Shown here one piece after another: positions 1 to 56,379 of a stretch of 56,379 nt of DNA (position 1 is its first letter; each line of letters begins with the position of its first letter). The DNA lies in the NCBI GenBank assembly GCA_016124425.1, contig WGNT01000088.1, forward strand, positions 1 to 56,379, written 5' to 3'. Both the position numbers and the translations under genes were made by a program. The notes below the pieces were generated by a model that worked only from the letters and a program-made list of their open reading frames with translations, was not told the origin of the DNA and did not search any database. This DNA is from Cytophagales bacterium. Lineage in GTDB: Bacteria; Bacteroidota; Bacteroidia; Cytophagales; Cyclobacteriaceae.

Positions 1-1257
1 TAAGCCTTTCGCGTTAAACCACATGCCGAAAATACCTATAGATCCGGTTATAGTATTTGGTTGAGCGAGTATCGTGTCTGCTGGCGCTGCGATATAGTAA
101 CCGCCCGATGCTGCCACATCTGACATCGACGCGATAAGTGGTTTTTGTTGCTTGAGCTCTGTAAGTTCTCTCCAGATAACATCAGAAGCCAACGCCGAAC
201 CTCCGGGTGAGTTGATGCGCAATACAACGGCTTTTACATCTTCGTTTTTTCTGAGCTTTCGAATCTCTTGAAGAAAAGTTTCAGAGGCGATAGTTTCTTC
301 CGAAGTGCCGCTAACTATTTCACCCTCTGCCATAAGTACCGCAACTCGGTTTTTGGAAAGCCGGTTCTTTGAGGGGGCCGTTTTATTTAGCTGGCTGACG
401 TTAATGGTTTCTATCTTATCTTCCTCCTCTATTCCCAGCTTGTCCCGCAACAGGTCCATAACTTGGTCATCAAACCATAGGTCATCAACGAGTTTTAGTG
501 CAAGCGCTTCTTTGGTGGTTCTGGCAAGCATGCCCTTGCTGATGTTTCTCAGCTCATCCAACGGAATCGCCCTGCTTTCAGCAATGGAGGCGAGCATGAT
601 GTCATTTAAATCATTGAGATAGACTGTCGTCTGAAGGCGACTTTCCTCACTCATCTTTTCCATGATAAAGGGCTCAACAGCACTTTTGAAATCACCAACT
701 CTAAAAATGATCGGATCAACTTCAATCTTCTCAAAGAAACCTTTTAAAAACACCATCTCCGACGCCAGCCCATTTAGTTCCAGCATACCTTGAGGGTTTA
801 AGTAAACTTCATCAGCGACAGAACTGAGGTAATAGCCGGGTTCCGAATATATTTCCCCATAGGCGACAACGAATTTGCCACTTTCCTTAAATGCCTCTAT
901 AGACTCCCGAAGCTCTTTAATCATCGCCTGACCTCCACTGACCAGGCCTGCCTTTAGGTAGATACCGGAGATATTTTCATTTTCGCCGGCAGTTTCTATT
1001 GCCCTTTTGAGCTGTAGAAGCCCTACCTCTGAAACTCCGGCAATACCACCAAAAGCGGAAACATCAATTTCATCATCTGGTGTACGTTCTACGATGATTT
1101 TCCCGTCCAAATTCAGCTCAAGAACGGTCTTTTCTTCAACATCTATTTTTTCATCGGCGGCTGCTATGGCTACAATACCTGCGACTACGAAGAATGCCAG
1201 TACCCAAAATACCAGCAAGCCAACTATTACAGCCAATACATTACTTAAAAATTTCAT
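1..1257 (-). CDS. sppA: Signal peptide peptidase SppA, 67K type (3' end outside window)
   Basis: Membrane-anchored serine protease that degrades cleaved signal peptides. The 419 visible codons start at an ATG at 1257 and run off the left edge, so the C-terminal part is missing. A single hydrophobic segment (about residues 5-30) anchors the N-terminus. The first SppA repeat carries the general-base lysine in VGDFKSAVEPF (K191), and the second carries the nucleophile in AASGGYY (S384), preceded by RINSPGGSA. This matches the Lys/Ser dyad split between the two halves of long-form SppA. It is divergent from folK, with about 70 bp between the two starts. Family assignment is secure from the motifs; the missing end prevents a length check. 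Confidence 0.95.
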   Translation of the reverse strand, partial: MKFLSNVLAVIVGLLVFWVLAFFVVAGIVAIAAADEKIDVEEKTVLELNLDGKIIVERTPDDEIDVSAFGGIAGVSEVGLLQLKRAIETAGENENISGIYLKAGLVSGGQAMIKELRESIEAFKESGKFVVAYGEIYSEPGYYLSSVADEVYLNPQGMLELNGLASEMVFLKGFFEKIEVDPIIFRVGDFKSAVEPFIMEKMSEESRLQTTVYLNDLNDIMLASIAESRAIPLDELRNISKGMLARTTKEALALKLVDDLWFDDQVMDLLRDKLGIEEEDKIETINVSQLNKTAPSKNRLSKNRVAVLMAEGEIVSGTSEETIASETFLQEIRKLRKNEDVKAVVLRINSPGGSALASDVIWRELTELKQQKPLIASMSDVAASGGYYIAAPADTILAQPNTITGSIGIFGMWFNAKGL

Positions 1258-1327
1258 AAATTTACGTGCTAGTTCGTGAACAAATTTACTCTTTTTTCCC
1301 TTGGAAATTGAATATCAGATTGATAAC

Positions 1328-1825
1328 ATGAAAACCCATCAGGTAGTTTTGTTGATAGGAGGTAATTTGGGCGATCGTTTTTTGTATTTGTCTCAGGCGC
1401 TGGGCCGAATTCGGGCAGCCTTTCAACTGATCAAGAAATCGGGGGTTTATGAGACCGAGGCATGGGGAGGAATTTCGTCCGGCAATTACTTAAATCAGGC
1501 ACTATTGGTGAAGACAAACCTACAGCCATCGCAGGTGCTGGCTGTAGGTAAGGAAATAGAGCAAGGCTTGGGCAGGACGCGTGATGTGCATTGGGGTGAC
1601 CGGACCATGGATATCGATATTATTTATTATGACGATACCATCATCCATACACCGCTTTTGACTATTCCTCATCCACTTTTACACCAAAGGCGTTTTGTAC
1701 TACTTCCTTTAGTTGAATTGATTCCATTTTTTGTACATCCTGTCTTTCAATTAAATCAGCTTGAACTACTTTCAAAGCTAGATGATCCATCCCGAGTGAT
1801 AAGACTGCCCGACAGTTCCAATTAG
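1328..1825 (+). CDS. folK: 2-amino-4-hydroxy-6-hydroxymethyldihydropteridine pyrophosphokinase (HPPK)
   Basis: Transfers pyrophosphate from ATP to 6-hydroxymethyl-dihydropterin, the step before dihydropteroate synthase in folate synthesis; cytosolic. The N-terminus has the family motif LIGGNLGDR, and the HPPK signature appears as WGDRTMDIDII, with Asp where Pro is usual (WGPR). About 165 residues is normal length. I prefer the ATG at 1328, which puts the glycine-rich loop near residue 10; an upstream in-frame TTG at 1301 would add nine residues without conserved character. It converges on fabD with a 13 bp gap and no obvious hairpin terminator. Confidence 0.95.
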   Translation: MKTHQVVLLIGGNLGDRFLYLSQALGRIRAAFQLIKKSGVYETEAWGGISSGNYLNQALLVKTNLQPSQVLAVGKEIEQGLGRTRDVHWGDRTMDIDIIYYDDTIIHTPLLTIPHPLLHQRRFVLLPLVELIPFFVHPVFQLNQLELLSKLDDPSRVIRLPDSSN

Positions 1826-1838
1826 CTATCACATAGTC

Positions 1839-2714
1839 TTATATGCTTTTAACTTCTGTGTTTTTATCGATTTTTTTCACAAGGCCCTGAAGAACCTTTC
1901 CCGGTCCACATTCGATAAATTCTGTAGCCCCATCAGCAATCATTTGTTCAATTGTTTGCGTCCACCTAACAGGCGCTGTGAGCTGCGCAATCAAGTTTTT
2001 CTTGATCATATCTACATCACTGATTCCAGTAGTACTCACATTTTGATAGACGGGGCATGAGGGAGGATAGAATGGGGTATCAAGTATTGCTTGTTGCAGC
2101 CTCAACCGTGCCGGCTCCATTAACGGAGAATGAAAGGCACCGCCAACAGGGAGGGGAAGGGCACGTTTTGCTCCAGCTGCTTTCATTTTCTCACAAGCAA
2201 GGTCAATTCCTGTTTTAGTGCCGGAAATTACGAGTTGGCCTGGGCAATTGTAATTTGCCGGGACAACTATATCTTCGGTAAAGGATGCGCAGATCGCTTC
2301 GACTTCATGGTCAGGAAGCCCTAGAATGGCTGCCATGGTAGAAGGGTTGAGCTCACAGGCCTCTTGCATCGCCAACGCCCGCTCATAGACCAACTTTAGG
2401 CCATCTTCAAAGGAGAGAACCCCATTGGCAACCAATGCGGAAAATTCACCTAAAGAATGTCCAGCCACCATGTCTGGATTGAAATCCTCGGCTGTTTTCG
2501 CCAGTATGACAGAATGAATAAATACCGCGGGTTGCGTTACTTTTGTTTGTTTTAGGTCTTCTTCTGTCCCGGAAAACATTACATCTGTGATCGCAAATCC
2601 TAATAGTTCGTTTGCCTTTTCAAACATTTCTTTGGCCAGTGGGTTTTTTTCATAAAGATCCTTTCCCATTCCGGAAAATTGTGCCCCTTGACCAGGGAAA
2701 ATATATGCGTTCAT
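1839..2714 (-). CDS. fabD: Malonyl-CoA:ACP transacylase
   Basis: Loads malonyl groups onto acyl carrier protein to supply fatty-acid elongation; cytosolic. The protein opens with the typical PGQGAQ loop (residues 7-12). It carries the nucleophile in GHSLGE (S87), the malonyl-binding arginine region after ERALAMQ, and the catalytic histidine in GAFHSPLM (H195). 291 residues is standard for a stand-alone FabD. No other fab gene is adjacent. The next gene upstream on the same strand is the carbonic anhydrase (94 bp away). That pairing is metabolically sensible, since bicarbonate is the substrate for malonyl-CoA formation, but co-transcription is only inferred. Confidence 0.97.
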   Translation of the reverse strand: MNAYIFPGQGAQFSGMGKDLYEKNPLAKEMFEKANELLGFAITDVMFSGTEEDLKQTKVTQPAVFIHSVILAKTAEDFNPDMVAGHSLGEFSALVANGVLSFEDGLKLVYERALAMQEACELNPSTMAAILGLPDHEVEAICASFTEDIVVPANYNCPGQLVISGTKTGIDLACEKMKAAGAKRALPLPVGGAFHSPLMEPARLRLQQAILDTPFYPPSCPVYQNVSTTGISDVDMIKKNLIAQLTAPVRWTQTIEQMIADGATEFIECGPGKVLQGLVKKIDKNTEVKSI

Positions 2715-2808
2715 AAAACTTTATCAGTGTGAAAATAATTGTTACAGGAAGGAAGAGGGATGAACCGTTCAATCCCGTCCGGTTGGTGTTTGTCAAATAA
2801 AAGGAATA

Positions 2809-3435
2809 TCAGTCCTCATAAAAATCAACTTTTCCCGATTCGACATCATAGGTGGCCCCAATTACAATGACTTTTCCTTCTTTCTCCATTTCTGAAATAA
2901 TTGGGCTTCTTTCCCGGATTTCGTAGAGGGCGTGGGTTACGTTTAGTTCAGCTACTTTTTCGACAAAAATTGCGTTGTTACCGTCGCGGTGTTGGGTAAC
3001 AGTTTTTTCCATTGCTATGGCAGGTTTTATTTTGTGCATAAGCGCCGTAATGTTCCCGTCCTTCACCTGGTTACAAGCACTGGTTACTGCCCCGCATTTT
3101 GTATGTCCAAGTACCACTACAAGTTTCGATCCCGCATATTTTACAGCATATTCCATACTTCCTAGGACATCCTCGTTAACGACATTTCCAGCTACCCGTA
3201 CGCTAAAGATATCGCCAAGGCCCTGATCAAAGATCAATTCCGCAGAAGTCCTAGAATCAATGCAGCTTAGAATAACAGCAAAGGGCCATTGTCCCTCAGA
3301 GGTATCGTTTACCATTTGCAGAAGGTTTCTGTTTGCCCGAAGGTTATTCAGAAATCGGCTATTTCCTTCCTTTAAAAATTCCAGTGCATCCAAGGGGGTT
3401 AGGCTGGCTTGGCTTTTCTTGTCGTGTGCTTTCAT
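2809..3435 (-). CDS. Beta-class carbonic anhydrase
   Basis: Zinc enzyme interconverting CO2 and bicarbonate. The zinc-site pattern of the beta class is complete: C58 with the Asp/Arg dyad in SCIDSR (D60, R62), then H111 and C114 in GHTKCGAV. Length (208 residues) fits. There is no signal peptide, so it is expected in the cytosol, where it would supply bicarbonate to carboxylases. The start at 3435 gives a short polar N-terminus. It lies upstream of fabD on the same strand and is separated from the next gene upstream by a clear terminator at about 3.65 kb. Confidence 0.95.
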   Translation of the reverse strand: MKAHDKKSQASLTPLDALEFLKEGNSRFLNNLRANRNLLQMVNDTSEGQWPFAVILSCIDSRTSAELIFDQGLGDIFSVRVAGNVVNEDVLGSMEYAVKYAGSKLVVVLGHTKCGAVTSACNQVKDGNITALMHKIKPAIAMEKTVTQHRDGNNAIFVEKVAELNVTHALYEIRERSPIISEMEKEGKVIVIGATYDVESGKVDFYED

Positions 3436-3632
3436 ATAATGCTATGGTTATTTAAACCAATCTTATTACTTGTATTAGGACTTTACCTACGCTAAATTTA
3501 GGGAAAAAGTTCATATACCGGTAGGCTGTTAAGCACTATCGGAGAAGTTTTGTCAGTTATTTTTCCGAAGAAGGCTCATGACCCGTTGACATTCAGGGGA
3601 AAGAGGAAGAAACCCCGCTGGCATATCATGTC

Positions 3633-3671
3633 AAAAAAAGGGTAGAAAACTATTTTCATCGTTTTCTGCCC
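3633..3671 (-). terminator. Rho-independent terminator of the 3.7-6.5 kb gene
   Basis: Read on the minus strand: an 11-bp stem GGGCAGAAAAC / GTTTTCTACCC (one mismatch) around a 10-nt loop, followed directly by seven T residues. It begins 13 bp after the stop of the large T9SS-substrate gene and separates it from the carbonic anhydrase gene. Confidence 0.9.
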
Positions 3672-3684
3672 GAATTTCTACGAG

Positions 3685-6462
3685 TTATTTCATTAGTTGT
3701 ATTGTGCCCTTTAGTTTTTGTTCCCGTCTGCTTTCATCTAGAACATTAAAAAGCACGGAACCTGAGTAGAAATACGTACCTGCAGGAAGATCTCTGCCAT
3801 CCAAATCTCTTCCGTTCCAGTTGATGTAAATGTTGTTTTCAGTAGATGAGAGACTATTGTATTGGTGTACCAGCACGCCCCATCTGTTGTAGATGTTGAT
3901 CTCTACGGCTTCGACAAAGCGAGGACAGCGCGGAAAAGGGTTGTCAAACGCCTGGAAGGTGTCATTTACGTTGTCTCCATTTGGAGTAAATACATTTGGC
4001 AACTCATAACTTGGGCAGTTATCAACACAGACAATGTTTGAAGGTGCGCTTTCATTGCCCGATCTATCTACGGCAGTGATATAATAACACCCTTTGAGGT
4101 CCACTAGACCGGTGATTCTTGTGTTATTCTGAATCACTGCAAGCGTCGATACGAGTTCAAATGTGCCTTCTTCTCCAGATCCGGAGAAGTACAACCGGTA
4201 TCCGTTTAACTCTGAATCGCAATTTCCGGAAAAATCTGGTTCCCAACTTAAGTCGTGATAGAAATCCGAGAAATTACATGGCTTATCAGCAAGAAAGTCG
4301 ACACACTCCGGGCCTTCGTAGGTAAGAACAGGTGGGCAGGGCAGTCTGTCATCGTCCGGTCTTGCACATACGATCTGCGATTTGTTTGCAAGCGGATACT
4401 CCAACAAATCAATATTGTAAACCCCATTGGTGACTACAAAATAACAGTATTCCTTTTCAGTATCGAGCGTAACGCCATTGTGGCTGCCATCGTCAAAAAA
4501 GACAAACCCTTCCGTCGTTACATTGACTTCTCCAATAAGTGTAAACGTCTCGGTGTCATTGGCTGCGGCATCTGTGCGGTTTCGGTATACCTGATGAGGG
4601 AAGGTAGCGGTGCTGTTGTTCCATGGAACATTAAAGTTCCACTTCAACTCGATGGCTTCATTGATGATGGTCGGCTCCAGTCGTACGGTTGAGGCCATAC
4701 TAGAGGTGTCAATTTTGTCGCCTTGGGAAATAAGCCCTATCCGATAGTTGTAAACTAGATTTTCCGTGTTGATTCCCGTGTCAGTAAAGACGGTATCGCT
4801 TGTAGTGATGACCGATGTAACGTTTTGCATGCCCATAAACCCTTCAGCACGAATGAGTTCATAGGTATACGGGCCGGGATACAGGGTCTGATCAATATCA
4901 TAGGGAGGTGTCCAACGAACAAGGATTTCGCCATCTTGGCTATCTGTGTTTTCTATACTGACGTTTGTAATTAAAGGCACATCTACATCGACCGTAATGC
5001 AGATTTCATCGGAGACGACACTTAGTCCGCTTCGTGGAGACGGATAGGTAGCGACAAGTCGGTAGCAATAAGTATTGCCTGGACTAAGTCCCATTCCCGA
5101 GTTGGTATCGGTAAAATCAAACGTTTCCATTTTCGTAGTGCCGACAAGCTCATAACCGGCCCGTATTCCCGTTTCGCAGGAATCTGGCTCGTAAGGATCG
5201 CTGTTAATTCGACGCCAAATCTGCATGTCTTCTGCCGCATTGCTACACGAGTAAGGGTCCCATGAAATCGTCGCCGATCTGCCTTGGTTTTGAAAAATAT
5301 CATCTACCACAGGTGAGGGGCCTATGACTGTTACATTCCAGGTTTTTATGTCTACTAAAGAGGGCCCCGATGCAGGTCTATCAGAAATACGCACCCGTAC
5401 TTGATACTGTCTTGACCGCACGTGGGCACAAACCGTCTGCCATTCAAAATTGACAATGCCTGGTGAGGGTTGGAAAACAGAGGTTGGTGTATAACTTCCC
5501 GGAGAGGTGGTAATTTCTATGGGATCTCCAAATACCTCAATCATAATGGCGTCTCCATCTGGATCAAAACCCTGAAAGATCTCCTCAATATTAGTGCCTG
5601 CTTCCACGCAAATGTCGTCAGGCATGATAAGCTCAGGCCGTTGATTGCTGGTATTTTCGATGATAATTTGCATGTCTCGAAGCACATATCCTATCCGCAC
5701 CCACTCGCCGTTTACTTTCCGCCATTCTTCAATTCGGAAGGCAATGTTATACTGACCTGCTATTCCAGGTGCGTCCCAGACCAAGTCACCGGTGACAGGG
5801 TCTAATTCTAGTATAGGAGGTGTAGATCCATCTTGCTTTGTAAAACTAAATTCTCCCGAAGCAGGGCTCCGATAGTTGTTTACAGGCCGTTGAAATGCCT
5901 GCTTTGGAATATCCATCACATATACCAATGAATCTCCGTCGGGATCATAGGCACCGGGATTATGAATGTACGTTTGATTGACTGCACCGTTATCCACGGG
6001 CGCTATCGTCAAAACGGGGGAGTTGTTAACTCCTAAAAAAGGATCTATTCGGATGAGTGTCTCTAGGTAAAAGGGAGTATCTACAGATTGATCCATATTT
6101 AAGGTGTTGGCGTTTCTGTTGAATTCGAGAAACCTAATCGTATAGTTTCCGGGGCCTTGGTAGGTGTGGATAATAACAAAGACGTTTTTCTGAATATTGT
6201 TGCCAAGTGTTTCGGTCTGCTCAAACGCACTTTCTGTGTTTAGCCGTTCAACTCGTCCGTCGCCAAAGTTAACTTCCCCAGGGCCAAACTCAACGGTAGA
6301 CCTGGTGTCTGTATAGCCTACAACGGTGATACGGTAAGTCAATGTCTGTACCGATACCCGCTCAGCAATAATTTCCCCGGCCCGAATGTGGGTAGCCTTG
6401 GCCGTAGATGCGAAGAGGCTGAATAGAAGGACGAGCCCCAAAAGTAACTGGTTACATTTCAT
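3685..6462 (-). CDS. Large secreted protein with T9SS type-B (gliding-motility-associated) C-terminal domain
   Basis: Likely cargo of the type IX secretion system. The start is placed at the ATG at 6462, because this gives a clean signal peptide (MKCNQLLLGLVLLF...ASTAKA); an upstream in-frame start would add 14 polar residues. The mature protein begins THIRAGEI, an N-terminus seen in large Bacteroidota surface proteins. It continues through PKD/cadherin-like stretches (PDGDSLVY, PDGDAIMI) and fibronectin-III-like modules. It ends in the type-B sorting domain: LPNVFTPNGDNVNDTF, then YNRWGVLV, NGRDLDGRDLPAGTYFY and a final KLKGTIQLMK. No enzymatic domain is visible, so adhesin or structural roles are possible. 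It stands alone, with its own terminator and a leader sequence that recurs elsewhere in the window. Confidence 0.88.
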   Translation of the reverse strand: MKCNQLLLGLVLLFSLFASTAKATHIRAGEIIAERVSVQTLTYRITVVGYTDTRSTVEFGPGEVNFGDGRVERLNTESAFEQTETLGNNIQKNVFVIIHTYQGPGNYTIRFLEFNRNANTLNMDQSVDTPFYLETLIRIDPFLGVNNSPVLTIAPVDNGAVNQTYIHNPGAYDPDGDSLVYVMDIPKQAFQRPVNNYRSPASGEFSFTKQDGSTPPILELDPVTGDLVWDAPGIAGQYNIAFRIEEWRKVNGEWVRIGYVLRDMQIIIENTSNQRPELIMPDDICVEAGTNIEEIFQGFDPDGDAIMIEVFGDPIEITTSPGSYTPTSVFQPSPGIVNFEWQTVCAHVRSRQYQVRVRISDRPASGPSLVDIKTWNVTVIGPSPVVDDIFQNQGRSATISWDPYSCSNAAEDMQIWRRINSDPYEPDSCETGIRAGYELVGTTKMETFDFTDTNSGMGLSPGNTYCYRLVATYPSPRSGLSVVSDEICITVDVDVPLITNVSIENTDSQDGEILVRWTPPYDIDQTLYPGPYTYELIRAEGFMGMQNVTSVITTSDTVFTDTGINTENLVYNYRIGLISQGDKIDTSSMASTVRLEPTIINEAIELKWNFNVPWNNSTATFPHQVYRNRTDAAANDTETFTLIGEVNVTTEGFVFFDDGSHNGVTLDTEKEYCYFVVTNGVYNIDLLEYPLANKSQIVCARPDDDRLPCPPVLTYEGPECVDFLADKPCNFSDFYHDLSWEPDFSGNCDSELNGYRLYFSGSGEEGTFELVSTLAVIQNNTRITGLVDLKGCYYITAVDRSGNESAPSNIVCVDNCPSYELPNVFTPNGDNVNDTFQAFDNPFPRCPRFVEAVEINIYNRWGVLVHQYNSLSSTENNIYINWNGRDLDGRDLPAGTYFYSGSVLFNVLDESRREQKLKGTIQLMK

Positions 6463-6498
6463 GTGTTTATAATTGTTTTTAATCGGACACAAGGAATC
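6457..6498 (-). repeat. Leader element, copy A (at the start of the T9SS-substrate gene)
   Basis: On the minus strand this reads GATTCC, a short spacer, ATTAAAAA, then AATTATAAACACATGAAA, where ATG is the start codon of the large gene. The same arrangement occurs at 6567-6609 and, on the plus strand, at 17123-17185; the 18-nt block containing the ATG is identical in copies A and C. It may be a shared promoter or 5' untranslated region, or the trace of an old duplication. Confidence 0.6.
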
Positions 6499-6540
6499 TC
6501 GCAATTATAATTCATCCCTCCGTGCGTCACTTGAGTCATG

Positions 6541-6561
6541 CCTGCCTACCGGACAGGCAGG
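6541..6561. repeat. Short REP-like palindrome CCTGCCT/AGGCAGG
   Basis: A 7-bp perfect inverted repeat around a 7-nt centre containing CCGG. Palindromes of this general kind are dispersed between genes in many Bacteroidota genomes. Here it lies just inside the pseudo-start that follows leader copy B, so an ORF from that ATG stops within the palindrome. Confidence 0.6.
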
Positions 6562-6566
6562 CTCGA

Positions 6567-6609
6567 TTTCATCCGTTTATAATTCGCTTTTCAAAGGTCA
6601 GAAGGAATC
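6567..6609 (-). repeat. Leader element, copy B (no gene attached)
   Basis: Minus-strand copy of the leader found at 6457-6498, offset by 110-111 bp: GATTCCTT, a spacer, then AATTATAAACGGATGAAA. Two of 18 positions differ from copy A in the terminal block. The ATG at 6572 opens only an eight-codon frame that ends in the neighbouring palindrome, so this is a leader without a functioning gene. Confidence 0.6.
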
Positions 6610-6639
6610 GCTCCATTTTAATCATCGCTATGTGTGACG

Positions 6640-7252
6640 GGTACCTCATAGTAACGTATTTAAACGCTCTTTCGCTCTTTAATCTGTTTTCACGTCATCC
6701 CAAACCGCACCAAGGTATTTTTAGCGGATAATTACTCTCGGGAGAATCTTCCATCGGCAATCATTTCTCAGAGAATTAGTCGTAAGACGTGCAACCGGTA
6801 TTAACCAATATGTTGTCCGTAGTCGTAGCCTTACAAGCACGAATAACCATTTCCTAATTTCTGCTTCGCGGCAATTCACTCACCGCCGATCTATTTTCAA
6901 AACGGTTTTGAAAACGTATGGTTTTTCTAATTTAAACCTTTATAAAGATCTAATTCAAATTATTCTCAATAATACTGAAAATAATTGATCGTACGTCAGT
7001 TTCCTCACCGGAAATGCATCGCATATCAACTCCAGCCATACAGGTAGATTCCCCATGAATCTTAACTCCTTGATAACAAAATTATTGTGGATTACCGTTA
7101 TGGATTCAGATACTAAACTATTAAGAATCCCGAACAAATCATAAACAATAAAAATCAGAATAGGTTAACAAAGCAAACAAGTCTTACAATCAGCAGAAAA
7201 ATCAGCGTCTTATTTAGAACGTGTTAAAATAAGATTGATGTTTATCGATTGA
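6640..7252. other. Non-coding stretch upstream of sdhC
   Basis: Together with the leader repeats this forms an intergenic region of about 860 bp between divergent transcription units. The short reading frames in it have no protein-like composition. The only clear structure is a 21-nt palindrome at 6894-6914. No RNA gene was recognised. Confidence 0.6.
6894..6914. promoter_or_regulatory. Near-perfect 21-nt palindrome, possible operator
   Basis: TTTTCAAAAC, a central G, then GTTTTGAAAA: ten-base arms that are exact reverse complements. No T-tract follows on either side and no transcript ends here, so a terminator is unlikely. A dimeric regulator site is a reasonable guess. It lies about 430 bp upstream of sdhC and about 430 bp upstream of the T9SS-substrate gene, so the target gene is not obvious. 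Confidence 0.45.
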
Positions 7253-7283
7253 TTGTTTGCTATCAATTCCAAGCGTAAATTTG
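7253..7283 (+). promoter_or_regulatory. Bacteroidota-type promoter of sdhCAB
   Basis: TTG at 7253-7255, a 20-nt spacer and TAAATTTG at 7276-7283 match the Bacteroidota sigma-70 consensus (-33 TTG, -7 TAnnTTTG). Transcription would begin near 7289, leaving a leader of about 35 nt before the sdhC ATG. A 6-bp inverted repeat (ATTGAT/ATCAAT, 7248-7267) overlaps the -33 box and could bind a regulator. Confidence 0.75.
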
Positions 7284-7325
7284 GCATTTGAGTAAAATAA
7301 TCCATTTAGACAAAGGAAATCATAT

Positions 7326-8009
7326 ATGAGTTGGGTGACAAAAACCTTAGATAGTACCTTGGGCAGAAAATTGTTAATGGCCCTTACCGGTTTATTTCTA
7401 ATTCTATTCTTAGTAGTCCATTTGGCAGGTAACCTACAGCTATTGGCAGGTGATGGTGGAGACGCCTTCAACGTTTATGCAGAAGGTATGGCCGTAAATC
7501 CTCTCATCCGGGCGGTCTCTATTCTTAACTTTTCCTTCATCGCTCTCCATGTAATCTATGCGATTCTATTGAGCCGACACAACAAAAAGGCCAGACCCGT
7601 AGCGTATGCGGTTACTAATCCATCGGCAAATAGTACATGGGCTTCAAGAAACATGGGAATATTGGGGACCGTAATTTTCATATTTATTTTAGTGCATTTG
7701 AGAGGGTTCTGGTACAGGCTGAAGTTTGGAACTCCTGAGAAAGTAATGATCGATGGGGTCGAATATAAAAACGCCTATATTATTGTCGAGGAGGCATTCA
7801 AAAACCCCATCTATTCCGGTTTCTATGTTTTGAGCATGATTTTTCTTGCATTTCACTTGTATCACGGGTTTGCCAGTGCTTTTCAGACGGTTGGTTTAAG
7901 GCACAAAAAGTATACCCCACTCATTCAGAAAGTCGGTATAGGCTTTGCAATCCTAGTTCCGGCGCTGTTTGCCCTGATTCCAATTGTGATGTATATTCAG
8001 AGTCTTTGA
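7326..8009 (+). CDS. sdhC: Succinate dehydrogenase cytochrome b subunit (SdhC)
   Basis: Membrane anchor of complex II that binds haem b and passes electrons to quinone. The 227-residue protein has five hydrophobic segments, as in the single-subunit type-B anchor of Bacteroidota, so no sdhD is expected. Histidines that could be haem ligands sit in the helices (VVHLAGNLQ, ALHVIYAI, LVHLRGFW, AFHLYHGF). It is the first gene of sdhCAB and is preceded by a purine-rich AAAGGAAA about 6 nt before the ATG. 45 bp separate it from sdhA. Confidence 0.95.
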   Translation: MSWVTKTLDSTLGRKLLMALTGLFLILFLVVHLAGNLQLLAGDGGDAFNVYAEGMAVNPLIRAVSILNFSFIALHVIYAILLSRHNKKARPVAYAVTNPSANSTWASRNMGILGTVIFIFILVHLRGFWYRLKFGTPEKVMIDGVEYKNAYIIVEEAFKNPIYSGFYVLSMIFLAFHLYHGFASAFQTVGLRHKKYTPLIQKVGIGFAILVPALFALIPIVMYIQSL

Positions 8010-8054
8010 AACAATTCAATTGAAAATTGATTATGACAATAAATATGAAAATCA

Positions 8055-9989
8055 ATGAAACTGGACGCTAAAATACCTTCCGGCCCATTGGCCGAAAAAT
8101 GGACCAAACATAAATTCAACGTGAAGCTGGTAAATCCGGCGAACAAACGAAAATACGAAATCATTGTGGTAGGCACAGGTCTTGCCGGTGCTTCTGCTGC
8201 CGCTTCCCTCGCTGAACTCGGATACAACGTCAAGGCATTTTGTTTCCAAGACAGTCCCCGTAGAGCGCACTCCATTGCCGCACAAGGAGGTATTAATGCT
8301 GCAAAAAATTATCAAAACGACGGAGACTCCATTTTCCGACTTTTCTACGATACCATCAAAGGTGGCGATTACAGATCCCGAGAAGCGAATGTATACCGAC
8401 TCGCCGAGGTATCAGTCGACATTATCGACCAATGCGTAGCACAAGGTGTCCCATTTGCTAGGGAATATGGAGGGCTTCTAGCCAACCGATCCTTTGGAGG
8501 TGCTCAGGTTTCTAGGACATTTTATGCGCGTGGACAGACTGGACAGCAGTTACTGCTCGGCGCTTATTCAGCGCTAAGCCGTCAGGTTGCCAACGGTAAG
8601 GTCAAGTTATACCCCCGTACTGAAATGATGGACCTTGTGCTTGTAGATGGCAAGGCAAGAGGTATCGTTACAAGAAACCTGATTACCGGTGCGATAGAGT
8701 CGCATAGCGGTCATGCGGTCTTGCTTTGTACTGGAGGCTATGGCAACGTTTTCTTCCTCTCCACGAATGCTATGGGTTCCAATGTGACGGCAGCTTGGAG
8801 AGCGCATAAAAAGGGGGCTTTTTTTAGCAATCCCTGCTACACGCAAATTCATCCCACCTGTATTCCTGTTTCCGGAGATCATCAGTCGAAACTTACGTTG
8901 ATGTCCGAATCTTTGAGAAACGATGGTCGGGTCTGGGTTCCGAAGACGATTGAAATGGCTGAGAAGCTTAGGAAGAAACAGATTAAACCACAGGACATTA
9001 AGGACGAGGATAGAGATTATTACTTGGAGACCAAGTATCCATCGTTTGGAAACTTGGTTCCTCGTGATGTTGCATCGCGAAATGCAAAGTACGTATGTGA
9101 CGAAGGAAGAGGTGTAAACGAAACCGGAGAAGCGGTTTATTTGGATTTTCGGGATGCAATTTTAAGAGATGGAGAAGATCTTGTGAGAAGCAAATACGGG
9201 AACCTCTTTGACATGTACCAACAAATCACCGGAGAGAATCCCTATAAAACTCCCATGATGATTTATCCTGCGGTACACTACACCATGGGTGGCCTTTGGG
9301 TGGACTACAACTTGATGACAACTGTACCCGGCTTGTATGCACTTGGAGAAGCTAACTTCTCGGATCATGGTGCAAACCGCTTAGGAGCTTCTGCATTGAT
9401 GCAAGGGCTTGCAGACGGATACTTCGTGATTCCATACACTGTTGGTGATTATTTGGCAAATCTTTCCAATGAAAAAGTACCTGTCGATCACCCGGAATTC
9501 AAGAAATCAGAGAATGAAGTCAAAGAACGCATTCAAAAGCTTCTTTCTATTAACGGTACTAAGTCCGTTGATTATTACCACAAGAAACTGGGCAAAATTG
9601 TATGGAATTATTGTGGTATGGCTAGAACTGCAGACGGCCTGATCAAGGCAAAAGCGATGATAAAAGAACTCAAGGCAGAATTTTGGTCCAACGTAAAGAT
9701 TCTCGGTACGGGAGAGGAGCTAAATCAGACGCTTGAGAAAGCTCACAGAGTGGCTGATTTTATAGAGCTTGGAGAGTTGATGATGGATGATGCTTTGAAT
9801 AGAAATGAAAGCTGTGGCGGTCACTTCAGAGAAGAATATCAGACTCCGGAAGGAGAGGCGCTACGGGATGATGAGAATTACGCTTATGTGGCGAGCTGGG
9901 AATACAAGGGAGAAGGAGTAGAAGAAGTACTTCACAAGGAGGAGTTGGTTTTCGAAAATGTGAAGTTGACCCAGCGAAGCTATAAGTGA
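8055..9989 (+). CDS. sdhA: Succinate dehydrogenase/fumarate reductase flavoprotein subunit
   Basis: Catalytic subunit of complex II, oxidising succinate to fumarate in the TCA cycle at the cytoplasmic face of the membrane. The N-terminal Rossmann motif is [12 protein letters not shown]. The FAD-attachment histidine lies in [11 protein letters not shown], and the substrate site includes HPTC and a [11 protein letters not shown] segment. The 644-residue length matches type-B SdhA. The last ~100 residues form the usual C-terminal domain ([13 protein letters not shown]). The order sdhC-sdhA-sdhB is typical of Bacteroidota, and 24 bp separate it from sdhB. Confidence 0.98.
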
Positions 9990-10013
9990 TTTTAAACCAA
10001 AAATACGTTAGGT

Positions 10014-10763
10014 ATGAATCTTACATTGAAAATTTGGAGACAGCAAAACCACGCGGACAAAGGTGGTTTTAGAACATATTCGATTACAGGTATTTCCGAA
10101 GACATGTCCTTTCTAGAAATGCTCGATGTGCTGAACGAAGAGCTTACGGAAAAAGGAGAAGACCCAGTTCATTTTGATCATGACTGTAGAGAGGGGATAT
10201 GTGGTACCTGCTCGCTCTTTATCAACGGCAGACCACATGGCCCTAAGCAGACCACTACTTGTCAGCTCCATATGCGTTCCTTCAGTGACGGTGACACCAT
10301 CACTATAGAGCCATGGCGCGCAAAATCCTTTCCTGTATTAAAGGATCTGATGGTTGATAGAGGGGCTTTTGATCGCATTATTCAGGCAGGCGGATATGTT
10401 TCCGTCAACACTGGCGGAGTCCCTGACGCAAATGAAATTCCCATTCCGAAGGTGATTGCGGATGAGGCGTTTGATGCGGCTACCTGTATTGCCTGTGGCG
10501 CATGCGTTGCAGCGTGTAAGAACGCCTCCGCGATGTTGTTCGTTTCGGCAAAGATATCCCAACTAGCTTTGTTGCCACAAGGGCAGGTGGAGCGAAGAGA
10601 GCGGGCAGAAAAGATGATCGCCCAAATGGATGCCGAGGGTTTTGGTGCCTGTTCAAATACAGGGGCTTGCTCAGCGGAATGTCCAAAAGGCATAAAACAA
10701 AGCAATATAGCAAGAATGAACCGGGAGTACTATGCGGCTTCTGTGGTTACGGAGAATGTATAA
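10014..10763 (+). CDS. sdhB: Succinate dehydrogenase/fumarate reductase iron-sulfur subunit
   Basis: Electron-transfer subunit of complex II linking FAD in SdhA to quinone at SdhC. The [2Fe-2S] ligands are in CREGICGTC and the downstream cysteine in TTTCQLH. The [4Fe-4S]/[3Fe-4S] ligands are in [11 protein letters not shown] and [17 protein letters not shown]. 249 residues is normal. It is the last gene of the operon and is followed by a strong terminator. Confidence 0.98.
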
Positions 10764-10798
10764 GGATAAACAAAACATATTCTATCACTATCAAAAAA

Positions 10799-10829
10799 GA
10801 GGGGCGGCAAGTGTCGCCCCTCTTTTTTT
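10799..10829 (+). terminator. Terminator of sdhCAB
   Basis: Perfect 8-bp GC-rich stem GAGGGGCG / CGCCCCTC with an 8-nt loop, followed by seven T. An A-run before the stem extends the pairing and could let it work in both directions. Confidence 0.93.
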
Positions 10830-10940
10830 GTACTATCTGATCAATAAGTTATAATGATTGACCATTTTCATCATTTTGGAAAGTAAGGTTTGATAATTGA
10901 GGGTGAGACGCTATCGCGACTACTTCACAACCATTAACCT

Positions 10941-12368
10941 ATGGCCTATATAGACCTCCTGATATTTATCGTATATATGATGCTCATGCTAGGCGTCGGA
11001 ATTTACTTTATGAAAAGAAATTCTGGTCAGGATGATTATTTTGTTGGAGGCAGAAATATCGGGAGCTGGCATATAGGCCTTTCTGTGGTAGCCACAGACG
11101 TAGGCGGTGGTTTTTCCGTGGGATTGGGCGGACTTGGGTTTGCCATGGGGCTTTCTGGAAGTTGGATGCTCTTTACCGGACTCTTGGGAGCCTGGTTAGC
11201 CGCTGTATTTTTGATTCCCGTGGTAAAGTCTTCACCTGTCTTTGAGAAATTTTACACCTTACCACAGATCTTTGGATATTTGTTTGATAGAAAGGTAGCT
11301 ATTGTGGCTGCGGTAATCTGTTTTGTAGGGTACTTGGGATTTACTTCTTCGCAGTTGCTTGCAGGGGCAAAGTTGGCTGCTGGTACTTTCGATGGTCTTC
11401 AGCTAGATACGGCCTTATTGGTTATGGGCGTGATTGCAGTAGTATACACTGTTTTGGGAGGGCTCAAAGCGGTTATTTATACCGATACCGTACAATGGAT
11501 CATTTTGTTAATGGGGTTTATCTTTATTGGCCTTCCGGTATCTTATTTTCACGTTGGCGGTTGGTCGGTAATACGCCAAACGCTTCCTGATGAATACTTC
11601 TCGCTGACGAATTTGACCTGGCAGGATATAGCCAATTGGGGTATTACAATTATGCCGATCTGGTTTGTTGGGATGACTCTCTACCAACGTATCTTCGCCA
11701 GTAGGGACGTAGCATCGGCAAAGAAGGCTTGGTATATTGCGGGGATTTTTGAATGGCCCATCATGGCATTTATGGGCGTGTCGCTGGGCGTGTTGGCAAA
11801 GGTTGCATTTGAACTGGACATGATCGCGATATCGAAGGATACCTTGGATCCGGAAATGGGACTGCCTATCTTATTAAGTACTGTGCTGCCTGCCGGAATC
11901 ATGGGGCTGATGATGTCTGCTTATTTCTCCGCTGTGCTTTCGACAGCCGATTCGTGCCTTATGGCCGCTTCCGGGAACCTTACTACGGATCTTTTCGGCA
12001 AATACCTAAAAAATAAGTCAGATAAAACAGTGATGCGACTCAGTCAGATGTTTACCTTATTGATCGGTATCGTGGCATTAGTCGTAGCGCTTCAGATGAC
12101 TAATGTGCTGGAACTGATGCTCTATTCCTATGCATTCATGGTTTCCGGTTTGTTAGTGCCAATTTTAGCCGGTCTCTTCTGGAACATACGTTCACCTCAG
12201 GCCGCTTTAGTAGCCATGATTTTGGGTGGTGGAGTTACAGCTGGCCTATCGTTGTGGGGAGTGCCTTTGCCTCTTGGATTAGACCCAAATTTCTTCGGCC
12301 TTTCAGCTTCTTTAGCAGCATTTTTGCTTACTAATAAGATTGAAAAATCTAAAAGAAAAAAAATATAG
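10941..12368 (+). CDS. Sodium:solute symporter family protein (SSS)
   Basis: Sodium-driven uptake permease in the inner membrane. The 475 residues contain about 13 hydrophobic segments and family hallmarks such as DDYFVGGRNIGSWHIG near the N-terminus and a GGLKAVIYTDTVQWIILL block around residue 175. The substrate cannot be read from sequence. It is the first gene of a three-gene unit with a GNAT acetyltransferase and an alanine/ornithine-racemase-like enzyme, so an amino acid or related amine is the best guess. It ends in a lysine-rich tail. No convincing TAnnTTTG promoter with good spacing was found upstream. Confidence 0.9.
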   Translation: MAYIDLLIFIVYMMLMLGVGIYFMKRNSGQDDYFVGGRNIGSWHIGLSVVATDVGGGFSVGLGGLGFAMGLSGSWMLFTGLLGAWLAAVFLIPVVKSSPVFEKFYTLPQIFGYLFDRKVAIVAAVICFVGYLGFTSSQLLAGAKLAAGTFDGLQLDTALLVMGVIAVVYTVLGGLKAVIYTDTVQWIILLMGFIFIGLPVSYFHVGGWSVIRQTLPDEYFSLTNLTWQDIANWGITIMPIWFVGMTLYQRIFASRDVASAKKAWYIAGIFEWPIMAFMGVSLGVLAKVAFELDMIAISKDTLDPEMGLPILLSTVLPAGIMGLMMSAYFSAVLSTADSCLMAASGNLTTDLFGKYLKNKSDKTVMRLSQMFTLLIGIVALVVALQMTNVLELMLYSYAFMVSGLLVPILAGLFWNIRSPQAALVAMILGGGVTAGLSLWGVPLPLGLDPNFFGLSASLAAFLLTNKIEKSKRKKI

Positions 12369-12387
12369 CATTTTGTTAGATAAAACC

Positions 12388-12828
12388 ATGTCACATTTAG
12401 AAACGCTTTCAGCCATTGACAACGCCACTTACTTGCAGAAACTCGAAATCGCTGACTTCCTTTACGAACATTTGGATCAATACGGAGACCCCCATGAACA
12501 CATCATGCGCTGCTTGGATTATGCCTTAGATCAAGCCTTGGACAAAGGGGGATTTGTGGTGCTTTCCCGTGAAAATGGAAAGATAGTAGGCGCTGTTGTT
12601 ATCAATAAGACGGGCATGTCCGGGTATATTCCCGATAATATTCTTGTGTACATCGCTGTTGATGGCTCTCAGCGGGGAAAGGGGCTTGGGAAAAAATTGA
12701 TGTCCACTGCAATAAAGATGGCAAGTGGCGATATTGCGCTCCATGTAGAACCCGACAATCCGGCTAGGCTACTATACGAGAAGTTGGGATTTACTAATAA
12801 GTACCTTGAAATGAGACTTAAAAAATAA
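12388..12828 (+). CDS. GNAT-family N-acetyltransferase
   Basis: Predicted to transfer an acetyl group from acetyl-CoA to an amine; cytosolic. The acetyl-CoA-binding motif A is clear (VYIAVDGSQRGKGLGKKLM), followed by the late GNAT pattern NPARLLYEKLGF. The start is set at the ATG at 12388 (146 residues); an upstream in-frame start would overlap the symporter gene and add a basic non-conserved stretch. It lies 19 bp after the symporter and one base before the racemase-like gene. Translation is therefore probably coupled, and the substrate probably relates to the same amino-acid pathway. Confidence 0.88.
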   Translation: MSHLETLSAIDNATYLQKLEIADFLYEHLDQYGDPHEHIMRCLDYALDQALDKGGFVVLSRENGKIVGAVVINKTGMSGYIPDNILVYIAVDGSQRGKGLGKKLMSTAIKMASGDIALHVEPDNPARLLYEKLGFTNKYLEMRLKK

Positions 12829-12829
12829 T

Positions 12830-13900
12830 ATGGCCTTTCTAAACCTTTACCGCAAAAAACTTTTTGACAATTACCAATTTTTAAAAAACAGTTTTGAAGA
12901 AAACGGTGTCGAATGGGGAGTGGTATCAAAAATTCTCTGCGGAAACCGCAAATATCTAAAGGAGCTCATAAACCTTGGGGTAGTCGAAATACATGACTCA
13001 AGAATAAGTAATCTTGCAAAGGTAAAGGAAATTAGTCCTGAGGTACAGACTGTTTACATAAAGCCGCCTTCCAAAAGAAACCTTTCCGATATGGTCAAAT
13101 ATGCTGATGTCAGCCTCAACAGTGAACTGGATACAATCCGCTGGATCAGTGAAGAAGCCGTTAGGCAAGAAAAGCTTCATAAAATCATTATTATGGTAGA
13201 AACAGGTGACTTGAGAGAAGGCGTAATGGGGGATCACCTACTTGATTTTTACGCAAAAGTTTTCGACCTACCTAGCCTTGAAATAATTGGGTTGGGTACC
13301 AACCTCAACTGTCTCAATGGCGTAATGCCTTCTGCCGACAAACTGATTCAGCTTTCCCTTTACAAGCAGATTATCGAGTTGAAATTTTCCAAAGAAATCC
13401 CCTGGGTGTCGGCAGGTACCTCGGTTACAATTCCGTTGATGCTTCATAAGCAACTTCCAAAGGGCATCAATCATTTTCGAGTAGGAGAGACACTTTATTT
13501 TGGCATCGACCTTTTCGAAGATAAATTAATCGAGGGCATGCATGGTGATGTTTTTGAACTTTTTGCTGAAATTATCGAAATGCAGGAAAAGCCCCTTTTA
13601 CCATCAGGAACGCTCGCTACAAACCCTCAGGGGAAATTGGTCAAACTGGACGAAAAGCTATACGGCAAAACGAGCTATAGGGCTATTCTGGATATTGGCT
13701 TACTGGATATAGATCCAAAATACCTCATCCCTGATGATGACGAATTTGAGATTTTAGGAGTTAGTTCTGATATGCTTATTCTGAACTTGGGACAAAATCC
13801 AAATTCCTATACAGTAGGGGACCTGATAAGCTTTAGATTGAGATACATGGGGGCGTTGGCTATTTTGAATTCTAGTTACATTGAAAAAAGGGTAGTATAA
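12830..13900 (+). CDS. Alanine/ornithine racemase-family PLP enzyme
   Basis: Fold-type III PLP enzyme resembling the ornithine/alanine racemase-like family, which inverts the alpha-carbon of amino acids. The PLP-anchoring lysine is expected at K34 in WGVVSKILCGN, and the barrel closes with GETLYFGID (phosphate-binding region). A C-terminal beta domain follows (KTSYRAILDIGLLDID). 356 residues is right for the ornithine-racemase-like subgroup, shorter than most Alr enzymes. Actual substrate and direction are unknown. It starts one base after the GNAT stop and ends the operon, with a candidate terminator downstream. Confidence 0.8.
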   Translation: MAFLNLYRKKLFDNYQFLKNSFEENGVEWGVVSKILCGNRKYLKELINLGVVEIHDSRISNLAKVKEISPEVQTVYIKPPSKRNLSDMVKYADVSLNSELDTIRWISEEAVRQEKLHKIIIMVETGDLREGVMGDHLLDFYAKVFDLPSLEIIGLGTNLNCLNGVMPSADKLIQLSLYKQIIELKFSKEIPWVSAGTSVTIPLMLHKQLPKGINHFRVGETLYFGIDLFEDKLIEGMHGDVFELFAEIIEMQEKPLLPSGTLATNPQGKLVKLDEKLYGKTSYRAILDIGLLDIDPKYLIPDDDEFEILGVSSDMLILNLGQNPNSYTVGDLISFRLRYMGALAILNSSYIEKRVV

Positions 13901-13947
13901 CGTTAGTCGGGCAATTTAGGCTTGTTTCGGCTTCATTCGAGCAGTTT

Positions 13948-14000
13948 TAGGGGAAGGTATCGTTGTGGCACCTAGCCTGATTTGACTCCCCTATTTTTTT
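13948..14000 (+). terminator. Candidate terminator after the symporter-GNAT-racemase operon
   Basis: Outer stem TAGGGGA (13948-13954) / TCCCCTA (13987-13993) followed directly by seven T. The enclosed 32 nt is unusually long but contains a smaller AGGT/ACCT stem that would compact it. Confidence 0.6.
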
Positions 14001-14037
14001 AAAATTAAAGCCAGAATTGAATTTGATGGCATGCATT

Positions 14038-14080
14038 TGGTATATAGGTGATGTAATATTCACCAATTATTAGTATACCA
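14038..14080 (+). promoter_or_regulatory. Nested inverted repeats covering the start codon of the barrel gene
   Basis: TGGTATA (14038-14044) pairs with TATACCA (14074-14080), whose last base is the A of the ATG. Inside it, GGTGA (14047-14051) pairs with TCACC (14060-14064). In RNA this would bury the start region; in DNA it could be an operator. Whether transcription starts upstream of the left arm is not known. Confidence 0.4.
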
Positions 14081-14685
14081 TGAAAAAAATAACATTTATT
14101 ATAGCTATGTTCTTTGGGTTTGCAGTACATTCCCACGCTCAAATGAGCTCTCCTGCTAGTGAACAAAATACAGGCTTCGGCGTCAGAGGTGGTGTTAATT
14201 TCTTTACTTGGGGCGGTTCCGACATCAGCAGCGACGACTACACGAACCGGGTAGGGTTTCACGCGGGTATATTTGCCAACATGTTTGTTGTGGATCGTTT
14301 GTCAATTGAGCCGGGCGTGTATTATTCGGTCAAAGGAACACAAAATGATGATTTAGTAGACTCTAGAGCGGTCTTAAATTACGTGGACGTTCCCATTTTG
14401 CTTCGTTACTATGCAACAGAGGGCCTGAATTTCTTTGCCGGTCCACAGGGATCCATTTTGGTAGGCTCTACCTTTGAAGCGGATGCGCTTGGAACTACCT
14501 TCGACTGGGATACGGAGTCCATCAATGACATTGATGCCGGATTGGTTGTCGGTATAGGGTATAATTTACCCGTAGGCGTCACTATTCAAGCCAGTTATGA
14601 CTATGGAATGACACCTGTTTTTAAAGATTCTGAAGCAGATGTCTTTAATAGGGGATTTAAAGTGTCTGCCGGGATAAGTTTCTGA
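14080..14685 (+). CDS. Outer-membrane beta-barrel protein (porin-family, PF13568-like)
   Basis: Small outer-membrane barrel. A signal peptide (MKKITFIIAMFFGFAVHSHAQ) is followed by alternating strands typical of eight-stranded barrels in Bacteroidota (FGVRGGVNFFTWGG, GFHAGIFANMFV, LSIEPGVYYSVKG, DVPILLRYYATEGLNFFAGPQ, VGIGYNLPVG) and a final strand GFKVSAGISF ending in Phe. 201 residues fits. The fold resembles the PorT-like barrel group, but nothing here identifies it as the T9SS protein PorT. Single gene; a nested inverted repeat covers its start. Confidence 0.82.
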   Translation: MKKITFIIAMFFGFAVHSHAQMSSPASEQNTGFGVRGGVNFFTWGGSDISSDDYTNRVGFHAGIFANMFVVDRLSIEPGVYYSVKGTQNDDLVDSRAVLNYVDVPILLRYYATEGLNFFAGPQGSILVGSTFEADALGTTFDWDTESINDIDAGLVVGIGYNLPVGVTIQASYDYGMTPVFKDSEADVFNRGFKVSAGISF

Positions 14686-14707
14686 TACCGCCGATTGCTC
14701 TCACAAT

Positions 14708-14738
14708 AAGCCTCCAGTTACAGCTGGGGGCTTTTTTT
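14708..14738 (+). terminator. Terminator between convergent barrel and sugar-kinase genes
   Basis: Stem AAGCCTCCAG / CTGGGGGCTT (10 bp, one mismatch) with a 6-nt loop, then a T-run. It lies between two converging genes and mainly serves the plus-strand barrel gene. Confidence 0.88.
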
Positions 14739-15618
14739 AGGCGTTTTTTATTGCTTCAATTGCCTCAAGCGAATACTTAGGCGTACCTCCGGCAAGTGTA
14801 GCTACCAGTGCGCCCATGGCACAGGCATAGTCCAAAATACGTTCTGGAGATTCCTTTTCCAAATATTTGCTGATAAAACCGGCTAAGAATGCGTCTCCTG
14901 ATCCAACGGTATCAACTACGGCTACTGGATATCCGGGGTGGCTGATGATTTCATCGTCGGTGAATAAGATCGCCCCCTTACTTCCTAGCGTGACACAAAT
15001 CATCTCGAGGTCAAACATTTCAGTAAGTTTTGCCAAAGCCTGCGAAATCGTATCAGGCAGATTGAGGTAATCTGCAAGAAGCGTAAGCTCATCCTCGTTG
15101 ATCTTTAGAATATTACAGGAAAGCAGCAACTTCTCGATCAGCTCTGCGGTAAAAAAGGGCTGTCTGAGATTTATATCTAGGATTTTTAACGTGTCTAGCG
15201 CAAGATACTTAAAAAGTGTCGTACGGCTGTTAATATCCCTCGCCGCCAAACTTCCAAAAACAAAAGCATCAGCCAAGGTTATCCTACGGGCGGATTCCTC
15301 GTTCCATTGGATGTTGTCCCAAGCGGCAGGCTGCACGATATCATATTTTATGTTTTCAGCGTCAGAATCATTTACCAACACCGTACCTGTCGGAAGGTGT
15401 GGGTCTTCTTGAATAAGCTCTTTTCTTAAACCGTAACCGCCCACAAACTTGAGTAATTTTTTACCCAGCTTATCAGTTCCCACCTTCGATATCATCGATA
15501 CGTCTAATCCAAGGTGTTGTAGGTGTAGCGCAACGTTCATCGGTGCACCGCCGGCGATTTTTCCCTTGGGAAAGACATCCCAAAGCATTTCTCCAAAACA
15601 GATGACGCTTCTAGGCAT
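14737..15618 (-). CDS. PfkB-family carbohydrate kinase (fructokinase-like)
   Basis: ATP-dependent sugar kinase of the ribokinase fold; cytosolic. It starts SVICFGEMLWDVFPKG, with the substrate-binding GGAPMNVALHLQHLG around residues 23-37. The catalytic signature is VDTVGSGDAFLAGF near residue 240, where the Asp is the base. The FGEMLWD...GGAPMNVA combination is typical of proteins annotated as fructokinase, but exact sugar specificity is not proven. Its start overlaps the end of the sugar-porter gene by 8 bp, so it probably phosphorylates the sugar brought in by that porter. Confidence 0.9.
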   Translation of the reverse strand: MPRSVICFGEMLWDVFPKGKIAGGAPMNVALHLQHLGLDVSMISKVGTDKLGKKLLKFVGGYGLRKELIQEDPHLPTGTVLVNDSDAENIKYDIVQPAAWDNIQWNEESARRITLADAFVFGSLAARDINSRTTLFKYLALDTLKILDINLRQPFFTAELIEKLLLSCNILKINEDELTLLADYLNLPDTISQALAKLTEMFDLEMICVTLGSKGAILFTDDEIISHPGYPVAVVDTVGSGDAFLAGFISKYLEKESPERILDYACAMGALVATLAGGTPKYSLEAIEAIKNA

Positions 15619-16954
15619 GGCTTTTTCTTAAATCTTGTTGAATTTCCTCCAGCGACCTTCCCTTGGTTTCGGGCATTTTTACAGCCACCCATATGAGTTG
15701 TAACACCATCATCAACGCAAAAAACGAAAAGATGTATATGGGTCCGATTTGATTGGCAAAGAAGGGAAAAACGTTGGCGATCACGGCGGCAAGTATCCAA
15801 TGTGTGAAACATCCTATGGACTGGCCGTAAGCTCTAAGTTCGTTAGGAAATACTTCAGAAATGAAAACCCAAATAACAGCGCCCTGCCCAATGGCATGAG
15901 AGGCAATAAACATAAAGACAAATATGGGTAATAAGCTAACACTAATCTGTCCTCCGGAAAACGAGTAGGCGATAAGGGATAGCGAAATGATATACCCGAC
16001 AGATCCCAAATACATAAGTTTCTTGCGACCGATTCGGTCGATGAGGTATAAACCCAACATGGTTGCTATCAAGTTTATGACACCTATTCCTACAGTCGAC
16101 AGTAGGGCGCCCTCTGCACTTATACCAGCCATCTCAAAAACCCTCGGAGCGAAGTAAATGATGGCATTGATTCCGGAAAGCTGATTGAATAAGGCAATTA
16201 AAATCGCAAGCATTGTAATGTGTAAGTACTTGGAGTTAAAAAGTGCCGTAAAACCTACCGCTAAGCTGTTTTGCTGTTTCTCCTCAAGCGCCAGCCGGAT
16301 GGCCTCCTTTACCCCATCCGGATCCGTTCTGCTAAGGATCCGTTCCGCCTCCTCGAAATTGTTTTTTTTGGCGATCAACCAGCGTGGACTTTGCGGAACT
16401 TTAAAGACAAGTAGTGTGTAAATTAAAGCCGGTATCGCTTCAACACCAAGCATCCACCGCCAACTATCCTCTGTGATGGCAATGCCAATCACGTAATTGC
16501 TGAAATAGGCCACCAAAATCCCGAACACCAGATTAAACTGGTATAGAGCTACTAGCTGCCCCCTGTTCTTGGCTGGAGAAATTTCGCTGATATACATTGG
16601 AGCTACCACGGAAGATGCTCCTACCCCCAAGCCACCGATAAACCTAAAAAACATAAAGGAATACACCTCCGGTGCCACTGCCGAGCCCAATGCGGAAACG
16701 AAAAACAGAACACCTATCCATATAAGGGAGTTCTTGCGACCGTATTTGTCTGCGGGAATTCCGCCGAAAAGGGCCCCGATAACTGTTCCATAAAGTGCAA
16801 TGGCGACCGCCAACCCGTGACTCCAATCGCTTAAGCCCCAAATTTGCTGGATGGCCCTCTCTGCGCCGGAAATTACGGCTGTATCAAATCCAAAAAGAAA
16901 TCCTCCCAAGGCAGCTACTAGGGAAAGAAAAAGGACATATTTATTGATGTTCAT
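15611..16954 (-). CDS. MFS sugar porter family transporter
   Basis: Twelve-helix proton-coupled (or facilitative) sugar transporter of the inner membrane. Sugar-porter signatures are all present: GFDTAVISGAE in helix 1, DKYGRKN after helix 2, PQSPRWLI before the central loop, DRIGRKKLM in the second half and PETKGRSLEEIQ at the end. 447 residues is standard. Overlap with the downstream PfkB kinase (8 bp) indicates a two-gene uptake-and-phosphorylation operon. No glycoside hydrolase or regulator is adjacent. Confidence 0.93.
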   Translation of the reverse strand: MNINKYVLFLSLVAALGGFLFGFDTAVISGAERAIQQIWGLSDWSHGLAVAIALYGTVIGALFGGIPADKYGRKNSLIWIGVLFFVSALGSAVAPEVYSFMFFRFIGGLGVGASSVVAPMYISEISPAKNRGQLVALYQFNLVFGILVAYFSNYVIGIAITEDSWRWMLGVEAIPALIYTLLVFKVPQSPRWLIAKKNNFEEAERILSRTDPDGVKEAIRLALEEKQQNSLAVGFTALFNSKYLHITMLAILIALFNQLSGINAIIYFAPRVFEMAGISAEGALLSTVGIGVINLIATMLGLYLIDRIGRKKLMYLGSVGYIISLSLIAYSFSGGQISVSLLPIFVFMFIASHAIGQGAVIWVFISEVFPNELRAYGQSIGCFTHWILAAVIANVFPFFANQIGPIYIFSFFALMMVLQLIWVAVKMPETKGRSLEEIQQDLRKSHA

Positions 16955-17122
16955 CAGGTTGTGGTTTTTTTGGCCTATAGGCGATAAAACTAATCAGATT
17001 GTGAGTTTTAAAAAAATATCCAAAGAAAATAAACGCTAAATTTTGTTACATGCCACAAAGGAGCTACTCCTCAAAAAGGTACCTAGTTCATTCACGGCTG
17101 TATCGATTTTCTTGCTGATAGG

Positions 17123-17185
17123 GATTCCATAGCCTGTCCCGGCGAGTCGGGATGGCCATTAAAAAATAATTATAAACACATGAAA
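17123..17185 (+). repeat. Leader element, copy C, with a hairpin inside
   Basis: GATTCC (17123-17128), a hairpin insert, ATTAAAAA, then AATTATAAACACATGAAA (17168-17185). The last 18 nt are identical to the leader and first codons of the T9SS-substrate gene at 6462. Relative to copy A, roughly 24 extra nt containing an inverted repeat lie between GATTCC and the A-rich block. Confidence 0.6.
17134..17155. repeat. REP-like hairpin TCCCG/CGGGA
   Basis: TCCCG (17137-17141) pairs with CGGGA (17148-17152) around a 6-nt loop, extended by G-T wobbles and a C-G pair. It resembles dispersed intergenic palindromes common in Bacteroidota. It is not followed by a T-tract, so it is not a classical terminator. 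Confidence 0.5.
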
Positions 17186-17553
17186 AATGACCTCACAGAA
17201 TGTGGAGTTGACTACGGAGCCGACACACGCGATGCAAAGAGGTTATTCTTCGGGTGTTATTTTCCGGAGAATTGGTAAAGGATACCCTAAAAGCCACGTA
17301 TATTGTTATTGGCAGTACAAGTAACTGTCTTGCGCTTTGGCTACAAAAGCGTAAAGCATTTCTACCGCCTTACAAACAGATTGCAGTATAATACCGATCA
17401 AATACCTTATTAACAAGCTGCTATCTGTGAACCTTCCCGATTGAAGCGCAAAAGATATGATAAGATCGCCTTTACGTTGGCAATTAGCAATTAGGCTGGA
17501 ACATCAGCTTTACTCAAAATGGAAGTCTCCGAAATCGTAGAAACCAAAAGGCC

Positions 17554-18246
17554 TCAGTAATAGCCGATGGAAAAACGGTAAAAGACCTGCAATTGTGTGG
17601 CAATATCCATATTTACCCCCCGCATGTGCCAATCGTTTCCGTCCATTTCACCAAAGGGACTGAACATTGCGGTTGCTTCCAAACCTATCTCCCCATTGGT
17701 ATTATTGAGCGATTTGAAGACTCCCACCCGGAAAGGAATATAAAAATGTGCGCCAGTGGCTGAATACGAGAGCACTTCTTTTCCCGATTCCGTAAAGATA
17801 TACCGTTCATCTGTACGCTGGGAATGAAAAAAGCCGATCCCTAATCCTGAATAAACTTTGTATAGGGAGTGGAGGTAACCACTCCTATCAGGGTTAAAAT
17901 GGAAAACAGGCATGATATCACCAAAGATCAAGTTCCCTTTAAAGCCATAGGGAAGCCCTTCACTCGAAAATAACTCCTTACGACTCTCTGGAAGATAATC
18001 ACCACTGTTAAGCATTTGCCAACCAAACGTTGCTTTAATATCCAAGTACGTACTTAGACTCAAACTGTAGTCTATAGCTGCGGCAGGCAACACCATGAAT
18101 TTAAACTCTTCGTAGATCCCCGCATTATCTCCATAGAGAAAAGCAGGCCCTATACCAAATCCGAATCGGTCTGACCGGCCGTATTGTGCTACAGAAAGGG
18201 AAATTGATCCGAAAAATAATAGTACAAATACAAGAAAATTCTTCAT
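17554..18246 (-). CDS. Predicted outer-membrane barrel protein, unknown function
   Basis: I do not recognise a named family. The signal peptide MKNFLVFVLLFFGSISLSVAQ is clear. The mature part alternates short aromatic-rich strands (FGFGIGPAFLYGDN, YLDIKATFGWQMLNSG, YKVYSGLGIGFFHSQ, AHFYIPFRVGVFKSL, EIGLEATAMFSPFG) and ends in LQVFYRFSIGYY, an aromatic terminal strand as in outer-membrane barrels. 230 residues. It is a single gene with a good promoter just upstream, and a short ~17-nt leader is predicted. Confidence 0.75.
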   Translation of the reverse strand: MKNFLVFVLLFFGSISLSVAQYGRSDRFGFGIGPAFLYGDNAGIYEEFKFMVLPAAAIDYSLSLSTYLDIKATFGWQMLNSGDYLPESRKELFSSEGLPYGFKGNLIFGDIMPVFHFNPDRSGYLHSLYKVYSGLGIGFFHSQRTDERYIFTESGKEVLSYSATGAHFYIPFRVGVFKSLNNTNGEIGLEATAMFSPFGEMDGNDWHMRGVNMDIATQLQVFYRFSIGYY

Positions 18247-18269
18247 ATTTCTATAATAATAAATTTAAA

Positions 18270-18300
18270 CAAATTTAGCAAGAAATGACTGAATTACAAA
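18270..18300 (-). promoter_or_regulatory. Bacteroidota-type promoter of the barrel gene
   Basis: On the minus strand, TTTG (18297-18300), a 19-nt spacer and TAAATTTG (18270-18277), an exact fit to the Bacteroidota consensus. The predicted start of transcription is about 17 nt before the ATG at 18246. Confidence 0.8.
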
Positions 18301-18595
18301 ATATTGTATTTATTATACCGATTAATTAATCTATAATGCATTTTTTTATATACTAACAATTTTAAACAAGCAATGGTAGCCTAGGCTGGTTCGCTTGCTA
18401 ATTCTTGCATTACTACGGAGGGCTTGGACCATAGGACCACCATTCCGTAGGATTTGTGCCTTTAAGGGGAGCCCCAAATAGAACGTAAGCGGTTTTTTTT
18501 CGCCCAATGAAGCCCCCTAGTATATTTTTTTTTGGCCATTTCAGCCGCTGATTCAAACTAGTAAGCCCGGATCAGCGGGAAGTCGGGGTAAAAAA
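18301..18595. other. Non-coding stretch with two inverted repeats
   Basis: CTACGGA (18413-18419) pairs with TCCGTAG (18444-18450), and CCGCTGAT (18545-18552) pairs with ATCAGCGG (18571-18578). Long T-runs at about 18490 and 18527 are not directly attached to either stem. The second repeat lies just past the stop of the DUF4494 gene and might act in transcript ending, although no T-tract follows it on that strand. Confidence 0.4.
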
Positions 18596-19090
18596 TTATT
18601 CCCCTGGCATTACTTCTGACAGGGGTTTCAGATTCTCTGGAACGGGTGGGTTCAGGTCATCATCTTTCTCGTACGGGAAGATTTCTACAATTGGGCTCTC
18701 CACTACCTCTGGTACATTGAAGGAGACCAGCATATTGCTTAAGCTTTCGTAAATCCGATCATATGCCTCTTTGACATTATGGGCAGTCACCAACATAAAC
18801 TGAGTGACTTTTTTTTCTTTACCGCTATCGGCATCTGCTACGATGTAGGTGATCTTGCATTTATGCCATATATCTATGTCTTCGTAGAAGAACACATCGA
18901 CAAAATTGCTTTTGCTGATGTTAGTGACCTGAAAATCACCGCGAATCACGGAACCAAGCATATCATAGATCCTTGCTTCTGCTTCCGTAAAAGAAACGGC
19001 ATCAACTAGATACTGTTCTGAGACATTTTTTAGCAATCCTTGCTCATTTTCCTTCGCGTATTTTACTTTGCACAGAAACCAGATTCTCAT
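18596..19090 (-). CDS. DUF4494 domain protein
   Basis: Small cytosolic protein family of unknown function found across Bacteroidota. The family pattern is visible: MRIWFLCKVKYAKENEQG at the N-terminus, a central VSFTEAEARIYDML and FFYEDIDIWHKCKITY, then VTAHNVKEAYDRIYESL, and an acidic proline-rich tail. The start is taken as the ATG at 19090 (164 residues), because the family begins at MRIWF; an upstream in-frame start would add 17 residues. It has no signal peptide or membrane segment. Single gene. Confidence 0.85.
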   Translation of the reverse strand: MRIWFLCKVKYAKENEQGLLKNVSEQYLVDAVSFTEAEARIYDMLGSVIRGDFQVTNISKSNFVDVFFYEDIDIWHKCKITYIVADADSGKEKKVTQFMLVTAHNVKEAYDRIYESLSNMLVSFNVPEVVESPIVEIFPYEKDDDLNPPVPENLKPLSEVMPGE

Positions 19091-19112
19091 GATACTTTTT
19101 TGTTTGACGGCA

Positions 19113-19142
19113 CGAAGGTAAAGGTAATTATACAAAAGCAAA
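19113..19142 (-). promoter_or_regulatory. Possible promoter of the DUF4494 gene
   Basis: Minus strand: TTTG (19139-19142), an 18-nt spacer, TACCTTCG (19113-19120), one mismatch from TAnnTTTG. This would put the transcript start about 15-20 nt before the ATG at 19090. Confidence 0.4.
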
Positions 19143-19345
19143 AGTGCTTTATGACATTCCTTCTACCCTATGGCTGCAGTGAGTCCTTTAAGCGGTTTAG
19201 GTCCTAGATGATTTTAAAAAAAAGGTAGCGATCGTTGATGTCACTGCTGATTTACGGAGTACTCTTACTGACTTTTCTTCCGGTTTTATTCATAAACAGC
19301 GACAAGGTTCTCCTTTGCTGTGGATGCAATGTCCAATATCCCGGT

Positions 19346-20011
19346 TTACCTCCCTTTTGTTGAAATTAGTTTCGCAATGACGACCGCGGGATAAAGCATA
19401 CCTACCATTGAAAGGAAAACGGAAAGCATCTTGGCCTGAATGTTCAGCGGATAAAGATCCCCAAAGCCAACTGTGCTTATCGTAGTTAAGCTGAAGTAGA
19501 TAAAATGCCCATAATCACCATCTCCTCCAACCATATCCAAGCCACCAATGGAATCTCCATAGTGCAGGTGGATGATCTCGAACCCAAAGGCACCCACTAA
19601 AGCCAATGATAGATACACGTTTACCGCACCAATTATCCGATGGACATTAACCTGATCATCGCGGAATAATAGATTGATATTAATTACAATAAATAGAATT
19701 AGATTGATAACAATAACAACTCGCTCCAAAAAATAAAACTCCAAAGCACTGTCACTGAACCGGATCAACCGCAATATCAAGTGAATACAAAGCATGGTAA
19801 TAGATGCGATCGTAGAAAAAATATCTCTCGCAGAAAAAATTCCGACGAAAAATAAGATGATGAACATCAAATTTAGCAAAACCGTGCTGTCTCTTTCCCT
19901 GTCTATTAGTATGGGCAAAATAAACGCCGTGATTAACAGCATCACCAACAAGGATATAAATGAGGCGTCTGATTCCCAGTAGGTCTTAAATCTTTTAAAA
20001 AGAACTTTCAT
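19346..20011 (-). CDS. Potassium-channel-like ion channel protein
   Basis: Predicted inner-membrane K+ channel. Six hydrophobic segments fit in 221 residues. The pore loop is HFIYFSLTTISTVGFGDLYPLN, whose TVGFGD is a potassium selectivity filter. Only a few residues follow the last helix, so there is no cytoplasmic RCK/TrkA-N regulatory domain, and no clear arginine-rich voltage sensor is seen. It lies downstream of the MBL-rhodanese gene on the same strand but is separated from it by a terminator, so it is probably transcribed alone. Confidence 0.88.
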   Translation of the reverse strand: MKVLFKRFKTYWESDASFISLLVMLLITAFILPILIDRERDSTVLLNLMFIILFFVGIFSARDIFSTIASITMLCIHLILRLIRFSDSALEFYFLERVVIVINLILFIVININLLFRDDQVNVHRIIGAVNVYLSLALVGAFGFEIIHLHYGDSIGGLDMVGGDGDYGHFIYFSLTTISTVGFGDLYPLNIQAKMLSVFLSMVGMLYPAVVIAKLISTKGR

Positions 20012-20106
20012 CGTGTTTCTGCTACAAGTACTTATTGTCCTTCAAATTGCCTAAAAGTGGGTTACTGAACGCCGTGTCTTTTACTACTTTGAAAGTAAAT
20101 ATCACC

Positions 20107-20143
20107 AAAAAAACCGGCTTTCTGATAAGAAGGCCGGTTTTTT
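20107..20143 (-). terminator. Terminator of the MBL-rhodanese gene
   Basis: Read on the minus strand: AACCGGCCTT / AAAGCCGGTT, a stem of about 10 bp with one mismatch, then TTTTT. It lies about 30 bp past the stop of the upstream MBL-rhodanese gene. Confidence 0.88.
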
Positions 20144-20174
20144 GATTGTTGAATTGTCAGCTTTGATGGTAAAA

Positions 20175-21572
20175 TTAAACGCTTAATTCCTTGGATTTAC
20201 TCCAGGATGCCCATCCACCGGCAAAATTTTCCACATTGTGAAAACCTTTTGCGCGTAGGATGGAGTAGGCTATTGCAGCCCTAGCGCCACTTTGGCAATG
20301 GACAATTACTCGCTTTTCGCGTGACACCTTGTTCAAGTTATCAGGCAACGTACCAATGTAAAGGTTATCAGCTCCTTCGATATGTCCTCCTTTGAATTCG
20401 GACTGATTTCTTACATCGATGATCTGAATATCAGCCGAATCAATCAAATTGGACACAGCTTCTTTACTTATAGGCGAATAGCTCAGTAATTGACCGTCGC
20501 TGAAGTCATGTAGTTGCTCGGGGGTGATGAACCCAAAGGCATCATCCATTCCTATGCGCATTAGTTTTCTAGAGAGGTCTTCCGCCTGATTTTCTGCTGC
20601 GATCAAAACAAACGGAGTGCCGTATGCCATGAACCAGCCCATCCACGTAGAAAATGTCTGGGTATTGGGTATGTTATATGTACCTTCCATGAATCCATTA
20701 GCAAATTCCGATGGCGTTCTAGTATCGATAACTTGGATACCTTGGTCCTTGGCGTTTTCGAACGCAGTGCGATCAAGCTTCTTGATGGTAGGGACTGCCG
20801 TAACTAGGTTCCGTTCTACTTTATTCAACTTCTTCATCATTGCGAAATATTTCGGAGGTTCAGGTTGACCTGATAGTAGCTCTTTTGTAAAGGCTTTTTT
20901 ATCGTTCAGTAGCTTTAATGCCCAATTTCGGAGTTTCTCGTACCCCACGGTAGACATGGGAACAGCTCCCAGCGATTTTCCACAGGCAGATCCTGCGCCG
21001 TGTCCTGGCCAGATTTGGATATAATCCTCCAGCTTCATGAAATCCGTCAGCGACTCAAAAAGCTGTTCAGCACCAATTTCTTGTGTGCCTTTCATTCCAG
21101 CGGCCTGTTCAAGGAGATCTGGACGGCCGACATCGCCTACAAACACGAAATCTCCGGTGAACAACATCACTGGATCGGTAGTAGCTAGGGGATCTGTAAG
21201 CAGGAAACTTATATGTTCTGGAGTGTGCCCCGGGGTATGCAAGACATCGAACGTTAAATTTCCAACGGTAATGGTATCACCGTGCTTTAATTTATTGTTT
21301 GGAAAGTCATATTTCCAGTGCTCATCCCCTTCGTCTGATAGGTAAAGTTCGGCACCTGTCAGTGCAGCTAGTTCCCTTGAACCACAGAGGAAATCCGCAT
21401 GGATGTGAGTTTCCAAGATATGGGTGATTTTAAGATTATTTGCCTCTGCGATCCGCAGGTAGGTGTCTACATCTCGTTTAGGATCAATTACTGCGGCCAC
21501 TCCTCCAGCTTGACACCCTATTACATAACTGGCTTGAGCCAGGCTTTTGTCATAAACTAATTCGAAGAACAT
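20175..21572 (-). CDS. MBL-fold hydrolase fused to two rhodanese domains (persulfide dioxygenase-like)
   Basis: Probably a sulfur-metabolism enzyme: ETHE1-like persulfide dioxygenases oxidise glutathione persulfide, and a rhodanese domain handles sulfane sulfur. Residues 1-250 are a metallo-beta-lactamase domain with THIHADFLCGSRELA, HTPGHTPEH, FTGDFVFVGDVGRPDLL and the GHGAGSACGKSLG block typical of this subgroup. A first rhodanese domain (from VIDTRTPSEF) has no cysteine in its active loop. The second (IIDVRNQSEF onward) has C426 in HCQSGARA. 465 residues total; no signal peptide. Single gene with its own terminator. Confidence 0.9.
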   Translation of the reverse strand: MFFELVYDKSLAQASYVIGCQAGGVAAVIDPKRDVDTYLRIAEANNLKITHILETHIHADFLCGSRELAALTGAELYLSDEGDEHWKYDFPNNKLKHGDTITVGNLTFDVLHTPGHTPEHISFLLTDPLATTDPVMLFTGDFVFVGDVGRPDLLEQAAGMKGTQEIGAEQLFESLTDFMKLEDYIQIWPGHGAGSACGKSLGAVPMSTVGYEKLRNWALKLLNDKKAFTKELLSGQPEPPKYFAMMKKLNKVERNLVTAVPTIKKLDRTAFENAKDQGIQVIDTRTPSEFANGFMEGTYNIPNTQTFSTWMGWFMAYGTPFVLIAAENQAEDLSRKLMRIGMDDAFGFITPEQLHDFSDGQLLSYSPISKEAVSNLIDSADIQIIDVRNQSEFKGGHIEGADNLYIGTLPDNLNKVSREKRVIVHCQSGARAAIAYSILRAKGFHNVENFAGGWASWSKSKELSV

Positions 21573-21869
21573 AATATCATGTATTTTAAAGTTTTGAATC
21601 TGGTTTGAGTTTATTCATCGTCGGAAAACGGTTCCTTACCTTATGCTATACTCCCATACCGAGAATCACCCCACAAATTTCACGTCTTTATGTAAGCAAG
21701 TCGGTGACTTTGATTACTGAAGGTCTCGAAATACCAATTATTTATTTTAGGATCAGAAAAAAGGTAGGGATTTTGCTAGAAAAAGGTCCGTCCTCAGACC
21801 GAACGATACATCGAAAGATGTGCCAAAACAACCGGTGGACATTAACTTGCAACTATAAGAGGTTCTCAT
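21573..21869. other. Divergent intergenic region
   Basis: About 300 bp between the MBL-rhodanese gene and the UDG-like gene. No convincing promoter boxes with correct spacing, hairpins or reading frames were found. Confidence 0.5.
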
Positions 21870-22442
21870 ATGCAAGAGCTACTAGAACGGATTTCCATGT
21901 GTACCCTCTGCGCATCTAACTTGCCACTTGGGCCTAAACCTGTTCTCCGTGTGAGCAGTACTAGCAAGATTCTGATTGTGGGGCAAGCCCCTGGTACCAA
22001 AGTACATGCCTCAGGCGTTCCATGGGATGACCTTAGTGGAAAGGAATTAAGAAGGTGGTTGGATGTAGATCCCGGTGTGTTTTATGACGCTTCTATCTTT
22101 GGGATTATGCCAATGGGCTTTTGCTATCCCGGAAGGGGAAAGGGCGGTGATCTACCGCCAAGAAAGGAATGTGCTCCAACGTGGCACACATCAGTCTTAC
22201 GTGAAATGCCTCAGATTGAATTGGTATTGCTGATCGGACAATATGCCCAACGGTACTATTTGGCCCTTAATAAAAAGCAAAGTCTGACGACTACTGTAAA
22301 AAATTTCGAGGCCTATCTTCCAAGGTATTTTCCGTTGGTACATCCCTCTCCCCGCAATAAATTATGGCAACGTAAAAATCCATGGTTCGAGGAAAAGGTG
22401 GTGCCGGCTTTAAGACATCGTGTACATGGGTTACTTGGATGA
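21870..22442 (+). CDS. Uracil-DNA glycosylase superfamily protein with four-cysteine Fe-S pattern
   Basis: Likely base-excision-repair enzyme, or a relative, of the UDG superfamily (COG1573 type). Four cysteines are spaced C11-x2-C14 and C85-x15-C101, the spacing used for a [4Fe-4S] cluster in family 4 UDGs. Motif 1 reads GQAPG (residues 38-42) where family 4 has GEAPG, and motif 2 reads HPSPRN (H158). These differ from classical families, so uracil removal is not certain. 190 residues is normal. Single gene, convergent with DUF4202. Confidence 0.8.
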   Translation: MQELLERISMCTLCASNLPLGPKPVLRVSSTSKILIVGQAPGTKVHASGVPWDDLSGKELRRWLDVDPGVFYDASIFGIMPMGFCYPGRGKGGDLPPRKECAPTWHTSVLREMPQIELVLLIGQYAQRYYLALNKKQSLTTTVKNFEAYLPRYFPLVHPSPRNKLWQRKNPWFEEKVVPALRHRVHGLLG

Positions 22443-22580
22443 CTCCCTCAATTTGTGCATTCCATCTCAGGCTTAAAACAACCTTGCTACGCTGTATTTG
22501 CATTTATCGTGATTCCTTTTTCATTGATACTACGTATTTTCCAACCCGCCATGTGCTCAAGAAAGCCGCATTTTTTGAGA

Positions 22581-23171
22581 CTAGTCAACCAGAGCCTTTC
22601 CGATTAGTTTTAGGGCCTTTTCAGTATGTTCCATCAGCATAGCGGCCTGATGGCCTTTTTCCGACATCTTTTGCCATGTTTTTTTGATGATTTGGACGAT
22701 TTTCTCTTCCTCCTGGGCGTGTTTATCAATGAACTCGTCGAAGTAAAACGCTAGAAACACCAGACACACCACATCTTCCAGAACCTGTGCCTCTGGATCT
22801 GCTTTTAGCCTTCGCTTGTTTATTAGGTCTTCTACCCGCTTAATCTCTTCAATAGAATAGCCACTTTCTGTCATAAGTTGGGCCGCTAAGGTGCCGTGAA
22901 ACCTCTTGAGGTCAGAGCGCCACAGCAAATATCCCTTTCTGTCCATGGGATAGGATTCTCTAGGGATGCTCCAACGTTTAATATGCTGGGCGCGCACGGC
23001 AATTTGCAATACCTCTGAGGCATTGGGTTCAAACTTGAGTAACATTTCGCTCATGCGTTGGCTATAAAGGAGCTCCTTTGGCACCATTAGGCCATCACTT
23101 ACTTCAAGATGGGGATCCTCAGCGTTTATACGGTCAATTTCTTCCAAAACGTCGTTAAATCTATTCATCAT
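22581..23171 (-). CDS. DUF4202 domain protein
   Basis: Cytosolic, mostly helical protein of unknown function. The family features are visible: DVLEEIDRINAEDP at the N-terminus, ELLYSQRMSEMLLKF, then AVRAQHIKRWSIPRESYPMDRKGYLLWR and DVVCLVFLAFYFDEF. The conserved histidines and acidic residues (QHIKRW, FYFDEF) look like an HD-like metal or phosphate site, but no activity is established. The first codon may be either of two adjacent Met residues (23171 or 23168). Single gene. Confidence 0.85.
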   Translation of the reverse strand: MMNRFNDVLEEIDRINAEDPHLEVSDGLMVPKELLYSQRMSEMLLKFEPNASEVLQIAVRAQHIKRWSIPRESYPMDRKGYLLWRSDLKRFHGTLAAQLMTESGYSIEEIKRVEDLINKRRLKADPEAQVLEDVVCLVFLAFYFDEFIDKHAQEEEKIVQIIKKTWQKMSEKGHQAAMLMEHTEKALKLIGKALVD

Positions 23172-23346
23172 AGGTGGTTGAATTATCCGACAATTACTAA
23201 TGGACTATTTCCTAAACAAGCTATTGATTTATTTGATACGCACATAAAACCCTCGATGTTAAGGAAACTTTAAGCGTATCTGGCCACAATCAGCCAAGCG
23301 TGAGAAGTTGGTTATTTAGGGACTTTTACAACGGAGTAGGCCTTAC

Positions 23347-25377
23347 TTAATCTAAACTAATTGTTTTCTCAAAAGCTTCAAGAGCCTCTGTTTTGCCTAC
23401 AAGATATAGTACATCCCCCAGTTTTAGTTTGGTATCCCCTGTAATTTCTGTCTCCGTGTTGCCTTCACGTTTTATCGCAACGAGGTTGACACCGGCTCTT
23501 TCGCGCAATTTCACATCTTTTATGGCTGAGCCCAAATAAGGGCCGGAATCTTTTTCAATTTTTATGCTGACGAAATTGATCTCAGGGATATCGAGCGCCA
23601 AACCGGTGGAGTTGTCCATTGAGGAATAGCGGAACATTTCGTAATTATGGGAACGCACATCCGTGGTAAAAGCCTCAATGCTTTTACGCGGTACAAGATA
23701 CTTACTTAATACTCTGGTAAAGATTTCGATCGATGTTTCAAACTCCTCTGGAATTACTTCATCTGCGCCTAGATGGAGCAGATGTTCAATCTCATTTACG
23801 TATCGGGTTCGGACGATTATACAGTTGTTGTGATTGTAATCGCGAACGTTGATCACTATCCCTCTCGTAGCGTCATTATTTGATATAGCGATTACGACCA
23901 CTCTGGCCTTATGAATGTTTACATGTTCCAATACTGTGCCATTTGCAGCATCTCCAAAGACAATAGGTTCACCATTAGCCGCTTCCCTGCGTACGGTTTC
24001 GGGATTCATTTCGATAATGGCATAGGGGATATGGGCACTTTTAGCAGCCTTCGCGAGGTTTTTTCCGTTTAGCCCGTAGCCAATAATCACCAGGTGATCG
24101 CTCAGCGACTCTTCGTCCAGATCTCCCAAAGGAATTTCATTTTTTGGATCTAATTTATTTTTTATTGTAGAGGGTATTGGTGCATTTAGAATTCTGCATG
24201 CCAAATCTTCCCGATTTTTCAAGATAAAGGGGGTAACGGCCATGGTCAGGATGGATACGGCAAGGAAGTATTGATAGGTAGTGGGATCTAAAAGGTCGTA
24301 CTTCAATCCTTCTTTTGCTAACAACAGGGAAAATTCACCCACTTGAAAGATCGAAAAACCTACTATAAATGCCTCCTTAAAGCTTGCTCCTATTGCCCTT
24401 ACTGCCAATGTAGCTGCGATGAATTTCCCTATGAAGGTAAGTAGGACAAGCCCGATGATTACAAAAATGTGTTCATATAAAAACGTGACGTCGAATAACA
24501 TACCTACCGAAACGAAGAAAAAACTCAGGAAAATTTCCCTAAAAGGAAGAATTTTCCCTGTCGCGTGGTGACTATATTCTGATTCGCTGATGATTAGCCC
24601 TGCGAGGAAGGCACCTAAGCCTAATGATAATCCAAGCAATGACGTGGCATATGCTACGGCAAAACAGGTTACAATGATGCTCAATAAAAACAATTCTTCG
24701 TTCCTGGTCTTCGCAACCCTATAAAGTAATTTCGGAATGATGTATTTGGCACCGAAGATAGTCAAAACGATAACCAACCCTCCTTTTAAAGCTAAAAAGA
24801 GCAATGAAAGTAGGATGTTGTCCGATTCTCCTGCAAGCATAGGGGTAAATAAGACGAAGGGGACAATTATAATGTCCTGAAAGATCAGAATGGCAAGTGT
24901 GGTCCTTCCTGAAATGGTGTTCACCTGTCCGGCCTCCTGAAGTAGTTTAAGAACGATTGCGGTGCTACTCAGCGCAAAAAGAAATCCAAAGAAGACGGCA
25001 ATGTTCCAATCAAAACCAAACAAATAACTCGCAAGGGTGGTAAATACTATGGTAAGTACTACCTGTAGTGTCCCGCCGATAAACACAGCCTTTTTAATTG
25101 CCATGAGGCTTTTTAGGGAAAACTCCATTCCTATGACAAACAATAATAGGATTACACCAATCTCTGACAGCACATCCACAGCGGTAGAAGCGTCCACCCA
25201 AGACAACCCATAGGGTCCCGCTATTGCTCCTGTTAGCAGATAACCTATGATGGTAGGTATTTTTAGCCTCATGAAAAGTAGGATTACGAGCATAGCTAAA
25301 CCGAATATCACCACTATATCGGATAAAAGAGGTATTTGAACGGCGGCTAATAGAAAATGGGGTGTTAGAAAATTCAT
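23347..25377 (-). CDS. CPA2 cation:proton antiporter with TrkA-N and TrkA-C domains (Kef-type)
   Basis: Inner-membrane monovalent cation/proton exchanger, probably K+ efflux or pH control. The first ~390 residues are the 12-13-helix Na_H_Exchanger domain (GYLLTGAIAGPYGLSW, SSTAIVLKLLQEAGQ, LILFQDIIIVP-like stretch, GAFLAGLIISES). A cytoplasmic Rossmann RCK domain follows with VIIGYGLNGKNLAKAA, then a TrkA-C domain occupies the last ~80 residues (LKLGDVLYLVGKTEAL). 676 residues is normal for KefB/C-like proteins. No KefF/G-type quinone reductase is adjacent. Single gene. Confidence 0.92.
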   Translation of the reverse strand: MNFLTPHFLLAAVQIPLLSDIVVIFGLAMLVILLFMRLKIPTIIGYLLTGAIAGPYGLSWVDASTAVDVLSEIGVILLLFVIGMEFSLKSLMAIKKAVFIGGTLQVVLTIVFTTLASYLFGFDWNIAVFFGFLFALSSTAIVLKLLQEAGQVNTISGRTTLAILIFQDIIIVPFVLFTPMLAGESDNILLSLLFLALKGGLVIVLTIFGAKYIIPKLLYRVAKTRNEELFLLSIIVTCFAVAYATSLLGLSLGLGAFLAGLIISESEYSHHATGKILPFREIFLSFFFVSVGMLFDVTFLYEHIFVIIGLVLLTFIGKFIAATLAVRAIGASFKEAFIVGFSIFQVGEFSLLLAKEGLKYDLLDPTTYQYFLAVSILTMAVTPFILKNREDLACRILNAPIPSTIKNKLDPKNEIPLGDLDEESLSDHLVIIGYGLNGKNLAKAAKSAHIPYAIIEMNPETVRREAANGEPIVFGDAANGTVLEHVNIHKARVVVIAISNNDATRGIVINVRDYNHNNCIIVRTRYVNEIEHLLHLGADEVIPEEFETSIEIFTRVLSKYLVPRKSIEAFTTDVRSHNYEMFRYSSMDNSTGLALDIPEINFVSIKIEKDSGPYLGSAIKDVKLRERAGVNLVAIKREGNTETEITGDTKLKLGDVLYLVGKTEALEAFEKTISLD

Positions 25378-25649
25378 TATTTTTAATTTAAATTACCTTT
25401 AAAATTACCAATTCTATCGTGAATTAATGATTTTTTTGACAAAATTTGAGAATTATCGGTTTGCCGCTCCGTATTACCTCAACTGGATCTTTCGTATGGG
25501 CCTGTTGCGTAGACGACGAATTATCTTCAGTAGGTTGGTGATCCACTGTATTCGTTTTAGGATCGACCCCACAGCCTTCGAAGCATTATCAGGAGAAACG
25601 CTTCTCCAAGAAAAGAATCTAAGGTCATTTACTACGTCCGGTAAAAATA

Positions 25650-26129
25650 CTAATAGGCAAGACCAAGCTTTCTGTAGATGAAATGCATTAGCCAAGCAGG
25701 TCCGATTAGAAGAAATTGAAGATCTTGAAAAAAAGAGGGTTTTTTCCCCTCGATTTTATGACCATAAAACTGAAGGATCCAGGCTAAGACAAAGATAAGT
25801 AGACAAATTGACCAAAGAGGTACAGCCGACGAGATGGATAAAAAGTTAGCTAAAGACAGACTCATTGCAGAAAAAAGGAGCATACCTAGAGTCAACGGTG
25901 GAGATATTGTCCAATAATAAATCAAAACAACCAGCAAGACAAAGGTCGCCCAGTTGGCAAAACTTCCTAAAAGGAACTCAAGTCCCCGAATAGGGCCCGG
26001 AGGAATACTGTATATCAGCCCTACGATGCTGAAGAAAATCGCCGGTACACAGATCCAGTGTATAAGTTTGTTGAAGGGGTGTGTATGACTTACCCCATAT
26101 GCAGCCAGTAACTGATCGATTTTTCTCAT
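25650..26129 (-). CDS. Mpo1-like DUF962 membrane protein
   Basis: Small integral membrane protein of the family containing yeast Mpo1, an iron-dependent dioxygenase acting on 2-hydroxy fatty acids. The signature histidines are present: AAYGVSHTHPFNKLIHWICVP at the N-terminus and FYGHKIEGKKPSFFQDLQFLLIGPAWLM at the C-terminus, with four hydrophobic segments between them. 159 residues is typical. Whether the bacterial protein has the yeast activity is inference. Single gene. Confidence 0.88.
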   Translation of the reverse strand: MRKIDQLLAAYGVSHTHPFNKLIHWICVPAIFFSIVGLIYSIPPGPIRGLEFLLGSFANWATFVLLVVLIYYWTISPPLTLGMLLFSAMSLSLANFLSISSAVPLWSICLLIFVLAWILQFYGHKIEGKKPSFFQDLQFLLIGPAWLMHFIYRKLGLAY

Positions 26130-26457
26130 AGTAAGGATAGTTTGAACAATATATACCTCTTAAATTTAAACATAAAATGAATAATAGCGAAGATGGATTC
26201 ACAATAATCTTTCTATCTGGCGGATGTGCCCCTTTTTATTGAGGGAAAGCAATCGCTAAAAACCCTGCATAATCCATTTTAGATAAACCGCTAGTAGTCT
26301 TCCGTCAACCATAATTTCTGAACTGTTTCAGCACTTGACACATAGTATACTTAGCCCCTAAATTGATTTTGCATAAAGCGGAATCCTCGGTAGGTAAACT
26401 GGATAATCCATATTTTTTTATACATTTAGGTTTCACTTTATAACTCTTACAAACCGC
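26130..26457. other. Divergent intergenic region upstream of nhaC
   Basis: About 330 bp between the DUF962 gene and nhaC. It must carry both promoters, but no pair of boxes matches the Bacteroidota consensus with good spacing. No reading frame or stable hairpin is evident. Confidence 0.5.
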
Positions 26458-27939
26458 ATGTCACGATCTACCAAGGAACCTACGATTCTTGAAGCACTTT
26501 TTCCAATTTTATTTTTGGTGATACTTTTGGCAGTCAACATTAACATATTTGCAACGGATGGGCTGAGCGGGTCTAATCAGATTGTGTTGCTTCTCGCTGC
26601 TGCGGTTGCCGGACTTATAGCCGTATTTCGGTTGGGATTTTCTTGGGCGACGATACAGGACGGGATGATAAACAGTATTTCCGCAGCTATGTCCTCGATC
26701 TTAATTTTGTTATTGATCGGATCATTGGCAGGGACGTGGATGTTGAGCGGTATCGTACCTGCTATGATCTACTACGGTCTTCAGGTATTAAATCCAACGA
26801 TCTTCTTGCTTGCTGCATGTGTGGTAAGTGCCATTGTATCGGTTGCCACCGGGAGTAGCTGGACTACAGTCGCGACAGTTGGTGTTGCTTTATTAGGGAT
26901 AGGGAAAGCACTGGGTTTTGAGGACGGCATCATTGGTGGAGCGATTATTTCCGGGGCTTACTTCGGGGATAAAATGTCGCCCTTATCCGATACTACTAAT
27001 CTCGCACCGGCTATGGCGGGAACGGACTTGTTCACCCACATCCGCCATATGACGATAACGACATTTCCAACCATGTTTATCACCTTGGTAATATTCGGGA
27101 GTATCGGTTTTTTCCGTGGCGCGGAAGGTTCGGTGGGCCAAGTATCTGAAATATCCGAAGTCATCTTAGAGCGCTTTAATATATCCGGCTGGCTATTTGT
27201 CGTTCCTCTGCTTGTGCTGGTGTTGATTATGAAAAAAGCACCCGCTATTCCTACGCTATTGGCTGGTGCTCTTCTTGGCGGTATTTGGGCGATAGTATTC
27301 CAGCCGGAAATCATACAGAGTCTGGCTTGGAACCCTGAGGATAGTTTCGCAGTTAATTCATTTCAGGTGGTAATGACATCGCTTTATGGCAATACCACTA
27401 TAGTTACCTCCAACGACATCGTCAATGAACTTCTCATTACAGGTGGCATGTTTGGCATGTTGAATACGGTTTGGCTCATTATATGTGCCATGGTTTTTGG
27501 AGGAATAATGGAGGTGAGCGGAATGTTACGCATACTTGCTGAAGCAGTCATGAGGAAAGTAACTTCTGTGGGTTCTCTTATTGCGGCTACGGCGGGAACA
27601 GGTGTGTTTTTCAACCTTACTACCTCCGATCAGTATCTGGCCATCTTGGTTCCCGGAAGAATGTATGCTGATATTTACAAAAAAAAGGGATTAAAAGGAG
27701 AAAATCTCAGCAGAACGCTCGAAGATAGCGCCACCGTGACATCTGTACTGGTGCCATGGAATACCTGTGGTGCTACCCAAGCTTCTGTGTTAGGCGTGGC
27801 AACCCTGACCTATGCTCCCTACTGTTTTTTCAATATAATTAGCCCTTTTATGACTATTTTATTCGGATACCTAAAAATAGGGATCAACTATTATTCAACT
27901 AGCGAGGTGCGGGCAATTGAAGAGGAAAAAGTGTTATGA
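26458..27939 (+). CDS. nhaC: Na+/H+ antiporter NhaC
   Basis: Inner-membrane sodium/proton exchanger. The 493 residues contain about 11-12 hydrophobic segments. Typical NhaC blocks are SVATGSSWTTVATVGVAL, IISGAYFGDKMSPLSDTTN (residues 162-181) and, near the end, LEDSATVTSVLVPWNTCGA with SDQYLAILVPGRMY. Export of Na+ fits a marine or saline lifestyle, together with the sodium symporter elsewhere in the window. Its stop codon overlaps the start of the downstream exonuclease gene (ATGA). Confidence 0.95.
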   Translation: MSRSTKEPTILEALFPILFLVILLAVNINIFATDGLSGSNQIVLLLAAAVAGLIAVFRLGFSWATIQDGMINSISAAMSSILILLLIGSLAGTWMLSGIVPAMIYYGLQVLNPTIFLLAACVVSAIVSVATGSSWTTVATVGVALLGIGKALGFEDGIIGGAIISGAYFGDKMSPLSDTTNLAPAMAGTDLFTHIRHMTITTFPTMFITLVIFGSIGFFRGAEGSVGQVSEISEVILERFNISGWLFVVPLLVLVLIMKKAPAIPTLLAGALLGGIWAIVFQPEIIQSLAWNPEDSFAVNSFQVVMTSLYGNTTIVTSNDIVNELLITGGMFGMLNTVWLIICAMVFGGIMEVSGMLRILAEAVMRKVTSVGSLIAATAGTGVFFNLTTSDQYLAILVPGRMYADIYKKKGLKGENLSRTLEDSATVTSVLVPWNTCGATQASVLGVATLTYAPYCFFNIISPFMTILFGYLKIGINYYSTSEVRAIEEEKVL

Positions 27940-28538
27940 TACCGCTTAAAATCACAAAAGAAGAAGTTAATGGCCTTGAATTGGGGGCATTTGGGGGAGA
28001 GATTATCCTCATCGACGGGACAGACGGACTCCGGGATATGTACATGGACCTCGGTTCAAAAAGGTTTCTCGGTTTTGATACGGAAACAAGGCCTGCTTTT
28101 CGAAGGGGAGTTTCCTACGATGTTGCCTTAATTCAGCTGTCGACCTCAGATACGGCTTATCTTATACGGATCAATAAGGCAGGTTTTCCAAGGGAAGTAA
28201 AACGTTTACTTGAAAACCCTGATATAGTTAAAATCGGGGCTGCCGTTCGGGATGATTTAAAAGGATTAAAAAAATTGTCTCCTACTTTTAATCCTAAGGG
28301 ATTCTTTGACTTAAATGAAGAGTTGAAAAAGGTAGGATTTCTTAATGTGGGGGTGAGGAATCTAAGCGCAATGGTCTTGGGAATCCGTATTTCTAAATCA
28401 GAGCAAGTGTCTAACTGGGAGTCTGATCAACTTACCGAAAAGCAGCTGCTGTATGCAGCTACGGACGCTTGGGCATGCCTTGAAATATTTTTGAGGCTAT
28501 ATAAAGAAGGTAATCTTGATCCTTTGTTTTCAACTTAG
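27936..28538 (+). CDS. DEDDy 3'-5' exonuclease (RNase D/Werner-like)
   Basis: Single-domain exonuclease of the DnaQ superfamily, acting on RNA or DNA ends; cytosolic. The metal-binding residues are D48 and E50 in GFDTE, D106 in AAVRDDLKGL, and the Y173-xxx-D177 pair in LLYAATDAWACLEIF, which define the DEDDy subtype. At 200 residues it lacks the HRDC domains of true RNase D. It starts within the nhaC stop codon (4-bp overlap) and so is probably translated from the same message, though no functional link to sodium export is known. Confidence 0.9.
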   Translation: MIPLKITKEEVNGLELGAFGGEIILIDGTDGLRDMYMDLGSKRFLGFDTETRPAFRRGVSYDVALIQLSTSDTAYLIRINKAGFPREVKRLLENPDIVKIGAAVRDDLKGLKKLSPTFNPKGFFDLNEELKKVGFLNVGVRNLSAMVLGIRISKSEQVSNWESDQLTEKQLLYAATDAWACLEIFLRLYKEGNLDPLFST

Positions 28539-28552
28539 TATAAGCGATTAGG

Positions 28553-29170
28553 TCAGGAAATTTCCCCCGGGTTTTTCATTACTAAAGAAGGAATTTTCCC
28601 CAGTTGAAATAACAGCTCTTCAGTGAGCGATCTTCTACAGTGCATCTTCATTTCACAGGCTGAATCAAACTTTTGTGACATAATTTCAGCGTCAAATGTT
28701 GCTAGCACCCTCATTACCTCATTTGTTTGTTCGTATTTGTAAGAAAAACATATCTCAGTAGAAATCGTTTTTTCCACGATTTCGTTAGCCGCAATGGCTT
28801 CGAATGCCGCTATTTTGTAGGCTTTTTTTAATCCCCCAACCCCGAGCTTGGTGCCTCCAAAGTACCGAATTACCACGATAAGCACATTTGTCAATCCATG
28901 TGAATTGATTTGGCCCAGAATAGTGACGCCGGCAGAGTGGCTGGGTTCACCTGCGTCACTCACCCGGTATAGGATATTGGTGGTTCCTATTGCAAATGCA
29001 TAGCAATGATGCTGCGCATCTGCGTATTTTTTCTTTAACTCCTGCAGTAGCAATTTGACATCTTCTTCTTCGTTGACAGGAAAGGCAAACGATATGAATT
29101 TACTACCTTTCTCTTTATAATATCCTTCAGATACTTTCGCGAAAGTCATCAATTTATCATCCATTTTCAT
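28553..29170 (-). CDS. YigZ/IMPACT family protein
   Basis: Conserved cytosolic protein of the UPF0029/IMPACT family; the eukaryotic relative modulates the Gcn2 stress kinase, while the bacterial role is unsettled. The N-terminal domain has GSKFISFAFPV, the signature HHCYAFAIG and GEPSHSAGVTILGQI, then VIVVIRYFGGTKLGVGGL. The last ~70 residues form the DUF1949-like ferredoxin-fold domain. 205 residues is typical. It is convergent with the exonuclease gene (14 bp gap). Confidence 0.93.
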   Translation of the reverse strand: MKMDDKLMTFAKVSEGYYKEKGSKFISFAFPVNEEEDVKLLLQELKKKYADAQHHCYAFAIGTTNILYRVSDAGEPSHSAGVTILGQINSHGLTNVLIVVIRYFGGTKLGVGGLKKAYKIAAFEAIAANEIVEKTISTEICFSYKYEQTNEVMRVLATFDAEIMSQKFDSACEMKMHCRRSLTEELLFQLGKIPSLVMKNPGEIS

Positions 29171-29341
29171 AAATTTGCTCCATATGGTGTCTACTCAATA
29201 TGATTTGTAACATTACAAGTAACTGCAATTTTAAAAGGATTCCACTCTTTGGACTGAAAATAATCTAATCACCCAAGAAACAGGTTGATGGCTTTGCGGG
29301 CATCACATGTATCTTTTACAACCTGAATAAGCCACCTTCCC

Positions 29342-30295
29342 ATGTCACCCACTCCGCTGGTTTCCGTCATCTGTACTTGTTTTAACCACGAGAAATATGT
29401 TTTTGGTGCTCTTAACAGTGTGCTAAATCAGACCCATCCCCGCGTAGAGCTTTTCATTATAGATAACGGAAGCAATGACAAATCCGTGGAAGTCATCCAA
29501 AACTGGATTTGGCTACATGATTACCCAAACCATGTCCGAGTACGCTACCATAGCGAATCTTTAAATTATTGCAAGGTATTTAACGAAGCTCTTCAAGAAT
29601 GTAATGGAACGTTTGTCGTAGACCTCGCGGCAGATGATCTGTTGTATCCACACCATATAGCGACTGCCGTGGCGCACTTGGAGGAACAGCAAGGAAATGT
29701 CTATTTCTCGAATGCGAAGTTGGTGGATGAAGGGGGACGGGCACATTTTTTCTATCCTCTTGATCGCGATGGGACACTTAAGAAATCCGTTAGGCAAGGG
29801 GATATTTATCATGAGCTCGTTGAGCGACACAGTGTTTGCGCCGCTACCCTTGTATTCAGAACAAATGTATTGCGAAAGGAAAATGGGTATGATGAAGCAC
29901 TTACCTATGAAGATTTTGACATCCTGATCCGCTTGAGTAGAAAGTACCCGTTTATATTTGGAAATACAGTTGGAATCGAGAAGCGAATATTACGGAATTC
30001 CTTTTCAGCTATGCAGTACCGACCTAAAAATTCGATTATGCTGCCGTCTACCTTGGTAGTTCTTAAGAAAATTAAAAAAATGAACAGGACTTACCAAGAA
30101 GATGTAGCGCTAAAGAATCGTTCTTTTCATGAACTTAAACACGCATTGGCATCCGCCAATTTTCTCATTGCCGGAAGGTTGCTTTCCTTTTTAGATGGTT
30201 TGGGAAGGAAACCCATGAAATTTTGGTTTTACTGGGCTTGGTGGCGACTCAAGCTGGACATATCCTCGCTTTATCAACGCTATACCAAACGTTAA
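29342..30295 (+). CDS. Glycosyltransferase family 2
   Basis: Inverting sugar transferase using nucleotide-sugars, probably cytosolic or membrane-associated and building surface glycans. The GT-A start is clear: VSVICTCFNHEKYVFGALNSV with FIIDNGSNDKS (nucleotide binding). An acidic metal site AADDLLYP lies near residue 97, and TYEDFDILIRLS near residue 195 contributes the catalytic acidic region. 317 residues, no membrane helix. It is not part of a polysaccharide cluster here, so the acceptor is unknown. Its stop codon overlaps that of the convergent M16-like gene by 4 bp. Confidence 0.9.
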   Translation: MSPTPLVSVICTCFNHEKYVFGALNSVLNQTHPRVELFIIDNGSNDKSVEVIQNWIWLHDYPNHVRVRYHSESLNYCKVFNEALQECNGTFVVDLAADDLLYPHHIATAVAHLEEQQGNVYFSNAKLVDEGGRAHFFYPLDRDGTLKKSVRQGDIYHELVERHSVCAATLVFRTNVLRKENGYDEALTYEDFDILIRLSRKYPFIFGNTVGIEKRILRNSFSAMQYRPKNSIMLPSTLVVLKKIKKMNRTYQEDVALKNRSFHELKHALASANFLIAGRLLSFLDGLGRKPMKFWFYWAWWRLKLDISSLYQRYTKR

Positions 30296-31563
30296 GCCCC
30301 AACAATAATCTCTCGAATGCTGTCCTCGTTAAAGTACTTCTCACCAATCGCTTGGATTGCGCTTGGATCAAAATTTTTGATAAACTGCAACTGGTTTTCA
30401 TAATAATCATACCCTAGTCCCTGCAAATGTATTTTTTTAAACCGGCCCATTAGGTCAAATGGATTGCTGAACTGCGAAAGGAAATGGCCAATCATGTAAT
30501 TCCGGACCGTTTCCAATTCTTCCTTTCCTAGCGGACTTTGCGTTAGCAACTTGAGCTCTTTATACACCTCAATTAAGGTCGCCTCTGCAAACCCCTTTTT
30601 GATGTCAGCCAAAACCATCCAATAATCCGTCGAACTTAAGCTCCCCAAATAGCTCGATATACCATAGGTGTACCCCTTCTCCTCCCTGATATTTTTGATT
30701 AACCTACTCCCGAAATAGCCGCCAAGCGCTGTGTTAAAAACCGTAAGCGCATGGTAGTCCGGGTGTGATTTTGGTATAAGTATTTGGCCCATCCGAATAC
30801 TAGACTGCAGGGACGCCGGTCTTTCTTCATAGATTCTTTTGTCCGGGACCGGCTGGAAAATCCCCGAATTTCCACTATTTCCTTCGAAAGGCAGGCTGTC
30901 AAATTGAGTTTCTATATCCTGCATTTCCCTGTCAGAGAGGTTTCCTGTGACGAAGAGCTCCGGAAGTACACGGAAGCTGCCGTGGTAATAAGCTAAAATA
31001 TTATCCCGCAAAACTAAGTCTACGTGGGCTTCCTCCGATACATAGCCGAAAGGATGAAGTGCTCCGAATAGCGCTTTTCGGACTAGTTGGTTTGCCCGGG
31101 CTCCCGTTTGCTCCTGTTGGATAGCTATGGTGAGTTTTTTTTGAGATTTTCGCTTACTCAACTCTTTCTCCGGAAATGTGGCTTCCGTGAAAAGGGACCG
31201 AAATACCGGCAAAACCTCCCGAAAGTGTTTCTTAGTGGTCAACAGCGAAAGCCCCTGCTGTTCGTAACCCGAGACCACCTCTACCTCTGTCGCATAGTAG
31301 TCAAAAAAATCATCCAATGCATCAGAACTGAGGTCGTGTGTTCCCTCGAGAAGCATGTTTAGTGTGAAAAAGGGGATTAATCCTTCTTCGGGAACGTAGT
31401 TCGCCCTGTTGATGGGCATAATCACCTCCAACTTTACCACATCAAGGTGGGGCGTCGGAATAAAGTAAAGTGATACGCCGTTTTTTAATGTACGCTTAGT
31501 CGGCTCGGTAAGTAGTACCTGTTCGGGAATTTTAAATCCCGGAGGCATTGAACGATCTACCAT
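30292..31563 (-). CDS. M16-family (insulinase-like) protein lacking the zinc-binding motif
   Basis: Homologue of M16 zinc peptidases, which work as clamshells of one catalytic and one non-catalytic half. Here the HxxEH site is replaced: the segment IPFFTLNMLLEGTHDLSSDAL has Phe, Leu and Asn where His, Glu and His should be. The C-terminal half keeps the substrate-binding R/Y region (NIREEKGYTYGISSYLGS). It is therefore a subunit-B-like, probably inactive protein. 423 residues, no signal peptide. Its ATG overlaps the porV stop codon by one base, so it belongs to the pssA-porU-porV operon. A catalytic partner is not in this window. Confidence 0.88.
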   Translation of the reverse strand: MVDRSMPPGFKIPEQVLLTEPTKRTLKNGVSLYFIPTPHLDVVKLEVIMPINRANYVPEEGLIPFFTLNMLLEGTHDLSSDALDDFFDYYATEVEVVSGYEQQGLSLLTTKKHFREVLPVFRSLFTEATFPEKELSKRKSQKKLTIAIQQEQTGARANQLVRKALFGALHPFGYVSEEAHVDLVLRDNILAYYHGSFRVLPELFVTGNLSDREMQDIETQFDSLPFEGNSGNSGIFQPVPDKRIYEERPASLQSSIRMGQILIPKSHPDYHALTVFNTALGGYFGSRLIKNIREEKGYTYGISSYLGSLSSTDYWMVLADIKKGFAEATLIEVYKELKLLTQSPLGKEELETVRNYMIGHFLSQFSNPFDLMGRFKKIHLQGLGYDYYENQLQFIKNFDPSAIQAIGEKYFNEDSIREIIVGA

Positions 31564-32786
31564 TATTTAGTGATGTTGTAGGCAAGGGAAATCCGAAGCG
31601 TCTCTCCCATGGGGTGGTTTTGCACCTGGGGGACTAAATAGGAAAAATCTAAACCAAGACGGTCCTGTATCTTGAATCCTACTCCCATCGTAAAGAATCT
31701 ACGGCCCCCCTTTCGTGGGTTTTCGTAAAAATAACCTGCTCTAACGGCAAATTTGCTCTGATAATCGTATTCGACGCCAAAAGAAATCATTAATTCATCA
31801 AGTTCCTCTCTAAACCTTCCTGGCGTGGGTGCATCGGCAAAGGATCCAAACATACCGCTTAATAAGGGACGGGTAGGGTCTGCTCCAGAAAGGATACTTG
31901 GTCGGTTTGTTGTAGGATCGATGATGATCTGTCCGTTTTCATTCTCTTCATAAATTGGCGGTGTAGGTACCATCAATTTGTTGATATCCAAAGCGAAAGT
32001 GATGTTGTTGAAATTATCCATTGGGAGCTTTAGGGCTGTTCCGAAGCGGAAATTTGTCGGTAAGTAATCCAGGTCGTCGGCACTATTATAGGTGATTTTG
32101 GGGCCAATATTTGAAATATGGGCGCCCCAGGACCATACAGCCTCTTTACCGGAGACCAAGACATCGGTCTTATAATAAACGCCTACATCTGTACCAACGC
32201 TTACACCGGGCCTACTTTCATTACCGCCGGCTGAAGAAATGTTACCGGAGAGATTTGAATGTATAAACCGCGCTGAAATCCCCAATCCAAGTTTATCGGA
32301 AAGCTTTCTTGAGTAGGTACCTCCTATGGCTATGTCCCTAGGGTTAAAATCGCCTAGCGAATTTCCCGAAAGGTCAGTTAGCTGTATGGATCCCATATCA
32401 AAATACCTAAGGTCAATTCCAAAGGCAGATACATTGTCTATCCGCTTGAAGCCGGTCAAATAATTGACCGACATATCGTTCACCAATCTACCTAACCAAG
32501 GGGAATATGAAAACGAAACGCCCATATCCTCTTCTATAAAGGCGAGTTTCCCGGCATTCCAGTGGGCGGAATTCCCGTCTGCTGAGGTGGCTACCCCCGC
32601 ATCACCCATCCCCGAATGCCGGCTATCCGGCGCAAAATTGAGGAACGGTACAGCAGTAGTGATTACGCGGCGGTTCGGATCCTGACCATAAAGGGTAACG
32701 GAGTTTTGGGCGGATGTGGACGTATACCACAAAGACATGATAACGAAAAAAAATAGCTGCTTCATTATGTTAGTTGATGTTTTCAT
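31563..32786 (-). CDS. porV: Type IX secretion system outer-membrane protein PorV (LptO)
   Basis: Outer-membrane barrel of the FadL-like fold that binds the SprA channel, collects cargo through its C-terminal signal and delivers it to the PorU sortase. A signal sequence (LFFFVIMSLWYTSTSAQ) precedes a mature part starting TLYGQDPNRRVITTAVPFL, followed by the typical DSRHSGMGDAGVATSADGNSAHWN. The end (LGLDFSYLVPQ...GETLRISLAYN) is strand-rich. The ATG at 32786 overlaps the porU stop (ATGA), favouring that start; an ATG seven codons later is also possible. 407 residues matches known PorV. Confidence 0.95.
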   Translation of the reverse strand: MKTSTNIMKQLFFFVIMSLWYTSTSAQNSVTLYGQDPNRRVITTAVPFLNFAPDSRHSGMGDAGVATSADGNSAHWNAGKLAFIEEDMGVSFSYSPWLGRLVNDMSVNYLTGFKRIDNVSAFGIDLRYFDMGSIQLTDLSGNSLGDFNPRDIAIGGTYSRKLSDKLGLGISARFIHSNLSGNISSAGGNESRPGVSVGTDVGVYYKTDVLVSGKEAVWSWGAHISNIGPKITYNSADDLDYLPTNFRFGTALKLPMDNFNNITFALDINKLMVPTPPIYEENENGQIIIDPTTNRPSILSGADPTRPLLSGMFGSFADAPTPGRFREELDELMISFGVEYDYQSKFAVRAGYFYENPRKGGRRFFTMGVGFKIQDRLGLDFSYLVPQVQNHPMGETLRISLAYNITK

Positions 32787-35700
32787 CGAATAATAATTTT
32801 TCCTCCCATCTGATCTTTGGCTCCATCCTCCTCAGAAAGAAGTTCTAAATGGTAAATATACGTTCCTTTTACTGGATATTTTGTTTTGTCTTGTAAAAAA
32901 ATCCAGTCCAATCCCCGAATGGAAGGTTGGGCATTTGGGAAACGGTTTTCCGTTGAAAATATTTCACGACCGCTGACGGAATAGACCGTTAATTTAACAA
33001 AGATATTCTCTCCAGCTCTGTTATGGGTAACTGTAAAGCTGCTTTGATTGATCGCCGGGTTAGGATAGGCCGTTAGGGAGAGAATACGAAGTTCTTCAGA
33101 GCCCGCAACTTCTATGTTTTTCGCAAATACAGATCGGTTACCTTGGTTATCGAACGCTATTACCTGAACACTGTTTATACCTTCCCTAAGTTCGGTTAAT
33201 GTTACTTTTACATAGCCCGACTGGTAGGTTCCACTTACTGCCCTGAATAGGTCGTTCAAGGTGATTTCTTCTCCTTCATTTACCTTGAACCGAAGGTTTT
33301 GACCGATGTTTGTGGGTGAAATGTTGATACCGGAGGCGTCGTTGAATGTAAGTATGACGGGCAGCCTAACGGAAGAATGTACCGAAGCCAAAGGTGTGCT
33401 GTCACTTGCATAAATGCCAATCTCCGGTCCAGTAGTATCAGAAAGGGGATCGGCATAACTCCCTCCTATGGGGACTTTACTTGCTCCCAACGCTTCCTTT
33501 GCGAGCTTAGGATCAGTGGCGAAAACCCGGAATATGCCTTCGCCAATAGCATAGTCTATGTTTTTCCCTACGATCATTTCACCCTCGAATTTCCCGTCCT
33601 TTACCTTCCCCGAGCCCCGATGAATAAACATGTTTGTTTGCAGAAAATTGGTCTGTATACTCTCATCTCCCAGCGTCTCCAAAAAAGTTGGTTTGTCAAA
33701 AAGACTAACTGCATAATCACCGTTAAAACTGGGGATTAGTGCTCCGGTATTCGGATCCGTAATTTCTCCCGAATACCGTATTCGTTGTAAGGCCTGCAAC
33801 GTATCCACGCTGACTTCCGTTTGTATGTCGGTGAACAATTGGTTGCCGAGTCCATACTCAGGAAGGTTGAGCGTAAGAGAAGGGTCCCCAAGCAAACTGA
33901 AATTCCTGTTCAGAGGACCGTTAAGGCTGTTGTTTTTCGTAATCCGAAAGATTTCGCCCAAGGTGAGGTAGTTCCCGTCTCTACGTAGTAAGGCGGCTTC
34001 AAAGAATGCTTTGTTTAACTCAAAGTTAATGCTGCTAAAAACCGGCCTGCCGGTTGTGAGTAGTGCAATCGCGCCTTTGCGCCTTCCAAAAAGCAACTCT
34101 TCTGCACCAGATCGGATAAAGGGGCTGTCATGTCTGCCGAATTCACAGGTAGCGGTCACGAAAAGGGCGAGTCTGTCATTTTCTTGCCAGTCTGCCAAAT
34201 CGGCGCTTACCCACAACCGCTCCGCGGCAAGGGTGGTTTCGTTACCGTGACCTATATAATTGATGATTAGTCCCCCTTTGGCCACCCACTCCGCGATACC
34301 TTCCTTGACACTTGGGCTCAGTTGGGAATTTCCGGTGTTGATCTGTTCGTAATGATCTAGATACAGCTTATCGAGGGTGAATTCAGGATGCTGTTTTTGC
34401 AAAAATGCGGCATGGGTTTCCGCATCTCGAAGGTGAATGTTATTGTCCCCATCGTCTGCAAGAAGCATGATTCGGCTTTTCCACTCGCCTTTTGTGTTGG
34501 CCGTCGTTGCGTACCGAATTATTTTATCTACAGCCTCAGTTGCCTCCCGCACATTTACTGCCGGGATTCGGCCGATACCGATTTGCAGTTGGTGATCTCC
34601 GGCGTTATTTTCATCCCACTCGCCATCCCCGATCGCTAAGAATCCAAAATAGTCGTCTGAACTATAACTCGTTAGTGGGTTTAGGCTGCTTCTTGAACTA
34701 TAGGTTGGGATGAGGTTTGGCTGTCCCTGTGTTATGTGTTTGTAGTCATAGGTCCCTTTGCCAAAAAAGAGCACATTGTTAAGTACCTTACCTTGATGGA
34801 ATTGGTCGGCAAAGTAGTTCCTGAATGCGGTAATATCCCGCGAACCATATCCGTGGGCATCGTAAAGTTGTGGAGGCGTGACTACCAACGTGGACATTCC
34901 CCTGTTTCGCTTGAACGCCGCCAAGCGATTTGCCTGTTGTAGAAAAGCCGGTGAAGATACTATTATAAATTCAGGATAATTACTTAGCGCTTTAAGGCCA
35001 ATATCCGCTACCGTGGGATCGTCTATTGAAGGGATTTGCGTCGGATCAAACAACGCAACTTTCCATGTGTCTGCTTTTAGCCACTTTGTTTGGGTCTTAT
35101 CCAAGGGGTTATGGCTATTGCTTACATCCCATACCTGAACGGTAGAGGGAAGAGAAAGCATGGTTTCGGATTGAGATCCGGGATAGCGATACAGGACTTG
35201 GTTCCGCAGCATCTCCACATCGGATGGAATACCAACAATGGCGTGTTTTAGATACCCCGTAGCATTTCTGTCGGCACTGGAGAAATTAAAAGTTAGGGAA
35301 ACGTTACTCGTATTGCTGGTAGTAGGAGAGAAGATGAAACTTCCTTCGCGGCCTTTGATTCCATAGGTGCTGTTAGGGATGGATGCAAGTATAAGGGATG
35401 CGGAAGGGTTTTGATCCACCGTAAGTTCGAATGTGCAATCGCTCAGCGACTGAGCCATTACTTCAACATTCACATACGAGCGGCCAACTGAGAATCCTGC
35501 TGGTTTTTTTATGGAGATGGAGAATTGCTGTCCACCCAAAACACGGTGGCCATACCAATTTCTTCCGGACCCTAGCAAGTTAGTTGTTTCCTGCTTATAG
35601 GACTGCATCATCAACCAGGGCTCTTCATCCGTCGGTTTTTCGTGCGTCTCAGTTGATGCTGTGGGTTCAGGAGTAATCCTTAACGGATTTTGATGATTTC

Positions 35701-36088
35701 CCTGGATAAGGTAGTAAATTGTATCCGTATAGGTATGTGGTCTAAAGATATAGTTATCGTCAGTAGGAACAATTTGATCAGCCGTAGAGAGAAAGACAAA
35801 CAAATCACCGTTCAACTCCATGGCCGGAAGCTCCTTCCAATCCATAAAAGATGTATCTAATTTTTGATCAAGCATACCGGGCTGACCGAAAATACCGATT
35901 CCTGAGATCCCTCCCAATCCCCAAGTAGATGCCTGCGCAGCTGTTATTTTATAAACCCCTTCCTCTGTAACTGGAAACTTCAGTGTTGGAGATTGGGCAA
36001 CGACTGCAAAAGATAGCCCAAGCCAGAGGCATCCAATCAAAAGCCAAGTGTTATGTGGGACTTCCATTGTCGGCAAATGCGTTGTCAA
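32783..36088 (-). CDS. porU: Type IX secretion system sortase PorU
   Basis: Gingipain-like (C25) cysteine protease on the cell surface that removes the C-terminal signal of T9SS cargo and attaches the cargo to A-LPS-type lipid. A hydrophobic signal segment (residues 14-31) ends at VVAQ. The N-terminal beta-rich part precedes the catalytic domain with H614 in YIGHGNETTLA and C648 in VTATCEFGRHDSP. The C-terminus (AYPNPAINQSSFTVTH, VYSVSGREIF, GGKIIIR) is itself a sorting-type domain, which PorU keeps. Start at 36088 or 36067; either overlaps pssA. 1101 residues fits. Confidence 0.95.
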   Translation of the reverse strand: MTTHLPTMEVPHNTWLLIGCLWLGLSFAVVAQSPTLKFPVTEEGVYKITAAQASTWGLGGISGIGIFGQPGMLDQKLDTSFMDWKELPAMELNGDLFVFLSTADQIVPTDDNYIFRPHTYTDTIYYLIQGNHQNPLRITPEPTASTETHEKPTDEEPWLMMQSYKQETTNLLGSGRNWYGHRVLGGQQFSISIKKPAGFSVGRSYVNVEVMAQSLSDCTFELTVDQNPSASLILASIPNSTYGIKGREGSFIFSPTTSNTSNVSLTFNFSSADRNATGYLKHAIVGIPSDVEMLRNQVLYRYPGSQSETMLSLPSTVQVWDVSNSHNPLDKTQTKWLKADTWKVALFDPTQIPSIDDPTVADIGLKALSNYPEFIIVSSPAFLQQANRLAAFKRNRGMSTLVVTPPQLYDAHGYGSRDITAFRNYFADQFHQGKVLNNVLFFGKGTYDYKHITQGQPNLIPTYSSRSSLNPLTSYSSDDYFGFLAIGDGEWDENNAGDHQLQIGIGRIPAVNVREATEAVDKIIRYATTANTKGEWKSRIMLLADDGDNNIHLRDAETHAAFLQKQHPEFTLDKLYLDHYEQINTGNSQLSPSVKEGIAEWVAKGGLIINYIGHGNETTLAAERLWVSADLADWQENDRLALFVTATCEFGRHDSPFIRSGAEELLFGRRKGAIALLTTGRPVFSSINFELNKAFFEAALLRRDGNYLTLGEIFRITKNNSLNGPLNRNFSLLGDPSLTLNLPEYGLGNQLFTDIQTEVSVDTLQALQRIRYSGEITDPNTGALIPSFNGDYAVSLFDKPTFLETLGDESIQTNFLQTNMFIHRGSGKVKDGKFEGEMIVGKNIDYAIGEGIFRVFATDPKLAKEALGASKVPIGGSYADPLSDTTGPEIGIYASDSTPLASVHSSVRLPVILTFNDASGINISPTNIGQNLRFKVNEGEEITLNDLFRAVSGTYQSGYVKVTLTELREGINSVQVIAFDNQGNRSVFAKNIEVAGSEELRILSLTAYPNPAINQSSFTVTHNRAGENIFVKLTVYSVSGREIFSTENRFPNAQPSIRGLDWIFLQDKTKYPVKGTYIYHLELLSEEDGAKDQMGGKIIIR

Positions 36089-36755
36089 CTAAGGATAATA
36101 GGATGTAGGCAAGGATGGTAAAGACAATTCCCCCCAATCCGAAAAGCACTATACTAAGCCCCCCGCATCCAAGTATCAAGTACCTAAATAGGTTCTTTTT
36201 GAAATCGAAGCTCTTGAACTTAAGTGCTATCAACGGCAATTCGGCCGTTAGGAGCCATGCGAACAAGACTGTTAAGAATAATAGTCCTGCTGTACTCGCG
36301 GTGATAGTTGCTACCCCGGGCACCGCGATGGAAAGATGGGGAAGGGCTGTAAAGAAAAGCGCGTTAGCAGGTGTGGGAAGCCCAATGAACCGGTCCGTTT
36401 GGCGGGTATCAATGTTAAATTTTGCCAACCGAACAGCCGACTGAACACCAATCAGGAACGCCACAAAGGGGAGGTAAGTGAACTCTCCGCCCTGATGGAT
36501 TAGCTTGAACACGACAAAAGTAGGTAAAACTCCAAAAGTAACTAGGTCTGCCAACGAGTCAAGCTGTTTTCCGAGTTCACTGTATGCCTGCATTGTTCGG
36601 GCCAAAAATCCGTCAAGAAAATCAAACACTGCCGCTAGGATGACAAAGTAAACTGCCAAAAGCACCCTGCCTTCTAGGACATAAAATATCCCAGCCATGC
36701 CAGTTATAAGATTGAGGCAGGTAATTACATTTGGAATATGCTGTCTTATGTTCAA
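36051..36755 (-). CDS. pssA: CDP-diacylglycerol--serine O-phosphatidyltransferase
   Basis: Integral membrane enzyme making phosphatidylserine, precursor of phosphatidylethanolamine. The CDP-alcohol phosphatidyltransferase motif D-G-x2-A-R-x8-G-x3-D-x3-D is present in DFLDGFLARTMQAYSELG followed by KQLDSLADLVTFG. Six to eight hydrophobic segments; 234 residues is normal. It begins in an ATGA overlap with the upstream MBL gene, and its end overlaps porU, so membrane lipid synthesis is encoded on the same message as the T9SS sortase. Confidence 0.95.
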   Translation of the reverse strand: MNIRQHIPNVITCLNLITGMAGIFYVLEGRVLLAVYFVILAAVFDFLDGFLARTMQAYSELGKQLDSLADLVTFGVLPTFVVFKLIHQGGEFTYLPFVAFLIGVQSAVRLAKFNIDTRQTDRFIGLPTPANALFFTALPHLSIAVPGVATITASTAGLLFLTVLFAWLLTAELPLIALKFKSFDFKKNLFRYLILGCGGLSIVLFGLGGIVFTILAYILLSLVDNAFADNGSPT

Positions 36756-37402
36756 AGTCTCGCGTTTTTACCAACAAATGGGTTGTACAATTTTTCCTCA
36801 CCAATAGTTGTGGCGGGCCCATGTCCTGGATGCACCACCGCATCATCAGGCAGAGAAAACATTCGTTCCCGAATGGAAGTCAAAAGTGTGTGGCTATCCC
36901 CTCCTGGAAGATCCGTACGCCCTACACTTCCCTGAAATAACGTGTCTCCACCGATACAAGTTTTTGTATCGCGATGGAAAAACACCACATGGCCAGGTGA
37001 ATGACCCGGTACGAAAATGGTTTCTAACTTTTGATTCCCAAACGTCACTACCTCGCCATCGGCAATGTAGTGGTCGGCGGAGGAGTCCTGATACTGCGGG
37101 AAGCCATAATTGCTTGCATATGTAGGAACGGCGCGTAAAATCTGTTCTTCAAGTTTGTGGTGCCAAAGAGGAATATCAAAGGAACTTTTTACAAAGGCAT
37201 TGCCAAGTACATGGTCTATGTGACAATGGGTGTTGAGTAATTTCACCGGAGTGAGCCCTTGTGTTTTCAAAAAATCCAATAACTCCATTCGCTCCTGCTT
37301 TGTATGGCAGCCGGGGTCGATAATGACTGCTTTCTTGGTTTCATCAAAAAGCACGTAGGTGTTCTCCATGAATGGGTTAAACGTAAAAGTTTTGAGCTGC
37401 AT
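36752..37402 (-). CDS. MBL-fold metallo-hydrolase (glyoxalase II-like)
   Basis: Cytosolic binuclear-metal hydrolase of the YcbL/glyoxalase-II-like group, possibly hydrolysing thioesters. All metal motifs are present: NTHCHIDHVLGN (HxHxDH), VPGHSPGHVVF, GGDTLFQGSVGRTDLPGGD and HPGHGPATTIGEE. 216 residues is standard. It is the first gene of the pssA-porU-porV operon, its stop overlapping the pssA start by 4 bp. The short divergent region to the FAD oxidoreductase gene must hold the operon promoter, which I cannot place with confidence. Confidence 0.9.
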   Translation of the reverse strand: MQLKTFTFNPFMENTYVLFDETKKAVIIDPGCHTKQERMELLDFLKTQGLTPVKLLNTHCHIDHVLGNAFVKSSFDIPLWHHKLEEQILRAVPTYASNYGFPQYQDSSADHYIADGEVVTFGNQKLETIFVPGHSPGHVVFFHRDTKTCIGGDTLFQGSVGRTDLPGGDSHTLLTSIRERMFSLPDDAVVHPGHGPATTIGEEKLYNPFVGKNARL

Positions 37403-37457
37403 CTGTCAAAGGTTTTTATTTTAATTCAAAATAACGAATAACTATTTAATTTTGGGC

Positions 37458-38510
37458 ATGGAAGTAGATTTTTTACTCATTGGTCAGGGGCTGGCGGGAA
37501 CGGTATTATCCCATCGTCTTATTAGTAACGGGTATCGGGTACATTTGGTAGATTTACCGCAGGCAACGGGCAGTTCCCGAGTTGCTGCGGGGTTGTACAA
37601 CCCCGTCACGGGAAGAAAAATGGTAAAGACTTGGGAAGCTGACACACTATTTCCGGAGATTGAACCGTTTTATAAATCATTGGAGAAGTTATTGGGGATC
37701 AGCTGCCTCTACTCCCTGCCGATATACCGTCCGTTTGTCACGATAGAAGAGCAAAACGAATGGATGGGTAACAGCAGCAGGCCTGAATTCCTCACCTACA
37801 TCGCCTCCATCGCTACCAAAGCCAAGTTGGATTATGTACATGATCCACACGGGGGCGTGGAGTTGAGGAAATCGGGATACCTAGACCTGGTCGCCCTACT
37901 TGACCGCTATGCGGATTGGTTGAGAGGGGGTCATCGGCTTACTAACTCCCATTACGATGAAAAACTGCTTCAGCTGACTGCTTCAGGTGTAATATATGGA
38001 GGGATTGAGGCGAGTGCCGTTATCTATACCAATGGGATAGCAGCAAAGGAAAGTATGTACTTTTCTTGGCTCCCTTTTTCGCCGGTAAAAGGGGAAATTC
38101 TGACGTTGAAAATGCCTATACAGTCAAACAAAATTATAAATAGGGGAGTTTTCCTTATTCCGTTGCCGGACGGCTCGTACAAAGTGGGTTCTACCTATGA
38201 TAACGTGGATATCTTCTCCGGGAATACCGAAAAGGGCAGGGCAGAAATATTGGAAAAATTGGGCAATCTTATACCTAGACCAGTAGAAGCAATTATTGGG
38301 CAACAGTGGGGAATCCGTCCTGCGACCAAAGACCGGAAACCCTTTTTGGGAAGGCACCCTGTTCATCGCCAAGTGTTCGTATTCAATGGATTTGGAGCCA
38401 AAGGAGTTTCTCTTGCTCCCTATTTTAGCATAGAGATGCTAAATTTAGTAACTTTAGGGAAGGAACCTCAAAAAGCGGTAAACATAAACCGTTTTTTTAA
38501 GTATATTTAA
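37458..38510 (+). CDS. FAD-dependent oxidoreductase (DAO family)
   Basis: Flavoenzyme of the D-amino-acid-oxidase/glycine-oxidase fold; substrate unknown. The dinucleotide-binding motif is FLLIGQGLAGTVLSHRL, followed by VHLVDLP and a family block AAGLYNPVTGRKMVKTW. Near the end come WGIRPATKDRKPFLG and FNGFGAKGVSLAPY, which close the FAD site. The ATG at 37458 is chosen (350 residues), placing the GxGxxG at residue 8; an in-frame TTG two codons earlier is unlikely. A TAATTTTG lies only 3 nt before this ATG. It is 28 bp from the next gene. Confidence 0.85.
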   Translation: MEVDFLLIGQGLAGTVLSHRLISNGYRVHLVDLPQATGSSRVAAGLYNPVTGRKMVKTWEADTLFPEIEPFYKSLEKLLGISCLYSLPIYRPFVTIEEQNEWMGNSSRPEFLTYIASIATKAKLDYVHDPHGGVELRKSGYLDLVALLDRYADWLRGGHRLTNSHYDEKLLQLTASGVIYGGIEASAVIYTNGIAAKESMYFSWLPFSPVKGEILTLKMPIQSNKIINRGVFLIPLPDGSYKVGSTYDNVDIFSGNTEKGRAEILEKLGNLIPRPVEAIIGQQWGIRPATKDRKPFLGRHPVHRQVFVFNGFGAKGVSLAPYFSIEMLNLVTLGKEPQKAVNINRFFKYI

Positions 38511-38538
38511 GAGTCGGTAGTTACAAGAAAGAAAGTAG

Positions 38539-41500
38539 ATGAAAATTAGATTTCTAGCCCTTATTTGGTTTGTTATATGCTTGGCTTGGACGAATTCAAC
38601 ACAAGCTCAATTCGACCAAGAGAGATTTGGTAAAAACAGAATACAGTATAAGAATAAGGAGTGGTATCTGTTCAGTTCAAATAATTTCGAGGTTTACTAT
38701 TATGATGGTGGATTGACCAACGCAAGGCTTGCTATTGACTTTCTAGAGAGCGAGTTTGATCGGCTTACCCAGACCGCCGGGTATGTCGCCTATACCAAGC
38801 CAAAGATTTTTATTTATAACTCCCACCAGCAAATGCTGGAAAGTAATCTCAACATAAATAAAAACAACTATACCATAGACGGTCAGACCTTTTTTTCCAA
38901 ATTGCTTGCAGAGGTTCCCTATACCGGCTCCTGGGAATCGTTTAAAAACGAACTACTCTATCAGACTTCGAAGATCATTGTTGAGGAGATGTTGTATGGC
39001 TCAAGTATTTCTGATGCCTTCCAGTCAAATTTGATCAATAATTTCCCCGATTGGTTTATAGATGGAGCAGCCCGTTATATGGCTTATGGGTGGGATCTTG
39101 AAATGGATGATTTTATAAGACATTATCTCAAAGACAACGAAAACCCCAAACTCCATAAGTTAAGTAAAGAAGAAGCAGCCCTTGTGGGCCAATCCATCTG
39201 GAACTTTATTGTAGAACGTTTCGGTAAAAGATATATTTCCAGTGTTCTCAACCTCAGTAGGATTAACAGAAACGAGGAAAATAGCATCGCCAATACCTTA
39301 GGAAGAAGGTTTAAGGATTTCACTACTGAATGGCGTTCCTTCTATACGGAACTTAACAAACCCGTTTTAAGTACCTTCAAAGATTACAACGAAAGCAACG
39401 TCATTGCGGCCTCTTCAAAATCAAAGTATGGAGCGATTAACACGGTGAGGTTTAGTCCGGATGGAAAAAATTTGGCCTATGTGGTCAATAATAACGGGAA
39501 ATACAGGGTATTTATACGTGATCTAAGTACCAAAAGGGAGCGTGTGATATTTAAAGGAGGCTATTCATCTTTTGATCAACGCGCTGATTTTTCTACTCCA
39601 GCTATTGCTTGGAAAGATACGTTAAACCTTGTGTTAGCTGGGTTTACCCGTGGAGTTACTACCATACGTATGCGTGCAATCGATGGAAGCTCGCAGGATA
39701 AGATTTTTCTACGAAACCTAACCCAAATACTAGATCTCAATTTTGCGCCAAACGGACGGACGATGGTGCTTTCTGCAATGTCAAACGGTAGAACAGATAT
39801 CTATAGTCTGAACATGAGGGGGCAGGGGAGAAGGTTAACGAACGACATCTTTGACAACAGGACGCCTGTTTTTTTGAATGATTCAACAATTATCTATGCG
39901 TCAAACAAGGCAGATTTGGCCGATAGCCTTTTGACAGGAAATGTGGACGTGAACAATTTGCCGGATTATTATAACCTGTTTAAGTTGGACCTCGGCGATT
40001 CATTGACCTTTACGCGGTTAACCAATGTAAACCACGTCAACATCCAACCAAGAAGGCTCAACAGCACCACAGTACTTCACCTTAGCGAGCAGAGTGGAAT
40101 TATGAATGTGATGCGATTTAGTCTTGGAAACATGGTAAGTAGCCAGGTATCCGCCTTCAATCGTAGCCTGGAAAGCTTTGATTACACATTAAGTGGCAAC
40201 AAATGGGCGTATTCCATTCGAGAAGGAAACCGAAGCAAACTGATCCTGGAAACCTTTCCTAATTTGGACCAGTTTACCCCAAGCACGCCTAGGTTGCAAA
40301 TTCAACAGGCCAAAAAGCTAAATGAACGGATTTCTACGAGAAGAATCCAACGGGAAACCGGAGAAGATGGGGAGAATGAAAGCTCGGAAGAATCTAGTAC
40401 TCCTTCGGAAGCAACTAATCCCGAGACTGTTAACGCGGCGCAAGAAGCTAGTGAACTCCCCGAAAGAAGTGCCCCTGTTGATTTGACTACGGTACCAGCT
40501 GATACCACGATTACCGGTGTGAATTTAGAAAGTTTGCTGATCGGCGGAAACAGTCCCCGTACCGGACAGCCTCAAGCGCAAACGCCTCCCGTCATTTCAA
40601 CGCCCGAAACGATTAGTGATACCATTCCTGCTACCGGGATGACAGGATCTATTAGCTTGGACAGGCTGCGTTTTGAACGGGAAGGTGGCATAGATACCGA
40701 TAACTATACTTTTGATACAGTCCCGAGCCCGCTTTTGCAAATGCAGCAGGCTAGCCCGCAGCAGGCCCAACAACCCACCGGTAGAAGCAATATTTTGGAC
40801 GCTTTCCGACAGCAAACAATGATAAAGCGTGTAACGGGTCCTATAAAGTATACGCCCTTATTCACGACGACAAGTCTCAACACGACCTTCGGCATAGACC
40901 CACTCAGAGGGTTTTCGATCAATCTTACGGGGAAAATGAATGATTTGCTTGATAATCATTCGGTGAGAGGAGGTATTTTGGCGGCTTTGGATTTTAGATC
41001 GGGAAGTGATGTGTTTTTCGAATATGAATACCTTAAAAGCAGAATTGATGTTCGGGGAAGATTTGATAGAAGATCAATAACCCGCGATGAAGGAGACTTA
41101 ACCTTTCAAAAGTATGTACTCACAAAGACGGAGCTGGGTATTTCTTATCCGTTATCGGTGAGTACACGAGTAAGCATTCAGCCATTTGTGGCAAAAACGC
41201 AGTATTTCAATTTAAATCCTGATTCTGTGTTACGTGGAGAGGACGCACGTCAGAATCGTTTTGACGTGAATTACGCCGGCGGAAAGGCCGAAGTCGTGAT
41301 CGATAAGACCAGGTTGCTGGGTTTGTACATGGAACAAGGGTTCAAAGGAAAGGTTGGTGTAGTCCATTATCAGGGACTTAATGCGTCAGAGCGTTCCTTT
41401 AGCAATTTCTTTTTAGATATGCGGAATTATCAGAAGGTACACAAGAATATTACGTTTGCCACCAGGATATTCGCAGGAAGTTTTTTCGGGAATAATCCCC

Positions 41501-42039
41501 AAAAGTACCTAGTAGGAGGGATGGACAATTGGTTATTCAATCAGTTTCACCAACCTCCAAGCAATAGACCGGAGGTTTCTCCCGTAAGAAATGCGGCCGG
41601 AGTAGAAAATTCAAATTTGTTGTTTGCTGAATTTGTTGACCTTAGAGGATATGATTATGACGAAATTCGGGGAAATAACGTGATAACCTTTTCTTCGGAA
41701 TTACGCATCCCGCTATTTGCCTATCTTTCTCGTGGAAATATTACATCCAATTTTATAAGGAACTTTCAACTCGTTGGATTTTATGATGCAGGATCTTCAT
41801 GGTCCAACTCCGCACCTTGGGAGCGGGTGAATGACCAGAATACTGAAGTAATTCGTACCGAAGGATCTCCATTCGTGATAACGCTCAATAATTTCAACAA
41901 CCCTTGGTTACAAAGTTACGGGGCCGGCGTGAGAACTGTCTTGCTAAATTATTATGTCAAGTTTGATGCTGCTAGGCCAATCAGAAACTACTCAATTGAG
42001 AAAACAAGGTTTTATGTTACCTTAGGATACAATTTTTAA
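38539..42039 (+). CDS. Outer-membrane protein: degenerate MA-peptidase-like domain, beta-propeller and Omp85-like barrel
   Basis: Not matched to a characterised protein. Signal peptide 1-23 (cleavage after STQA). Residues ~40-275 resemble the peptidase-MA-like fold but lack HExxH: the helix reads LLYQTSKIIVEEML, and PDWFIDGAARYMAYG sits where active members have a WFxEGxAEY. Residues ~295-585 hold TolB/WD40-like propeller repeats (VRFSPDGKNLAYV, LNFAPNGRTMVLSAM). A low-complexity Ser/Thr/Pro/Gln linker spans ~590-755. The rest is a barrel with Omp85-like end features: LRGY (1035-1038), ELRIPLFAYL, FYDAGSSW (1081-1088) and a terminal Phe. Followed 17 bp later by yicC. Confidence 0.7.
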   Translation: MKIRFLALIWFVICLAWTNSTQAQFDQERFGKNRIQYKNKEWYLFSSNNFEVYYYDGGLTNARLAIDFLESEFDRLTQTAGYVAYTKPKIFIYNSHQQMLESNLNINKNNYTIDGQTFFSKLLAEVPYTGSWESFKNELLYQTSKIIVEEMLYGSSISDAFQSNLINNFPDWFIDGAARYMAYGWDLEMDDFIRHYLKDNENPKLHKLSKEEAALVGQSIWNFIVERFGKRYISSVLNLSRINRNEENSIANTLGRRFKDFTTEWRSFYTELNKPVLSTFKDYNESNVIAASSKSKYGAINTVRFSPDGKNLAYVVNNNGKYRVFIRDLSTKRERVIFKGGYSSFDQRADFSTPAIAWKDTLNLVLAGFTRGVTTIRMRAIDGSSQDKIFLRNLTQILDLNFAPNGRTMVLSAMSNGRTDIYSLNMRGQGRRLTNDIFDNRTPVFLNDSTIIYASNKADLADSLLTGNVDVNNLPDYYNLFKLDLGDSLTFTRLTNVNHVNIQPRRLNSTTVLHLSEQSGIMNVMRFSLGNMVSSQVSAFNRSLESFDYTLSGNKWAYSIREGNRSKLILETFPNLDQFTPSTPRLQIQQAKKLNERISTRRIQRETGEDGENESSEESSTPSEATNPETVNAAQEASELPERSAPVDLTTVPADTTITGVNLESLLIGGNSPRTGQPQAQTPPVISTPETISDTIPATGMTGSISLDRLRFEREGGIDTDNYTFDTVPSPLLQMQQASPQQAQQPTGRSNILDAFRQQTMIKRVTGPIKYTPLFTTTSLNTTFGIDPLRGFSINLTGKMNDLLDNHSVRGGILAALDFRSGSDVFFEYEYLKSRIDVRGRFDRRSITRDEGDLTFQKYVLTKTELGISYPLSVSTRVSIQPFVAKTQYFNLNPDSVLRGEDARQNRFDVNYAGGKAEVVIDKTRLLGLYMEQGFKGKVGVVHYQGLNASERSFSNFFLDMRNYQKVHKNITFATRIFAGSFFGNNPQKYLVGGMDNWLFNQFHQPPSNRPEVSPVRNAAGVENSNLLFAEFVDLRGYDYDEIRGNNVITFSSELRIPLFAYLSRGNITSNFIRNFQLVGFYDAGSSWSNSAPWERVNDQNTEVIRTEGSPFVITLNNFNNPWLQSYGAGVRTVLLNYYVKFDAARPIRNYSIEKTRFYVTLGYNF

Positions 42040-42056
42040 GGGTAGTATATTGCGGC

Positions 42057-42935
42057 ATGATAAAATCAATGACTGGTTACGGTGTAGCAAACTTAGAAAA
42101 TGACCAATATATAATAAATGCAGAAGTTAAGACGCTAAATTCGAAGTTTTTAGACCTAAGTTTAAAATATCCCCGTCAATTTGCTGACAAGGAGATTGAA
42201 ATCCGCAATCTGATAGCAGACCGGCTTGAGAGGGGAAAGGTAAACTTAACCCTTGACTTTAGCACAAAATCTTATGATCAGTTGCCTGTCGAGATAAATG
42301 AGACCTTATTTAAAAAATACCTAGATACCTACAGAACGTTGGCAAGCGAAGTGGGGGAGTCTATTCCTGACTTGTTCAAACTCGTCCTGCAATCCCCCAA
42401 TGTATCTGTCACGACGACAGAAAAAGCCCAACAACCGGAAGAATGGGAAGCTGTACGTGAAGTGCTGCTCAGGGCTGTTGATAACTGTCTCGAGTACCGG
42501 AGAGAAGAGGGGGCAGCACTTTTAGAAAAATTCAAGGAAAATCTGCAACTATTAAGTCAGGCGCTGAATAACATCAAGGAAGTAGAACCGACTCGTAAGG
42601 AAAAGATCAAGGAGAAAATTAGAAACCACTTTTCAGAGTGGATGGAGGAGCATGATTTTGATCAGAACAGATTTGAACAGGAATTAATTTACTATTTTGA
42701 GAAGCTGGATATCACAGAGGAGATGGTTAGACTCGAGACTCACCTCAATTATTTCCAGAAGGTACTAGTATCTGGGGAATCTCAGGGTAAAAAACTCGGC
42801 TTTATCGCCCAAGAAATAGGCCGGGAAATAAACACAATTGGTTCTAAGGCCAATGATGTAACCATCCAACAATTCGTTATTCAAATGAAAGATGAGTTGG
42901 AAAAAATCAAAGAACAATCCTTTAACATATTGTAA
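42057..42935 (+). CDS. YicC/YloC family endoribonuclease
   Basis: Conserved cytosolic protein; E. coli YicC and B. subtilis YloC have been described as endoribonucleases. The N-terminus MIKSMTGYGVANLE and the block AEVKTLNSKFLDLSLKYPR are diagnostic. The C-terminus has DITEEMVRLETHLNYF, then GKKLGFIAQEIGREINTIGSKAND, the most conserved part. 292 residues is standard. It lies 17 bp after the large outer-membrane gene and is probably co-transcribed. It converges on DUF2237 with only one base between stop codons. Confidence 0.95.
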   Translation: MIKSMTGYGVANLENDQYIINAEVKTLNSKFLDLSLKYPRQFADKEIEIRNLIADRLERGKVNLTLDFSTKSYDQLPVEINETLFKKYLDTYRTLASEVGESIPDLFKLVLQSPNVSVTTTEKAQQPEEWEAVREVLLRAVDNCLEYRREEGAALLEKFKENLQLLSQALNNIKEVEPTRKEKIKEKIRNHFSEWMEEHDFDQNRFEQELIYYFEKLDITEEMVRLETHLNYFQKVLVSGESQGKKLGFIAQEIGREINTIGSKANDVTIQQFVIQMKDELEKIKEQSFNIL

Positions 42936-42936
42936 G

Positions 42937-43311
42937 TTAGCTTTTTATCTTTCCGGTATACGCATGTTTCACCAGTTCTTCCAAAGGGAGGTATTCTAGG
43001 GTTTTTTCGTGGGTAGCTTCCAAGACGATAGGCGGGGCAGTTCCCGCCTTATAGGCCTGAATCCATCGATTTGCACAGAGACACCATCGGTCTCCTGGCT
43101 TCAACCCAGGAAACCTTAAATTAGGTCGTGGAGAAATCAAATCATTTCCCATTTTCAGGCTGAATGTGAGAAAGGATTCGGTCATAACGGCGCAGACGGT
43201 ATGGGTGCCTTGGTCCTGCTCGTCCGTTTCGCAGCATCCTGTCCGAAAAAAACCGGTCAAGGGATCTTTGCTACAGGATATCAACGGTTGCCCAAAGACA
43301 TTTTTTGACAT
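42937..43311 (-). CDS. DUF2237 domain protein
   Basis: Small soluble protein family of unknown function. Conserved features are KNVFGQPLISCSKDPLTGFFR at the N-terminus, GCCETDEQDQGTHTVCAVMT in the centre and GDRWCLCANRW, with a late APPIVLEATHEKTL. The clustered cysteines suggest metal or redox chemistry, but nothing is established. 124 residues, no signal peptide. Single gene at the end of a convergent pair with yicC. Confidence 0.9.
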   Translation of the reverse strand: MSKNVFGQPLISCSKDPLTGFFRTGCCETDEQDQGTHTVCAVMTESFLTFSLKMGNDLISPRPNLRFPGLKPGDRWCLCANRWIQAYKAGTAPPIVLEATHEKTLEYLPLEELVKHAYTGKIKS

Positions 43312-43833
43312 ATTTTTGTGGATTAACGTAACCTGGGAAGAAATATACGGAAAAAATTACATTGGCTTGTCGGATTTACGCGTTAGGTTCAAAGTTGGTT
43401 TTTTTTCGAATTTTAAAAGGATTAGTGGCATGGTGAGCATAATGTTTAGACGTAAAGATTCTTTTTCCCACTTACGGTAACCAACCGCCTTCTTGGACCT
43501 ACTGCTGGATTTGCAATCTGTTTTAGGGATACAGGAGTTTCGGTCTACAAGCACTATTATCTCCTTTTAAGACCGTACTACTTCAGTTCATACCTATAGC
43601 CGCTTACTTCTCCGGGGTTTGGCATTTGAAGTAAGATCTATTTAGTACGATATTTCATGATACGCCCCTGCTTAAAAGGGTTTTGGAGGATGGTTACTTT
43701 CAGTGGTTAGGCGCATCCCTTAGTTGTTGTTCAGGCATTATTAAGGTGTCAGGTGCTAGGAGTACCCTATTAGGTTTGCTATCCGTCCCTAAAGCGGTAC
43801 AATCCGTTAATCTCCAATGCTACTCGGGAATAA
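43312..43833. other. Intergenic region without recognised genes
   Basis: About 520 bp between the DUF2237 start and the tonB terminator. The small open frames here have no family character, and the composition looks like non-coding DNA. Apart from T-runs I see no RNA-like fold or repeat. Confidence 0.5.
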
Positions 43834-43861
43834 AAAAAGCCATGGGATCCCATGGCTTTTT
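43834..43861 (-). terminator. Perfect 28-bp palindrome ending the sprA-tonB run
   Basis: AAAAAGCCATGGGA followed by its exact reverse complement, with GATC at the tip and A/T arms that supply a T-tract on either strand. It starts 21 bp after the tonB stop codon and no other gene needs it, so it is read as the tonB terminator. Confidence 0.88.
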
Positions 43862-43882
43862 AGGTTACATATGTTATTGATA

Positions 43883-44557
43883 CTAGCTCAATTTGAACCG
43901 TATTGGTAATCTCATTTTAACCCTTACAGGTCTACCTCTCTGACGGCCGGGTTCCCAAGCTGGGGCTTCTTTTACAACCCTCATTGCCTCTTCGTCACAG
44001 CCCCCGCCGATACCCCTTAGAATATCCACGTCCTGTATAGAGCCATCTGTATTTACAACGAATACTACATATACAGTACCTTCAATACCCATCCTTCTAG
44101 CTTGAGTAGGATACTTTAGATTTTTCTGCAGGTATTTATTCCAACCTTCCATTCCTCCTGGAGGAGTTGGCATGTTTTCAACAACGTCAAAGATTTCATC
44201 TGCCTTTTCAACAACAGGTGCGTCTTCTATGACTACTTCCTTGATGACAGTTTCCTCTTTTACATCGACATCGAAGTTAACTTCGATCTTCTCTTCAATT
44301 TCTACCTCATCTGGAATTTCCTTAATTTCCGGTTGTTCGATTGGTGGCGGTGGTGGTGGTGGCTGCTCCGTGATAGGAATATCTAGTAATTCTTCGAAAT
44401 CATCGTTGATTGAGCCTAAATCTTTGAGCAAACCATCTCCGTATGATTTGTACTCAAAAGCAAATAGGACAAGACCAACGCTAATCATCAAGCCAAGATT
44501 CAGGAACATTCCTGTCTTCTTGGTCAAGTCAGCTTTTGGTGTCTTTTTGGCTTCCAT
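43883..44557 (-). CDS. tonB: Energy transducer TonB
   Basis: Couples the inner-membrane proton gradient to outer-membrane receptors. One N-terminal membrane helix (GMFLNLGLMISVGLVLFAFEY) is followed by a periplasmic proline/glutamate-rich spacer (PITEQPPPPPPPIEQPEIKE) and a C-terminal TonB domain: YPTQARRMGIEGTVYVVFVV, then VDILRGIGGGCDEEAMRVV and WEPGRQRGRPVRVKM. 224 residues is typical for Bacteroidota. It is last in the sprA run, 76 bp after the VanZ-like gene, and has its own promoter in that gap, so its level can be set independently. Confidence 0.95.
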   Translation of the reverse strand: MEAKKTPKADLTKKTGMFLNLGLMISVGLVLFAFEYKSYGDGLLKDLGSINDDFEELLDIPITEQPPPPPPPIEQPEIKEIPDEVEIEEKIEVNFDVDVKEETVIKEVVIEDAPVVEKADEIFDVVENMPTPPGGMEGWNKYLQKNLKYPTQARRMGIEGTVYVVFVVNTDGSIQDVDILRGIGGGCDEEAMRVVKEAPAWEPGRQRGRPVRVKMRLPIRFKLS

Positions 44558-44584
44558 GATTGATTATTATTTATGGTTGTTTAA

Positions 44585-44613
44585 CAAATTTAACTTTTTG
44601 TAGTAAAGAACAA
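44585..44613 (-). promoter_or_regulatory. Internal Bacteroidota-type promoter of tonB
   Basis: On the minus strand, TTG (44611-44613), an 18-nt spacer and TAAATTTG (44585-44592). Transcription would begin about 20 nt before the tonB ATG. Confidence 0.72.
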
Positions 44614-44633
44614 TTCTACTGATAATTTTTAAA

Positions 44634-45002
44634 TTAAACAAGCTTGCTTTGTCTGTTCCTCAAATAAACATACAAAATCGTTCCAATGGTTCCCCCCGAT
44701 ATATTTGCAACTATATCCAAGAAATCAAAAGACCTATCTGGTACGCTCATTTGCAAGTACTCTGTAAATATAGGAAAAAATATTCCAAAAACTAAATAAT
44801 TAATAGATATTTTTTTAAAATTGTTCTCAGGTTCTTTCCACACCCTGTTCCACAAAAATACCAATCCGAGAAACAGTGTTATGTGGATCACTTTATCATA
44901 GCCTGGAAATTTGGGGATGTCAGGTATGTCACTTCCGGGAGACAGAATCGCATACGCCACACCAAAGCTCCACAATAATGCTGGCAAGAGCCTCTGTAAC
45001 AT
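44634..45002 (-). CDS. VanZ-like family membrane protein
   Basis: Small membrane protein of the VanZ-like family; VanZ itself gives low-level teicoplanin resistance, but the role of this short form is unknown. 122 residues with four hydrophobic segments. Typical VanZ-like features are ILSPGSDIPDIPKFPGYDKVIHITLFLGLVFLW near the start and FTEYLQMSVPDRSFDFLDIVANISGGTIG in the second half. It begins 3 bp after the gcvH stop codon and so is translationally close to gcvH and sprA. Confidence 0.88.
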   Translation of the reverse strand: MLQRLLPALLWSFGVAYAILSPGSDIPDIPKFPGYDKVIHITLFLGLVFLWNRVWKEPENNFKKISINYLVFGIFFPIFTEYLQMSVPDRSFDFLDIVANISGGTIGTILYVYLRNRQSKLV

Positions 45003-45005
45003 GAA

Positions 45006-45386
45006 TTAATCCACTCCTATGAGCTTGCTATAAGCATCGTGAGACATTAAATCATCTGGTAGATCGCCGCGAAGCTTCACTTTGATCATCCACCCCAATT
45101 CATAAGGCGATTCATTGACCAATTCGGGAGCAGCTTCCAAAGCCTCATTAAGTTCTATTACCTCTCCAGATACGGGCATAAATAGGTCTGATACTGTCTT
45201 TACTGCCTCAACCGTGCCAAAAACGTCGCCTGCTTCAAATGTTTCGCCTACTGTTTCTACTTCGACATAGACGATGTCCCCCAGCTCTTTTTGTGCAAAT
45301 TCCGTTATTCCGATCGTGGCAATGTCCCCGTCGATTTCGACCCATTCATGGTCCTTTGTGTACTTTAATCCTTCTGGAAAATTCAT
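45006..45386 (-). CDS. gcvH: Glycine cleavage system H protein
   Basis: Lipoyl carrier that shuttles the aminomethyl group between the P and T proteins of glycine cleavage; cytosolic. The lipoylated lysine is K63 in [18 protein letters not shown]. The N-terminal [25 protein letters not shown] and the C-terminal [15 protein letters not shown] are family hallmarks. 126 residues is normal. gcvP and gcvT are not here. It sits directly behind sprA (50 bp), an arrangement also known from other Bacteroidota. Confidence 0.98.
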
Positions 45387-45436
45387 AGTTGTTGTATTGG
45401 TTAATCAAAAATACATGGTTTCAGTGATTGATGAAA

Positions 45437-48400
45437 TTATTGACTCAAATTAAATGTTAATTGCCCACCAAAAGCAGTGGAACTTCTTCTAAAGGCAGTG
45501 GAGACTTTGGGGTCATTAATCGTTCTGTCAAAATAGAACTGAATATTCAGTTTTTGGTTTATCACATAGCCTATACTCGGACGTAGCTGTACGTTGAGAT
45601 TTCCGTTAGTAAGGGTGTTTATCTCTTCAATCTTGCGCTGTATGGTACGTGTATCTACGATACGGGTTGATAAACGTATGGTTAGGTCATTGCTTAATAC
45701 TTCCTGCCTTCCCTGGATTTTGAAGGGCACTTTCACACCGGCTTTTGTATACCCTAGATCGAATCTAAAATCTTGGCTGTTTTGTTCTGTTACCTGGGCA
45801 TTGGAGAAGTTAAGGCCAATTGTCCGCTCTGTATTGTATTCAAAACTGATATTCATTCTATCTTTAGTCAGGAGATCCACGCCTATCAGAGGTGAGAAGC
45901 CTTCTCTAATGACGACCTGATTCAAGATGAAAATGGGAATGTATGCACCGAATTCATCCGTTAAGCTAGCGTTAGGAATATCCTGAAGTCTGTTGTACAG
46001 TTCCAATCCATTTTGGTACAGCAGGGAATTTGAGAAATTGCTGGCATCATACGTAGACGTATAGTTATGGGTAATATTTATCGACGAGAAGTACTCCTGT
46101 AATGCAGGCAGCTTCGATAGCCCACGATACTCAAGGCGCCAATTGGGTAAAGGTAGCCTAGGGAAAGGATTTAGCGATACATCTGTGGGTGACTGACCGG
46201 AATACGCCGCGAGAAAGGCTGGAATAAGCACACTTTGGCCATTGATATTGTAAGCTCCACCAGGATTTGTCGTTTCTAATCGGCTCTGAATAATTTGACG
46301 GTATCGTTCAAAATTCTGGAATAGCGGAGAGTTGTTTTGGGCATCGTCTTTAGCTGTTGCGGTACGAATCATGTTGTAGCTGATGCTATACGCCCCCATC
46401 CTGTTCGGATTGACTGATGTGTAATTCTCAGATCCTGGTCCCTCTCTGCGGAATATTTCGCTGTATTCGCCATTTTCCCGTTTCTTTACCTCTAGCGTGA
46501 TTCTGAAATCCTTAATCGGCTCTATAATTGATGCAAGCTGTAGGTTCTCTACCCGGTTTTGCCGGAAGCTCTGCGTCAGTTGCGTACTTCCTGCTAACAT
46601 TCCCCTATTGGCCAAGTCGAAGCGGATCTGATCGTTCTGACTGCCAAAAACAAAGTCCAAACCGGGGTTCATAAAGCTTTGGTCCATACCTAATAAACCC
46701 GAATTCTGAAGGTAACCTGGAAGGAAGGTTCCCTGCGTGATCTGGTACCTGAAGTTAACTTCTTTGATCATCATCATAAAGCGCAGGATATTCGCCATAG
46801 CACCTTCTGTAACAGGCTGTTTTTCTTCCTCACCTTGTGGGGCTTGTACCTGTGGTCTTCCTGGTATAGAAGGTCTTTTGGGGGCGTTCAATGCGTTCAA
46901 CCGCTTACTTTTGTTGTAAAGACGGATAAAATCCAATTTTCCGTTCAAGGTCCTGTCTCGTGTATTCTGGATTACGTTTCCCAGCGTATCCCTTTGTCCA
47001 AGGGCGCCGGTGATCCAGCCGTAACTTACTTCGTAGCGGGCGTCGACTTTTATCCAGTCAGCAAACGGGATTTTATCCAACGGTAATGAATAATTGACCA
47101 CTCCTTGGTGGGAATAATTGGTTGTCCTTCCCAGCGACCGGATATTTGCCCGCAATGAGTCTATCTTAGCTTCTGAATCCAAATTGCCCTCCGGTTCGTC
47201 GACGATGGCATTTACACTGGAATTAAAATCGACGGAAAGATTTTTTGTTAAATCCCAGTTTAAGCTATAAAACCGGTTGATATAGAAGCTTTTCTGAAAT
47301 AACGTTTCAACACCTACTGTAGTGAGCTGGTCATTCCTGTTTTGAGTCCGCATGAACCTTCGATCTACGTCAATTCTGGCTGATAGGAGCGAAGGGGCAA
47401 AATTAAAATTCAAATCTTTTATCAATTGCAAATACTTCCCATCCAGAAACGCAACGTTTTTAAATGGCTCTACTTCGAGCGGGTTCGGTTGGAAGCTGTA
47501 GGCGGCACTTCCTCTATAGGTCTCAAAAGTATAGTCGGCCAATTGTATGTTACTTTGTTTCACGGATCCATAAGCGTAGGAAACTGAAAAATTCTCCAAA
47601 TCATACACCCTATTGGTTTCTTTTTCCGGTTTTCTGATTTTTCGTAAGTTGTTCACACTGAAGTTTTTTCGTTTTGATTGGTCCAAAACGAGGCTTCTGT
47701 AGTTATCCCGCTCCGAACCAGAATTGAATTTCTGCAATGCTACTTCGAAGGGCACATCGGGATTGAGGGGATCGAACTCCGGCCTTGTGCTTGAGTTCTC
47801 AATACTCATATACACTGGAATACTCAGCCCTAGCCCCTTTGGCAAAATTTTGTCCACGCTGATGTTGGCGGACACATCGTATTGTGTTGTAGACTCGCGG
47901 GCCCGTTCGGATAGCCTGGTTTCCAGTCCTCCAAACCCGAATGTATTGTGGCGGATAGAACTGGAAATCACTGCGACATCAGCAATTTGTGCGTTGAGAC
48001 GGGCATTGGCCGCCCATCCAGACGATTTATTGAAGTCAGTCACGCGAAGTTCATTAGCCCAAAGACAAACAGACTTGCTTGCCCCTCCGGAACTTCCAGG
48101 GTTGCGGATTCCAATCATCATCCCTTGGATAAAATTCAATTCTGGCCTACCTACAACCGTGACCCTGTATTGTCGGATCTGCACGGAATAGGCCAGATTT
48201 TGGGGTCGTTGGTTGTTGTCCCTTTCTGATTTTACACCCACGATCTCATCAAGCGCGATATCTATTTCATTTTCTAGCGGCCAAATTTGCCGTGGATCGC
48301 GGGTCCCTGGTGGTGTCATGAATAACGGCACCTCTATTTCATAATAGTTGTCAGTATAGTCTGTACCCATTCGAAGAAAGGCCTTTAGTTCTCCATCCTG

Positions 48401-51400
48401 TGTGTCTACGCTGTTTGCATGTAAAAACATCTTCATGCGACCATACTGCACCAGATCCTGACTTACGTTTTTAAACACCGCCCTGGAATCGCGGGTTTGT
48501 AGATTATCTACGCATAGGCGCAACGATTGCTCGTTTAACTGACGCTCTACTGTAGAGGTATTGTCTCTGTCTCTGAATATACCAGGAGGAAGTACATAGG
48601 GGCTTTGGTTTTCTCCTCCTTGTCCGTTTTCCTCTATATTCACGACACCTACCGTAAAGTTTGAATTATCCGGTTCCGGTATTTCTGCGAAACCGCGTTC
48701 GAAAAGAGACTCTTGGAATATTCGCCATTGACTTCCAACCAATCTGAAATTACCCATTCGAAGCACTACAGGTTGTTGAAAATCAGTAAGATAAGTACGA
48801 ATGAATCGAATCGATTTGAACCCTGAGATACTCCCGTAGGTTCTGTCCGGCTGTCGTACGGGAATACGGAAAAGGTACCAATTGACTTCTTCCCCGTTAC
48901 TGACATCGGTGGTTTGGTCTACAATGTAATTCTGGCCGACCCGCATTCCTGCTGGATTCAAGTCTATTTCGTATTCGTAGTAACTTTCGTTTTCGTTGAT
49001 TGTATTGTCGTTGTTTAAGTCTTCATTATCAGGGATATTCGATCCGGAGGGAGTGTAGGGCAGATTTGTATTTGATGTTATGGGTGTATTGCCATCCATG
49101 CCGTTGAAGCGTTTGTAGCGTTCCAAGGTCTTAATGTCATTTTGGTCAAATTCAGGATCCAAGTAATACTGAAAGTCATCTTCGGAGGGGTCTGACTGAA
49201 TACCTTGCAAAACCTGAGGCGGCACATTCAGTCTGTTTAGAAAGCGATCTGCGAAATAGCTTCGTTCATCCTCATTTTTCAGTCCATCTAACCCTACGTC
49301 TTGATGCTCACGGGCTTCGGGAGAATTGTCGAATGCGGGTGTTAGGAACTGCTGATTCGTTACTCTCCCCCATTCGTTTTCGGTAGTTCGATCTACTGCC
49401 CCGTCATCTGGTAGGCCGTTTTCAAAGGCGTGGCGGCTGTCTTTCATGACATCCTCAGATATCTCTCCTAGGTTAAACAGTAGTTTACCCCCAGTGGTAT
49501 TATTTTCATTGAAGATCCCATCGAGTACCCGGCCATTTTCACCTGTAAGGAAGGGATCCATAAGCCAAAACTCGATATACTCGATATTGGTGCGGTCAAA
49601 ATCAACTTCAGAAGTAATGGCACGCGTGACAGCACCGAAGTTCTGTCGGGGATTTGGCAATAGTCCTGTTGACGTCAGGTTTGGGTTGTAATTATACATC
49701 CCCCTTTCGTGGGGGTAGAATGCCATATCAAAAAGCGGCTCAGGGGTGAGAAGGACGTCTCTGTTTCTGCCTTGGTAGATTTCCTGTGGAAGAACCCGTC
49801 GCACATAGTGGTTTCGCCGGTCATCATTGGTGATGTTGGGGGGTACCCCAGTTCCCGATGCCCGAAAGAAAACATTGTCTATGGTATACCAAGCCAATTT
49901 TGCACGTCGGTAAGCGTTTCCCAACCTGTCTTCCGTCTGCATACTCAGGTCGAAGCGGTTGTCATCTGTGGCCGGAGTAGCGCCGAGTTTCCACGTCTGA
50001 GGCGATGAACCCAAATTGAAGGGAATGATGGCTGTCTCAAAATCATCGATGTAAGAGGTGCCTTCTCCATCTACCTGATTAGACGTGCCGGGAATCAGGT
50101 GGGCAAATTCCCCACTAAACTGGATCAGTGATGTTTCTTTCGTTTCGGTAAAAGGAAGGGCATCAGCTAATTTGGTCAAAAAAAGCGACTCTTCGCTATA
50201 GTTCATATCCACCCCCCATAGACTGTTTCTGAGCGTTTCATTCCCGGTTCCGATGCGGGAAATGTTCGGTCGTTCGTTTAAGTATAGAAACGTGCCGCCG
50301 ATATTGAAATTTTCGTTAAATAAATAGTCAAACCGGGTTCCTAAGAGGCTTCTTGTCTGGAAGGAAACCAAATCTGCCTTTTCGAAACTGATGCTTATCC
50401 GCTTACCTGATTGGAGAATGCCTTCATTTATGATGACGACTCGCCCTATGTTGTAATCTACCGTATAATCCACGCCTTCCGTGAGCGGGATATTGCCCGC
50501 GGTCACCAACACGGATCCTTCGGATATATTCAGTCCCGGGAGCATTATTTCTGAGGCCGAACCTGCCGTATAGGTTCCTTTTAGAAAATACTTGTTCAGT
50601 CTCGTTACTAACTCAGCATCAGCGAGTGTGGTACGATAGAGCGTGTCATACACATATTTGTCGACAAGGTTTGCCTCACTTGGGAGAAACTTACTTTCGA
50701 GGGTATTACCAAATGGCTCAAGCACTGGAAACATGACAAGGCCCTGTTCGGGTCGTATGGTAAGGCCCCGGACAAAATCAAAGTTTCCATCAGGCTGGGG
50801 GTCGTTTTGTGGATTAAGGTTGTCAAGTTGCAGTAAACGGATCAAAGGAACATCTTTAACCTGTTGTCCTTCTAGCAAGCTCGGGTTGTCCAAGCCTGTG
50901 CGGTCATCCCTATAGATAATCTGCAACTGAAAACCTTCTTGTTTGATTTGGTTTGCGTTCAGATTATAAATGTTTTTCATCATCAGATCCCAAGTCGGTA
51001 CCCGGGTGTTTATCTTAGCAGGCCGAAGCAGTTTGAGAAAGATAACATCGCTCTCCGGACGGTTTTGATAATCTTCTGAAAGTTCACCGACTTTGTATGA
51101 CTGGCCATTGTAGGTGTATTCGTAAGATACCGCTATGACTTCGTCATTCTGCAGTTTCCGAAAGAGTGAAAAATAACCGAGTTCCCGGTTGAAAGTAAAT
51201 TCGTTTTCCTCTAATCGGCGGGCACCGTTTATCTGCTCGAAATCCGTTCCTCTTTCGATCCCAAGATCGTTTGCGATAGCCGTAGAGGCTTGCTCAAACG
51301 AGCGGAAACTGGGATTGCTCCTTAGGACGTCATATAACCTATTTGCACTGTTAGCTGCAGGTGATTGGGGATTTCCTGGACCTATATTGGGATTTTCTGG

Positions 51401-52603
51401 ACGGAAGATACGCTGGCCTTCCCCAAGATCCATAAAAGCAACGAAATTCCGTAAGGTTTGCGTATTGTTAGCCCGGTTCATGATGTATACTTCTACCCGT
51501 GTGATCTGCACACCTGAAAGTACCTGTGGAAGTCCCCGCAACCAATTTTCATAATTTTGCCGAAAAAAGTGGCTGAGAAAAAAGTGTCTGTTTTCATCGT
51601 AATTAGAGGCTCGGATTTCGAATGGACGTCCCTGATTACCTCCTTCAATGACTAGTTCATCCCTTCTTCCGCGTTGTGTTGATGCCACTGCTGTCATAAA
51701 CAGCTTTCCGAATTGCATTTGGGTTTTTACACCGAAGAGATTCTGCGCCCCTTGAATTAAGCTGTTCTGTACAGGCATGCTTACGTTGCCTATTTCAATA
51801 CTTTTTATAATGTCTTCTTCAAATCCCGCATATTCGACTTTTAGCTGATTTTCGAAGTCAAATGAGTTATTGGAATCAAAATTTGCTCCAATGCGTACTT
51901 TCTGGCCCAATAGGCCGTTTACGCTCATCTGTATTTGTTGGTCAAAATTGAATCCGCCATTTCGCTGTTGCCGAATTGGTATAGAAGGGTTATCTATCCG
52001 CCTAAAAATACCCCCAAAATCCAAGTTGACGTTCCCGGTAGGGATGATGTTGATTTCATTGCCACCAAAGATCCGATCGAACGTAGGACTCATGGTGATT
52101 GGTGGTATAAGTCCCCGTCCCCCAACGGCACTTTCTCCATCCACACCTTTGGAGCGGTTCCGCCAGTATTGCTGCCGCAGGCGCAACTGCTCCATTTTTG
52201 AATACTCGTCAAAATCAATCGTATATCCCTGTTCTCCTCTAAGCGTAGAATCGACTTGATCATAGATCCGGTACCTAAACGCTGTGTCAACCTCAACTTC
52301 AATTTTCTGTGTGGTGGGAGGTGTAAGCTGAAAAGGCGAAGAAGGGGAATAAAGTGGTGCATGATAGGGAAAAAGTGGCCTCGTTTGAAAATTGTCCCAA
52401 AGCAAAAAAGAAGGCAAAGCCCTTCTTTTCGTTAATGAATCCAACCTGGAGGGAAGGGTATCAGTCGCTATGGCAGCAGGATTCTGAAATCCGTAACTAT
52501 CCACGCATAGTACCGTGATCAACAAAATCCACAAAACCACGGTCGTGAATAATTGATGCGCCGAATTTATCCTCGAAAAAATATTTGAGAACTTGGGGGT
52601 CAA
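45437..52603 (-). CDS. sprA: T9SS outer-membrane translocon SprA
   Basis: The protein-conducting channel of the type IX secretion system, a giant single-chain barrel (36 strands in the Flavobacterium johnsoniae structure) that is gated by PorV and a plug. A signal segment (LFTTVVLWILLITVLCVDSYGFQ) precedes the mature protein. Characteristic SprA stretches include IIPTGNVNLDFGGIFRRIDNP, MSVNGLLGQKVRIGANFDS, VDGEGTSYIDDFETAIIPFNLG and a long strand-rich C-terminus ending in AFGGQLTFNLSQ. At 2388 residues it is close to known SprA. It lies 12 bp after ruvA. Confidence 0.97.
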   Translation of the reverse strand: MTPKFSNIFSRINSAHQLFTTVVLWILLITVLCVDSYGFQNPAAIATDTLPSRLDSLTKRRALPSFLLWDNFQTRPLFPYHAPLYSPSSPFQLTPPTTQKIEVEVDTAFRYRIYDQVDSTLRGEQGYTIDFDEYSKMEQLRLRQQYWRNRSKGVDGESAVGGRGLIPPITMSPTFDRIFGGNEINIIPTGNVNLDFGGIFRRIDNPSIPIRQQRNGGFNFDQQIQMSVNGLLGQKVRIGANFDSNNSFDFENQLKVEYAGFEEDIIKSIEIGNVSMPVQNSLIQGAQNLFGVKTQMQFGKLFMTAVASTQRGRRDELVIEGGNQGRPFEIRASNYDENRHFFLSHFFRQNYENWLRGLPQVLSGVQITRVEVYIMNRANNTQTLRNFVAFMDLGEGQRIFRPENPNIGPGNPQSPAANSANRLYDVLRSNPSFRSFEQASTAIANDLGIERGTDFEQINGARRLEENEFTFNRELGYFSLFRKLQNDEVIAVSYEYTYNGQSYKVGELSEDYQNRPESDVIFLKLLRPAKINTRVPTWDLMMKNIYNLNANQIKQEGFQLQIIYRDDRTGLDNPSLLEGQQVKDVPLIRLLQLDNLNPQNDPQPDGNFDFVRGLTIRPEQGLVMFPVLEPFGNTLESKFLPSEANLVDKYVYDTLYRTTLADAELVTRLNKYFLKGTYTAGSASEIMLPGLNISEGSVLVTAGNIPLTEGVDYTVDYNIGRVVIINEGILQSGKRISISFEKADLVSFQTRSLLGTRFDYLFNENFNIGGTFLYLNERPNISRIGTGNETLRNSLWGVDMNYSEESLFLTKLADALPFTETKETSLIQFSGEFAHLIPGTSNQVDGEGTSYIDDFETAIIPFNLGSSPQTWKLGATPATDDNRFDLSMQTEDRLGNAYRRAKLAWYTIDNVFFRASGTGVPPNITNDDRRNHYVRRVLPQEIYQGRNRDVLLTPEPLFDMAFYPHERGMYNYNPNLTSTGLLPNPRQNFGAVTRAITSEVDFDRTNIEYIEFWLMDPFLTGENGRVLDGIFNENNTTGGKLLFNLGEISEDVMKDSRHAFENGLPDDGAVDRTTENEWGRVTNQQFLTPAFDNSPEAREHQDVGLDGLKNEDERSYFADRFLNRLNVPPQVLQGIQSDPSEDDFQYYLDPEFDQNDIKTLERYKRFNGMDGNTPITSNTNLPYTPSGSNIPDNEDLNNDNTINENESYYEYEIDLNPAGMRVGQNYIVDQTTDVSNGEEVNWYLFRIPVRQPDRTYGSISGFKSIRFIRTYLTDFQQPVVLRMGNFRLVGSQWRIFQESLFERGFAEIPEPDNSNFTVGVVNIEENGQGGENQSPYVLPPGIFRDRDNTSTVERQLNEQSLRLCVDNLQTRDSRAVFKNVSQDLVQYGRMKMFLHANSVDTQDGELKAFLRMGTDYTDNYYEIEVPLFMTPPGTRDPRQIWPLENEIDIALDEIVGVKSERDNNQRPQNLAYSVQIRQYRVTVVGRPELNFIQGMMIGIRNPGSSGGASKSVCLWANELRVTDFNKSSGWAANARLNAQIADVAVISSSIRHNTFGFGGLETRLSERARESTTQYDVSANISVDKILPKGLGLSIPVYMSIENSSTRPEFDPLNPDVPFEVALQKFNSGSERDNYRSLVLDQSKRKNFSVNNLRKIRKPEKETNRVYDLENFSVSYAYGSVKQSNIQLADYTFETYRGSAAYSFQPNPLEVEPFKNVAFLDGKYLQLIKDLNFNFAPSLLSARIDVDRRFMRTQNRNDQLTTVGVETLFQKSFYINRFYSLNWDLTKNLSVDFNSSVNAIVDEPEGNLDSEAKIDSLRANIRSLGRTTNYSHQGVVNYSLPLDKIPFADWIKVDARYEVSYGWITGALGQRDTLGNVIQNTRDRTLNGKLDFIRLYNKSKRLNALNAPKRPSIPGRPQVQAPQGEEEKQPVTEGAMANILRFMMMIKEVNFRYQITQGTFLPGYLQNSGLLGMDQSFMNPGLDFVFGSQNDQIRFDLANRGMLAGSTQLTQSFRQNRVENLQLASIIEPIKDFRITLEVKKRENGEYSEIFRREGPGSENYTSVNPNRMGAYSISYNMIRTATAKDDAQNNSPLFQNFERYRQIIQSRLETTNPGGAYNINGQSVLIPAFLAAYSGQSPTDVSLNPFPRLPLPNWRLEYRGLSKLPALQEYFSSINITHNYTSTYDASNFSNSLLYQNGLELYNRLQDIPNASLTDEFGAYIPIFILNQVVIREGFSPLIGVDLLTKDRMNISFEYNTERTIGLNFSNAQVTEQNSQDFRFDLGYTKAGVKVPFKIQGRQEVLSNDLTIRLSTRIVDTRTIQRKIEEINTLTNGNLNVQLRPSIGYVINQKLNIQFYFDRTINDPKVSTAFRRSSTAFGGQLTFNLSQ

Positions 52604-52615
52604 TGCTGTTATGCG

Positions 52616-53215
52616 TTAGGATGACTTTAAAGATGCTTTAATTAAATCTTCTAATGAAATTTCGGCCGCACTTTTTTTCAAAATTTCAGTTATATTTTTT
52701 TCTGCAACTGCCCTTGGAAACCCCAACATTATCAAGGCTTGTAACGCCTCTTGTTTGAGTTTATTGTTTTGATACACGAAGCCGGATCCGACGACTCCGG
52801 TATCTCCGATGCTTTCTTTTTTGAGCTTATCCTTAAGTTCCAAAACAATCCGCTGGGCAGTTTTTGTGCCGATCCCTTTCACCCGCTGAATGGTGCTGTG
52901 GTCACCGGAAAGAATGGCATGCTCCAGTTCTTGGGTATCCAACGAGGACAACACCATCACTGCGGTGTTAGGACCTACACCGGTAATTGATATTAGTGCC
53001 ATGAACAGCCTTTTTTCCGCATCATCCTTAAAGCCATATAGCGTATGGGCATCTTCTTTGATGTGTAAATAGGTGTGAAGCATCACCAGTTCCTGATCTT
53101 TAATCCATGAATAGGTAGCGAGTGATATCTTGACCAGGTATCCCACCCCTTGAATGTCAACGATTACATAGGTAGGCTCTTTGTGGGCAAGTTTTCCTTT
53201 AAGGTATGCGATCAT
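52616..53215 (-). CDS. ruvA: Holliday junction branch migration protein RuvA
   Basis: Tetrameric DNA-binding protein that loads the RuvB motor on Holliday junctions in recombination. The start is set at 53215 because the family begins [21 protein letters not shown]; an in-frame start nine codons upstream adds unconserved residues. The OB-fold (GVGYLVKISLATY), two helix-hairpin-helix units (LISITGVGPNTAVMVLS, VKGIGTKTAQRIVLELKDKL) and the C-terminal RuvB-binding domain (QEALQALIMLGFP) are in order. 199 residues. It overlaps the maeB end by 17 bp and sits 12 bp before sprA. Confidence 0.97.
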   Translation of the reverse strand: MIAYLKGKLAHKEPTYVIVDIQGVGYLVKISLATYSWIKDQELVMLHTYLHIKEDAHTLYGFKDDAEKRLFMALISITGVGPNTAVMVLSSLDTQELEHAILSGDHSTIQRVKGIGTKTAQRIVLELKDKLKKESIGDTGVVGSGFVYQNNKLKQEALQALIMLGFPRAVAEKNITEILKKSAAEISLEDLIKASLKSS

Positions 53216-55481
53216 TTTGGTTGATTGTTTGGGCGTCCACAACTGCGATGGCTACCATATTTACAATTTCTCTAATTGAACTACCCAATTGAAGTACATG
53301 TACCGACTTATTCATGCCTAAAAGTATGGGGCCTATTGCTTCCGCATTTCCAATTTCCGTAAGTAATTTATAGGCGATGTTTCCTGAAGTAAGGTCGGGA
53401 AAGATCAGGGTATTTGCCTTGTGATTTATCAATGAGCTAAAGGGGTAGTTTTCGCGTTGTATGCTTTCGTCCAGGGCCACGTTAGCCTGCATCTCACCTT
53501 CAATTACCAAATCCGGGTACTTTGCTTTGGCCAGCGAAGTAGCAAGAGACGTCTTGGTGGGGATTTCTCCTTTGGCCGATCCGAAATTGGAATACGATAA
53601 AATTGCGATTTTTGGATCAATATCAAAAAAACGTACCCCGTTTGCCGTCAAGCCAATGATCTCGACGAGCTGTTCAGCGGTAGGATTTACGTTTACCGTG
53701 GTATCTGCAAAGAAAAAGGGCCCTTTTGCGGCATTCATGATATACATTCCCGCTACCCTGTTCACCCCTTTCTTTACTCCGATAATTTGGAGCGAGGGAA
53801 GGATGGTTCTTGGATAATCCTTCGTCAAGCCGGATATTAAGGCGTCGGCATCTCCTACTTCTACCATCATCGCACCAAAATAATTCCTATCCCTCATAAA
53901 TTTTTTGGATTCGTAGGGAGTCAGTCCTTTCCGTTTCCTCTTGTCATAAAGAATCTCCGCGTATGTCCTAATCAGGTCTTCCTCTTCATATGGATCCAAT
54001 ATAAGTACATCGAGAAGGTCAAGGGAGTTTTCGGCAATCATGGCGGTAATTTTTTCCCGGTTACCCAACAAAATCGGTATGCCTATTTTTTCATCCTTAA
54101 TAAGCTGGGCGGCTTTCAAAATCTTATGATTATCAGCTTCCGCAAAAACTACCCGTTTCGGATCCTTTTTGGCCCTGGCAATGACGCGGGACATGAGTCG
54201 TTGGTCAATTCCTATCCGTTCCTGTAGTTCCAGTTCATAGCTCTCCCAGTCTACGATGTCTTTTCTCGCTACTCCCGAGGCCATTGCCGCTTTAGCAACT
54301 GCCGGCGCGATAGTGGTGATTAGACGCGGATCAAGTGGCTTTGGAATGAGGTATGTCTTTCCGAAAGCCAGTTTGGATTCACCATACGCCTTATTTACGA
54401 TATCGGGCACCGGTTCTTTGGCCAAAGCAGCTATGGCCCTTGCAGCAGCCAACTTCATGTCTTCGTTGATGGTGGTTGCACGGACATCTAGAGCTCCCCG
54501 GAAAATATAGGGAAAGCCTATCACATTATTCACTTGGTTTGGAAAATCTGATCTTCCCGTAGCCATAATGATGTCCTCTCTTGAGGACATGGCAAGTTCA
54601 TAGTCAATTTCCGGATCTGGATTTGCCAATGCAAATACAATCGGTCTTGGTGCCATAAGCCGCAGGTCTCCGGGGGTGATGATATTTCCTGCGGATAATC
54701 CCAGAAAAACATCTGCACCACTTAGGGCTTCTTGAATTTGGAATATATTTTCTTTAGTAGCGAATTCGCGATGGATATCACTTAAACCGGGCCTGTCCTG
54801 ACGTATGACCCCTTCTATGTCACAAATAACTATATTTTCCCTTTTTACGCCTAATCCATTGTAAAACCTCGTGCATGAAATAGCTGCTGCACCAGCTCCA
54901 CTAACTACCAGGCGAATGTCTTCGATTTTTTTCCCGATGATTTCGAGTGCATTGAGTAAGGCTGCTCCGGAGATGATTGCTGTACCATGCTGGTCGTCGT
55001 GCATGACCGGAATATTCATCGCCTCTTTCAATCGCTGTTCAATTATAAAGCACTCAGGCGCTTTTATATCTTCCAGATTGATTCCTCCGAAAGTAGGTTC
55101 AAGCGACCGGATGATTTGAATTAGTTTTTCAGGATCCTTTTCATCTATTTCAAGATCAAACACATCGATACCGGCAAATTTTTTAAATAATACTCCCTTT
55201 CCTTCCATCACAGGCTTGGATGCATCTGGACCAATATCTCCCAAGCCCAAGACTGCAGTGCCGTTAGAAATAACAGCGATTAGGTTGCCCTTCGCGGTAT
55301 ACTTATAAGCATTATCCTTATTCGCTTCAATTTCCTTACAAGGCTGCGCTACACCCGGGGAATAAGCCAATGCCAAGTCTAATTGGCTTGATAGGGGTTT
55401 TGTTGGGATTACCTCAATTTTACCGGGCTTGCCGGCACTATGATACGTAAGCGCATCTTCTTTTCTGATTTTTATGACCAT
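53199..55481 (-). CDS. maeB: NADP-dependent malic enzyme with phosphotransacetylase-like C-terminal domain
   Basis: Oxidative decarboxylation of malate to pyruvate with NADPH production; cytosolic. Residues 1-430 are the malic-enzyme part: [37 protein letters not shown] and the nucleotide-binding [12 protein letters not shown]. Residues ~435-760 resemble phosphate acetyltransferase ([34 protein letters not shown]); in MaeB-type enzymes this domain is regulatory and inactive as PTA. 760 residues matches long MaeB. Its end overlaps ruvA by 17 bp. Confidence 0.97.
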
Positions 55482-55514
55482 AAAGGCTCCGGAAAATTAT
55501 TAAAAAGGGACAAC

Positions 55515-56379
55515 TTACTGATTTTTAGCCGGAATTTCCGTGGCTAGTAGAATTGTTTCGATTTCTCTTAATGAAGAACGGTGCGCTTCGTTAGGATAAT
55601 ATACAAACCCTTCCAAATAATAAAGTTTGCCTTTGTCAGCATCTACAACCGTATAGGACAAAAATGACCCACCCATGCTTAAATTGTTGGTTTTCCATGC
55701 CCCACGCATCTCTACCGCGTAGTTTCCATCCACTTTTATCGTATTAAACACGGGCGGTTCGATTGTCTCCGTTACGATAAAAGAAGACGGCTTGTCAGGA
55801 TCTCCATAGATCCTTGTTCGCGTGATGTCGTTTCGTAAGGCAATTATGTTTTCTGGGAAAACTTGACTCTCATCTATATAATCGGCTTGGTAAAAAAACA
55901 GACTAATATCAGGCTTGCTGGTTCGTGGAGTTGGCTGACGAAACCACATAAAGTTGGGATCCTCTTTGACAAATTGGTAGGATGCCGGTAGATTCAACGT
56001 AATTCCCATCTTCTCCTGTCCTAGTACTGTGGCGGCCGAATTCTTTCTACTAAACAAAGCTTCTCGCAGTCTTTCGCGTTCTTTTTCAATAAATAGATTT
56101 TGTATGCTTTGTTTGTTTTTTCGAAGGTTAGCAATTAGTTCCGATTTACTGTTGCCGAACAGATACAGTACTTCCTGACCTATGGCAAACTCGTCTTTCG
56201 CGCGGAGCATATAAAGGTCTGGATCATCCGAAGCCATTGTTTTTGAAGCTTCTGTGAATTGTGCGTTAATTGCCCTGCTTCCCGGCCCAGCATCGTCAAA
56301 TGTAGTGACGTAGACCATATTCGTAGCCATTTTCAAAATCCTGGTTAGGCTTCTTGGGTCCACTTTTTTTATATTAAAA
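55515..56379 (-). CDS. DUF4837 family protein (5' end outside window)
   Basis: Bacteroidota protein family of unknown function, usually with a lipoprotein-type N-terminus that would lie beyond the right edge. The frame is open to the last base (reading FNIKKVDPRSLTRIL from the edge), so the GTG at 56363 is not taken as the start. Family-like features are FNIKKVDPRS, RAKDEFAIGQEVLYLFG, NLPASYQFVKEDPNFMWFRQ and a C-terminal GSFLSYTVVDADKGKLYYLEGFVYYP. It is 33 bp upstream of maeB and probably heads or continues the sprA transcription run. Confidence 0.8.
   Translation of the reverse strand, partial: FNIKKVDPRSLTRILKMATNMVYVTTFDDAGPGSRAINAQFTEASKTMASDDPDLYMLRAKDEFAIGQEVLYLFGNSKSELIANLRKNKQSIQNLFIEKERERLREALFSRKNSAATVLGQEKMGITLNLPASYQFVKEDPNFMWFRQPTPRTSKPDISLFFYQADYIDESQVFPENIIALRNDITRTRIYGDPDKPSSFIVTETIEPPVFNTIKVDGNYAVEMRGAWKTNNLSMGGSFLSYTVVDADKGKLYYLEGFVYYPNEAHRSSLREIETILLATEIPAKNQ

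Follow-up and report, generated by a model that had tools for sequence, protein, structure and literature searches.

The open reading frame at 38539..42039 on the plus strand of the window, which is the whole analysed stretch of 56,379 nucleotides from a Cytophagales bacterium, encodes a WD40-Omp85-type protein with matches across the order. The frame has exact boundaries, begins with ATG, and specifies 1166 amino acids. The structure model together with sequence comparison confirms the following domain order: a gluzincin-fold head lacking zinc ligands, a TolB-type propeller, a disordered linker, and an Omp85-type barrel. A signal-peptide-like N-terminal helix, read by eye from the model (helix 2-16), appears to precede these parts (aa 1-24; 38539..38610, plus strand). 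Judged from the sequence and the model, there is roughly a 50% chance that the protein is an assembly or quality-control factor anchored in the outer membrane, with a periplasmic head that would bind client proteins without cutting them. The new points are the wide distribution, the change from a protease to a non-protease head, and a preserved linker motif; the fusion of propeller and barrel is not new.

Such fusions were named WD40-Omp85 by Heinz and Lithgow in 2014 (PMC4104836) and have been in print since, so a novel fusion is rejected as a description of this protein. The likeness to that subfamily consists of an N-terminal WD40/TolB-like propeller, a C-terminal Omp85 barrel, and the lack of POTRA domains (PMC4104836); the protein carries a WD40/PD40 propeller on an Omp85 barrel and falls within it. 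Omp85 subfamilies beyond BamA, TamA, and Lipo are described there as conserved at genus level only, whereas the present type is phylum-wide; the two are likened by description and domain order. The available portions of that article contain no mention of a peptidase-like head, zinc-site loss, a linker motif, or nesting within SprA-bearing genomes (PMC4104836). Within the open-licence literature, the term WD40-Omp85 was found in this article alone.

The original prediction of a peptidase-like head without HExxH is borne out. When the head (aa 25-284; 38611..39390, plus strand) is folded alone, it matches a collagenase (8jt1, Z 13.6), the M30 peptidase Lugdulysin (7bb8, Z 13.5), and M1 aminopeptidases, and structures of these three types make up the best 50 fold matches listed (Z 10.8-13.6). 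Foldseek gave weak matches for the head, with a best E of 6.4e-4. Its profile match to the head of an HExxH-bearing paralogue reaches 99.7% over 237 columns. The gluzincin fold is therefore present, but the HExxH motif and the third-ligand glutamate are missing. At the position of the motif (aa 141-145; 38959..38973, plus strand), Y141, Q142, and K145 replace the H, E, and H of orthologues from other classes, and R179 (39073..39075, plus strand) stands where all 30 of these orthologues have E. HExxH and the third-ligand glutamate occur together in each of the 30 examined orthologues of other classes. HExxH is absent from all 79 named-locus frames and from all 25 class-level rows of the tree. 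The tree frame of another locus, L254, starts late and misses its HExxH, which is present upstream of that start. Because the 25 class-level proteins form a single clade (SH-aLRT 100), the sequences indicate a single loss of the zinc site, in the common ancestor of the class's proteins, with the head retained.

Conservation between order-level pairs is 49% in the head, 43% in the barrel, 33% in the propeller, and 25% in the linker. The head is thus conserved like the barrel after the loss of its site, which argues that it is under constraint. A decaying gene is rejected on these grounds and by the lack of stops inside the listed order-level matches. The matches of two genomes (G031 and G015) to the protein are split into two pieces. 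Two of four scanned orthologues from other classes (L250 and L233) pass the cut-offs for Peptidase_MA_2, PD40, and Omp85 in one chain. Matches of the window protein to SHOCT_2 and CueP were sub-threshold and were discarded, and a single-protein query of a viral collection found no relative.

The own genome also contains a paralogue that retains HExxH (G000:C51, L158, 1031 aa). It has the same three-part order, with profile matches of 99.3-99.9% for each domain, and differs in the retained motif. The paralogue type has a short linker (median 51 aa, n=17) without the conserved motif, is matched strongly in no more than 10 of the 59 genomes of the order, and forms a clade separate from the type studied here.

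Propeller repeats had been predicted at residues 295-585. The propeller (aa 286-574; 39394..40260, plus strand) is supported by a PD40 match (6.9e-6), by modelled strands spanning 288-572, and by the structure of TolB (1crz, Z 23.7, rmsd 2.9 over 237 residues). It also matches the TolB model TIGR02800 (6.3e-11), at 41.8 bits, far under the equivalog cut-off of 343.15, and the protein is not a TolB equivalog. TolB has its own N-terminal domain before the propeller; here, a gluzincin-fold head replaces it, and the likeness lies in the propeller fold. The proposed kinship with BamB did not survive: the eight places at which TIGR03300 matches the genome are weak, stay under the cut-off, and all lie outside this reading frame, and TolB structures top the fold list.

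The barrel (aa 766-1166; 40834..42036, plus strand) had been predicted to be Omp85-like, and a structure search agrees. The top match is BamA of Flavobacterium johnsoniae (9n2d, Z 22.5, rmsd 3.9 over 301 residues, 14% identity), and TamA (8us4) is matched at Z 20.9. Our own assignment from the DSSP list gives 16 strands (775-1164), treating 766-770, 925-927, 1099-1106, and 1113-1119 as short elements outside the barrel. The loop at the L6 position lies between strands 11 and 12 (aa 985-1046; 41491..41676, plus strand), with parts under pLDDT 50, and carries LRGY at 1035-1038 (41641-41652), a form of (V/L)RG(F/Y). The conservation expected for LRGY was found, with Arg1036 in 55/55 and Gly1037 in 54/55 aligned orthologues. 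Homology of the barrel to Omp85 proteins is reached by way of the paralogue profile. In hhalign, the barrel matches the paralogue barrel at 99.3% over 302 columns, the own TamL-like L152 at 87.8% (E 3.4e-6, 161 columns), the own BamA at 41.7% (E 2.7e-4, 89 columns), and a second TamL-like protein, L154, at 3.4% (E 0.013). As a yardstick, BamA against L152, both Omp85 by PF01103, gives 25% (E 7.7e-4), and negative controls give E 0.86 and 0.22. The profile search with PF01103 found no match in the window protein; the own-genome paralogue passes it, as do two of four scanned orthologues (L250 and L233 pass; L247 and L221 fail).

The likeness to Bacteroidota BamA (F. johnsoniae 9n2d and the own L153) consists of the Omp85 barrel fold and LRGY in L6 (PMC12611786). 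BamA differs in having POTRA domains; in the model of the present protein, the head, propeller, and disordered linker precede the barrel instead. The own BamA, named by size, PF01103, and order-wide conservation, is a separate gene of 905 aa. The PlpD barrel is reported to be unlike other characterised Omp85 proteins (PMC11116518), and such barrels need not be insertases, which weighs against an assembly role. The barrel could be a static anchor that tethers a TolB-like propeller and a dead head, for example in a Tol-Pal-like or peptidoglycan-side scaffold. The TolB-type propeller fits this idea, and no TolB match over the cut-off was found in the own genome, which is 88.57% complete. However, the near-invariant motifs, RG(Y/F) in L6 and, in the final strands, ELRxP and DxG, exceed the needs of a tether, and such a scaffold is considered very unlikely.

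The low-complexity linker of the original prediction is present, but it comprises 183 residues rather than about 165 (aa 579-761; 40273..40821, plus strand; pLDDT under 50). Within this otherwise unalignable segment, a short motif, IDTDNYTF in the window (aa 718-725; 40690..40713, plus strand), recurs across the order and other classes. The pattern [IVL][DN]xxx[YF]xF is found in 14/14 linkers of the order, 20/30 of other classes, 1/11 of the rest of the class, and 0/17 of the paralogue type, and shuffled linkers gave at most 2 per set. These counts are partly post hoc because the looser pattern was picked with earlier results in view; a stricter pattern is confined to the order, where all 14 rows have it. 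Class-level linkers outside the order contain other F-rich stretches. The motif is a new but partly post hoc point, and its putative orthology in the class outside the order rests on one linker of 11. A parallel may be seen in BamP, which likewise has a disordered segment with conserved residues adjoining an Omp85 barrel but stands as a protein of its own, with a loop that enters BamA (PMC12611786).

The idea of a factor particular to one lineage is contradicted by the distribution. The gene type occurs in 174/296 sampled genomes across the phylum, which rules out a lineage-restricted novelty. The first scan scored two candidates per genome, and the line for the type (E < 1e-40) was chosen; 40 representatives across the line all fall outside the paralogue-type clade. 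Candidates were rescored in all 56 genomes that have SprA but lacked a strong match and in seven further genomes; in G079, G137, G262, G313, and G333, this covered 17 candidates each. The rescoring brought in G128 (E 4.4e-118) and G338, whose match consists of three pieces of one frame, and raised the count from 172 to 174. Alignment A2 comprises the window and 52 of the 78 further named loci, and A3 comprises the window and 51 of them; the 975-aa frame of L131 was excluded from the alignments. At order level, matches at E ≤ 1e-3 occur in 58/59 genomes, one of which (G049) has the paralogue only, so that the type is present in 57/59 genomes, compared with 58/59 for BamA.

The suggested co-occurrence with sprA holds in one direction. 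SprA is present in each of the 174 carriers, but the type is missing from 54 SprA-bearing genomes. The type was found in none of the 68 genomes without SprA over the cut-off, of which 61 were scored on two candidates each and seven were rescored. G324, whose SprA match (9.3e-4) is under the cut-off, has neither, and nine other sampled members of its family (f23) have both; within the order, G057 has neither, and G049 has SprA but lacks the type. The 54 SprA-bearing genomes without the gene include all 29 sampled genomes of family f25, to which a Flavobacterium-like genome belongs. In families f24, f25, and f27, the matches of 36 genomes with SprA reach 3.5e-9 at best and cover only the propeller stretch, and the protein is therefore dispensable to the T9SS there.

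The locus lies, as originally described, between porU-porV and sprA, and all three neighbours exceed curated cut-offs: porV (31563-32786; NF033710, 475.8 bits), porU (32783-36088; NF033707, 1043.3 bits), and sprA, the T9SS outer-membrane translocon (45437..52603; TIGR04189, 2463.8 bits), all on the minus strand. Among the 79 named loci, with flanks of at most 10 kb and some shorter, PorV occurs in at least 71 and SprA in at least 56. Twenty loci (8 class-level, 2 order-level, and 10 from other classes) were surveyed over about 8 kb on each side by tblastn with the window proteins. porUV and sprA were found near the gene at none of the 18 loci outside the order and not in G304 of the order; porUV stood beside it at a single locus, in G222 (order, family f13). 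Accordingly, the idea that these T9SS genes form an ancient cluster is unsupported outside the order. The proposed T9SS link stands in the order-level context and in the nested co-occurrence with SprA, but not in the neighbourhood outside the order, and a T9SS-specific role, as far as the sequences suggest, is possible and unproven.

These data bear on a more specific reading, in which the protein would be dedicated to assembling the SprA translocon, or T9SS barrels of the PorV type, in those Bacteroidota that lie outside the Flavobacterium type. The nesting within SprA-bearing genomes, the joint absences in G324 and G057, and the position of the gene in the order, flanked by porUV and sprA, would all fit. 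Nevertheless, it is considered unlikely in view of the 54 SprA-bearing genomes without the type, of the order-level genome G049, where SprA occurs without it, and of the absence of porUV and sprA near the gene at the 18 loci and in G304. Independent co-absence events are also few, because family f35 accounts for 59 or more of the 68 genomes without SprA (five more have no family assignment), and most SprA-negative genomes were scored on two candidates. A bolder version would give many Bacteroidota outside the Flavobacterium type a second, unrecognised outer-membrane assembly machine, in which one chain unites a barrel, a docking propeller, and a client-binding pseudoprotease descended from a protease and is dedicated to giant T9SS barrels such as SprA. 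Its linker motif would plug the seam of its own barrel, by analogy with BamP and BamA in Flavobacteriaceae; this version seems highly improbable.

The immediate neighbours are an upstream FAD-dependent oxidoreductase (DAO; 37452..38510, plus strand; Pfam DAO 5e-26), found at 79/79 named loci, and a downstream YicC-like endoribonuclease (42057..42935, plus strand), found at 74/79; both are presumably cytoplasmic-type enzymes. An MBL-type neighbour occurs at 6/8 class-level loci. A dedicated partner gene is not seen among the conserved neighbours, DAO and YicC, which speaks against a protein or lipoprotein exporter of the FhaC or Slam kind, with a barrel passing substrates to the surface after selection by head and propeller. 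Omp85 barrels do also export (PMC4104836), and surface-lipoprotein crossing in Bacteroidota is an open problem (PMC12578637), but an exporter appears distinctly unlikely.

A part in assembly or secretion is inferred for the protein; as a quality-control or assembly factor, it may act by the following mechanism. Like that of other Omp85 proteins, the N-terminus of the barrel would face the periplasm, so that the head and propeller would hang there on a long flexible linker; the N-terminal domain of PlpD is periplasmic (PMC11116518). Other envelope proteins may dock on the propeller. The protease-like head of sister classes might cut stalled outer-membrane clients, as does BepA in E. coli, a BAM-linked M48 protease (PMC13067283), whereas the dead head of this class would bind clients uncut, and the barrel or BAM would then receive them from it. 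The proposed parallel with BepA, drawn by description, is that a domain of the zinc-protease type would assist the assembly of outer-membrane proteins; BepA differs in being a separate protein with a working active site (PMC13067283). The linker motif could be a short segment that binds the protein's own barrel or a partner, or augments one of their beta-sheets. Plausible clients include SprA and other large outer-membrane proteins of the T9SS.

The 2025 BAM structures come from Flavobacterium, Bacteroides, and Porphyromonas (PMC12611786, PMC12578637), and a propeller–Omp85 subunit is not named in the available portions of these papers. The BAM propeller of Bacteroides and Porphyromonas is the surface lipoprotein BamI, in a different arrangement (PMC12578637), and both observations weigh against the proposed role. 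Flavobacteriaceae, the family to which BamP is restricted (PMC12611786), probably correspond to f25, from which the gene is absent, and F. johnsoniae itself probably lacks it. Since the gene is absent from the 29 sampled genomes of the Flavobacterium-like family, genetics there may have missed it.

How Bacteroidota build very large outer-membrane barrels and lipoprotein complexes is an open question. The gene is about as universal as BamA in the order and is nested within the sampled SprA-bearing lineages, and the single switch from a protease-like to a pseudoprotease head across a whole class provides a natural experiment on the job of the head.

The protein is encoded on the forward strand at 38539-42039 by a frame of 1166 residues. 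Searches against Pfam placed PD40 on its propeller repeats over the cut-off (6.9e-6), the NCBIfam TolB model matched at 6.3e-11, far under its equivalog cut-off, and a PDB sequence search matched TolB to residues 304-457. No Omp85 or peptidase family in Pfam or NCBIfam exceeded its cut-off, and MXAN_6640_HExxH matched residues 167-286 at 0.056. A full-length AlphaFold2 model (53 input sequences; mean pLDDT 69.8, pTM 0.67) predicts a head, propeller strands at 288-572 and then a barrel, with pLDDT below 50 at residues 579-761. By our own assignment in this model, which leaves out the short elements 766-770, 925-927, 1099-1106 and 1113-1119, the barrel has 16 strands from 775 to 1164, and strands 11 and 12 are joined by a long loop, 985-1046, in which the LRGY motif is predicted.

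Foldseek with the full model returned interleaved TolB and BamA matches from E 2.7e-9. The structural comparison proposed earlier, with BamA/TamA and TolB, gave in VIA-align Z 23.7 for TolB 1crz (rmsd 2.9, 237 residues), Z 22.5 for F. johnsoniae BamA 9n2d (rmsd 3.9, 301 residues) and Z 20.9 for TamA 8us4. The head, modelled separately from 52 sequences (pLDDT 79.4), resembles collagenases, M30 Lugdulysin and M1 aminopeptidases among the best 50 rows (Z 13.6 to 10.8); its Foldseek matches are weak (top E 6.4e-4). The original observation of a dead peptidase-like head, a propeller, a linker and an Omp85-like barrel in one chain is borne out.

Homology of the domains was assessed by profile-profile comparison, in which E-values are pairwise and profiles shallow. 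Against the genome's own HExxH paralogue, the head, propeller and barrel reached 99.7%, 99.9% and 99.3%. The barrel matched L152 at 87.8% (E 3.4e-6, 161 columns) and the genome's own BamA at 41.7% (E 2.7e-4, 89 columns); in the latter match the LRGY motifs of the two proteins are paired. Against L154 it reached only E 0.013. Judged by eye, both L152 and L154 are TamL-like. The yardstick, BamA against L152, is 25% (E 7.7e-4), and the negative controls gave E 0.86 (BamA residues 30-504, taken as the POTRA part) and 0.22 (the protein's own propeller). PF01103 matches 11 places in the genome; the paralogue is one of these, over the cut-off, and the window protein is not. The gap is bridged by orthologues from other classes: L250 carries Peptidase_MA_2 (50.8 bits), PD40 and Omp85 (35.8 bits) past cut-off in a single chain, as does L233. 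L247 passes for Peptidase_MA_2 and PD40 only, and L221, from this class, had no match in a Pfam scan at E 0.01. The paralogue, a second WD40-Omp85 protein in this genome (G000:C51:1189-4281; L158:690-3782), retains HExxH, exceeds the PF01103 cut-off and has a short linker. Four genomes of other classes (G128, G192, G223, G270) encode an additional protein of broadly this type that has HExxH (L280, L281, L282, L269), with a HE[LM]VHVF motif in frames of 940-1044 aa.

In a quick, midpoint-rooted tree of 72 proteins, 14 rows from the order and 11 further rows from the class form one clade (SH-aLRT 100), and HExxH is found in none of these 25. The motif is present in 17/17 paralogue-type rows and in all 30 other-class rows (29 as scripted; that of L254 lies upstream of an alternative start). 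HExxH is taken to be ancestral because the paralogue type has it, as does the wider Peptidase MA family. Other-class rows with letters at those columns read H, E, H in 29/29, with the third-ligand Glu in 30/30. In this class the residues at the ligand columns are scattered; single order rows retain H or E at the first two, and Glu persists at the third in 2 of the 11 class rows outside the order. HExxH was also absent from all 79 frames of the named loci. The zinc site is thus lost in the class's proteins. Within the order, mean pairwise identity is highest in the head (49%), followed by barrel (43%), propeller (33%) and linker (25%); conservation of the head after loss of the site argues that it still has a job needing its surface or fold.

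Among 59 order-level genomes, own genome counted, 58 match the window protein and 57 have an orthologue, G049 matching through the paralogue only; BamA is found in 58 at E 1e-60, and a strong HExxH paralogue match in 10. In the phylum sample of 296 genomes, with carriers defined by a match below 1e-40, 172 carriers were found by first scoring and 2 by rescoring (174/296), and SprA (TIGR04189) exceeds its cut-off in 228. The proposed co-occurrence with sprA is nested: SprA is present in all 174 carriers, 54 genomes have SprA without the type, and 68 have neither. Among those 54, 36 belong to families f25 (29), f24 (6) and f27 (1), and their rescoring gave no match better than 3.5e-9, in the propeller stretch only. 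Eight of the other 18 were inspected, and all eight carry HExxH paralogue-type proteins. The f25 genome G079 is Flavobacterium-like, its SprA reaching 4521 bits against the F. johnsoniae structure PDB 6h3i, where the window SprA reaches 1228. The association is nominally strong (Fisher's test on the 172/0/56/68 table, p 8e-33), but the genomes are not independent samples. A single family, f35, accounts for at least 59 of the 68 genomes with neither gene, and 5 more have no family shown; apparent separate co-losses are limited to G324 and G057, and G049 is a counter-example to the association. The orthologue of G031 (L026, G031:C1:5182581-5185888) is split into two frames of 792 and 340 aa, by frameshift or assembly error.

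Among the 79 named loci, mostly from Cyclobacteriaceae and 66 of them longer than 21 kb, PorV is found in 71, SprA in 56 and YicC in 74. The porUV and sprA neighbourhood is absent from all 18 loci outside the order. An FAD-dependent oxidoreductase gene (DAO; 37452-38510) lies directly upstream in the window and is found in 79/79 named loci. Outside the order, 6 of the 8 loci from the class have an MBL-type hydrolase, named by eye, next to the gene (36752-37402 in the window, near the gene), which supports their orthology. This linkage is longer-lived than that of porUV or sprA. Elsewhere in the window, a protein of 939 aa (3685-6504) passes the cut-off for a T9SS type B sorting domain.

Propeller-barrel fusions as such are not new: the WD40-Omp85 subfamily was named by Heinz and Lithgow in 2014 and likened to a BamA-BamB fusion (PMC4104836). 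Excerpts of the BAM papers on F. johnsoniae (PMC12611786) and Bacteroides/Porphyromonas (PMC12578637) name no such subunit; the latter describes BamI, a surface lipoprotein with a propeller, and the excerpted TamL paper (PMC12045153) does not mention a propeller. What is surprising is the class-wide pseudoprotease, its near-BamA universality in the order, its nesting in SprA-bearing genomes and the linker motif. Domain order, zinc-site loss and conservation are established, as is the fold at the level of prediction. Head and propeller would lie in the periplasm, where the head may bind clients without cleaving them; these, possibly T9SS proteins, could then be passed to the barrel or to BAM. 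The heads of other classes probably cut proteins, as read from their motif. A parallel with BepA, a BAM-linked M48 protease (PMC13067283), may serve as a working analogy; the N-terminal domain of PlpD is periplasmic (PMC11116518).

The linker, otherwise unalignable, carries IDTDNYTF at 718-725. The pattern [IVL][DN]xxx[YF]xF, chosen post hoc so that its counts are descriptive, is present in linkers of 14/14 order rows, 20/30 other-class rows (often IDFRNYVF-like), 1/11 class rows outside the order and 0/17 paralogue-type rows; at most 2 shuffled linkers per set carried it (500 shuffles of each set). A T-containing form occurs in 77 of 78 named-locus rows. We conjecture a parallel with the BamP loop from only two points: seemingly exclusive distributions and nearness to an Omp85 barrel. 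BamP is restricted to Flavobacteriaceae according to the excerpted source (PMC12611786), and the window-protein gene was not found in f25 in the phylum sample. The same excerpt expects other Bacteroidota to have either different routes to darobactin resistance or unrecognised BamP counterparts, and the linker of the window protein could be viewed in light of such expected counterparts.
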